A DNA stretch of 32,681 bases, from the IMG/VR virus record IMGVR_UViG_3300013132_000145, positions 1-32,681 of that record. One strand, given 5' to 3'. The translations under genes were made by a program, and so were the position numbers. The notes under the pieces were generated by a model that had not been told where the DNA came from, did no database searches, and was given only the letters and a program-made list of their open reading frames with translations. Of the stretch, positions 1 through 32,681 are shown piece after piece; within the stretch, counting starts at the first letter, position 1, and every line of letters starts with the position of its first letter. Source of the DNA: a virus.

Positions 1-123
1 CCAAGAACTCCAGCGCATTATTTTGAAAGGCTTTGCAGAGAAGCACAAGCAAACAACTATTATTCTCTTTTCACTGTTTACGATAATACGAGCATAGATG
101 CGGAAGTCATAGACATCTATTGC
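1..123. repeat. Terminal overlap, copy 1 (identical to 32559-32681)
   Basis: The first 123 bases are identical to the last 123 bases of the window. The repeat lies inside the large-terminase gene, and joining the ends keeps that reading frame intact. This is what an assembled circular or circularly permuted genome looks like, giving about 32,558 unique bases. A true packaged direct terminal repeat is less likely because the boundary falls at an arbitrary point in a coding sequence. Confidence 0.93.
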
Positions 124-861
124 AACGAAGCAGGCGGCATTGAAAGCACCACTTGGAAACGAGAATACTTATGTGAATTTGTCGTAGATGAAATGATTGT
201 AGTGGTCCCAGAATGGAATCAGGAATACATTGGAGAGATTGAACTTGATGCCTGGCGCATGTTTTACGGAAACTATGTGGCAATGGACATAGGCGGAAGA
301 CACAAAACAGCGGTTCTTTATGGCTATTATGATTTCAAAAAAAGCATCTTGCAGGTTTTAGATGAATCCATCTTCACAGGACAGGATACCACAACAGAAC
401 TAATTGCCTTGACAATAATCGAAAAAGAGAATCAGTTGTTTCCTAATATGGCAGAGCCTAGGCGAATAGCAGATAACAACAATGTCATTTTATTGCAAGA
501 CTTAACACTCATGCACGGTGTTAGTTTTGCGCCTACTAACAAAGATACCTTGATTGCCATGGTAAACGAACTTAGAGTCTTTGTAGGCAATGGAAGGCTT
601 CGAGTGAGGGAAACATGCAAAGAACTTATTGGATGTTTGGCGACTGCAATCTGGAACAAACAGAGAACACAATTCGACATATCGGACCTATACGGACACT
701 TTGACGCATTAGCTGCTCTCATTTACATGGTAAGGAATTTGGATCAATACACGAACCCGATACCAGCGACTAACACAGCTTTGCCAGAGACTCACTTCAT
801 AAACTACCACAGAGCCAACCAAGAAAAAGCAAATCTTAAAAGAATGTTCAAGAGGTCATAA
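1..861 (+). CDS. terL: Terminase large subunit, C-terminal part (5' part is at 31998-32681)
   Basis: The frame is open from base 1, so the gene does not start at the internal ATG at 193. Joined to 31998-32558 it gives a 473-residue protein, a normal length for a large terminase. This part holds the RNase H-like nuclease: an Asp in VAMDIGG (D283 of the joined protein), a second Asp in RIADNN (about D345) and a third in HFDAL (about D422), spaced as expected for a metal-binding triad. The ATPase half is on the other end. The enzyme cuts and pumps DNA into proheads, docked on the portal encoded 8 bases downstream. The assignment rests on fold motifs and context. Confidence 0.93.
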   Translation, partial: PRTPAHYFERLCREAQANNYYSLFTVYDNTSIDAEVIDIYCNEAGGIESTTWKREYLCEFVVDEMIVVVPEWNQEYIGEIELDAWRMFYGNYVAMDIGGRHKTAVLYGYYDFKKSILQVLDESIFTGQDTTTELIALTIIEKENQLFPNMAEPRRIADNNNVILLQDLTLMHGVSFAPTNKDTLIAMVNELRVFVGNGRLRVRETCKELIGCLATAIWNKQRTQFDISDLYGHFDALAALIYMVRNLDQYTNPIPATNTALPETHFINYHRANQEKANLKRMFKRS

Positions 862-868
862 TACAAAT

Positions 869-2884
869 ATGCTAACTAAAACAAAACTAACACCAGACGC
901 AGACTATTTTGCAAACCTACCAGTAGATCAAGTTGGCGAAGAACTTCAAAAGAAAGTCGATGACTACTACCAATACATCCGCATCAATGGCATGCTAGAT
1001 TTATGGCGAAGAAGCTACAGGCAATATTTCCGAGCAGGATACCACCTAGGCGACACAGTGCGAGGTGGCGAAGTGGGAGAATACAGCTATCTTTTTGTAA
1101 ACCACTTCAGATCAATTTTGCAAGCTATTCTTAGCATAACAGTAAGCCAACGTCCCACCTTCGATGCAAGAGCGATAAACAATGATTATTCTAGCCAGGC
1201 ACAAACCAAACTAGCGCAAGGTCTTTTAGACTATTACATGCGAGAGAAACGATTGGAAAGGTATGTCGCCGATGCAGTAGAATTCGCAATTTGGTCAGGT
1301 GAAGGATACATTGCTTTAAACTGGGATGTGGCTCTTGGGAACGAATACGGAGTAGGCGAGAACAACAAACCAATTAAAGAAGGCGACATCAAGTTTACTT
1401 CGTGTAGTGGCATTGATGTTATACGGCATCCATATCTAAGGAAATTTGAAGACAGAAACTATTTAATTCTTAGAGAATTTGTAAATAAATTTGAATTGGC
1501 GAAACGTTATCCTGAATTCGAACTCGACATCTTAAACTCCCAGATGGTTAGCGGAAACATCAAAAATGATTTCCTGGACTTCTATCGCATAACAGACTCG
1601 GACATGATACCTGTCTATAGGTTCTATCACGAACGAACAGAAGCTGTTCCGAATGGACGTTATACGGAATTCATCGAAGGCGGCACGGTTCTTTTTGACA
1701 GTGACTTGCCCTATCCCACTATTCCTATTTTCGCATTGCATCCAGGAAGCATTTACGCAAGTCCTTTTGGTTATTCTGTTAGCTTTGACATGCTACCTTT
1801 GCAAAGGGCAGTGGACGGACTGGCAAGCACCATCCAAACCAACCAAGAGGCGTTTGGTGTGCAAAATGTTTTGGTTCCCAAAGGATCGAATCTGGATGTA
1901 GACGAACTGTCGGGCGGACTTAATATAGTGCAATACGATAGCAAATTGGGAAAACCTGAACCAATGAACCTAACAGCGACACCCGTTGAAGTCTTCAATA
2001 GGTACAAAGAACTGATCAATGAAATGGAATCAATCTCAGGTATCAATTCAGTGGTGCGAGGAAATCCAGAAGCAAGTCTCAAGAGTGGTGCTGCCTTGGC
2101 ATTGGTAGCGAGTCAAGCAATCCAATTTCTGCAACTAACGCAACAAAGATATGTTCAACTGTTAGAAGACTCAGGCACGGCAATTATTAACATGCTCAAG
2201 AGTTATGCGACTGTCCCAAGAGTGGCAACTATTGTAGGGAAGATGAACACGCCTTACATGAAGGAATTTATTGGAACCGACTTGAACGCAGTCAACAGAG
2301 TCATAGTAGACATGGGAAATCCTCTCTCCAAAACAACAGCTGGGAAAATTCAAATAGCAGACACCTTACTCCAATATGGTTTTGTAAAAAATCCAGATAT
2401 GTATTTTTCCGTTTTACAAAATGGGAGACTTGATGCAATACAGGACCCGATCCAAAGGCAACTCATGCTCATTGCACAAGAGAATGAAGCTTTGCAAGAT
2501 GGGCAAGACCCACCAGTGCTAATAACAGACAACCATCCAATGCACATCCAAGAACACAAACAACTACTAGACAGTCCAGAAGCACGTAACAACCAAGAGC
2601 TAGTCTCGATTGTGTTAGGTCACATCCAAACACACATAAACCAGATGAAAACGGCGGATCAAGATTTGTTTGGAATCCTTGGCATTCCCACCTTACAAGC
2701 TCCTGCACCTGCTCCAATTCCAGGCGGTGGTGGTGGTGGCGGTGTTGGTAGTGGGGTTCCTGCAATGGAAGCTAGCATAAATCCATTAGAACAAGTTCAA
2801 GGCGCATTGCCTAGACTACCTACTAACCCGATGACAGGCGAACAATACCAAACGCCTAGCGGTGCATCCGCTGTTCCAATTTGA
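869..2884 (+). CDS. Portal protein
   Basis: A 671-residue protein directly after the large terminase and before the scaffold, the usual place for the portal, the ring at the capsid vertex through which DNA passes. Its length matches the large portals of short-tailed phages. The central part (about residues 290-480) has the helical, Gln-rich look of portal cores, with the SISGINSVVRG region near residue 390. The C terminus has a Pro-Ala stretch and then a seven-Gly run near residues 620-635, probably a flexible linker. The start is the ATG at 869; there is only a weak purine stretch upstream, a pattern shared by several structural genes here. Confidence 0.9.
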   Translation: MLTKTKLTPDADYFANLPVDQVGEELQKKVDDYYQYIRINGMLDLWRRSYRQYFRAGYHLGDTVRGGEVGEYSYLFVNHFRSILQAILSITVSQRPTFDARAINNDYSSQAQTKLAQGLLDYYMREKRLERYVADAVEFAIWSGEGYIALNWDVALGNEYGVGENNKPIKEGDIKFTSCSGIDVIRHPYLRKFEDRNYLILREFVNKFELAKRYPEFELDILNSQMVSGNIKNDFLDFYRITDSDMIPVYRFYHERTEAVPNGRYTEFIEGGTVLFDSDLPYPTIPIFALHPGSIYASPFGYSVSFDMLPLQRAVDGLASTIQTNQEAFGVQNVLVPKGSNLDVDELSGGLNIVQYDSKLGKPEPMNLTATPVEVFNRYKELINEMESISGINSVVRGNPEASLKSGAALALVASQAIQFLQLTQQRYVQLLEDSGTAIINMLKSYATVPRVATIVGKMNTPYMKEFIGTDLNAVNRVIVDMGNPLSKTTAGKIQIADTLLQYGFVKNPDMYFSVLQNGRLDAIQDPIQRQLMLIAQENEALQDGQDPPVLITDNHPMHIQEHKQLLDSPEARNNQELVSIVLGHIQTHINQMKTADQDLFGILGIPTLQAPAPAPIPGGGGGGGVGSGVPAMEASINPLEQVQGALPRLPTNPMTGEQYQTPSGASAVPI

Positions 2885-2901
2885 TAAAGGAAAAAGGAAA
2901 T

Positions 2902-3867
2902 ATGCAAGAGCTAACAGAAACTAACGATCAGCAAGCGGAAGAAGTAGAAGTACAGTCCAACGAATCAGGGCAGGAAGTAGCAGCTTCACCTACAAAAAAT
3001 GGTAATAGTGGTGCAAGACCTATCGTGATTCCAGGACAAGAACCTAACCCGCTAGGATTGAAAGAAGCGAAAATTGAAGTAGGCGGACAGGTGATGTCGA
3101 TTAACGAAAGGCAGTTGAAACAGCTTTGGGGACTGCCTGAAAATGAAGACATAACAGACAAAGAATTCAAATCTTTAGTCTCTGCCTACAAAGCGCAAAA
3201 AACTGCGGACTACAAATCCATCGAAGCAAGCAAACACCAAAGGATTGTAAATGAGATTGCACAACTTATTCAAGAAAATCCTTGGGAGTTATTGCAGAGA
3301 GCAGGCTATAATCCCAGGGAACTTGCCGAGGAGTATCTAACACAAGCAGTCGAGGAAGAACTTTTACCAGAGAGCGAAAAGGAACTGAGACAGCTTAGGC
3401 GAGAGAAGGAAGCTTTGGAAAAAGAACGCCAAGAAGCTTTGGCAAAAATGGAAGAAGAACAAACCAGAATTGCCGTTGAACAAACCAAGCAATCTATAAG
3501 CAATGAAATCATTTTTGCACTAGATGGAAGCACCTTACCAAAAACGCCTGAAGTCGTGTCAATGATTGCAGGCTATCTTTACAAAGCGGAACTCAAAGGT
3601 ATCCAGGTCAATCCAAAACAGGTGATCCCGTTAGTTGAGGAAGACTTAAAAGCAAACCACAGTCAGCTTTTGAAAGCTATGGACAACCAATCCAGACTTA
3701 GCTTTTTAGGCGAAGACATATTGAAAGAAATCAGGAAAGAAGACTTGGCAAGAGTCAAGCAATTGCAAAGCAATGGTCAAAGCAAACCGACACCAAAAAC
3801 ACCAACAAACAAAAAAATGACTAAAGAGGAATGGCGGCAGGAGTTAGCTGCTAGGATACGGTCTTAA
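2902..3867 (+). CDS. Capsid scaffolding protein
   Basis: A 321-residue, strongly acidic protein between portal and capsid genes. The N-terminal 30 residues are Glu/Gln-rich and look disordered. A long charged coiled coil follows at about residues 150-200, and the C terminus is short and basic (ending ELAARIRS), the typical scaffold tail that binds coat protein. I start it at ATG 2902, which has AAAGGAAAT just upstream. A TTG at 2881 would add seven residues but overlaps the portal stop and has a poorer ribosome site. It should guide prohead assembly and then leave. The function comes from composition and position, not from a recognisable domain. Confidence 0.82.
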   Translation: MQELTETNDQQAEEVEVQSNESGQEVAASPTKNGNSGARPIVIPGQEPNPLGLKEAKIEVGGQVMSINERQLKQLWGLPENEDITDKEFKSLVSAYKAQKTADYKSIEASKHQRIVNEIAQLIQENPWELLQRAGYNPRELAEEYLTQAVEEELLPESEKELRQLRREKEALEKERQEALAKMEEEQTRIAVEQTKQSISNEIIFALDGSTLPKTPEVVSMIAGYLYKAELKGIQVNPKQVIPLVEEDLKANHSQLLKAMDNQSRLSFLGEDILKEIRKEDLARVKQLQSNGQSKPTPKTPTNKKMTKEEWRQELAARIRS

Positions 3868-3874
3868 AAAAAGC

Positions 3875-3903
3875 TTGACAATTTTTGAGAAAATAGTAGT
3901 GTG
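3875..3903 (+). promoter_or_regulatory. Predicted sigma70-type promoter for the capsid gene
   Basis: A perfect -35 TTGACA (3875-3880) follows the scaffold stop codon and an A-rich run. At 16-17 bases spacing the -10 is weak (TAGTGT or AGTGTG, 3897-3903). It lies in a 174-base gap before the capsid gene, where extra transcription would raise coat protein above its neighbours. The weak -10 lowers confidence. Confidence 0.5.
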
Positions 3904-3939
3904 TTTTTGTATGGGTCGAAAAAGATCCAAAAGACACAC
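3899..3939. repeat. Interrupted inverted repeat in the capsid leader: operator or mRNA hairpin
   Basis: GTGTGT plus TTTT (3899-3908) pair with AAAA, a bulged G, and ACACAC (3929-3939). The inner arms GGGTC (3913-3917) and GATCC (3924-3928) pair with one G-U and enclose a six-base loop. The outer arm overlaps the weak -10 of the promoter at 3875, so the element could be a DNA operator. If transcription begins further upstream it would instead be a 5' hairpin on the capsid mRNA. The sequence alone cannot decide. The rest of the gap (3940-4020) shows nothing else I recognise. Confidence 0.5.
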
Positions 3940-4041
3940 AAACTTTCTCTTTACTTGAATTTTTTACGCACATCAAGGGTCAGCCAGAAAAAGCGATTCG
4001 ATATAAAACCTAAAATAAAATAAAGGAAATCGAATCATATT

Positions 4042-5589
4042 ATGGCAACAGCTAACACAGTATCAACCCTGAATGGGTTTTACAAACAAATTTATGGAGA
4101 TTCTTTAATCAATTTGATTCCAGAATCTGCAATGTTCATTAAGGATGTTCCTTACGAAAGAAGGAAAAAACTTGGTGATTTTTACAATGTCCCAGTCGTA
4201 TTACAAGGAGAAAATGGTTTCACTTACAACGACGGCGATGGAACTGCTTTTGCGTTAAACGATGCAAATGCAATGGCAACTAAGAATGCGAAAGTTCGTG
4301 GTGCTGAAAAAGTTTTGAGATCACAAATCTCTTACAAAGCAGCCGCAGCAGCAACTTCCAGCAAAGAAGCGTTTGCCGATGCAACTTCTACTTTGTTCGA
4401 AAACATGGTAGAGAGTATGTCTAACAGACTAGAGCTTTCTTGCTTCTATGGAAATTCTTCCTTGGGAAATGCAAGTGGATCAACAGCAGCAGCATCGTTT
4501 AGCCAAGCTCAATTTGGTATTGCAACTTACGGAAGGTCTAGCACTACTGTTACGGTTACAACTTCAAGAGCGCATGGTCTAACAACAGGTAACATTGTCT
4601 TTTTTACCGATGACGCAGGAAACTCAGTTGCATTGAGTACGGGCGCAGTTACTGTCACAAGTACAACCACTTTCACTGCCACAGCTTCCGCATCTGGAAC
4701 AGTAACGGCAGGCGCAGCATGCACACTTGCACCGTTTGTTAGAACAGCAGCTGCATCAACTAGCGGGCTTTACTATATTGACAGAAACCAATGGGCAACA
4801 GGACTTTGGGCAGGAAAAGTAGGTGCTACACTTAACTTCTACCAAGACGATGACTCCACCTTGATTTCGTCAGGTGCAGATGCGATTTTTGAAATTTCCT
4901 CTGTTGATCCTTCGTTTTTACGAATCAAAGTGGATGGAACTGCAACAGGAATTGGCGCATTCGCAACTGTAGTAGGAACAAAAGCTAACTTTGATGGCGG
5001 TCTACGAGTTTATTTCCAAGGTTCAAAAGCTAAAGATTTTATTGGAATAGATCAAATCATCACCTATTCAGGCTCAGACTTGTTTGGAATTGATAACACT
5101 GTATACAGCTTATGGAAAGGAAACACTGTGACAACATCAGGTGCGATTTCTTTTACAAAAGTTATTAGTGCTATTGAAAACGCCGTTGCACAAGGATTAC
5201 GTGAAGACGTTTGCGCTTATGTTCCAACAGCTGCTTTCAATGTTATGATGACTGATCAAGCTGCTTTAAGAATGTATGATCAAAGTTACAATGGCAAAGA
5301 AGGAGTGAATGGATTTAATGGTTTGAAATTCCAAGCATCTAACGGTGCTGTTATGATTGAACCACATCCAATTCTTAAAGCAGGTGAGATTTTCATCGTG
5401 CCTAAGAAACAGTTCATTCGAGTGGGCGCAACAGATGTAACTTTCCAGACTCCAGGAATGGATTCGGAAGAGATATTTTTGCAACTTCCATCGAATGCAG
5501 GTTACGAAGTTCGTGCCTATGCAGATCAAGCTTTACTTTGTATGGCTCCTGCTAAATGCACAAAACTTACAGGCTTTGATGTAGCCTAA
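4042..5589 (+). CDS. Major capsid protein with an inserted beta domain
   Basis: A 515-residue protein placed right after the scaffold and driven by its own promoter. The N-terminal part (about 1-160) and C-terminal part (about 240-515) look like an HK97-fold coat of the large podovirus type, including late segments on RMYDQSYNGKEG and an EVRAYADQALL end. Residues about 165-232 form a Thr/Ser/Val-rich insertion with the motif HGLTTG, which also occurs in the fibre protein at 5707. I read this as a surface-exposed beta module. AAAGGAAA lies about 13 bases before the ATG, a rather long spacing. A terminator hairpin follows the stop at 5600. The coat role is inferred from order, length and composition. 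Confidence 0.86.
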   Translation: MATANTVSTLNGFYKQIYGDSLINLIPESAMFIKDVPYERRKKLGDFYNVPVVLQGENGFTYNDGDGTAFALNDANAMATKNAKVRGAEKVLRSQISYKAAAAATSSKEAFADATSTLFENMVESMSNRLELSCFYGNSSLGNASGSTAAASFSQAQFGIATYGRSSTTVTVTTSRAHGLTTGNIVFFTDDAGNSVALSTGAVTVTSTTTFTATASASGTVTAGAACTLAPFVRTAAASTSGLYYIDRNQWATGLWAGKVGATLNFYQDDDSTLISSGADAIFEISSVDPSFLRIKVDGTATGIGAFATVVGTKANFDGGLRVYFQGSKAKDFIGIDQIITYSGSDLFGIDNTVYSLWKGNTVTTSGAISFTKVISAIENAVAQGLREDVCAYVPTAAFNVMMTDQAALRMYDQSYNGKEGVNGFNGLKFQASNGAVMIEPHPILKAGEIFIVPKKQFIRVGATDVTFQTPGMDSEEIFLQLPSNAGYEVRAYADQALLCMAPAKCTKLTGFDVA

Positions 5590-5599
5590 CAAATTACAG

Positions 5600-5633
5600 G
5601 CTTCCTTGGCGTAAAAAACCAGGGAAGCTTTTA
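5600..5633 (+). terminator. Predicted intrinsic terminator after the capsid gene
   Basis: GCTTCCTTGG (5600-5609) pairs with CCAGGGAAGC (5619-5628) over ten bases with one G-U, around a nine-base A-rich loop, followed by a short T run. It would separate the highly expressed capsid message from the fibre gene. The T run is only four to five bases, so termination may be partial. Confidence 0.7.
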
Positions 5634-5647
5634 CAAAGGAATAAATA

Positions 5648-5692
5648 ATGTTTTCATATAACAAAAAGACTAAGCCAAAACCTAAAAAATAA
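5648..5692 (+). CDS. 14-residue Lys/Pro-rich microprotein
   Basis: An ATG at 5648 behind AAAGGAATAAATA opens a 14-codon frame, MFSYNKKTKPKPKK, ending in TAA. It lies between the capsid terminator and the fibre gene. It resembles three other tiny Lys-rich ORFs in this genome (7359, 17039, 20795), which makes it more than a random frame. Function unknown; the charge would suit binding to DNA or to the capsid. It is short enough to be fortuitous. Confidence 0.4.
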   Translation: MFSYNKKTKPKPKK

Positions 5693-5706
5693 AAGGATCA
5701 ATAATA

Positions 5707-6933
5707 GTGGCAGTAAACGTAGACGTCAACGGTGTTTCGATAAGCTATCCACAAACAAATGATGTAGGATGGGCAGACGATGCAACAAACTTTGCAATCC
5801 AAACAGCAGGCGCATTCCAAAAGTTAGGTCTTTCAACTGGAACAACGGTTGACATCCCAGGAACTTTGGATGTAACAGGTAACGCAACACTGGATGCCAA
5901 TTTGTCAGTAGCAGGAAATTCTACAATGACAGGCGATCTAACAGTCAATGGCAATACAACACTAGGAAATGCAGGAACCGACACAATAGTTGTGACAGGT
6001 ATTTTGAATGCAGATTCAGGTGTTTTGTATGTCGATCCTGCAAACAATCGAGTGGGAATCAATGACACGACACCTAGTGAAGCGTTAGACGTTACAGGAA
6101 ATGTTGCAATAAGCGGAAACGAAACAGTAGGTGGAACTCTTGGCGTAACAGGTAACACCACATTAAGCGGAACTCTTGGCGTAACAGGTGATAGCACATT
6201 CACAGGTCAGGCATTGGCAAGTGATGGAACTGCACTACTTCCAGGGATTTCTTTCAGTGGAGATACTAACACGGGTTTGTTTCGTAGTGCAGCGGATCAG
6301 GTGGATATTGTAACAAATGGAGCATCAAGATTCCGAATAGAAGCCACAGGGCAAATTAAAGCAGTTTATGAGTCAACTCTCGGAACTGATTACAATACAA
6401 CTTTAGACAATGGCTATTTATGCAGAGCTTGGGTAAACTTTGATGGAACATCTTCTAACTTAACAGGAACTTATTCAAGAACTGGAACAACTATTACTGT
6501 GAGTATTACTTCTCATGGTCTTACAACTGGTCAAAGTGTTTATTTAGATTTTACAACAGGAACTGGAACCGATGGAATTTATATCGTTACTGTAGTTAAT
6601 GCAAATAGTTATACCGTCACTGATTCTGTTAGTGGTTCAACTAGTGGAAACGTAACGCAATTTAGATACATTCGAGCGAGTGGAAATGTATCTAGTATAA
6701 CAGATAACGGAACGGGAGATTACACAGTCAATTTCACAACTGCTCTGCCAGATGCTAATTATGGATATGCTGCTACGACGGGATTATCAACAACCGGAGC
6801 GAACAATATGGCTGTTATGATTAAAAATATAGCAACTCCAATAACTACTTCCGGAATAAGAATTCAGACTTACGCAGTAAATAGTTTAGGGGCAGCTGAC
6901 AACGATTTTAACGGAGTGGCGGTGTTTCGATGA
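5707..6933 (+). CDS. Tail fibre or head-decoration protein with repeats
   Basis: A 408-residue protein starting at GTG 5707 behind AAAGGA. Residues 50-165 are a run of short repeats of the type LxVTGNxTLxG, typical of fibre shafts built from stacked beta strands. A segment RVGINDTTPSEALDVTGN near 118-135 is a form common in phage fibres. Residues about 253-316 carry the HGLTTGQSVYLDF module also found in the capsid protein, and the C terminus is a beta-rich tip. It shares the ATGA overlap with the next gene, so the two are translated together. Receptor binding is likely, but a capsid-attached appendage is possible given the position next to the coat gene. Confidence 0.75.
   Translation: MAVNVDVNGVSISYPQTNDVGWADDATNFAIQTAGAFQKLGLSTGTTVDIPGTLDVTGNATLDANLSVAGNSTMTGDLTVNGNTTLGNAGTDTIVVTGILNADSGVLYVDPANNRVGINDTTPSEALDVTGNVAISGNETVGGTLGVTGNTTLSGTLGVTGDSTFTGQALASDGTALLPGISFSGDTNTGLFRSAADQVDIVTNGASRFRIEATGQIKAVYESTLGTDYNTTLDNGYLCRAWVNFDGTSSNLTGTYSRTGTTITVSITSHGLTTGQSVYLDFTTGTGTDGIYIVTVVNANSYTVTDSVSGSTSGNVTQFRYIRASGNVSSITDNGTGDYTVNFTTALPDANYGYAATTGLSTTGANNMAVMIKNIATPITTSGIRIQTYAVNSLGAADNDFNGVAVFR
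6133..6189 (+). repeat. 36-base tandem repeat in the fibre shaft
   Basis: A 21-base identity (6133-6153 and 6169-6189) recurs at a 36-base period, encoding GTLGVTGNTTLS and GTLGVTGDSTFT. The near-perfect DNA match suggests a recent unit duplication or slippage that could change shaft length by 12 residues. Confidence 0.8.
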
Positions 6934-7187
6934 GAATAGCATATAACGACAACGAAGGATTGAAAATACTAAGTCCAGCAATTGACGTAGATATAAACAT
7001 AATAGCTCAAAAAGACGTTCCAGCAGGGCTCCTCTACAAAATTATTTCTCCAAGTGATTTGCCACCAAGAGAAACTCGTTCAGCTTGGGAAATGGAAATC
7101 AATGAAAGCAATGCTGATGGCAAAGGATTAACCAAAGAAGAGTTTTATGCTAAATACCCTCAGCATGTAGGATGGGCAGTGCAATGA
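6930..7187 (+). CDS. Small conserved phage protein following the fibre gene
   Basis: An 85-residue protein that starts in an ATGA overlap with the fibre gene. The middle holds DVPAGLLYKIISPSDLPPRE and then SAWEMEI. I recognise this as a pattern common in small phage proteins next to fibre genes (VPAG, II, SDLP, then an AWE motif), from memory and without a search. No membrane segment or signal peptide is visible. A role as fibre chaperone or accessory is plausible from position only. Confidence 0.72.
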   Translation: MRIAYNDNEGLKILSPAIDVDINIIAQKDVPAGLLYKIISPSDLPPRETRSAWEMEINESNADGKGLTKEEFYAKYPQHVGWAVQ

Positions 7188-7366
7188 TTACTATTAACCA
7201 AGATAAATTAAAAACACATAAAAACCAATTGGCAAAGTCTAACAGAGAGCAAGCCTACAAAACAGAATCTGATCCTATTTTTTTTCTTTGGCAACGAAAC
7301 GAAGCCACCGAACAAGATTGGAAAAACAAAATTGCAGAAATAAAAGAAAGGTTTCCCTATGAATAA
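7184..7366 (+). CDS. Small conserved phage protein
   Basis: A 60-residue protein. I start it at ATG 7184, which forms an ATGA overlap with the upstream stop; an ATG at 7172 would add four residues. The body is Lys-rich and ends with DPIFFLWQRNEATEQDWKNK and an AEIKERFPY tail, a form I associate with small proteins near phage fibre genes. Its stop overlaps the next start at 7359. Function unknown. Confidence 0.68.
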   Translation: MITINQDKLKTHKNQLAKSNREQAYKTESDPIFFLWQRNEATEQDWKNKIAEIKERFPYE

Positions 7367-7508
7367 AAAAGGACTATACAGTAACATCCATGCCAAACGA
7401 GAGCGCATCAAAGAAGGATCAGGCGAGCGCATGAGATCCGCAAAAAGTCCATTGGCTCCATCTGCTAAGGATTTCAAAAAATCTGCAAAAACTGCAAAGA
7501 AAAAATAA
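7359..7508 (+). CDS. 49-residue basic microprotein (GLYxNIHAKR family)
   Basis: A short frame from ATG 7359, overlapping the previous stop by eight bases, with the sequence pattern MNKKGLYSNIHAKRERI, then GSGERMR, then an Ala/Lys-rich tail ending KTAKKK. I recognise this layout as recurring in many phage genomes near structural genes. It is highly basic and lacks a hydrophobic stretch. DNA or capsid binding is possible; no function is known to me. Confidence 0.8.
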   Translation: MNKKGLYSNIHAKRERIKEGSGERMRSAKSPLAPSAKDFKKSAKTAKKK

Positions 7509-7520
7509 AGGAAAACTATT

Positions 7521-7811
7521 ATGGAAGGACTAATGAAAAAAGCAAAACTCAAAGCCATCATGGACATCATCGGTGAAATGGATGACATGAAGCTTGAAAA
7601 ACTTATGCCAAAACCCATTGAACTAGAAGAAGGCGAAGAAATGGAAATGAAGCCTGAAAAAAAAGGCATTACCATTGTTAAGCTAGAATCTGACAAAGAA
7701 CCAATGGAAGAAGAAGGAGAAGAAGAAGGAGAAGAAGAAGAAGAAGAAGAAGAGTCTATTGATCCTTATTCTAACCTAGCAAGACTTAAGAAAAGATTAA
7801 AAGGAAATTAA
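7521..7811 (+). CDS. Acidic protein with poly-Glu tract
   Basis: A 96-residue protein behind AAAGGAAAA. The N-terminal 35 residues are amphipathic and Lys/Met-rich. Residues 63-78 are almost all Glu, encoded by a GAA-rich repeat at 7707-7754, and the C terminus is basic. Position between the fibre accessory genes and the connector suggests a virion or assembly role, perhaps a scaffold-like or DNA-mimic protein, but there is no recognisable domain. Confidence 0.62.
   Translation: MEGLMKKAKLKAIMDIIGEMDDMKLEKLMPKPIELEEGEEMEMKPEKKGITIVKLESDKEPMEEEGEEEGEEEEEEEESIDPYSNLARLKKRLKGN
7707..7754 (+). repeat. GAA-rich microsatellite
   Basis: Sixteen codons of nearly pure GAA with two GGA interruptions. 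Slippage would add or remove Glu residues without changing frame. Confidence 0.8.
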
Positions 7812-7817
7812 AATCCT

Positions 7818-8702
7818 TTGGACTTTACCACTACTGGACTGATTAACCAGATCAAGCGAAGAGCGTTAACGCCTGCAAGTCAAAGTCTTTTTGTAGACAA
7901 TGACTTTATTGCTATGCTAAACGAAGAACTCCAGAACAGAATCATTCCTTACATTCTTTCTGTTAGGGAAGACTTCTATCTTACCTATGATGATTTCACA
8001 GCGGATGGGGTTACAAAAGAGTATTCAATTCCTACACATGCCATTGGAAACAAAATCAATCAAGTAGTGCTTTTGCAAAACAATCAAAGCTCTAATATTG
8101 CTTACACAATGATTCCACGTCTAACAGTCTCACAGATTGACGATTACTATGGCGGATATTTTTTGGAAGGAAACAAAATAAAGATTTTTCCAAATGCAAT
8201 AAGCTCAGGAACTATTCGCATGTACTACTACCACAGACCAGCGGAAATTGTGCAAAATGCCGATGCTAGTTTTATAGTTAGCATCAATCCGGGTGTTAGT
8301 GTTACATTGTCTGTGGTACCTGCTGTTTTTAGCGCAGGGCTTTCAGTAGATTTTCTTTCACCTAACCAACCTTGGGATTCTTACAAAACAGAAACTCCTA
8401 CTCAAATTTTAGGTTCCACTTTAGATTTGCCTAACACAACAGACATTAGCACAGGCGACTTTGTGGCTTTAGAAAATAAAGCACCTTTCGCACAGATTCC
8501 ACAAGATTTGATTCCTTTGCTTATCCAAGCAGTAGTTTGTCGTATTATGGAATACATGGGAGACATGCAAGGAATGCAAGCTGCTCTTTTGACTTATTCA
8601 CAAATGGAATCGGATAACAGAAATTTGTTTAGTCCTAGAATTGACAACCAACCTAAGAAAATTACTGCATCAAATAAATTGTCAAGGTATATGCCCCGTT
8701 AG
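7818..8702 (+). CDS. Head-tail connector / adaptor protein
   Basis: A 294-residue protein starting at TTG 7818, with AAAGGAAATT in the end of the previous gene serving as its ribosome site. Residues 1-50 (LINQIKRRALTPASQ and the following LNEELQNRIIPYIL helix) match the start of podovirus adaptor proteins that form the ring under the portal. The middle is beta-rich (IPTHAIGNKINQVVLL, and a KIKIFPNAISSGTIRMYYY stretch), and a late helix (IPLLIQAVVCRIMEYMGD) precedes a basic tail. Adjacent to the large tube gene. Call is from pattern memory and context. Confidence 0.72.
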   Translation: MDFTTTGLINQIKRRALTPASQSLFVDNDFIAMLNEELQNRIIPYILSVREDFYLTYDDFTADGVTKEYSIPTHAIGNKINQVVLLQNNQSSNIAYTMIPRLTVSQIDDYYGGYFLEGNKIKIFPNAISSGTIRMYYYHRPAEIVQNADASFIVSINPGVSVTLSVVPAVFSAGLSVDFLSPNQPWDSYKTETPTQILGSTLDLPNTTDISTGDFVALENKAPFAQIPQDLIPLLIQAVVCRIMEYMGDMQGMQAALLTYSQMESDNRNLFSPRIDNQPKKITASNKLSRYMPR

Positions 8703-8707
8703 CTTAT

Positions 8708-11158
8708 ATGGCACAAAGTCTAAACCTTAAAATAGCTGGACTTTTTACAAACCCAAACCAATTTTCTGAAATTCCAGAAGGTGCTTTATTGCGTGCGGAC
8801 AACATCCAAATTGACAAAGGATCAGTGGCAGAACCTAGAAGAGGGCAAGCAAAGTATGGACAACTTCCTAGCAGTTATACGGGCGCAATAGATGCCCTTT
8901 ATGATTTCAATGGGACCTTGCTTGTAAGCTACAATAACAAACTAGCAAAAGATAATGGATCGGGAACTTTTACAGATTTTTCTGGAACCTACACACCACC
9001 AACAGGAAATAAAATAAAGTCTACACAAGCTAACAAGAATTTTTATTTCAACACAAATTCAAACATTCAAAAGCTAACAAGTCCAAGCTCAACTCCATTC
9101 AATGCAGGTGTGCCTAGGGCGTTAGACGGATTTTGTACTATCTCATCCACAACAGGCTTTTTGCCACATAACAGCACATCCGCCTATCGTTTTGTTTGGG
9201 GATACAAAGACACCAACGACAACTTGCTATTAGGCGCACCATCGGGACGGGTTCTTATTACAAACACTATTGCAGGATCAGACAAAGCGGTAGATGTTAC
9301 ACTATACATTCCAGATAACATAACCACATCTTATTTTTTCCAAGCATATCGCAGTATCAATGTTGCAAGTGGCGAACCTAGCGACGATTTGCAATTAGTT
9401 TATGAAGCTTTTCCAACTTCTGGAGAGATAACAGCTGGACTCATTACATTTACAGACATTGTTCCAGATGACTTGCAAGGCGCCAGTCTTTACACTAATC
9501 CAACACAGCAAGGAATTTTGCAATCTAACGACGAACCACCGTTTTGCATTGATTTATGCACTTACAAATCTATGACTTTCTATGGAAACACAAAGTCACG
9601 ACAAAACATTTACATCAATCTTTTGTCAACTTCAGGGACTGCAGGCTTAGCGTTAAACGATACCATAACAATTAACGGACTTACTTACACAGCGAAAGCA
9701 GCGGAAAGTGTTGTCAATCGTGAATTTCAAAGATTTACAGCTGGAACAGCATCAAGTAACATAACAGACACGGCAAGAAGTTTAGTAAAAATAATCAACC
9801 TAGCGCAGGCGGACGTTAGCGCATATTATGTTTCTGGATTCAACGAACTCCCTGGGAAAATTTGGATTCAAGCCAATCTTTATTCTTTAGCACAATTTCA
9901 AATAAATAGTTCTAAGCCAACTGCATTTAATCCAGTACTTCCCGTATCTGGAACCAATGATGTAAACCTAACAACAAACGACGAAAACCCAAATCGTGTT
10001 TTTTATAGTAAATTGCAACAGCCTGAAGCTGTCCCATTGCTTAACTATGTAGATTGTGGATCAAGACTAAACCCGATTTTGAGAATCATTCCATTAAGAG
10101 ATTCTGTTTTTGTTCTGAAGTTAGATGGAATCTTTCGTATCATTGGAGAAGACCCAACTTCTCTTCGTGTTAGTTTATTCGATAACACGGTAAAGCTTTT
10201 GGCAACAGAATCAGCGGTTGAGATAAATAATCAAATTTATTGTTTTACGGATCAGGGAGTCTGTGCTATATCGGATAACGGTGTAGAGGTTTTATCAAGA
10301 CCAATAGAAGATCAAATTTTTCCTTTAGAATTACAAACAAATTTTGGAACCTTGACTTTTGGAATCAGTTACGAAGTAGATAGGAAATACATTCTTTATA
10401 CAAAAACTTTAGACAGTGACACAGCACCTACTCAAGCTTATGTTTACAACTTTTTTACACAAGCTTGGACAAAATACCTAACAACAAGAACCTGCGGAAT
10501 TGTTTTTGATGCAAGACTTTTCCTAGGTGGTTCCGATGGTTTCATCTATCGTGAAAGAAAAGCCTTAACAAATGCAGACTATGTAGATGATCAATTTATT
10601 GTAACCATTGTTAGCAAGTCTGGTAATAACATTTTGCTTGTTAGTGCAGCTAACGCTCAAATCAATATGGTACTTAGACAAGGAAGCAATTTTTCTGTCA
10701 TTACAAATGTTGCTATAAATACAATAACAGTCGAGGATGCCAGTCCATTTGTCGCAGGTACTGCGGTAGTAGCACAAGCCATTGAAAGCTTGCTTGAATG
10801 GTCACAAAATGATGCACAAAATCCAGGTGTTTTGAAACACTGGAGAGAATTTACAACTTTCTTTAGGACTGCAAATTTTAGTTCTATTGAAGTCGGTCTT
10901 TCATCTAACTTTGACGAAACGGTGGAATTTACAGAAGTCAGTCCGACACGATCAGACTTGTGGGGAAGTTTTCCTTGGGGTTCTTTACCTTGGGGAACAA
11001 GTGCAGGTCTTAACTATCCAATAAGAACTTATATTCCATTGAAAAAAAGAAGAGCAAGTTGGGTGATGTTTCGTGTTAGGTCAAAAAAAGCACAGAACTA
11101 TTTTGCCATACAAGGTTTGTCAGTTATGTTTGATCAGATGTCGGAAAGGTTCAAATAA
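8708..11158 (+). CDS. Tail tube / nozzle-like structural protein
   Basis: An 816-residue protein, the largest structural gene after the portal. It begins LNLKIAGLFTNPNQFSEIPE, then ALLRADNIQIDKGSVAEPRRG, an opening I associate with a family of short-tailed phage tail proteins related in position to T7 gp12 or P22 gp10. The centre (about 450-640) looks beta-propeller-like, with short repeated strands ending in a YNFFTQAW motif. It should form the distal tube or plug. The ATG at 8708 lacks a clear Shine-Dalgarno. Confidence 0.7.
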   Translation: MAQSLNLKIAGLFTNPNQFSEIPEGALLRADNIQIDKGSVAEPRRGQAKYGQLPSSYTGAIDALYDFNGTLLVSYNNKLAKDNGSGTFTDFSGTYTPPTGNKIKSTQANKNFYFNTNSNIQKLTSPSSTPFNAGVPRALDGFCTISSTTGFLPHNSTSAYRFVWGYKDTNDNLLLGAPSGRVLITNTIAGSDKAVDVTLYIPDNITTSYFFQAYRSINVASGEPSDDLQLVYEAFPTSGEITAGLITFTDIVPDDLQGASLYTNPTQQGILQSNDEPPFCIDLCTYKSMTFYGNTKSRQNIYINLLSTSGTAGLALNDTITINGLTYTAKAAESVVNREFQRFTAGTASSNITDTARSLVKIINLAQADVSAYYVSGFNELPGKIWIQANLYSLAQFQINSSKPTAFNPVLPVSGTNDVNLTTNDENPNRVFYSKLQQPEAVPLLNYVDCGSRLNPILRIIPLRDSVFVLKLDGIFRIIGEDPTSLRVSLFDNTVKLLATESAVEINNQIYCFTDQGVCAISDNGVEVLSRPIEDQIFPLELQTNFGTLTFGISYEVDRKYILYTKTLDSDTAPTQAYVYNFFTQAWTKYLTTRTCGIVFDARLFLGGSDGFIYRERKALTNADYVDDQFIVTIVSKSGNNILLVSAANAQINMVLRQGSNFSVITNVAINTITVEDASPFVAGTAVVAQAIESLLEWSQNDAQNPGVLKHWREFTTFFRTANFSSIEVGLSSNFDETVEFTEVSPTRSDLWGSFPWGSLPWGTSAGLNYPIRTYIPLKKRRASWVMFRVRSKKAQNYFAIQGLSVMFDQMSERFK

Positions 11159-11161
11159 AAT

Positions 11162-11581
11162 ATGGCAGTTCTTCCAACAATAAAACGGATTCAAAGATCG
11201 GACTTAGGCGGAAACATTCCCACTTGGTTAGATGGAGTTTTAAGTCCACTGAATCAATTTATGGAAGAGATTTATTCTGCATTGAACAAAAACATAACGA
11301 TTCCAGAGAATGTAAAAGCGCAGATCAAAGTTTTGAATTTTAGGACTCCATCGAATTACACGAGCGCAAAAGGATTTAATGAGATAACATATCTAAACAC
11401 CTTGAACAAAAAAACAGAGATTTTGCTAGTTGGTGGCATAACAAAACTAAGCGAACCGAATAAAAAATTTGACGCAGTTTTTCCTTCGTGGTATGATAAC
11501 AATAACGGAACATTGAGTATACGATACATTTCAGGACTTGAGAATAGCACAGAATATGATGTAACAATGATAGGATTTTGA
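11162..11581 (+). CDS. Small structural protein of the tail
   Basis: A 139-residue protein three bases after the tube gene. It starts MAVLPTIKRIQRSDLGGNIP, then a helical segment LSPLNQFMEEIYSALNK, and a C-terminal beta half. No signal peptide or membrane segment. Position between tube and ejection proteins suggests a small tail or plug component. I do not recognise a named family. Confidence 0.66.
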   Translation: MAVLPTIKRIQRSDLGGNIPTWLDGVLSPLNQFMEEIYSALNKNITIPENVKAQIKVLNFRTPSNYTSAKGFNEITYLNTLNKKTEILLVGGITKLSEPNKKFDAVFPSWYDNNNGTLSIRYISGLENSTEYDVTMIGF

Positions 11582-11588
11582 AAACTAT

Positions 11589-13070
11589 ATGGCACTAACA
11601 GTAAGAGAACGAAACAACGAACAAATGAACATGGAAGGCATGGGACAGCCTGCCAATCCTTCATTGGCTCCAACACTAGGTGGTGGACAAGGTGGTTCTA
11701 TCACTGGGATTGCTCAGAGACAACAAACAGGACAAAGCGGAAGAGGTTCTGGATTTACTCCTCTTCAACAATACATCAAAGCTAACGAAGACAATCCGAA
11801 TGCTCAAATCATAAGACAAAGAACGGAAGAAGCAAGGCAAGCACAAGCAGGAGCGCAAACAGGTTTCCAAAATGTGTTAGGTCAAACCCAAGCAGGTGTT
11901 CAACGAGTAGGACAGCAAGGGCAAGCGGTTCAATCGGCATTGCAACGAGCGCAAACTGCACCTTCACAACTGTCAAGCGCAGATATTCAAAGAGTAAGAG
12001 CCTTGGCAACTGGACAAGAAGCCATTGCAAATCCTACAAACCTTTTGCAAAATTTACAAGGCGCAAGATCAGGACTTTTAAGTACACAGCAAAACATTGG
12101 TCAAGGGTTAGGCGTTGACATAGGAACTGGATTGCAAGACTACTTGAGAAGTAGAAGAGTTAACCCAGAACAAGCGACTGCAGGCGAAAATAGATTAGAC
12201 AGATTTTTGGCACAAAGCACGATATCAGGACAGGAAGCTTTAAGAGCAGGAGAAGAAGCAAGACAAAATATCTTAGGAACACAAGCACCTGACATAACAG
12301 GTTTGGAAACACAAATTGCAGGATTGCCAGCTAACGTATTAACTAAGGAAGCCATTCAAAATACTTTGACACAAGCTTTCAATCCAGAGCAACAATTTTT
12401 AAGTGGAATGAATAAACAATTTGTTGATGAACAAGTAGCTGCACAATTAAAAGCTGAAGCATCTAATAGGGACTATACAAATCAAATCAATGCTTTACTA
12501 AGCTTAGGCGGACAAGAATCAGGATTTTTACCAAACAAAAGTATGATGGGAATGAATAACAATACATTAAGCGATGTAAAAGGAAGCCCAAATCCCTTTG
12601 CAAGAGCAGAATTGATGCGTAGGGCTATTACAGAAAGTGCAAAACAAATACCAACTTTACAAGCTGATTTACAAAAAAACCAAGCAGAGAATGCAAGGTT
12701 ACAAGCTGAGTTAGCTGCCTATGATGCAGAATATGATGCAGACTATTATGCAAACTATTCTCCCGATAATCCAGATCAACCTAACGAATCTCGTAGAGCG
12801 GAACTTGTTCGTGGCGTTACTAGAACTCAAAACAATATAAACGCACAACAAGCCAAAATAAATAGTATAAATGAATTAACAAACGAACTAAACCAAAGTG
12901 CTGATATGCGAGGATTAAATTTTAGAAATCAACTGCAAGCTATGAATAGACAGCAAGTTTTAGAAAACCTTGGAATGAATGAGCGTATAGCAAGAGCTAG
13001 GGCATTGTCGCAACTAGCAGGAACTGAGTCGACATTAAACTCATTATTAGGCGGAGGAATACAACTGTAA
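11589..13070 (+). CDS. Gln-rich virion protein (ejection-type)
   Basis: A 493-residue protein very rich in Gln, Ala and Asn, with little predicted hydrophobic core apart from helices. Residues 1-65 are low complexity (Gly/Gln). Coiled-coil-like helices fill 70-240 and about 345-480, including a KNQAENARLQAELAAYDAEY heptad region. The composition matches internal virion or ejection proteins of short-tailed phages that leave the head with the DNA and extend the tail through the envelope. Two bases separate its stop from the next gene of similar composition. Confidence 0.62.
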   Translation: MALTVRERNNEQMNMEGMGQPANPSLAPTLGGGQGGSITGIAQRQQTGQSGRGSGFTPLQQYIKANEDNPNAQIIRQRTEEARQAQAGAQTGFQNVLGQTQAGVQRVGQQGQAVQSALQRAQTAPSQLSSADIQRVRALATGQEAIANPTNLLQNLQGARSGLLSTQQNIGQGLGVDIGTGLQDYLRSRRVNPEQATAGENRLDRFLAQSTISGQEALRAGEEARQNILGTQAPDITGLETQIAGLPANVLTKEAIQNTLTQAFNPEQQFLSGMNKQFVDEQVAAQLKAEASNRDYTNQINALLSLGGQESGFLPNKSMMGMNNNTLSDVKGSPNPFARAELMRRAITESAKQIPTLQADLQKNQAENARLQAELAAYDAEYDADYYANYSPDNPDQPNESRRAELVRGVTRTQNNINAQQAKINSINELTNELNQSADMRGLNFRNQLQAMNRQQVLENLGMNERIARARALSQLAGTESTLNSLLGGGIQL

Positions 13071-13071
13071 T

Positions 13072-14097
13072 ATGGAACCATTAACAATAGCAGCATTAGC
13101 AGGTGGTGGTTTATTGGGCGGAGTGCTAGGCGGACAAATGCAAGCGCAAGCCTTGGCACAATCACAAGCTAACGCAAACAAAATTCAAGCATTGAATCTT
13201 TTAATGCAATCACAAAACCGTCCACCTGCTATTGGTGAAGTAAATTTGCAAAGATATTCCGATCCTAGACTCCTAACAAGTGTTGGCGAACTTGCACCTG
13301 AAACCATGAGTGCAACAGAACTCCGAAACATATTAACAAGTCCAGAATATACACAAGCTCAAAAAGACGCATTGATGGAATATCAACAGTTAAGCGAAAC
13401 TGGACTTTCTGCCATTGATCGTGCTGTATTAACAGACATTCAAAACCAAGTTGCAAATCAAGAGCGAGGACAACGAGAAGCAATCCTACAAAATATGGCA
13501 GAAAGAGGAATGGCAGGATCAGGAGCGGAACTTGCACAAAATCTTTTGGCACAACAGCAAGCAGCACAAACAGCAAGTGAAATGTCAATGAGACAAGCTG
13601 CGCAGGCACAACAGGCAAGATTGCAGGCATTAGGTGCAATGTCGAACTTAGGCGGACAACTTTCCAATGTCGAATATGAAAGAGCATTGAATCAAGCAAG
13701 AGCGCAAGAAGCAATAAATCAATTCAACGTGCAGAATAGAAATGTGGCACAAGCGCAAAACCTAGCAAACAGGCAAGCGATTGCAAATCAAAACATAGCA
13801 GCACAGAACCAGATTGCACAAGCTAACGTAGACTTGGCTAACCAACAGCAAATGCAAAATGTAGTCAATAGACCATTGGCACAATATGGATTGCAAAATC
13901 AATATGTCAGCGGTTTGGCGAACACGGCAAATCAAATGGCAGGAACTCAAGCACAATTAGGAGCAGCACAGGCAGGCGCACAAGCACAGATGTTTGGTGC
14001 TGGATTGCAAGCAGCTGGGACAATAGCAGGCGCAGGACTAATGGGAAGACCAGGAACAACACCTACAACACCTACAACATTAGGAGAAAAGGTGTAA
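13072..14097 (+). CDS. Ala/Gln-rich virion protein with N-terminal glycine zipper
   Basis: A 341-residue protein. The N terminus (LTIAALAGGGLLGGVLGG, about residues 4-21) is a hydrophobic glycine zipper that could insert in a membrane. Most of the rest is Ala/Gln/Asn helix (about 130-300), ending in a second Ala/Gly-rich hydrophobic stretch (MFGAGLQAAGTIAGAGLMG, about 304-322) and a Thr/Pro tail. This layout resembles T7 gp14-like ejection proteins that form a pore. It sits between two other long helical proteins, a typical ejection-protein trio. Confidence 0.63.
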   Translation: MEPLTIAALAGGGLLGGVLGGQMQAQALAQSQANANKIQALNLLMQSQNRPPAIGEVNLQRYSDPRLLTSVGELAPETMSATELRNILTSPEYTQAQKDALMEYQQLSETGLSAIDRAVLTDIQNQVANQERGQREAILQNMAERGMAGSGAELAQNLLAQQQAAQTASEMSMRQAAQAQQARLQALGAMSNLGGQLSNVEYERALNQARAQEAINQFNVQNRNVAQAQNLANRQAIANQNIAAQNQIAQANVDLANQQQMQNVVNRPLAQYGLQNQYVSGLANTANQMAGTQAQLGAAQAGAQAQMFGAGLQAAGTIAGAGLMGRPGTTPTTPTTLGEKV

Positions 14098-14099
14098 AT

Positions 14100-15329
14100 A
14101 TGGAATACAACTCACCTTTCAGAAATTATTTTAATCAAGGTTCCAGTTTTATACAAGATTTGATAAAACAAATTCCTAGTTATGGAGATTCCACAGACGA
14201 AAATATGGTTCCTATGCCATCCGAACCAGCATTCCCAACAATACCAAGTATACCATTAAGACCACAACCACCTAACATTCCAGATGATAGTCGATTAGAA
14301 GATTATTTTTCTTTTAATAAACCCAAAAATGAAATAGCAATTACTCCTTTTGTTGAACCTAATACACAAGATGATAATACTAATAACACCAATGAAGTTG
14401 GTTCTTTAATAGGTCAAAGTCTTGCAATGTTAGGTTCTGCCTATGCAGGTCGTGATCCTAGCGCAGTAGCAAATCAATTTGCAAGAATGCGAGAAATAAA
14501 TTTAGATAGAGAAGATAAAATAAATGCACAAAAAAATTTGATGGAAATTAAAAAAGCTGAAAGGTTGTTTCAACAACAACAAAAAGAAGCTGATAGAAAT
14601 GCAACGAGAGAAAATATCTTTGTAAAAAATCAATTAGACTTAGAAAGAAATCAAGCATTAGAAGAAAATAAACAAAGATATGAAGAAGAAAAAATTGGTA
14701 AAAGCCAAGAATTTCAAAAACAATTATTGAAAGACAAAAAAATTATAGATTTGGAAATAAATTCTGCAAATCAAAAAGCGAAAGAAAAAGCAGATTTGAA
14801 TTTATTGAAAACAAAACAAGCATTTGAAGCAAACCAAAATGCTAAAGACAGAGCATTAAAAACACAAGAACTTTTAGAAAAATCCAAAAGCAGTAAAGAA
14901 GAAATAAAAAATTTACAATCTTTCAAAGAAGGTACAGCAGAAAGTAGTAAATTTATGAAGCAATTGGATGAATACAGTAATTTAGTCAAAAAAATACCGA
15001 TGACAGGAGGAGCACGTGTTGAAGGAGCAAAGACAATAAGAGCAGCACAAACCATGCGAGGTAAATTATTGTTATCATTAAAGAACATGGAAAAAACTGG
15101 CGCACTTGATGCTGGCATGATAACAGTTGCAAATGAAATTTTAGGAACTGCTGATTATACAAGAGATGAAGTTGTAGATGCAGGAACTAATCAATTAAAA
15201 AATGCTATTAGAGATGATATAAATGCAAACGCAATAAAATTTGGAATTGTAGGAACAGCACCTGACAAAAAAACTGGAAAAATGTATTATGTAGACAAAA
15301 ACAATAATCCTGTTATGGAGGTACCATAA
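14100..15329 (+). CDS. Coiled-coil virion protein
   Basis: A 409-residue protein. Residues 1-95 are Pro/Asn-rich and probably disordered. Residues about 140-285 are a long, highly charged coiled coil rich in Lys, Glu and Gln. The C-terminal third (about 285-400) is globular and contains TMRGKLLLSLKNMEKTGALD and GTADYTRDEV, which look like an ordered helical domain. Codon use is more A/T-rich than in the genes at 1-8 kb. Third member of the probable ejection set; function inferred from position. Confidence 0.6.
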   Translation: MEYNSPFRNYFNQGSSFIQDLIKQIPSYGDSTDENMVPMPSEPAFPTIPSIPLRPQPPNIPDDSRLEDYFSFNKPKNEIAITPFVEPNTQDDNTNNTNEVGSLIGQSLAMLGSAYAGRDPSAVANQFARMREINLDREDKINAQKNLMEIKKAERLFQQQQKEADRNATRENIFVKNQLDLERNQALEENKQRYEEEKIGKSQEFQKQLLKDKKIIDLEINSANQKAKEKADLNLLKTKQAFEANQNAKDRALKTQELLEKSKSSKEEIKNLQSFKEGTAESSKFMKQLDEYSNLVKKIPMTGGARVEGAKTIRAAQTMRGKLLLSLKNMEKTGALDAGMITVANEILGTADYTRDEVVDAGTNQLKNAIRDDINANAIKFGIVGTAPDKKTGKMYYVDKNNNPVMEVP

Positions 15330-15330
15330 T

Positions 15331-17034
15331 TTGGATAAAATAGAACTTGATTTAGATAAATTTGAACCTATTTCATTAAATCAAAAAACAACTGAGCCTT
15401 ATGAGTCTGTTGAATCTATGCAAGCACCAAGTGGAAAACCTGGCATGCTTGAATCTGCTTTGCGAGGTGGTGGGCAGGGATTAAGTTTAGGAACCCTTGA
15501 AGAAGCTATTGCAGGCGCAAAAACACCGTTTAGCGACAAAACATACGAACAATTAAGAACTGAAGAGCGAGAACTTCACAGACTAGCACGTAAAGAAAAT
15601 CCTGTGTCGTATAATGTAGGAGAATTTGGCGCACCTATTTTGGCAGCAATACTAACAAGAGGAAAAGTAAAGCCAGCTTCATTTGCAAAAACATTCAAAA
15701 CAGGTACATTGTTAGGCGGGCTAAGTGGAGCAGGTTATTCGGAAGCAGAAAATATAAGCGACTTAGCAAAAGACATTGCAGGCGGATCGGCAATCGGTGC
15801 AGCATTTCCTGTTGCTATGCGAGGAGCGCAAGAAACTATTAAAGCATTAAAGCCTGCTGCTGATTATGTGGTTAGAAAATTGACAACTGGTTTTACTGGA
15901 AAGACAGAAGAATTTTTAGATGCTTTAATAAAAAATCCAAAAGCAGTTGAAAGAATAGAAAATAAATTTGGTGGTGATATAAAGAAAGAAATTTTACCAG
16001 AACTAAACACAACTTTATTTAAGTTTATGCAAGCTAATCCTTATGGTCAAAAAGCACAAAAACTTTCTGCCCAAGCAATTCAGCAAATTCCAGATGATGC
16101 AAAAATATCAAGAAAACTTGGAATCAATGTAATAGATGAAGCATTAAAAGAAGTTAGGAAAGATCCACTTTCTTTGACTGGCAAAGAAGCAGAAAAAATT
16201 TTGTTAGGTTATCGAGAAAGAATGTTAGACTTAAACGGTAAAATTCCTGGAACTCAAATGAAAGTCATTTTACAAAGATTAGATGATGATATTGTAGATA
16301 AATTAGGTGGATACGGAAATCCTTATCAAAATTCAATGGCAGCAAAAGGCATTAAACAATTAAGGCATTCTTTCGATCAAGAATTAAAATCACAAGCTCC
16401 TGAGTATGCAAAAACAATGGCTAGAGTGGCAAAAAATACAGAAGCAGCAGAAGATTTAACAAAAAGATTTGCAGTTAATAATAAAGTGAACTACAAGCAA
16501 ATAGAAACTTTTACAAATGATTTACTCAAAAGAGGTGAATCAGCAGCAGCCAATCCAGATGTGGCAAAAGATATTAAAAGATTACAAGTATTAGCAAGAA
16601 AAGAAAGTGGAGCAAATGATCCCTTAGCAAATATTTTGCAAACAATGGAAGATTTACAATTAAAAAAATCTATTGAAGCAAGAGGAAATCAAGGTTCTAA
16701 CATTGGAACTCCTGTTACTATGGCAACAGCAGCTTTAGGAACAACTTTCGGCGCACCTTTTGGAACTATAGGTGCAGGCATTGGCGGATCGTTAGGCGCA
16801 GCATTAGGAACACCATTTTCAAGACAACTAGAACAAAAAGGTGGAAGAATGGCTAGAAATGTTATGGAAAGAACTGCTGGTCTTCGAACACCTAGCGCAC
16901 CTATTACGCCAATAAATCCAGCAACACAAATAGGAGCCACTGTAGCAGGATCAAATGTATTGAATAATTTTTTGACAACTCAACAAAGTGAAGTTCAACG
17001 TAAAAAAGCAATGGAACAAAGGAAGGCGAAATAA
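15331..17034 (+). CDS. Large virion protein, putative DNA-ejection protein
   Basis: A 567-residue protein starting at TTG 15331, supported by a strong GGAGG nine bases upstream. Residues about 65-100 contain the helix YEQLRTEERELHRLARKENP, then GEFGAPILAAI, a motif I associate with phage ejection or internal virion proteins. The middle is helical. Residues about 467-495 are a long Gly/Ala hydrophobic stretch (TFGAPFGTIGAGIGG and onward) that could cross a membrane. The C terminus is basic. It ends the ejection-type block. Confidence 0.64.
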   Translation: MDKIELDLDKFEPISLNQKTTEPYESVESMQAPSGKPGMLESALRGGGQGLSLGTLEEAIAGAKTPFSDKTYEQLRTEERELHRLARKENPVSYNVGEFGAPILAAILTRGKVKPASFAKTFKTGTLLGGLSGAGYSEAENISDLAKDIAGGSAIGAAFPVAMRGAQETIKALKPAADYVVRKLTTGFTGKTEEFLDALIKNPKAVERIENKFGGDIKKEILPELNTTLFKFMQANPYGQKAQKLSAQAIQQIPDDAKISRKLGINVIDEALKEVRKDPLSLTGKEAEKILLGYRERMLDLNGKIPGTQMKVILQRLDDDIVDKLGGYGNPYQNSMAAKGIKQLRHSFDQELKSQAPEYAKTMARVAKNTEAAEDLTKRFAVNNKVNYKQIETFTNDLLKRGESAAANPDVAKDIKRLQVLARKESGANDPLANILQTMEDLQLKKSIEARGNQGSNIGTPVTMATAALGTTFGAPFGTIGAGIGGSLGAALGTPFSRQLEQKGGRMARNVMERTAGLRTPSAPITPINPATQIGATVAGSNVLNNFLTTQQSEVQRKKAMEQRKAK

Positions 17035-17038
17035 CATC

Positions 17039-17161
17039 ATGCCAGCAAAAAGTAAAGCACAACAAAAACTCATGCAAGCAGTAGCGAATAACCCAAAGTT
17101 TGCGAAGAAAGTTGGAATACCAGCAAAAGTTGGAAAAGAATTTGTAAAGAAAAAAAAGTAG
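17039..17161 (+). CDS. 40-residue basic microprotein (DUF3008-like)
   Basis: ATG 17039, four bases after the previous stop, opens MPAKSKAQQKLMQAVANNPK and continues with KVGIPAKVGKEFV and a Lys-rich end. The opening PAKSKAQQ is the signature I associate with the small DUF3008-type phage and bacterial proteins. No known role. Confidence 0.78.
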   Translation: MPAKSKAQQKLMQAVANNPKFAKKVGIPAKVGKEFVKKKK

Positions 17162-17164
17162 CAA

Positions 17165-17374
17165 ATGTTTATGAAATTCAATTTAGACTTAAAAGACATC
17201 ATCACTTATGGAAGTTTTTTAGTTAGTCTAACAGTGGCTTATTATACGCATGAAGTTAGATTGGTAAAACTAGAGACACAATACGAAAGCGATAGAAAAG
17301 TCATTGTAGAAATTAAAGCGGAATTAAAAGAGATAAAAGACGACATTAAACAACTGCTAAAACTAAACAAATAA
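17165..17374 (+). CDS. Small membrane protein with coiled coil, possible holin
   Basis: A 69-residue protein with one hydrophobic segment (about residues 12-27, ITYGSFLVSLTVAYYT) and then a charged coiled coil (about 30-66, rich in Lys, Glu and Ile). One membrane span with a cytoplasmic coiled coil is a known layout for small holins or for membrane anchors. ATG 17165 is used here; ATG 17171 is an alternative. It opens the lysis region. Confidence 0.62.
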   Translation: MFMKFNLDLKDIITYGSFLVSLTVAYYTHEVRLVKLETQYESDRKVIVEIKAELKEIKDDIKQLLKLNK

Positions 17375-17378
17375 AAAA

Positions 17379-17819
17379 ATGGATACAGAACAAATTTTCA
17401 AAATTTTACATTCTAAGGCAACTCCAGAAATAAGAAAAAAAGCTTTAGAAGAACTTTACAAAAACGTCAAAGAAGATCAGTTAGATTATGATTACAGAGG
17501 AGCTATCGAAGCAGGGTTACAACCTGATGAAAGAGGACACTGGAGCGACGAATTCAAAAAACCAAACCACATAACAGCAAGCGAATTTAGTCGATACAAT
17601 ACAAAAGAAAAGCCTTTTGGTAAATGGGTTCAGTTGCCAAAAGCAGAGCCTACTGGTGAAGAATGGGCATTTGAACCCACTGATTATCAAGTAAAACAAT
17701 TTGGAGAAGATAAATATAAAAACTATTTTAAAAAATATGAATCAGGTAAAGGCGGAGCAATTGTTAGACTGCCAGAAAAATCAGCATTAGATAAATTGAA
17801 AGGCATGCTGTTCAAATGA
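17379..17819 (+). CDS. Conserved phage protein with PDERGHWSDEFKKPNH motif
   Basis: A 146-residue protein. Residues about 36-64 read YDYRGAIEAGLQPDERGHWS, then DEFKKPNHITASEFSRY. I recognise this pattern as recurring in phage virion and lysis-region proteins, sometimes joined to internal virion proteins. The C terminus is Lys-rich. The stop overlaps the next start by ATGA. Function not known; a virion component is likely. Confidence 0.7.
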   Translation: MDTEQIFKILHSKATPEIRKKALEELYKNVKEDQLDYDYRGAIEAGLQPDERGHWSDEFKKPNHITASEFSRYNTKEKPFGKWVQLPKAEPTGEEWAFEPTDYQVKQFGEDKYKNYFKKYESGKGGAIVRLPEKSALDKLKGMLFK

Positions 17820-18367
17820 TATACATAAACCAGCGAACAAAGCCTAACTACGACAAAAAACTGCATCCACATCGGCAGTGTTTTTATGCGTCCGCTGTTA
17901 TGTTTTTGTCCCATTATTTACCAGAGGCAAAATCTTCGTCCTATTACGATGAGTATGTAGACGACACCGAGGCAACCGTTGGGAAACCTGGGATTGCGGA
18001 AAAATACTTTCCAAGGTTAAGCGGAAGGACTGGAGCCTTTTGGCAAGTCCACCAAAAAGCCATAGAACTTAGGCTTCCAAGTCATCAAGTTATTTTCCAT
18101 GAAAAAATTTCTTTAGCTTTTCTTAGGGCATGTTTAGCGAGTAATGATCCTATCATTTATGGCACAACTAACTTAGGTGGATTGCCAGGTGGGCATGTAG
18201 TAGTGGCACAAAAAAACTTTGGCAATGAAGGCATAATAACCTACGATCCATTTGGTGATGCAAGAACTGAATACACCACACACGATGGCGAAGGTGTTGT
18301 CTATACGGAAAAATTTTTGAGTAAAAACTTTTCAGGGAGAATGATTTATGCAAAGAAAAAAGCCTAA
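17816..18367 (+). CDS. C39-like cysteine peptidase, candidate endolysin
   Basis: A 183-residue protein. Cys22 lies at the start of a helix (QCFYASAVMFLSHY), His127 follows a Gly pair in GGHVVVAQ, and Asp144 is in ITYDPFGD. This Cys, His, Asp order and spacing is the papain-like layout of the peptidase C39 family. It lies between holin-like genes and a spanin candidate, and no lysozyme, amidase or glycosylase is visible anywhere else in the genome. I infer that it cleaves peptidoglycan peptides as the endolysin. It has no signal peptide, so it would need a holin. A virion or host-protein protease is the alternative. Confidence 0.7.
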   Translation: MIYINQRTKPNYDKKLHPHRQCFYASAVMFLSHYLPEAKSSSYYDEYVDDTEATVGKPGIAEKYFPRLSGRTGAFWQVHQKAIELRLPSHQVIFHEKISLAFLRACLASNDPIIYGTTNLGGLPGGHVVVAQKNFGNEGIITYDPFGDARTEYTTHDGEGVVYTEKFLSKNFSGRMIYAKKKA

Positions 18368-18644
18368 CATGAAAAAACGAAAAGAAGAAAACAAAGGTTT
18401 TGAAATTTCAAAAGATTTTATTGATTTACTCCCAGAAGAAAAACCTAATTGGAAGATTGCTTTCAAAGGATATTATGAACCTACTCCACAATTATTCCGA
18501 AAAATTGGTGATGGTTTAATGGGTGTTAGTTCAGCCGTTACAGGTTATGCGATTGTGGAAGAAAGCAAAATCTTGGCATTGAGTTTTCTTGCATTAGGTG
18601 TACTTGGAAAATTTTTATCTAATTTTTTTTGTGAGGTGAAATAG
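18348..18644 (+). CDS. Putative holin
   Basis: A 98-residue protein with a very basic N terminus, then a hydrophobic half: about 58-72 (LMGVSSAVTGYAIV) and about 77-95 (ILALSFLALGVLGKFLSNFF), giving two membrane spans. The GKFLSNFF ending is a form I associate with small phage holin-like proteins. The start ATG 18348 lies inside the end of the peptidase gene and has AGGGAGA upstream; ATG 18369 is a second option. Adjacent to the candidate endolysin, it should time lysis by opening the inner membrane. Confidence 0.68.
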   Translation: MQRKKPNMKKRKEENKGFEISKDFIDLLPEEKPNWKIAFKGYYEPTPQLFRKIGDGLMGVSSAVTGYAIVEESKILALSFLALGVLGKFLSNFFCEVK

Positions 18645-18648
18645 AATA

Positions 18649-18849
18649 ATGACTATTGAACCAGAACCCATGTTTGGTGTAGAGTTGTCGGTGCATTTGC
18701 CTATTATTGGAATGATAGACTTCTACTGGGAACCACCACAGAAAAAAACTTATCTTGTATTAGATGACACAATAGGTATTTTGAAAGCTGGTTTTAGTAG
18801 CATCCAAGAAGCGGAATCTTGGTGTTTAGAACAAGGATATGCAATTTGA
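18649..18849 (+). CDS. Hypothetical protein of the lysis region
   Basis: A 66-residue acidic protein with a GAGGTG ribosome site. Two beta-like segments (VELSVHLPIIGMIDFYW and TYLVLDDTIGILKAG) and a helix SIQEAESWCLEQGY. No membrane segment. It overlaps the spanin start by TTGA. I do not recognise it. Confidence 0.6.
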   Translation: MTIEPEPMFGVELSVHLPIIGMIDFYWEPPQKKTYLVLDDTIGILKAGFSSIQEAESWCLEQGYAI

Positions 18850-19241
18850 TAAACAAACAATTTATTGTTTTTTGTTTGGTGGTATTGCCAAGCTGTTCTA
18901 GTGTTGTAGAGAGACAAACTCCTTCAACAGAAATTGCAAAAACAATAATAAAAGAAAGTGTCGATGGGAACCTAACAAAGTCGCACAGAAAAATTTTACT
19001 AGCAAGCTTAGAAGATTTAGATCGGCAAATTTTAGCACAATCAAAAGGCTATGATGAGCTAACAAAAAAATATGAAACATTGGAAAAAGACTATGACATC
19101 TTGCAGAAAAAATATGCAGAGAGCCAAAAGGATGCTGGTTGGAAAGAACTTTTGCTATGGGCTTTTTGGGGATTTATTGGAATTTTTATCCTTTGGAATG
19201 GTGCAAAATTTGTAGGAAAATTCTCTGGTTTAATTGCTTGA
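18846..19241 (+). CDS. Candidate unimolecular spanin (outer-membrane lipoprotein plus C-terminal membrane anchor)
   Basis: Read from TTG 18846, which overlaps the upstream stop as TTGA, the protein has 131 residues. It begins with a short signal (INKQFIVFCLVVLPSC) ending in a lipobox with Cys17. The middle (about 25-95) is a coiled coil. The C terminus has one Trp-rich membrane segment (about 99-119) and a short basic tail. A lipidated N terminus in the outer membrane and a C-terminal inner-membrane anchor in one chain is the u-spanin layout of phage T1 gp11. It would fuse the two membranes in the last step of lysis. This is the main evidence for a Gram-negative host. Confidence 0.78.
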   Translation: MINKQFIVFCLVVLPSCSSVVERQTPSTEIAKTIIKESVDGNLTKSHRKILLASLEDLDRQILAQSKGYDELTKKYETLEKDYDILQKKYAESQKDAGWKELLLWAFWGFIGIFILWNGAKFVGKFSGLIA

Positions 19242-19258
19242 TAAAATAAAAAAAAAGA

Positions 19259-19286
19259 TTGACACTATTTATTTGCAGAGTATAAA
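19259..19286 (+). promoter_or_regulatory. Sigma70-type promoter for the helicase gene, probably leaderless
   Basis: TTGACA (19259-19264), 16 bases, TATAAA (19281-19286). The helicase ATG begins at 19293, six bases after the -10, which is where transcription should start. The message would have little or no leader. Confidence 0.82.
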
Positions 19287-19292
19287 AGGCTT

Positions 19293-20759
19293 ATGCAAAC
19301 AGAACAAATAATAGAATTTAAGCCAGATCGGGCTTTTTGGAATAGATGGAGAGATAGCAAGACAGAATTGCTGAGGGCAGGTTTCCGAGTTTTCAAACGT
19401 GGCGACGATTGGATTGGCACACAGCGCATCTGGATTGATGAGCCAGATCCAATTTTTTTGGGCAATCTCCCAGAGCTAACAGACACAAGCAATCTTCGAG
19501 AATACCAACTGCCATCGGTGCAAAGGTTAGTTTATGCAGTGCGAACCTATGGCGGTGGATTAGATCAATCGGACACTGGAACTGGGAAAACATATGTGGC
19601 GTTAGGTGTCGCAAAAAACTTAGGACTGCCTGTTTTTATTGTTTGTCCCGTGCCTGCTATTCCAAGTTGGAAAAGAGCAATAAAACTGACAGAGACAGAA
19701 TGCCTGGGGATAGTCAACTATGAGCATCTAAGAACTAAAAAAAATAAATATGTCGATAGGGATAAAGAGGAAATCTTTTTGCATGATTGTTTGGTGATTT
19801 ACGACGAAGCGCACAAAGTCAAAAACATTGACACGATCAATTCTGAAATTGCGTTACTATTCTACCAAAAAAAGTACAAAATGCTTTTCTTGTCTGCGAC
19901 GTTAGCGGACAAACCACAACAGCTCGAAACCGTGGCTAGGTGTTCTGGTTTATTGGATAGGCAATCTTGGAATGGTTTTTTGTCTAGGATTGGTGTCTCG
20001 ATTGTCCAGGGAACTTGGGGCATCGAATATGCTTACAGTCCAGACAGTTTTCGAAAACTTAACAAGATTTTGGTTGAGGAATGTAGAGCCACTAGAATCA
20101 GGAAAGCAGATTTGCCAGAGCAATTCAAGAAAGCTATCATTGAACCGATCCTAGTGGACTTTGGGAAAGAAGTTCAAAAAGCCTATTCTGAGTTATACGA
20201 CAAAATTTTACACTACGAAAAGTTGGAAGACAAAGCCACTGGACTTGTAGAGACTTTGAGAGCCAGGCAAAAATGCGAACTAGCCAAAGTCGGTTGGTTT
20301 GTTTCAAGTGCTAGGGAATACATGGAAGAAGGTTTGTCTGTGATATGTTTTGTGAATTTCAGGGAAACTGGGCAGGCAATAGCAGAACAGTTGCAATGTG
20401 ATTTTATTTTTGGAGATAGGACTCCAGAAGAAAGAGAAGGTATGCGCCAAAGATTCCAAAGGAATGAGAACCATTGTTTGGTGCTAACAAGTGCAACAGG
20501 TGGAGCGAGCATTGATTTGCACGACATAGCAGGAAGACAAAGAATTTCTCTTATTAGTCCTACATGGTCAGCACAAGAACTTTTGCAAATTTTTGGCAGG
20601 ACAGATCGAGATGGAAGCTTGTCACCTAGCATTTGCAAAATTGTCTTTGCCGAAAGTACAATAGAAGAATCGGTTTATGAATCCGTCTTAGGAAAAGTTG
20701 AAAACATTTCTACATTGAACGATGGAGACATGCAAAGTTTTTCCTTGACAAAAGTCTAA
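19293..20759 (+). CDS. SNF2-like SF2 DNA helicase
   Basis: A 488-residue helicase. The ATP site is DTGTGKT (Lys99). Motif II is YDEAHK (D171, E172, A173, H174), motif III is LSATLADKP near 200, and motif VI is QIFGRTDRDG (Arg436 and Arg439). The C-terminal RecA-like half includes VICFVNFRETGQAIA and a TSATGGASIDLHD motif V. The family remodels DNA or displaces protein. Upstream of recT and the nuclease, it probably serves replication or recombination. Transcription starts at or near the ATG. Confidence 0.88.
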   Translation: MQTEQIIEFKPDRAFWNRWRDSKTELLRAGFRVFKRGDDWIGTQRIWIDEPDPIFLGNLPELTDTSNLREYQLPSVQRLVYAVRTYGGGLDQSDTGTGKTYVALGVAKNLGLPVFIVCPVPAIPSWKRAIKLTETECLGIVNYEHLRTKKNKYVDRDKEEIFLHDCLVIYDEAHKVKNIDTINSEIALLFYQKKYKMLFLSATLADKPQQLETVARCSGLLDRQSWNGFLSRIGVSIVQGTWGIEYAYSPDSFRKLNKILVEECRATRIRKADLPEQFKKAIIEPILVDFGKEVQKAYSELYDKILHYEKLEDKATGLVETLRARQKCELAKVGWFVSSAREYMEEGLSVICFVNFRETGQAIAEQLQCDFIFGDRTPEEREGMRQRFQRNENHCLVLTSATGGASIDLHDIAGRQRISLISPTWSAQELLQIFGRTDRDGSLSPSICKIVFAESTIEESVYESVLGKVENISTLNDGDMQSFSLTKV

Positions 20760-20794
20760 AAAAATAAAAATAAATAACAAAGGAGTCAAGCAAT

Positions 20795-20851
20795 ATGCCT
20801 AAAATGGGAAAACCAGCAGCAAAGAAAAAACCTGTTATGCCAAAAAAATAA
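20795..20851 (+). CDS. 18-residue Lys/Pro/Met microprotein
   Basis: ATG 20795 behind AAAGGAG opens MPKMGKPAAKKKPVMPKK and ends in TAA. The ribosome site is one of the better ones in the genome. It resembles the other Lys-rich microproteins at 5648 and 17039. It lies in the gap between the helicase and recT. Function unknown. Confidence 0.5.
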   Translation: MPKMGKPAAKKKPVMPKK

Positions 20852-20863
20852 CACAAGCAAGGT

Positions 20864-20889
20864 TTCCATGTTCCTACAAAAACATGGAA
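20864..20889 (+). promoter_or_regulatory. Hairpin in the recT leader
   Basis: TTCCATGTT (20864-20872) pairs perfectly with AACATGGAA (20881-20889) over nine bases with an eight-base loop. It ends 16 bases before the recT ATG and leaves the ribosome site free. It has no following T run, so it is more likely an mRNA stability or translation element, or an operator, than a terminator. Confidence 0.55.
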
Positions 20890-20905
20890 TTTCAAAGGAA
20901 AAAAA

Positions 20906-21745
20906 ATGACAACAACAACAAAAACAAACGAACTGGCAACAGTTCTCACGAGTAACAAAGAAAAGATTGAACTTCTGTTAGCAGGAAGTCCAGTCAATCC
21001 TAACCAATTTTTGGCGATTGCTTCCAGAGTGATTGGCGAAAACCTTATTGGATGCACACCCGAAAGCGTAAAAAAATCAGTGCTTTCGGTGGCGACACTA
21101 GGGCTTTCTCCAGACCCGACTTTAGGCAATGCGTACATCTTGCCGTATGACAGCAAAGCGGGAAAGATTGCGCAGCTTATCATTGGTTACAAGGGCTACA
21201 TAGTACTTGCTAGGCGAGCTGGATATGAAGTTTTGCAATACGGAGCAATCCACGAAAACGACATATTTGAAGATGCGCCTGCAGGTGAGGCACCAAGGTA
21301 TTCAAAAGCCAGAACTAACAGAGGATCATTGCAAGGTGCCTTTTGTGTAGTTAGGGCATTGAATACAAAAACAATCACCTACACAGTGCTTTGGGAAGAA
21401 GAGATTGCAAGAGCGAAAAAATCAAGCAAATCATCAAGCAGTGATTATTCGCCTTGGAAAACTTCTCCCGATGAAATGTATGTGAAAACTGCTCTTCGTT
21501 ACCACCTAAGCAGATTGCCATTAGCGGACAAATGGAAAGAAATTATTGCAGGTGATGACGAACAAGAGTTTGAAAAACCTATAAATGATTCGCCTATCAT
21601 TGCACAGCTGAAAGCAAAGCTTGAAGTGATTAGAGGTTCTGAATTTGAGGAAGCGGAAATCGAATCTTTACGCAGTGAGTTTGAGGAAAACAAGGAAAGA
21701 ATCAGTGCTGAAGACTATACAAAAGCATTGGAACTTTTGAAGTAG
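20906..21745 (+). CDS. recT: RecT-family single-strand annealing protein
   Basis: A 279-residue protein of usual RecT length. The family features are visible: FLAIASRVIGENL near 36, then CTPESVKKSVLSVATLGLSP and GNAYILPYD, and an IGYKGYIVLARRAGY segment around 94-108. The C-terminal tail (about 225-279) is acidic and helical. It anneals complementary strands after end resection. The nuclease at 21958 is the natural partner. AAAGGAAAAAAA provides the ribosome site. Confidence 0.93.
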   Translation: MTTTTKTNELATVLTSNKEKIELLLAGSPVNPNQFLAIASRVIGENLIGCTPESVKKSVLSVATLGLSPDPTLGNAYILPYDSKAGKIAQLIIGYKGYIVLARRAGYEVLQYGAIHENDIFEDAPAGEAPRYSKARTNRGSLQGAFCVVRALNTKTITYTVLWEEEIARAKKSSKSSSSDYSPWKTSPDEMYVKTALRYHLSRLPLADKWKEIIAGDDEQEFEKPINDSPIIAQLKAKLEVIRGSEFEEAEIESLRSEFEENKERISAEDYTKALELLK

Positions 21746-21759
21746 AAGAAAAAATATGG

Positions 21760-21781
21760 CAAGCCTTGAAACATAGGCTTG
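21760..21781 (+). promoter_or_regulatory. Hairpin between recT and the next gene
   Basis: CAAGCCT (21760-21766) pairs with AGGCTTG (21775-21781) with an eight-base loop. It is just before the AAAAGGA site of the next gene. A six-codon ORF (MASLET, 21756-21776) runs across it, possibly by chance. A processing or translation-control hairpin is likely; the following bases are not a T run. Confidence 0.5.
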
Positions 21782-21799
21782 TCAAAAGGATTAAACAAA

Positions 21800-21961
21800 A
21801 TGGAAAAAAAATATGTTAGACGATACCAGACTTTATTTATTAAAGATCGGGCAATCTACGAAGAGATTAAAAACACATTGCCAGAAGGAATGAAGCTCGC
21901 ACACTATATTGAAATCATTGTAAAACTAGGATTAGAAGAACATAAAAAAGTCAAAGCATGA
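21800..21961 (+). CDS. Small hypothetical protein, possibly DNA-binding
   Basis: A 53-residue Lys-rich protein with a helical pattern (IYEEIKNTLPEGMKLAHYIE, then IIVKLGLEEHK) that could be a ribbon-helix-helix or short helix-turn-helix fold. I choose ATG 21800, which follows AAAAGGATTA, over a TTG at 21779. It overlaps the nuclease start by ATGA. Function unassigned. Confidence 0.6.
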   Translation: MEKKYVRRYQTLFIKDRAIYEEIKNTLPEGMKLAHYIEIIVKLGLEEHKKVKA

Positions 21962-22527
21962 ATAAAGCAGACGGGAAATTTTTTGTGTTTGATAGCTTGA
22001 GCCATCAATACTTATGCAATGGCAATCCTATTCCTAGCGTAACAAAAATCATAGGAAGTAACAAAGCTTATGACACTGTTCCAAAGGAAGTCTTGGAGCA
22101 AGCAAAACTGGATGGAACGAAAAGACATTACGAAATTGAAATGCTTCTCAAACATGGGAAAGCTGTGTCGCCTTACGCAAAAAAAATTGATCAATACCTT
22201 TTTGGACAAATGAGAGATTATGAAATTGTTTGCTTCGAAGAACCATTATTTAGCGATAGTTTGTTTTTTGGTGGCACACCAGACTTGGTTATGCGAAAGA
22301 AAAACGAATGGGCGATATTAGATTGGAAAAGAAACATAGCAGGAAACAGACTTCATTACGAATTGCAGTTAGCTGGCTATGCAATCTTGACAGATAACAA
22401 AGCTAAGATTTGGAGATTGATTGTAGGAGACGAAGCCAAAAGAATGGACATTTACAATCCATTGGCAATTGGAATGTTTCGGACACTTTTGGGAGCCTAC
22501 AACATAAGACAAAACCTAGAAAACTAG
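21958..22527 (+). CDS. PD-(D/E)XK nuclease, RecE/Cas4-like partner of RecT
   Basis: A 189-residue nuclease. His57 (RHYEIE), Asp109 (GGTPDLVMR), Asp122 and Lys124 (ILDWKRN) and the downstream Gln137 and Tyr141 (LQLAGY) match the PD-(D/E)XK exonuclease pattern. A viral exonuclease with an annealing protein is a standard recombination pair: the nuclease resects ends and RecT anneals them. It starts in an ATGA overlap with the small gene upstream. Confidence 0.83.
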   Translation: MNKADGKFFVFDSLSHQYLCNGNPIPSVTKIIGSNKAYDTVPKEVLEQAKLDGTKRHYEIEMLLKHGKAVSPYAKKIDQYLFGQMRDYEIVCFEEPLFSDSLFFGGTPDLVMRKKNEWAILDWKRNIAGNRLHYELQLAGYAILTDNKAKIWRLIVGDEAKRMDIYNPLAIGMFRTLLGAYNIRQNLEN

Positions 22528-22573
22528 GAAAAATCTGGGGAAAAATCTGGGGAAATCCCTTGGGAAACCTAGG
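22515..22573. repeat. CCTAGG-rich repeat cluster upstream of the first ribozyme promoter
   Basis: CCTAG (22515-22519) and CTAGG (22524-22528) flank an AAAA loop. Two tandem copies of AAAAATCTGGGG follow (22529-22540 and 22541-22552), and a CCTAGG palindrome lies at 22568-22573. The cluster begins in the nuclease stop region and ends about 40 bases before the -35. It could bind a regulator of that promoter. Part of it could also fold as a hairpin. Confidence 0.5.
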
Positions 22574-22613
22574 AAAAAAGTGAAAAAAAAAGAATAATAA
22601 ATAAAAAAAAAGT

Positions 22614-22642
22614 TTGACACTTTTAGGGAAAAGTTGTCTAAT
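22614..22642 (+). promoter_or_regulatory. Sigma70-type promoter of ribozyme cassette 1
   Basis: TTGACA (22614-22619), 17 bases, TCTAAT (22637-22642), preceded by a long A run. Spacing and both hexamers match the promoter of cassette 2 at 27457 exactly. Confidence 0.85.
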
Positions 22643-22662
22643 GAATACAGGAGATAAAAAAC

Positions 22663-22842
22663 ATGGAAATAAACCACTCGGAGTACATCAAAAAAACCAA
22701 AAAAATGAGCGAACACTCATTGCGATATGTAATACAAGATTGCCAGGCTGCAATAAAAGCATATCCCGAAAATCCAAAATGCGGTTACTACATGGACGAG
22801 ATCCACTACTGCGCCATGGAGCTGAGAACACGCAAAAAATAA
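22663..22842 (+). CDS. Leader ORF of ribozyme cassette 1
   Basis: A 59-residue protein: ATG 22663 behind CAGGAGATAAAAAAC. It includes MSEHSLRYVIQDCQAAIKAY, then PENPKCGYYMDEIHYCAMEL, and ends RTRKK. I recognise the SLRYVIxD to KCGYYxDExHYCAMEL pattern as a small phage protein family found in many phages, so it is a real gene. Its TAA (22840-22842) abuts the first base of the ribozyme. A longer frame at 22614-22847 is a shadow. Confidence 0.82.
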   Translation: MEINHSEYIKKTKKMSEHSLRYVIQDCQAAIKAYPENPKCGYYMDEIHYCAMELRTRKK

Positions 22843-22904
22843 TCTAGCCTGAAGATGGGGAGGTGGTTCCTTCCCGAAACTCCGAGAGGAGTCGCTAGAA
22901 ACCA
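22843..22904 (+). ncRNA. Type I hammerhead ribozyme, copy 1
   Basis: Stem I is open: TCTAGC (22843-22848) pairs with GCTAGA (22894-22899). The core CTGAAGA (22849-22855) fits CUGANGA. One extra U (22856) precedes stem II, GGGGAGG (22857-22863) with CCTTCCC (22869-22875), loop UGGUU. GAA (22876-22878) leads to stem III, ACTCC (22879-22883) with GGAGT (22888-22892), closed by a GAGA tetraloop. Cleavage is predicted after C22893 in the GUC triplet. UGGU in loop II can pair with ACCA (22901-22904). An extra base after A9 is known from the chrysanthemum chlorotic mottle viroid hammerhead. Activity is inferred. Confidence 0.93.
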
Positions 22905-22921
22905 AAAAGGAGATAAAAAAG

Positions 22922-23110
22922 ATGAAACTTACGGAAATAAAAAACAGGATCAAAAACTCGGTGCTTTTTTATGAAGAGGATTTCTGCCACATTAGAAACC
23001 AGAGCCTGGAAGCAGCACTAAAACGAGCAGTCTGGAATCGTTTTGGAAATCAAAATAGAAAAAAATTCTACATTGATTGTGAGACGATGCAAATGTTAGA
23101 GAACGAATAG
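22922..23110 (+). CDS. Small protein expressed from ribozyme-processed mRNA, cassette 1
   Basis: A 62-residue protein starting MKLTEIKNRIKNS, with AAGGAGATAAAAAAG as its ribosome site. Exactly 28 bases separate the predicted ribozyme cleavage point from the ATG. Helical, Arg/Asn-rich (EAALKRAVWNRFGNQNRKKF). The first eight residues match the start of the gene after ribozyme 2, but the rest does not, so the similarity may reflect a shared leader unit rather than shared function. No known domain. Confidence 0.78.
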   Translation: MKLTEIKNRIKNSVLFYEEDFCHIRNQSLEAALKRAVWNRFGNQNRKKFYIDCETMQMLENE

Positions 23111-23119
23111 GAGATAAAA

Positions 23120-23782
23120 ATGGAAACAATAGAAGACATTAAACCAGAAAACATTGCTTTTGTCTATGTAGGCAATAAAGAAGATTTGGAACGAGCAGTT
23201 TTTTTAGTCAAAAAACTCAAAGACTTGCGAACCAATGTAATCGAGTATTGGAGCAATCCAAAAAAACAGGCGCACGATGCCTGGAAATCCATTGTCGCAA
23301 AAGAGAAAGAAATGTTAGACAGGTTAGACGGAGTAATTCAAACACAAAATAACCTGATCACAACTTTTGTCCAGGAAGAAGAAAAACGAAAACAGGAATT
23401 GGAAAGACAAGCAAAAATCCAGGCAGAAAAAGAAGCAGAGATAGAACGAAAAAGACTTGAAAGCCTTGCCAAAAAAGAGGAAAAAAAAGGTAATCTTGAG
23501 CTAGCAGAAAGCCTGCGATTAGAAAAAGAATCGGTTTTTGCAATAACGCAGGCACCTATTGAGTCAGCGGTTGACACGACAAACGGTGTGCATTCGAGGC
23601 AGGAACTTAGCGCAGATGTAACAAATTTGGATGCCTTTGTGAAAGCTTTGGTTAGCCATGGATACTCTTTGCAAATGTTAGACGTCAAAAAAGCAGTTCT
23701 AAAATCTTGGGTCAAGTCCAATGGAATCAAAAACTTCCCAGGACTTAGCATAACAATCGAAAAAAAGGCGGTTATCAGATAA
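23120..23782 (+). CDS. Coiled-coil protein of the replication region
   Basis: A 220-residue protein behind AGGAGATAAAA. Residues 20-60 are helical with a KKLKDLRTNVIEYWSNPKK motif. A highly charged coiled coil fills about 65-140 (Lys/Glu/Gln-rich). The last 55 residues are globular (VSHGYSLQMLDVKKAVLKSW, then GIKNFPGLSI and a basic end). I associate this C-terminal pattern with phage recombination-region proteins of unknown function. A DNA-binding or complex-scaffolding role is plausible. Confidence 0.7.
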   Translation: METIEDIKPENIAFVYVGNKEDLERAVFLVKKLKDLRTNVIEYWSNPKKQAHDAWKSIVAKEKEMLDRLDGVIQTQNNLITTFVQEEEKRKQELERQAKIQAEKEAEIERKRLESLAKKEEKKGNLELAESLRLEKESVFAITQAPIESAVDTTNGVHSRQELSADVTNLDAFVKALVSHGYSLQMLDVKKAVLKSWVKSNGIKNFPGLSITIEKKAVIR

Positions 23783-23783
23783 C

Positions 23784-23975
23784 ATGAATAAGATTTCAGG
23801 AACAATAAACAATCCCCAGGACTACTGGGGTTGGAAATACACGGCAAAAAAAAGATTTTTAGTCGGGAGAATAGTTGCAGTTGCAGATAAGATAGACTTA
23901 ACTTTTGAGGAAGCTTTTGCAAAGGCAATGCGTCAAAAAGATTTGATATTAGAAAATGACAAGAGGAGAACCTAA
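23784..23975 (+). CDS. Small hypothetical protein
   Basis: A 63-residue basic protein starting MNKISGTINNPQDYWGWKYT, followed by a helix AFAKAMRQKDLILEN. The start is one base after the previous stop, so translation coupling is likely. No known family. Confidence 0.6.
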   Translation: MNKISGTINNPQDYWGWKYTAKKRFLVGRIVAVADKIDLTFEEAFAKAMRQKDLILENDKRRT

Positions 23976-23976
23976 C

Positions 23977-24060
23977 ATGCTTTCTATGATATTGTGCTGT
24001 CTATTGCTATTCGGTTTTATTCACCTAGTCGATTATGTAGATCGAAAACTAGACATTTGA
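23977..24060 (+). CDS. 27-residue membrane microprotein
   Basis: ATG 23977 behind AAGAGGAGAA opens MLSMILCCLLLFGFIHLVDY and a short charged end (VDRKLDI). The first 18 residues are a membrane span. Its TGA overlaps the TTG start of the HNH gene, so the two are coupled. A good ribosome site and the overlap support a real gene. Function unknown. Confidence 0.65.
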   Translation: MLSMILCCLLLFGFIHLVDYVDRKLDI

Positions 24061-24386
24061 AAAAAACAAAACCTTACGACTACAAGCGATTTGTGATTTC
24101 TGCAAGTCGCCTTATTTTTTTTAGATCACCTATCAGAAGAGCAGTCGCCAAACGGTGCTTTGTCTCCAAGGGACTTTATGTTTGCGAGCTATGCAAAAAA
24201 CCTACTGACAAAATCCAAGTAGATCACATAAAACCTATCGGACTTTCGAAAGATTGGAATGAATTTTTTGAATTTTTATTTTGCTCCCTTGACGAACTCC
24301 AGGGAATTTGTAAATCTTGCCATGATAAAAAAACAACAAAAGACAAAAATGAAATGAGGAAGACACATGGAAAAAGAAAGACTTAG
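24057..24386 (+). CDS. HNH endonuclease
   Basis: A 109-residue protein read from TTG 24057, which overlaps the upstream stop as TTGA. Zinc-binding pairs are C43-x2-C46 and C85-x2-C88, with the catalytic DH (D56, H57) in VDHIKPIG and the final His89 (CKSCHD), the usual HNH layout. HNH proteins occur near terminases for packaging or as free nucleases; here it lies next to the primase-helicase, so a replication or recombination role is more likely. It is compact and has no extra domain. Confidence 0.84.
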   Translation: MKKTKPYDYKRFVISASRLIFFRSPIRRAVAKRCFVSKGLYVCELCKKPTDKIQVDHIKPIGLSKDWNEFFEFLFCSLDELQGICKSCHDKKTTKDKNEMRKTHGKRKT

Positions 24387-26832
24387 CTTTGACTTGGACA
24401 CCTACAACGACACAGTCAAAAGAACTGTAGAACAACGATTAGGCTTTGAACACAATAGCACAGGCGGAAAACAAAAACAATGTGCATGCGGACAACGAAA
24501 AGGAAACGATTGCAAATTCTACTACAAACAAGAATCTGGAACTTACAAATGTTTTCATCAAAACAAATGTGGACTTCCTAGCCTTACGGGAAACTACCAC
24601 GACTTAAACAAGCACCTGGGAATTGTTAGCAAGGAAGAAGTCAAAGAAGCAATTCCAGAAGAAAAGAAAATTCGAAAAACTAACACAGCGGAACCAGATT
24701 ACATTTACAGGTATTCAGATGGAAACATTGCGTATGGTGTTAAGCGATACGAATGGAAGGATCAGGAAACTGGGAAAAAACAAAAATCTTTTAATCCTGC
24801 TTACAAAAACACAGAAGGCAATTGGGAAATAGTTAGAACCAAAGCGGAAAACTATGAGGAGCAGAAACAAACATTTGCTAAGATTCCAAAGGTACTATAC
24901 AACTCGGACAAGATAGCAAAAGCAAAATACATCTGGATAGTGGAAGGAGAAAAGTGTGCGGACAGATTGCAAAAGGAATTTGATGGTTTTGTTTTGGATG
25001 AATACAACACAGGGACTTTCGCTTATCAGTTAGGTGATCATGCAGTAGTGACAAACATTCACGGTGCAGGAAAATGGAGGGAAGAGTACACTTTCCAAAT
25101 AAAGGAATTGGCACCTAACGCAACACTGATCATTTTACCAGATAACGACGAAGCAGGAAAGCGACATGCAAGAGACATTTGGGAGAGCCTTGGAAAGCTT
25201 CCGAAAGTAATTATTCCAGGTGGACTGGAAACCAAACAGGATATATTCGACTGGTTAGAAATGGGATGTGACATTGCACAGCTTTGTTTTTATGCAGACG
25301 AAAACACAGAAGAAATGAATGCCATCCATGATTTTTTGCAAGATGACTATTGGGAAAAACCACAAAACAACAGCAATCCGAAAGAAGATAAGCTTTACGA
25401 ACTGAATGAAGTTGGAAGTTGTGATAGGTTCTTGGATATGTTTGGCGACGATTTTATTTACGTCAAAAAAATTGGATGGTACTTTTGGAATAAAACACAC
25501 TGGGAAGAGGACGAATCTGGTGCAAAAGTCAAACAAAGAATAATCGAAAGCTTGTATGCGTTACGTGCTTATGAGCTAACACTAGGCGAAGAACAAAGAG
25601 CGGACAAAATAAAAATAAGAAACTTTTACAATGTTAGCATGACAGAAAGAAAGATTACAGCTGTTATGAAGATTGCAGAAACCAATCCAAAGGTTCGACG
25701 GAATGCGAATGTTTTGAATAACAAGCCAGACTACTTGAATGTCGAAAATGGTGTGTTAGACTTACGATCTGGAATCATTTTGCCACATGACAAAAAGTAT
25801 TATTTTACAAGAGTAATTCCAGTTGCCTATCCGAGGATTGGGAAGGGACTTCCGCTTAATGCACCAATCTGGAAAGACTTTTTAGCTACTACATTTTTGC
25901 AAAACCAGGAACTTATTGAATACATCCAGATCATGATGGGATACAGTCTAACGGGACTTACAAAAGAGCAGTGTGTATTTTTTATGACTGGAACTGGAAG
26001 GAATGGTAAATCCACCTTCATAAAAGTTTTGCAACAGTTATTAGGTGGCTATTACAAAAAGCTAAACACGGAAAGCCTTATGGATAGAAACAATGTGAGT
26101 CCTATCAATAACGACATAGCAAGATTGTATGATAGCAGATTGGTTGTTTGTTCTGAAGTCGAAGAGGGAAGAATGTGGAACCAGGCTCTCATGAAAGACT
26201 TATCAGGTGGAGATGAAATCTCAGCAAGGTTTATGCGTCAAGAGTATTTTGATTTTATGCCACAATTTAAGCTTTGGATTTATGGGAACTATAAACCCAC
26301 ATTAAAAGGATTAGACGAAGGAACTAAGCGAAGGTTTCGCATATTGCCTTTTGATGCAAAGATAGAACTTGAGAAAGTAAAAAAAGATCTGGACGAACAA
26401 CTCAAAACGGAACTTCCGCAGATCCTTGCTTGGACGGTGGACGGTGCTGTGAAGTATTACAAACACAAGGAAAAGGGACTTGCAATCAAAATTCCTGAAG
26501 TTGTTAGCAAAGCCACTGAAGACTATTTTATTGACAACGATCCGCTTTTCGCATGGCTAGAAGATTATTTTGGAAACGAAGGTTCCCTCATGTTAGAACT
26601 CCCAGACAAGATAAGCAAAAAAGAATTGTATAAATCTTACAAAGAGCATGCGGAAGAAGTAGGGAACAAAGCGTTTGGCGACAAAGCATTCACGAGGAAA
26701 ATGAAAGATCACGGGTTAGTTGACAAGGTAATATGGTTAGACGGGAAAAGCATTCGAGGCTTCTCAGGACTTAGTATTTTACGTGAAAAATTCCTAGCAC
26801 GCCAGGAAAAAAATGTCGAAGATTTCGAATGA
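24367..26832 (+). CDS. Primase-helicase (TOPRIM plus D5-type SF3 helicase)
   Basis: An 821-residue protein. The N terminus has a zinc-binding pattern (C39, C41, C49, C62, C68). A TOPRIM-like centre follows: the Glu of IVEGEKCADRL near 190-200 and the Asp of ILPDNDEAGKRHA near 255-270. The helicase half carries the Walker A GTGRNGKS (Lys548), a CSEVEEG Walker B region near 595 and the Asn of IYGNYKP (Asn641). A C-terminal domain (about 720-821) is likely accessory. It unwinds DNA and makes primers at the origin. No polymerase gene is visible, so host polymerase is inferred. The origin-like DNA lies just downstream. It overlaps the HNH gene by 20 bases. Confidence 0.92.
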   Translation: MEKERLSFDLDTYNDTVKRTVEQRLGFEHNSTGGKQKQCACGQRKGNDCKFYYKQESGTYKCFHQNKCGLPSLTGNYHDLNKHLGIVSKEEVKEAIPEEKKIRKTNTAEPDYIYRYSDGNIAYGVKRYEWKDQETGKKQKSFNPAYKNTEGNWEIVRTKAENYEEQKQTFAKIPKVLYNSDKIAKAKYIWIVEGEKCADRLQKEFDGFVLDEYNTGTFAYQLGDHAVVTNIHGAGKWREEYTFQIKELAPNATLIILPDNDEAGKRHARDIWESLGKLPKVIIPGGLETKQDIFDWLEMGCDIAQLCFYADENTEEMNAIHDFLQDDYWEKPQNNSNPKEDKLYELNEVGSCDRFLDMFGDDFIYVKKIGWYFWNKTHWEEDESGAKVKQRIIESLYALRAYELTLGEEQRADKIKIRNFYNVSMTERKITAVMKIAETNPKVRRNANVLNNKPDYLNVENGVLDLRSGIILPHDKKYYFTRVIPVAYPRIGKGLPLNAPIWKDFLATTFLQNQELIEYIQIMMGYSLTGLTKEQCVFFMTGTGRNGKSTFIKVLQQLLGGYYKKLNTESLMDRNNVSPINNDIARLYDSRLVVCSEVEEGRMWNQALMKDLSGGDEISARFMRQEYFDFMPQFKLWIYGNYKPTLKGLDEGTKRRFRILPFDAKIELEKVKKDLDEQLKTELPQILAWTVDGAVKYYKHKEKGLAIKIPEVVSKATEDYFIDNDPLFAWLEDYFGNEGSLMLELPDKISKKELYKSYKEHAEEVGNKAFGDKAFTRKMKDHGLVDKVIWLDGKSIRGFSGLSILREKFLARQEKNVEDFE

Positions 26833-26885
26833 GAAAGCAGTCTATTTTTGAAGCCAATAAGCTTCACCTTTTTGAAAGACTTTCG

Positions 26886-26917
26886 GGTGAGGAGGAGAGT
26901 GATGACTCCTCCTTGCC
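26886..26917 (+). promoter_or_regulatory. Strong GC-rich hairpin after the primase-helicase gene
   Basis: GGTGAGGAGGAG (26886-26897) pairs with CTCCTCCTTGCC (26906-26917) over 12 bases with two G-U pairs and an eight-base loop. There is no immediate T run, so by itself it is not a classic terminator. It may protect the 3' end or act with the terminator 52 bases further on. A weak ORF overlaps it at 26829. Confidence 0.6.
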
Positions 26918-26968
26918 AATTCTCAGTTTTTATTGTTTCAACTTTCTATCTCCATCCAAACACCACTT

Positions 26969-26992
26969 GCCCAAAACCTGGGCTTTTTTTTT
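26969..26992 (+). terminator. Intrinsic terminator of the replication operon
   Basis: GCCCA (26969-26973) pairs with TGGGC (26979-26983), loop of five, followed by nine Ts (26984-26992). A clear rho-independent form, which ends the transcript from the promoter at 22614. Confidence 0.85.
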
Positions 26993-27062
26993 GCCAATTT
27001 CCTTCCATCAAAAAGCTAGGCACGAATTTCTGTGCTGTGCCGTCTAATAGCTTGTTAGGTGT

Positions 27063-27260
27063 AATTCCTTACATTCTTACACTTTTTGCACTGCACCATG
27101 AACAAAAGTTATTTCTGTTCAGGAGATTCTGAACAAGTGCGGATTTTGTTCAGGAAAAATTCTCCAAAAAACTGTAATTTTGTAGGGTTTTGTAAGGTTT
27201 TTGTAAGGCAGTTTGAGCCAATAAAATCAAGGGTTTTAGGCAATTCCTTACATTCTTACA
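27063..27260 (+). repeat. 19-base direct repeat, two copies
   Basis: AATTCCTTACATTCTTACA occurs at 27063-27081 and again at 27242-27260, identical, each followed after one base by a T run. The copies start 179 bases apart in the non-coding region. Confidence 0.9.
27099..27155. repeat. Two tandem palindromic sites, 31-bp spacing
   Basis: TGAACA-N11-TGTTCA occurs at 27099-27121 and again at 27130-27152. Both have TGAACAA at the left and TGTTCAGGA at the right. The copies start 31 bases apart, close to three helical turns, so two dimers would sit on the same DNA face. No matching regulator is identified. Confidence 0.88.
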
Positions 27261-27263
27261 GTT

Positions 27264-27293
27264 TTTTTAAGGTTAATATATATTCCTTAAAAA
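27264..27293. repeat. Inverted repeat with AT-only centre
   Basis: TTTTTAAGG (27264-27272) and CCTTAAAAA (27285-27293) are perfect inverted copies around TTAATATATATT. It directly follows the second 19-base direct repeat. The AT-only centre would melt easily, as in an origin unwinding element. Confidence 0.8.
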
Positions 27294-27456
27294 GCATTTT
27301 CTTATACTAACATGTATTAGGTTTTTCTTGCTAGTAGAAGTAATAGGGAAAATGGCTTCCAAGTGTAAGGTCGTAAGGCAGGAAAAATCGTTCAAAGATT
27401 GAACACAAAAAGGCGTAAAAAAAAGAAAAAAAATGGAAAAAAAAGAATAAAAAAGA

Positions 27457-27485
27457 TTGACAGAATCTTAGGAGAAATGTCTAAT
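27457..27485 (+). promoter_or_regulatory. Sigma70-type promoter of ribozyme cassette 2
   Basis: TTGACA (27457-27462), 17 bases, TCTAAT (27480-27485), preceded by a long A-rich run. Same hexamers and spacing as cassette 1. Confidence 0.85.
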
Positions 27486-27506
27486 CTATACAGGAGAACG
27501 AAAGAC

Positions 27507-27683
27507 ATGAAACTCAAAAACAAAACAACAATCAAATTCAGCGCAGACCAAAGAGCGCAAATTCTCAGGGACTTGGAACTTAGGAATTTCTTTTTTGCAT
27601 ATACCCAACATGTGCTTAGTTTGGATGGGCATGCAGTTTTGGCGCAATGCAAAAAGAAAACTTGGGTACTTTATGATGTCTAA
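27507..27683 (+). CDS. Leader ORF of ribozyme cassette 2
   Basis: A 58-residue protein from ATG 27507 behind CAGGAGAACGAAAG. A longer frame starting upstream at 27399 reads through the promoter and an A run, so I reject its extra 36 residues. It is basic at the N terminus (KLKNKTTIKFSADQRAQILR) with a hydrophobic middle (NFFFAYTQHVLSL) and ends TWVLYDV. It has no similarity that I see to leader ORF 1. Its TAA lies one base before the ribozyme. Confidence 0.72.
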   Translation: MKLKNKTTIKFSADQRAQILRDLELRNFFFAYTQHVLSLDGHAVLAQCKKKTWVLYDV

Positions 27684-27684
27684 G

Positions 27685-27743
27685 CTAGCCTGATGATGGG
27701 GAGGTGGTCACTCCCCGAAACCCTTCGGGGTCGCTAGAAACCA
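27685..27743 (+). ncRNA. Type I hammerhead ribozyme, copy 2
   Basis: Stem I CTAGC (27685-27689) with GCTAG (27733-27737). Core CTGATGA (27690-27696), then the same extra U (27697). Stem II GGGGAG (27698-27703) with CTCCCC (27711-27716), loop GUGGUCA. GAA (27717-27719), then stem III ACCC (27720-27723) with GGGT (27728-27731), closed by a UUCG tetraloop. The triplet is GUC, with cleavage after C27732. UGGU (27705-27708) can pair with ACCA (27740-27743), as in copy 1. Compared with copy 1 the pairs change together while the core stays, which supports an RNA structure. Activity is inferred. Confidence 0.94.
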
Positions 27744-27760
27744 AATAGGAGATAAAAAAA

Positions 27761-28021
27761 ATGAAACTTTCTGAAATAAAAAATTTGATTTTAATATGTG
27801 ACAACAGGCTGAGTGACGTTATAGAGCTAATGAATCAGGATGACTACGAAAAATTTTTGGACGAGTCGAACGAGGAATGGAAATCAGATTTTGATGGCAA
27901 TGAATATAAGTATGAATATGAATATGACTTTGACTGTCCTACATTGCGAGAAGCATTTGGAAGAGGCTATAGCATAAGATCACTGCTGGAATTATACTTG
28001 ATACAACAAACTAGGAAATAA
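27761..28021 (+). CDS. Acidic protein expressed from ribozyme-processed mRNA, cassette 2
   Basis: An 86-residue, strongly acidic protein. It starts MKLSEIKNLILICDNRLSDV; the first eight codons resemble the gene after ribozyme 1 in DNA as well as protein. Acidic and Tyr-rich in the middle (about 40-60), helical at the end. AGGAGATAAAAAAA precedes the ATG and 28 bases separate it from the predicted cleavage point. DNA-mimic or host-takeover roles are possible from the charge, but there is no domain evidence. Confidence 0.76.
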   Translation: MKLSEIKNLILICDNRLSDVIELMNQDDYEKFLDESNEEWKSDFDGNEYKYEYEYDFDCPTLREAFGRGYSIRSLLELYLIQQTRK

Positions 28022-28025
28022 AACC

Positions 28026-28223
28026 ATGAACATAAGTCCGTATGACGAACCAACCCTTTACGATGAATTGTTTATATCGTTCTGGTATGAGAACCAAGAT
28101 TTGGAAGAAAACGAGATTCGCAGAATGGTAGAAGAGGAAATAAAACTTATTGAGGAATGCGATACGGCTGCACTAGCTTACGAGATGCAATATGAACAAG
28201 ACAACTACATTTACTACGATTGA
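28026..28223 (+). CDS. Acidic hypothetical protein
   Basis: A 65-residue, strongly acidic protein (many Glu and Asp, Tyr-rich end). Starts ATG 28026, four bases after the previous stop. The next gene begins inside its end. Acidic composition like its upstream neighbour suggests a pair. No domain. Confidence 0.62.
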   Translation: MNISPYDEPTLYDELFISFWYENQDLEENEIRRMVEEEIKLIEECDTAALAYEMQYEQDNYIYYD

Positions 28224-28482
28224 TACAGCGGAGCTTACTTTTAAGGAAGTTTTCCATTTGTACTACTATGAAGTAAAGCCAGCTTGCATTGACACAGTGC
28301 AAGTGTGGCTGAGAAAAAATAAAATTCCAAGGATAAGGAAAGGTGTGTTCTCAAAGGAACTTGTCACCAAACTAATAGAAAGCGAAAAAAACAAGCGAAA
28401 AACAAAAGATGAAATAATTCAAGAATTGACAAAAGAAATTGAAAGACTCAAAAAACAAATAGGAGATAGGAAAAAAATATGA
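28192..28482 (+). CDS. Helix-turn-helix-like protein with C-terminal coiled coil
   Basis: A 96-residue protein. Residues about 13-60 (ELTFKEVFHLYYYEVKPACI, then VQVWLRKNKIPRIRKGVFSK) look like an excisionase or MerR-type winged helix: a helix pair followed by a basic wing. Residues about 65-93 form a Lys/Glu coiled coil that could dimerise it. It overlaps the previous gene by 32 bases and the next by ATGA. A regulator of the phage promoters or the palindromes at 27099 is possible but unproven. Confidence 0.6.
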   Translation: MNKTTTFTTIDTAELTFKEVFHLYYYEVKPACIDTVQVWLRKNKIPRIRKGVFSKELVTKLIESEKNKRKTKDEIIQELTKEIERLKKQIGDRKKI

Positions 28483-28685
28483 ACTACCAGGAAGAAAAAC
28501 ACTTTAGAGACATCGGTACAACAGATGCACTTTATTGCATAGCAGTCGGTCACAATTATTATTTCTGGGCAGATAAGGATGCCAGGTTTAGATTTTATGA
28601 GCTATGCAAACAGTACTGGTCTAGGGACTGGAAACAAATACTAAAGGCAATTAGGCGAATTAAAAAGGAATGCAGTGGGGAATAA
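28479..28685 (+). CDS. Small hypothetical protein
   Basis: A 68-residue protein starting in an ATGA overlap. Aromatic-rich (HNYYFWADKDARFRFYELCK) with a basic C terminus (AIRRIKKECSGE). No membrane segment. Translated in front of the methyltransferase gene. Confidence 0.6.
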   Translation: MNYQEEKHFRDIGTTDALYCIAVGHNYYFWADKDARFRFYELCKQYWSRDWKQILKAIRRIKKECSGE

Positions 28686-28688
28686 TAT

Positions 28689-29651
28689 GTGAATTTTTTG
28701 GATTTGTTTTCTGGCATTGGTGGTTTTAGGTTAGGTGCAGAATGGGCAGGCGTAAAGTTTGAGCATGAATTTCACAGTGACATAGAACCTTTTGCCAATA
28801 AAGTTTATGCAAAACATTTTCCACAATCAATCCAGTTAGGAGATGTGCAACAAATCGATGGAACAAAACTTAAAGAACAATATGGAAAGGAATGGATTAT
28901 CACAGGCGGATTTCCTTGCCAAGACATTTCCGTTGCTGGAAAGGGATTTGGAATTTCTGGAGAAAGGTCCAGTCTTTGGTTTGAAATGCAAAGAATTCTT
29001 GGCGAGCTACGACCACGTTATGCGATCATGGAAAATGTCCCAGCTCTCACTTTTCGAGGACTCGACAGAGTTCTTGGATCGCTTGCCGACATCCGGTATG
29101 ATGCGGAATGGACGACTGTATCGGCTCGAGACGTTGGAGCTTCCCACTTACGAAAACGAATTTGGATCATTGCCTACACCCAGGAACAACAAAGTGAAAT
29201 GCGTGACTCCGAACCTAGCAAACCGGAACAAATGCAATTTGGAAGAATCAACTGCAAAAATGAATTTTCCGACACCAACCAAAAACGACAAGAATGGAAT
29301 CACGAATCTAAGAACAGACAACAACTTAGCGAAAGGCGGAATGCACGGAGTGAGCTTGCCACATTTGATTCACAAGATGAACTTTCCAACACCGACAAAA
29401 TCAGATTCGGAAGGCGGTCTTCACAAGAACGGAGAAGCCGGGAAAGTTCGTTCAACGGGAGCAAAGACTGGTCAATCTCTGAAATGGTTCAAGCCTATAA
29501 CGGACACTTACAATGGCAAAGGACATTTGAACCCGAATTTGTGCGAGTGGTTGATGGGATACCCAATCAACTGGACCGCATTGGAGCCTGTGGAAATTCC
29601 ATTGTGCCACAGATAGCAGAAATAATTTTTAGATTGATTAAAGGAGAATAA
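28689..29651 (+). CDS. DNA (cytosine-5) methyltransferase
   Basis: A 320-residue protein from GTG 28689. Motif I is DLFSGIGGFRLG (from D5). The catalytic PC is GGFPCQDIS (Cys77), the ENV motif is MENVPAL (E115), and LRKRIWIIAY gives the QxRxR-type motif near 153-160. The C-terminal GNSIVPQIAEIIF closes the fold. Residues about 165-285 are unusual, low in hydrophobics and rich in Gln, Arg, Ser and Asn. That stretch coincides with the second frame at 28843-29616, so it is probably constrained by dual coding. It would methylate cytosine in the phage or host DNA, probably to avoid restriction. Confidence 0.9.
   Translation: MNFLDLFSGIGGFRLGAEWAGVKFEHEFHSDIEPFANKVYAKHFPQSIQLGDVQQIDGTKLKEQYGKEWIITGGFPCQDISVAGKGFGISGERSSLWFEMQRILGELRPRYAIMENVPALTFRGLDRVLGSLADIRYDAEWTTVSARDVGASHLRKRIWIIAYTQEQQSEMRDSEPSKPEQMQFGRINCKNEFSDTNQKRQEWNHESKNRQQLSERRNARSELATFDSQDELSNTDKIRFGRRSSQERRSRESSFNGSKDWSISEMVQAYNGHLQWQRTFEPEFVRVVDGIPNQLDRIGACGNSIVPQIAEIIFRLIKGE
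28843..29616 (+). CDS. Overprinted gene in the +1 frame of the cytosine methyltransferase
   Basis: A 257-codon frame lies wholly inside the methyltransferase gene. It contains LAKTFPLLERDLEFL, then SYDHVMRSWKMSQLSLFED, LPTSGMMRNGRLYRL, three LPTP or FPTP motifs (as in GSLPTPRNN), and GHLNPNLCEWLMGYPINWTA. I recognise this order (SW-TSQ, P-SGMMRNG, LPTP, NP--EWLMGYP-GW) as a recurring phage protein, from memory. Both frames therefore carry known patterns over the same DNA. ATG 28843 and ATG 28882 are possible starts; neither has a strong ribosome site. A modification-related role is suggested by position only. Confidence 0.62.
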   Translation: MCNKSMEQNLKNNMERNGLSQADFLAKTFPLLERDLEFLEKGPVFGLKCKEFLASYDHVMRSWKMSQLSLFEDSTEFLDRLPTSGMMRNGRLYRLETLELPTYENEFGSLPTPRNNKVKCVTPNLANRNKCNLEESTAKMNFPTPTKNDKNGITNLRTDNNLAKGGMHGVSLPHLIHKMNFPTPTKSDSEGGLHKNGEAGKVRSTGAKTGQSLKWFKPITDTYNGKGHLNPNLCEWLMGYPINWTALEPVEIPLCHR

Positions 29652-29656
29652 CAGAC

Positions 29657-29806
29657 ATGACACGAGAAGACTACTTACAACACAAATTGGAAGCCTTGCA
29701 AGATGTCTTGATTAAAATACACAAAAATGAAGACTTAACAAAGGAAGACTCCATTGCGTTATACGAGGCTTTGAAAGATGGACTTAAACGAACTGAAGAA
29801 ACTTAA
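29657..29806 (+). CDS. 49-residue acidic hypothetical protein
   Basis: ATG 29657 behind AAAGGAGAATAACA opens MTREDYLQHKLEALQDVLIK and a helical remainder, ending TEET. Strong ribosome site. The next gene begins within it. No known domain. Confidence 0.62.
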   Translation: MTREDYLQHKLEALQDVLIKIHKNEDLTKEDSIALYEALKDGLKRTEET

Positions 29807-29954
29807 CGAAGACAACGAGCATTTTCCATTCTGTTTTGCAATCTCCAAAGACAAGACGGAAATCCTCTTCACCTATCACAACCAAGTCCAAGGAATTTTG
29901 CCTGAAGAAATTGCAAAAAAAATTATTCTTTTGCTAGATTCCTACTTGACATAG
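29778..29954 (+). CDS. 58-residue hypothetical protein overlapping the previous gene
   Basis: ATG 29778 lies 29 bases before the upstream stop. The protein has a helix (LNELKKLNEDNE), a beta-like core (FCFAISKDKTEILFTYHNQ) and a hydrophobic helix (PEEIAKKIILLLDSYLT). Its end contains the -35 of the next promoter. Unknown function. Confidence 0.58.
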   Translation: MDLNELKKLNEDNEHFPFCFAISKDKTEILFTYHNQVQGILPEEIAKKIILLLDSYLT

Positions 29955-29974
29955 CAAAAAAACCTATCTAAGTT
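29946..29974 (+). promoter_or_regulatory. Promoter inside the end of the previous gene, probably leaderless
   Basis: TTGACA (29946-29951), 17 bases, TAAGTT (29969-29974), or TCTAAG at 15 bases (29967-29972). The next ATG is at 29981, six bases after the first option, without a ribosome site. Geometry matches the helicase promoter. Confidence 0.55.
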
Positions 29975-29980
29975 CAAGCC

Positions 29981-30193
29981 ATGAACATGTCCTGGGCTTT
30001 GGTTATTATTTGCACAGAGATTCTAATTGTTATTATTCTCCTAGAACATCTTAGAGCGAAACGGAACCCAATCGAACAAAAGCCTGCAACAGAAATAGAC
30101 TACATTTTAGAGCGCATCAAAACCTTGGAAGATCAACTTTCTAGTGTTAGGATAAGCCAAGGCATAATCAAAAAAAGGGAAGTGAATTTATGA
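29981..30193 (+). CDS. Small membrane protein
   Basis: A 70-residue protein with an N-terminal membrane segment (MSWALVIICTEILIVIILLE, residues 3-22) and then a basic, coiled-coil-like cytoplasmic part (about 38-65). No Shine-Dalgarno precedes it, consistent with a leaderless message from the promoter at 29946. It overlaps the next gene by ATGA. Confidence 0.66.
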   Translation: MNMSWALVIICTEILIVIILLEHLRAKRNPIEQKPATEIDYILERIKTLEDQLSSVRISQGIIKKREVNL

Positions 30194-30474
30194 GTAAGGA
30201 TTCCCACAAAATTCTAAACAAACCTTTTCGCCTTCCAAGTGGATCAAAAAAGAAATTTGGAGTCTATGTAAAAAGCAAATCGGGAAACATAATCAAAGTG
30301 ACATTTGGTGATCCTAACATGGAAATCCGAAGAGACAATCCTAACGCCAAAAAGAATTTTAGATCAAGGCATGGATGCGGAACAGACAGAGCAGACGACA
30401 AAACAAAAGCAGCGTACTGGTCTTGCAAGATGTGGTCAGACAAACCAGTGAGCCAAGTAACAAAAGGAAAATGA
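30190..30474 (+). CDS. Small conserved phage protein
   Basis: A 94-residue basic protein, starting KDSHKILNKPFRLPSGSKKK, then FGDPNMEIRRDNPNAKKNF, RSRHGCGTDRADDKTKAAYW and a SCKMW end. I recognise the FGDPNMEIRRD and YWSCKMW pattern as a small phage protein usually found near head or methyltransferase genes. Two Cys and a His could bind metal. Overlaps both neighbours by ATGA. Function unknown. Confidence 0.78.
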   Translation: MSKDSHKILNKPFRLPSGSKKKFGVYVKSKSGNIIKVTFGDPNMEIRRDNPNAKKNFRSRHGCGTDRADDKTKAAYWSCKMWSDKPVSQVTKGK

Positions 30475-31673
30475 GCTTGGAACAAACAATCAAAATTCCT
30501 ATTGCACAAATCAAACCAAACCCATCTAACCCACGTATTATTAAAGATGAAAAATATAAAAAACTAGTGCAGTCAATACAAGACTTTCCAGAAATGTTAG
30601 AGCTTCGTCCTATCGTGGTCAATGACGACATGATTGTACTAGGTGGAAATATGAGACTCAAAGCTTGCAAAGAGGCAGGCATAAAAGAAATTCCTATTCT
30701 AAAAACCAGTCAACTAACAGAAGAACAAGAAAGAGAATTCATCATTAAAGATAACTTAGGTTATGGCGAATGGGATTGGGCAATGTTAGGCGCAGAATGG
30801 GACATGGAACAGCTGGATGACTGGGGATTGGATTTGCCTGAATTCAAAACAGAACTTGTAGCTGAAGAAGACGACTTCGAGATACCAGAAGAAATCAAGA
30901 CCGACATTGTGTTCGGCGACTTGTTTGAGATTGGGCCGCACCGTTTGCTTTGTGGTGACTCGACAATGATTGACAACGTCGAGAAGCTAATGAATGGAGA
31001 GAAGGCGGATATGGTGTTTACTGATCCGCCTTATGGTGATAATCATGCTGGAATGACTTGGAAAAATAAAAAAGTAATAAAAACTGAAAAAATAAAAAAT
31101 GATATTAATATCGATTTTTTAGAAGATGTTTTTAATAACGCAATTATTTTTCTAAAAGAAAATTTTTCAGCTATCATTTTTTTCAAATGGAATCATTGGG
31201 AAAAAATAAAACAATATACAAAATCATTTGGTGAACCAAAAACCTGTATTGTTTGGGACAGAAATGAAATAGCCGCCGCTAATTTTAGATTTAATCCTTG
31301 CCATGAATTCGCTTTTTATTTTGGAACACAAAGAGATAAAAAAACAAAAAGTAATTTAAGAAATGTTTGGAGAGCAAAAAAAGAATATGAATCAAAAAAA
31401 CTACATCCAACAGTGAAACCACAAGAAATAATAATACCTGCGTTAGAAGTATGCACAGAAAAATACGAAATTATTTTAGACCTATTTCTCGGCTCAGGTT
31501 CAACAATGGTAGCATCCCACCAACTGAAACGCAAATGCTATGGTATGGAATTAGATCCTAAGTACTGTCAGGTGATTGTGGACAGAATGATCAAGCTTGA
31601 TCCTACTTTAGAAATAAAACGAAACGGAAAAATTTATGAACAAAAATCAGTCGAGAAGCAGTCATGCCAATAA
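30471..31673 (+). CDS. ParB-like nuclease domain fused to DNA methyltransferase
   Basis: A 400-residue protein from ATG 30471 behind AAAGGAAA; a GTG-type start upstream would add 32 residues that run through the previous gene. Residues 8-90 are a ParB-like N domain with the GGNMRLKA box near 58-65. Residues 145-400 are an N6-adenine or N4-cytosine methyltransferase: DPPY (185-188), then LHPTVKP (311-317) and DLFLGSGST (337-345) in the permuted beta-class order. The stretch between DPPY and HPTVKP, where target recognition lies, is clearly A/T-richer than its surroundings. It probably marks phage DNA. Confidence 0.9.
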   Translation: MSLEQTIKIPIAQIKPNPSNPRIIKDEKYKKLVQSIQDFPEMLELRPIVVNDDMIVLGGNMRLKACKEAGIKEIPILKTSQLTEEQEREFIIKDNLGYGEWDWAMLGAEWDMEQLDDWGLDLPEFKTELVAEEDDFEIPEEIKTDIVFGDLFEIGPHRLLCGDSTMIDNVEKLMNGEKADMVFTDPPYGDNHAGMTWKNKKVIKTEKIKNDINIDFLEDVFNNAIIFLKENFSAIIFFKWNHWEKIKQYTKSFGEPKTCIVWDRNEIAAANFRFNPCHEFAFYFGTQRDKKTKSNLRNVWRAKKEYESKKLHPTVKPQEIIIPALEVCTEKYEIILDLFLGSGSTMVASHQLKRKCYGMELDPKYCQVIVDRMIKLDPTLEIKRNGKIYEQKSVEKQSCQ

Positions 31674-32038
31674 AACCTTCAGACAATCCTAAACCATTTG
31701 TAAAAGGACAATCGGGAAATCCAAACGGAAGACCAAAAGGACTTCGCAATCGTTCCACTGTTATACGAGAATTTTTTGAAGCTTCAATGAAAGGAAAAAA
31801 TCCTATCACTGGCAAAGATGAAGAGCTAACCGTTGAACAGAGAGTAATCCTTTCCATGCTGAACCAAGCGATAAACAAAGGAAACACACAAGCAGTCAAT
31901 TTTCTTTACGACAGCTTGTATGGCAAAATCCAAGACAAATTAGACGTGACATCTGATCAAGAAACTTTGAGTAACATAAGCAAAGAGGAGCTAACACTTG
32001 CCATCCGCAACCTTAGAAAGCTACAAGACAAACCTTGA
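31664..32038 (+). CDS. Small terminase subunit candidate (DUF5681-like)
   Basis: A 124-residue protein starting MPIKPSDNPKPFVKGQSG, then NPNGRPKGLRNRS. The KGQSGNPxGRPKG box is the DUF5681 signature. The helical rest (EELTVEQRVILSMLNQAINK and others) fits a small terminase that binds DNA and hands it to the large subunit. The large-subunit gene begins inside its end. I know this domain is common next to terminases; the function is inferred from position. Confidence 0.8.
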   Translation: MPIKPSDNPKPFVKGQSGNPNGRPKGLRNRSTVIREFFEASMKGKNPITGKDEELTVEQRVILSMLNQAINKGNTQAVNFLYDSLYGKIQDKLDVTSDQETLSNISKEELTLAIRNLRKLQDKP

Positions 32039-32681
32039 ACTTGATAGAACTTTAGTAGTCACAGCTTGGAAGTTAGGTTGTCTTGAATACAAACTAAAAG
32101 ATCACCAACTAGACTTGTATGAACAAATCAAATCTGGTGCTAACAAAAAACATGTGGTAAACTGTTCCAGAAGATTTGGAAAGTCTTTTATCCTTTGTCT
32201 TATTGCCATTGAACATGCGTTACAAAACAACAGATCACACATCCGCTTTGCTGCACCTACTCAAAAGCAATTAAAAGAAATCATCCAACCTATTATGGCA
32301 AAGATATTAGACGACTGTCCTAGGGAACTCATGCCCACCTTCCGTGTCCAGGACAACAAATACATTTTCAATAATGGATCTGAAATTCACATTGCAGGAT
32401 GCGACAATGGCAATGCGGAAAACCTTAGAGGACACGAATCAGATTTGAACCTAATCGACGAAGCAGGATTCATTGACGATTTGGAATATGTTCTTAAAGA
32501 TATTTTAATGCCACAAACACTAACAACAGGTGGGCGGACAATCGTATCAAGCACACCACCAAGAACTCCAGCGCATTATTTTGAAAGGCTTTGCAGAGAA
32601 GCACAAGCAAACAACTATTATTCTCTTTTCACTGTTTACGATAATACGAGCATAGATGCGGAAGTCATAGACATCTATTGC
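31998..32681 (+). CDS. terL: Terminase large subunit, N-terminal part (continues at 1-861)
   Basis: The frame opens at TTG 31998 with AGAGGAG seven bases upstream, a strong site, and runs off the window end into the copy of 1-123. The ATPase half shows SRRFGKS (Lys62) as the Walker A and LIDEA (D154, E155) as the Walker B plus catalytic Glu. No ATG would allow the Walker A region, so TTG is the start. It overlaps the small-subunit gene by 41 bases, so both are co-translated. Full length 473 residues. Confidence 0.93.
   Translation, partial: MPSATLESYKTNLELDRTLVVTAWKLGCLEYKLKDHQLDLYEQIKSGANKKHVVNCSRRFGKSFILCLIAIEHALQNNRSHIRFAAPTQKQLKEIIQPIMAKILDDCPRELMPTFRVQDNKYIFNNGSEIHIAGCDNGNAENLRGHESDLNLIDEAGFIDDLEYVLKDILMPQTLTTGGRTIVSSTPPRTPAHYFERLCREAQANNYYSLFTVYDNTSIDAEVIDIYC
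32559..32681. repeat. Terminal overlap, copy 2 (identical to 1-123)
   Basis: Second copy of the 123-base overlap described at the window start, marking the closure point of the circular genome. Confidence 0.93.

Follow-up and report, generated by a model that had tools for sequence, protein, structure and literature searches.

What hammerhead ribozymes (HHRs) do in phage genomes has been a standing question since they were discovered there, and the locus at 22843-22904 raises it again in the window, by which we mean the whole 32,681-base stretch of an IMG/VR virus record that was analysed. Here, two copies with a parallel layout (promoter, small gene, ribozyme, next gene) make the hypothesis of message processing testable with simple reporters. 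We consider, with a probability of about 0.85, that each copy is an active, pseudoknot-stabilized type I hammerhead with a U at position 10 (U10), which acts as a cistron separator by its predicted cleavage. Copy 1 most likely splits the message at its intercistronic junction.

The first and last 123 bases of the window (1-123 and 32559-32681) form a perfect repeat, so the contig probably represents an entire phage genome, either circular or with terminal repeats. Its primase has only distant relatives among named phages and none in the IMG/VR search, and a search of GTDB genomes with the portal gave no match. By portal, the nearest named phage, which infects Silvanigrella aquatica, shows 30% identity. 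We dropped host assignment from the primase and portal since these relatives are too distant, and a short-DNA search of named phages returned chance matches only. Two further features lie in the window: a small ORF between the two ribozymes (23994-24386) matches an HNH endonuclease (Pfam E 3.7e-5), and 18874-18953 gave a weak, sub-threshold Rfam match to RT-9 RNA (29.9 bits, E 0.43), which is probably due to chance.

By sequence and fold, 22843-22904 is a complete type I hammerhead ribozyme, for which self-cleavage is predicted (Table 1). A sequence-only reading had recognized the CUGANGA core, the GAA strand, the GUC triplet, the stem order with an open stem I and the GAGA loop, and our sequence analysis and RNAfold found all of these at the same bases. 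Stem I of copy 1 has 6 bp (UCUAGC 22843-22848 with GCUAGA 22894-22899), and the GAA strand occupies 22876-22878. The MFE and centroid structures from RNAfold are both the exact hammerhead three-way junction (-25.2 kcal/mol, z -2.87). Both copies have the CUGANGA...GAA core with A15.1-U16.1 and a GUC (NUH) triplet before the 3' strand of stem I, and both have three stems around the core with stem I open, as indicated by RNAfold and homologue covariation. The pseudoknot between loop II and the 3' flank had been overlooked. It supplies the tertiary contact between stem/loop II and the stem I region, and two of its five pairs show two-sided change.

Table 1. Features of the two ribozyme loci (positions in the window)
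Feature	Position	Strand	Basis
Promoter-like TTGACA-N17-TCTAAT before first cistron	22614..22642	+	sequence; function inferred
First cistron of copy 1, 59-codon ORF with AGGAG ribosome-binding site; TAA 22840-22842 adjoins stem I	22663..22842	+	sequence
HHR copy 1, type I, including 3' pseudoknot strand	22843..22904	+	sequence, fold, homologues, random-window control
Copy 1 core strand CUGAAGA (C3-A9)	22849..22855	+	sequence
Copy 1 inserted U, position 10, between A9 and stem II	22856..22856	+	sequence, database counts, viroid mutagenesis literature
Copy 1 stem II, 7 bp (22857-22863 / 22869-22875), loop UGGUU	22857..22875	+	sequence, RNAfold
Copy 1 stem III, A15.1-U16.1 plus 4 bp (22879-22883 / 22888-22892), GAGA loop	22879..22892	+	sequence, RNAfold
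Copy 1 predicted cleavage site, C17 (22893) / G22894	22893..22894	+	GUC triplet in hammerhead register
Copy 1 3' pseudoknot strand AACCA, partner loop II UGGUU 22864-22868	22900..22904	+	five Watson-Crick pairs; register and covariation shared by eight homologues
Ribosome-binding site AGGAGAU of copy 1 downstream gene	22908..22914	+	sequence
Copy 1 downstream small gene, 62 aa, starts 28 nt past predicted cut	22922..23110	+	ORF
Second promoter-like TTGACA-N17-TCTAAT	27457..27485	+	hexamers and spacing as at 22614
First cistron of copy 2, 58-codon ORF; TAA 27681-27683 adjoins ribozyme	27507..27683	+	sequence
HHR copy 2	27684..27743	+	sequence, fold, homologues, random-window control
Copy 2 downstream gene, 86 aa, starts 28 nt past predicted cut; first codons like those after copy 1	27761..28021	+	ORF

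Copy 2 is nearly identical to copy 1 and also folds to the hammerhead junction. Its stem I pairs 27685-27689 with 27733-27737, followed in order by the core (27690-27696), the inserted U (27697), stem II (27698-27716), stem III (27720-27731) and a predicted cut after C27732, and its pseudoknot joins UGGU 27705-27708 to ACCA 27740-27743. The two copies have in common a 57-nt block, 91% identical, that takes in the downstream start codons. A scanner covering type I, II and III hammerheads on both strands of the window returned these two HHRs only, one at 22849 with 18 pairs and one at 27690 with 15; the permuted scans of both strands found no form with stem II or stem III open. When the type I search was applied to both strands of 300 Markov-1 random windows, it produced two hits in total, with scores of 14 and 15. 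The chance expectation is thus about 0.007 type I hits per window, as against the scores of 18 and 15 observed here.

Both copies depart from the strict core consensus, which has no extra base, by the U after A9. By analogy, we file them as a type I variant rather than exclude them because the hammerhead of CChMVd(+), accepted and active, also has a core insert at that site according to the summary in PMC3705267. We ran two complete IMG/VR scans in which stems II and III were defined identically, one allowing any inserted base after A9 and the other no insert, and counted matches after removing duplicates and requiring stem I. The scan with the insert gave 53 HHRs, with U in 51, A in one, G in one and C in none, and the scan without it gave 75. 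In GTDB bacterial and archaeal genomes, 24 HHRs carry the insert, which is U in 23 and G in one. The sequence-only reading had noted the extra U correctly, but its treatment of this base as a doubtful departure does not agree with these counts. Judging from the sequences, the extra U is a recurrent, common variant and not a doubtful core defect. Ignoring shared ancestry, U10 shows a modest association with a longer stem II element (p = 0.0013) and, under the same simplification, with pseudoknots of 4 bp or more (p = 0.018). U10 HHRs also occur in named bacteria, probably in prophages (loci L306, L312, L313, L314 and L317); the hosts across these five loci are Cohnella lubricantis, Paenibacillus cymbidii, Oscillibacter valericigenes and Paenibacillus selenitireducens.

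The base preference can be compared with mutagenesis of a viroid. In CChMVd(+), the inserted position is naturally A, and its change to U raised trans-cleavage 3-4-fold (De la Pena and Flores 2001, summarised in PMC3705267), while C or G at this position was harmful in the same summary. Because U dominates the natural counts and, as far as that summary goes, U is faster and C or G harmful in the viroid ribozyme, the distribution of natural inserts in these sequences follows the laboratory preference. Our census suggests that the insertion regarded as a core defect is among the commonest phage hammerhead forms, and that the naturally favoured base is the one reported in the summary to speed the viroid ribozyme.

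Related phages provided further evidence for the structure. Our search pattern fixed the stem I sequence and the core and left the inner stems and pseudoknot free, and it found an HHR in eight other phage contigs. Six of these are close relatives by structural genes, whereas the remaining two, of about 30 and 35 kb, have the ribozyme in common and no match to the tested proteins of the window. A covariance model derived from the alignment detected an HHR in one further structural relative, missed by the patterns, so that homologues are found in 9 of the 17 other phage records searched. The same model found no HHR in one near-full-length relative, G010, and the ribozyme is therefore not essential for this phage group. 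In the eight-sequence alignment, 98.1% of the cells of the structure with its pseudoknot are paired, compared with 31-59% for slid partners, and the covariation score is 0.259 against 0.132 when shuffled, with none of 500 shuffles reaching 0.259. Two-sided changes are seen at five pairs, which belong to stems II and III and the pseudoknot; among them are C-G/U-A (stem III), A-U/G-C (stem II) and, for the pseudoknot, both U-A/G-C and C-G/U-A. Since the search pattern did not demand these pairs, this support is not circular. Stem I was fixed by the first pattern and is invariant within the close family, and its support is therefore drawn from the wider scans that left it free, where stem I of at least 4 bp occurs in 53/55 and 75/79 matches. 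These compensatory changes uphold the type I identity and, together with the GUC in register, they support the earlier prediction of a cut after C22893 that would leave a 28-base leader. Two phages sharing the CUAGC-type HHR, L007 (3851, minus strand) and L008 (676, plus strand), each carry a second HHR with unrelated stems and without the extra U; in L007 the cleavage triplet of this second HHR is CUA rather than GUC.

The earlier reading had proposed a covariance-model search as a check, and the Rfam hammerhead families gave no match in the window. As a control, we applied Rfam 15 to 14 loci (L085 600-3450 and 13 others) containing dozens of well-formed HHRs, and none rose above threshold; the best score was 19.5 bits versus 48.5. 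We dropped Rfam as a judge because its models also report nothing for perfect canonical HHRs. The missing match reflects the models rather than the RNA. The prevalent inserted form is likewise suggested by the census to be overlooked by current Rfam models.

We next consider the genes around the ribozymes. Both copies lie in the sense orientation within a unit of the same order, namely TTGACA-N17-TCTAAT, ribosome-binding site, ORF of 58-59 codons, TAA, ribozyme, AGGAGAU and next ORF, with a distance of 228-229 nt from the promoter-like element to stem I. The element at 22614-22642 is not listed by a simple sigma-70 scan because position 2 of its -10 hexamer is C. Three A/T-rich blocks ending in TTGACA (19258, 22614 and 27457) precede early genes, and in the two that lie ahead of the ribozymes TCTAAT follows with a spacing of 17 nt; the repetition of these blocks in the sequence suggests a repeated early promoter. 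Copy 1 had been read as lying in an operon leader, which proved incorrect, for its stem I follows directly on the stop codon of a 59-codon ORF with a ribosome-binding site and promoter-like element of its own, and its position is intercistronic. This ORF has no Pfam family, and no family was found for the 62-aa downstream gene, whose ATG is separated from the predicted cut by 22894-22921. A 77-codon ORF (22614-22847) running into the 5' end of the ribozyme was dropped since the 59-codon ORF has the proper ribosome-binding site and start. We also rejected an intrinsic terminator, as neither ribozyme has a U-run or appears in the terminator list.

Based on this arrangement, we infer the following course of events in the cell. 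RNA polymerase would initiate at the TTGACA promoter and transcribe the 58-59 codon gene and then the ribozyme, which would cut itself co-transcriptionally after GUC when both the 3' strand of stem I and that of the pseudoknot have left the polymerase. The upstream product would be a short separate mRNA of the first small gene, ending in ribozyme hairpins and a 2',3'-cyclic phosphate, and the downstream product would be an mRNA that begins with a 5'-OH and has its own ribosome-binding site in a 28-nt leader. Placed directly past a stop codon, the ribozyme would be kept free of elongating ribosomes. The likely gain is that stability and dosage could be set separately for the promoter-proximal protein and the downstream genes. 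On the other hand, a benefit through translation initiation is not supported because the predicted unpaired probability of the copy 1 ribosome-binding site is practically the same before and after cleavage (0.78 and 0.77). Unmasking of this site by cleavage was thus rejected for copy 1, and for copy 2 the predicted change is small (0.56 to 0.70). Self-cleavage has been shown in vitro and in E. coli for related prophage HHRs of similar context (PMC3088659), and in the haloviruses HF1/HF2 the 5' end of a transcript was mapped near the predicted cut (PMC3088659).

The position beside a stop codon recurs in the wider census. Among 282 IMG/VR HHRs with sufficient flank, an upstream same-strand ORF ends within -10 to +9 nt of stem I in 227 compared with 23 in the mirrored control, descriptive figures that rest on simple ORF calls with related phages included and in which UGA, UAA and UAG triplets of the ribozyme, by closing one reading frame, may inflate the negative stop distances. 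In 206 of the 282 (control 31), a start codon with a ribosome-binding site lies at most 150 nt downstream, at a median of 36 nt. Often the stop codon falls within stem I, as UAG in CUAGC or UAA in GGUUAA, or within CUGA. The pseudoknot recurs as well: pairing of at least 4 bp between loop II and the 8 nt past stem I is possible in 94 of 172 HHRs of the inserted type versus about 37 (maximum 48) with shuffled flanks, and in 51 of 157 of the uninserted type versus about 21. Four to seven HHRs stand in a row on one strand of IMG/VR phage contigs L110, L133, L264, L085 and L138, apparently at successive gene junctions.

Because the stop codon adjoins stem I, it is possible from the sequence that cleavage is coupled to translation. 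In such a regulated, aptazyme-like or translation-coupled ribozyme, the terminating ribosome would cover stem I and the core, and cleavage would track upstream translation. The upstream stop, which in about 80% of the 282 lies on the ribozyme or at its edge and often within stem I or CUGA, and the TAA directly before both window copies are consistent with this regulation. However, genome compactness alone would yield such tight packing, and the short stems and small loops leave no conserved ligand-binding domain; we regard regulation as a minor possibility beside separation of cistrons. A broader proposal, which we offer tentatively, is that phages commonly use a natural hammerhead class with U10 and a loop II/3'-flank pseudoknot, its fast core, engineered before in the laboratory, fixed by selection and its cleavage tied to translation termination at the stop codon, which would turn polycistronic messages into separately controlled mRNAs.

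The neighbours of the ribozyme bear on whether it is instead part of a mobile or recombination-prone cassette, in which ribozyme and leader would be copied from site to site, with cleavage as an incidental feature. In the pre-portal ORF, portal and capsid-like protein, close relatives are 66-85% identical to the window, and they have no match to its helicase, RecT, nuclease, primase and methyltransferase; judging from these tested genes (19293-31673 against L284-L303), the early region looks wholly replaced. Despite differing early neighbours, the HHR of the relatives keeps a corresponding position between unrelated small ORFs, about 19-20 kb past the ORF that precedes the portal gene, and the ORFs upstream of it fall into six unrelated groups over eight sites. 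By this sequence comparison, the ribozyme appears to have outlasted its neighbours or moved among them. Copying as a cassette would account for the six unrelated upstream ORFs and for the near-identity of the 57-nt block, start codons included, before which the upstream genes of copies 1 and 2 differ. Nevertheless, the site is nearly syntenic in the relatives, and all core bases and pairs have been preserved by selection, a constraint that would be needless for a by-product. We therefore judge incidental cleavage in a copied cassette to be unlikely.

Two nearly identical HHRs on the same strand, with compatible 5'-OH and 2',3'-cyclic phosphate ends, could free a 4839-nt RNA (22894-27732) that is then circularised as in viroids and retrozymes, yet most relatives carry only one HHR, both copies come with a promoter and first gene of their own, and Perreault et al. 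searched in vain for circular products of tandem prophage HHRs (PMC3088659); we give circularisation hardly any weight. A decayed or chance fold without activity, to which the extra core base and the missing Rfam match might point, is very improbable in view of the chance expectation, the two copies, the compensatory change in homologues and an extra base that is nearly always U, the base described as beneficial in the viroid HHR in the summary cited above.

The preferred reading, an active U10 hammerhead separating cistrons, can be set beside known systems, in which the hammerhead type, the tertiary contact and the kind of host element are already known. What is new, as far as searchable papers show, is the prevalence of U10 in phages, its match to viroid mutagenesis, the invisibility to Rfam 15 and the stop-codon placement; a literature search, with subscription papers and supplements outside its scope, found no report of the phage U10 prevalence, the Rfam blindness or the viroid match. 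Perreault et al. (2011, PMC3088659) described HHRs beside single genes in phage and prophage operons and proposed processing of long phage transcripts, and they found a pseudoknot between the ends of stems I and II in about 40% of HHRs of all three types. The window copies resemble those HHRs in the consensus core, the three stems, the pseudoknot and the single-gene neighbourhood in a phage or prophage, but differ in the U inserted after A9 and in their consistent position at the upstream stop codon. Core departures of the inserted-base kind were rejected by the final filter of that study unless activity had been measured (PMC3088659). With the CChMVd(+) hammerhead, which has A10 between A9 and G10.1, they share one extra unpaired base at the identical core position; as summarised in PMC3705267, that one is a viroid RNA with loop-loop contacts and a natural A10, whereas the phage ribozymes are of type I with a pseudoknot and have U there. 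Like HHphage of the haloviruses HF1/HF2, where a 5' transcript end was mapped at most 3 nt from the predicted cut, copy 1 and copy 2 stand just upstream of a phage early gene; HHphage, however, belongs to an archaeal virus and has insertions near C3 instead of after A9 (PMC3088659). Finally, the PK hammerhead, whose crystal structure was reported by Zhan et al. (2024, PMC11300833) and which cleaves roughly tenfold faster than the extended hammerhead in the authors' buffer, likewise docks its stem II loop beside helix I through a pseudoknot and has the G8/G12 hammerhead chemistry, but it carries an extra stem-loop and a pistol-like fold that are both absent from the window copies.

Follow-up and report, generated by a model that had tools for sequence, protein, structure and literature searches.

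The window analyzed here, i.e., the whole stretch of 32,681 nucleotides, comes from an IMG/VR virus record and is judged from its gene content to belong to a tailed phage. One of its loci very probably encodes a single C5-cytosine DNA methyltransferase (C5-MTase) as two polypeptides read from two frames of the same DNA, in the arrangement of M.EcoHK31I. A probability of about 0.88 is given to this reading, which draws on sequence comparison and structure models. Directly supported are the frame-by-frame selection, the conserved openness of the +1 frame, the large-domain fold of the first protein (alpha) and the motif layout.

Locus and proposed arrangement

The alpha gene (28689..29651, + strand) occupies frame 0, starts with GTG and encodes 320 aa with the motifs I-VIII and X of a predicted C5-MTase large subunit. 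The beta gene (28843..29616, + strand) is nested within it in the +1 frame, encodes up to 257 aa and matches phrog_1008; the +1 frame is free of stops in nearly all relatives. A preliminary description, made from the letters of the window, had placed a +1 open reading frame of 257 codons inside the methyltransferase frame at exactly these coordinates. The motifs that it named (SWKMSQ, LPTSGMMRNG, three PTP and NPNLCEWLMGYPINW) are all present in the +1 frame, and SGMMRNGRLY is, as claimed, the +1 reading of the DNA for ADIRYDAEW.

In the proposed arrangement, alpha would form the large catalytic domain, consisting of motifs I-VIII, a hydrophilic linker and motif X, with the linker probably a mere by-product of the other frame. 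Beta would start internally, close to motif IV, and be read in the +1 frame. It would supply the small domain, in which a short N-terminal segment over motifs VI-VIII is followed by the target-recognition region and motif IX. Once assembled, the two subunits would methylate cytosine within a specific site, most likely shielding the phage DNA from host restriction.

A second DNA methyltransferase, with a ParB-like N-terminal domain (PF02195) fused to an N6/N4 DNA methylase (PF01555), is located shortly downstream (30375-31673). Upstream, genes for a D5-like primase-helicase (24367-26832), RecT (20906-21745) and a PD-(D/E)XK nuclease (21958-22527) form a replication/recombination module.

The catalytic subunit

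The two frames were searched separately against profile databases, as the preliminary description had proposed. Alpha matched PF00145 (E 4.4e-47) and phrog_363 (E 1.9e-68). A phmmer search aligned alpha to M.HhaI over residues 2-166 only. In the AF2 model, residues 1-170 have a pLDDT of about 95, residues 175-295 are low (mostly under 70) and residues 300-320 reach 79-87; the C-terminal helix pair that holds motif X is thus modelled confidently and the middle poorly. Foldseek aligned the model to the large domain of M.HhaI (E 2e-14, 170 columns). One open reading frame carries motif I, the catalytic PCQ of motif IV, ENV (VI), RxR (VIII) and the GN of motif X. Motif IV, GGFPCQDIS with the catalytic Cys (28905..28931, + strand), is read from the sequence and is invariant in alignments A3 and A5. 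Motif X, CGNSIVPQIAEIIFRLIKGE (29589..29648, + strand), lies where selection is back in frame 0 and the tail of beta is unconstrained. In C5-MTases, motif X packs against the AdoMet-binding domain. Alpha is accordingly annotated as a predicted C5-cytosine DNA methyltransferase with a large-domain fold.

Openness of the +1 frame

Relatives were retrieved with alignment queries; single-sequence queries yielded almost nothing. The expected number of stops was taken from synonymous shuffles of the methyltransferase codons. When the window's own gene was shuffled, the +1 frame stayed open from motif IV to motif IX in about 0.5% of cases (3.5 stops expected, 0 seen). Over the same stretch, 158 loci found by the +1 protein contain 4 stops in the +1 frame against 493 expected. 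The +2 frame of these loci contains 1602 stops against 1533 expected, i.e., no overall depletion relative to synonymous shuffles. The use of the +1 protein to find these loci could bias the counts; this ascertainment bias is removed by a second set, for which only the frame-0 protein was used in the search. Its 79 loci contain a single +1 stop against 272 expected, and 78 of them are fully open; stops in relatives, which the preliminary description had named among the observations that would speak against it, are thus nearly absent. Ten canonical in-frame C5-MTases, taken as controls from genomes in which the split form is present as well, contain 90 +1 stops (97 expected) and none of them is open. 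A second open reading frame was found at the +1 offset in 163 of 165 loci. The z-scores from the shuffles overstate significance since the sampled loci share ancestry; the comparison of disjoint pairs and the flip within the window's own lineage, both described below, are the safer evidence.

Selection along the gene

For 86 non-overlapping pairs of related genes, the mismatches were assigned to the three frame-0 codon positions. The rates at positions 1, 2 and 3 are 0.18, 0.12 and 0.42 from motif I to IV, and 0.24, 0.16 and 0.43 from motif IV to VIII. Between motifs VIII and IX they become 0.44, 0.29 and 0.27, so that position 1, the wobble position of the +1 frame, is the fastest (position 1 versus position 3, p 9e-53). 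Position 1 is again the fastest in motif IX (0.25, 0.09 and 0.13), and the frame-0 pattern is restored in motif X (0.15, 0.08 and 0.45). In the same pairs, amino-acid identity in the middle is 0.57 in the +1 frame versus 0.38 in frame 0, and in motif X it is 0.83 in frame 0 versus 0.51 in the +1 frame. Windows of five codons place the switch to the +1 frame about 9 codons past motif VIII and the return 15 codons past the start of the EW motif. Selection therefore acts on frame 0 over motifs I-VIII, on the +1 frame over the recognition region and motif IX, and on frame 0 again at motif X.

In the window, the stretch constrained in the +1 frame (29175..29588, + strand) includes motif IX and, before it, the presumed recognition region, in which PTP occurs three times. 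Its frame-0 reading is the low-complexity linker of alpha, as indicated by the codon-position rates and the low pLDDT. The preliminary description had attributed the odd low-complexity middle of the methyltransferase to constraint on the second frame, and the codon-position rates bear this out. Together with the depletion of +1 stops in relatives, they also support its claim of real proteins in both frames.

The window's own recognition region is saturated versus distant relatives, and its codon-position signal is confined to the last 155 bases of the gene. These are overlapped by a near-identical contig, the closest relative. The three changes before motif IX are silent in beta and alter alpha, no changes were found within motif IX, and the first four changes past it are silent in alpha and all alter beta.

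The +1-frame protein

Beta matches phrog_1008 with an E-value of 4.5e-28, as do all 61 beta proteins of alignment A4, and the +1 protein was matched in 287 phage records (tblastn, E 1e-3). No Pfam or NCBIfam family recognized beta in the profile searches. The AF2 model of beta alone has a pLDDT of 61.6, and a search of the PDB with it gave no fold match.

The C-terminus of beta, LNPxxVEWLMGxPxGWT, resembles canonical motif IX, RRLTPRECARLMGFPDTF. In the window, this putative motif IX reads LNPNLCEWLMGYPINWT (29527..29577, + strand; frame-0 reading FEPEFVRVVDGIPNQLDRI); it is assigned through hhalign by way of AquI-type beta proteins and by invariant columns in A4. Direct hhalign comparison of beta with canonical methyltransferases aligned motif IX alone, at a P of 0.19, which is not significant by itself. 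The indirect route goes through AquI-type beta, which aligns with beta at E 6e-36 and with the canonical motifs IX-X at E 5e-4.

Since beta's C-terminal half, with the PTP region and LNPxxVEWLMGxPxGWT, can be aligned via these relatives to motifs IX and X of canonical C5-MTases, it looks like the usual methyltransferase C-terminus placed in another frame, and not like a new invention. This divides the earlier suggestion that the second protein was derived by overprinting of the methyltransferase: the suggestion holds for the N-terminal part over motifs VI-VIII, which is truly overprinted, and is not supported for the C-terminal half, so that wholesale overprinting novelty is a wrong description of the second gene. 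Beta also carries conserved residues that are absent from every canonical C5-MTase (YDPxTSSWKTxQ and WPxxGMMRNG). A lack of homologues outside methyltransferase genes had been listed as speaking against a second coding frame. Nearly all +1 homologues examined do lie on methyltransferase genes, but this does not argue against coding, since both proteins seem to belong to a single enzyme.

The AquI-type layout is found in a Spirochaetia MAG (L109, 1477-2442) and in Paraburkholderia (L157, 1210-2724). In both loci, alpha ends right after motif VIII, frame 0 is full of stops beyond it, and the +1 protein runs through motif IX into motif X. Mycobacteriophages show this layout too: frame 0 closes after motif VIII, right where the first switch occurs, and beta extends across motif IX and into motif X.

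Several relatives depart from these layouts. In five loci (L105, L148, L050, L041 and L092), frame 0 is interrupted by a single stop or the frame changes, either in the middle or close to motif IX; these loci may represent sequencing errors, decayed copies or three-piece enzymes. In a Streptomyces platensis plasmid (L019, 897-1868), motifs IX and X share the frame of the catalytic part, but a PTP-repeat sequence is present in the middle at +1, which gives the impression of a recognition region that switched frames recently. In Gordonia phage Inspectinfecti (L008, 562-2520), PTP repeats, EWMMM and GNGV all occur within a single open reading frame, that of the methyltransferase, inside which an endonuclease gene is annotated; PTP copies that come earlier are in the +1 frame.

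Dual-coded stretch and start of beta

Both frames are constrained over 28998..29174 (+ strand), where alpha has motifs VI-VIII and beta reads FLASYDHVMRSWKMSQ...LPTSGMMRNGRLY...FGS. From about 30 codons past motif IV, +1 residues are conserved beyond synonymous shuffles (z 16-37), among them D34, W40, T42, Q44, P59 and G62. From +30 to +78 codons, 0 stops were seen in the +1 frame against 262 expected. About 50 codons over motifs VI-VIII are under constraint in both frames at once; elsewhere in the overlap, only a single frame is coding at any given point.

Counted in codons from motif IV, the ratio of seen to expected +1 stops is nearer expectation 21-60 codons upstream (0.64-0.87) and falls to 0.24 (-20..-1), 0.16 (0..14) and 0.02 (15..29), with no stops from 30 on. 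Stop depletion thus sets in near motif IV, and beta appears, from this and from the conserved +1 residues, to start there. Within motif IV, conservation of the +1 residues is weak (z 2-4), so that this part is largely shadow.

Candidate starts in the window are ATG at 28843, 28858 and 28882, or TTG at 28948. No start codon position for beta is fixed across the relatives, and there is no strong ribosome-binding site for beta in the window. A single fixed internal start was considered at the ATG of GMM/GMT, which is common (49-60% per column); it lies 3' of conserved +1 residues and cannot be the only start. Further upstream, at codons -10 to -3 relative to motif IV in the relatives, conservation of the +1 residues GEELLTxY exceeds that in shuffles (z 17.7 for -20..-1) with stops only partly depleted, which may reflect a start of beta in some lineages or shared ancestry.

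Comparison with known systems

M.EcoHK31I (YGGCCR) is a C5-MTase of an alpha and a beta subunit, and its beta is reportedly translated from another frame within the alpha gene (Lee, Kam and Shaw, in 1995). The window has a nesting of this kind, with 28843-29616 inside 28689-29651 at +1. The two are likened by motif layout: M.EcoHK31I has motifs I-VIII and X on the large subunit and motif IX on the small one (PMC3404938), and the codon-position map of the window's family gives the same split, with motif IX assigned via AquI-type profiles, as the direct match alone is not significant. They differ in the region between motifs VIII and IX. The predicted target-recognition region of M.EcoHK31I was placed in the large subunit (PMC3404938), whereas in the window's family this region is selected in the frame of the small subunit.

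M.AquI (CYCGRG), also an alpha-beta C5-MTase, carries the catalytic motifs I-VIII on one polypeptide and the distal recognition region and motif IX on another (PMC3404938), which is the split seen in the window. Its motif X, however, is on beta, and in the window it is on alpha. Because motif X of the window's family is selected in frame 0, the AquI-type placement of both IX and X on the small subunit does not apply here; it applies to L109, L157 and the mycobacteriophages.

The canonical monomeric enzymes M.HhaI and M.HaeIII share motifs I-VIII and the large-domain fold with alpha. Unlike in the window, their target-recognition domain, motif IX and motif X are in the same frame, and the +1 frame of canonical C5-MTases is full of stops. 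The division between alpha and beta follows the domain boundary of engineered split C5-MTases, whose design purposely left motif X on the large domain (PMC5944983).

In PHROGs v4, phrog_1008 is labelled 'DNA methyltransferase'; this is the function of the overlapping gene, and the +1 frame has no catalytic motif. For Escherichia phages K1ind1 and K1ind3, an overlapping pair was deposited as 'C-specific methylase' and 'Mte8-like protein', so that both frames are listed, as found in the window. This pair belongs to a separate subfamily, and its second protein was assigned no role apart from its name.

Alternative explanations

Production of one full-length enzyme by programmed frameshifts, one into the +1 frame past motif VIII and a second returning to frame 0 ahead of motif X, would fit the sharp switches of constraint at both points and the alpha frame of mycobacteriophages, which stops exactly at the first switch. 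It would require two shifts, and the open frame-0 middle of most relatives would be needless. Under frameshifting, the second frame is needed only past the shift site, but stop depletion and conservation in the +1 frame reach at least 50 codons upstream of the switch. The stop-free region from about motif IV (0 against 262 at +30..+78) would be left unexplained, as would the residues Y-D-P, W-K-T-x-Q and W-P-x-x-G, which lie upstream of the junction and are conserved in the +1 frame beyond frame 0. The depletion of +1 stops from near motif IV, well before the switch, favors internal initiation over a frameshift at the junction, and frameshifting is considered improbable.

Slightly less probable still is that beta is an independent overprinted protein, e.g., with an anti-restriction or regulatory function, which shares its DNA with a self-sufficient methyltransferase. 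Its conserved residues found in no canonical C5-MTase and the AF2 model lacking a fold match agree with such a protein. Alpha, however, would then have no conserved recognition domain, its middle being unconstrained and mostly modelled at low confidence; beta holds the equivalent of motif IX and reaches motif X in AquI-type relatives, and the homologues examined lie on methyltransferase genes. That the +1 frame is an untranslated shadow of conserved methyltransferase codons and base composition is hardly credible for the gene as a whole. It agrees with the weak +1 conservation over motif IV, but elsewhere it is excluded by the stop depletion, the reversal of the codon-position rates and the canonical control. 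From about 30 codons past motif IV to motif IX, a shadow or composition artefact is ruled out by the shuffles, the set selected with the frame-0 protein and the canonical control.

Distribution and implications

At least 471 candidate loci were found in a scan of viruses and 315 in bacterial and archaeal genomes; 12 of 150 sampled genomes of one phylum had matches. This suggests that the split two-frame C5-MTase, which has been described for individual restriction enzymes, is common in phages and bacteria. No earlier description as a nested-gene family was found among the open-licence papers searched. The overlap as such is not unreported, since GenBank records list both frames for some phages. 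What goes beyond the descriptions found is the breadth of the family and the selection of the recognition region in the frame of the small subunit, as opposed to the assignment made for M.EcoHK31I (PMC3404938).

In these very widespread split C5-MTases, the nested +1 protein likely makes up the entire specificity domain, with both the recognition region and motif IX, which would lie outside the large subunit, contrary to the assignment made for M.EcoHK31I. The large subunit's middle would then be a selectively free linker, kept open only to reach motif X, and the family would shift between the EcoHK31I layout, with motif X on alpha, and the AquI layout, with motif X on beta.

The locus is a clear natural example of selection that changes reading frame along a single gene, with the change points mapped to within a few codons. 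As many databases label the +1 protein as a methyltransferase or omit it, both the annotation of such enzymes and the assignment of motifs to specificity are probably wrong in many genomes. A direct test becomes possible, in which beta is swapped to see whether the specificity follows.
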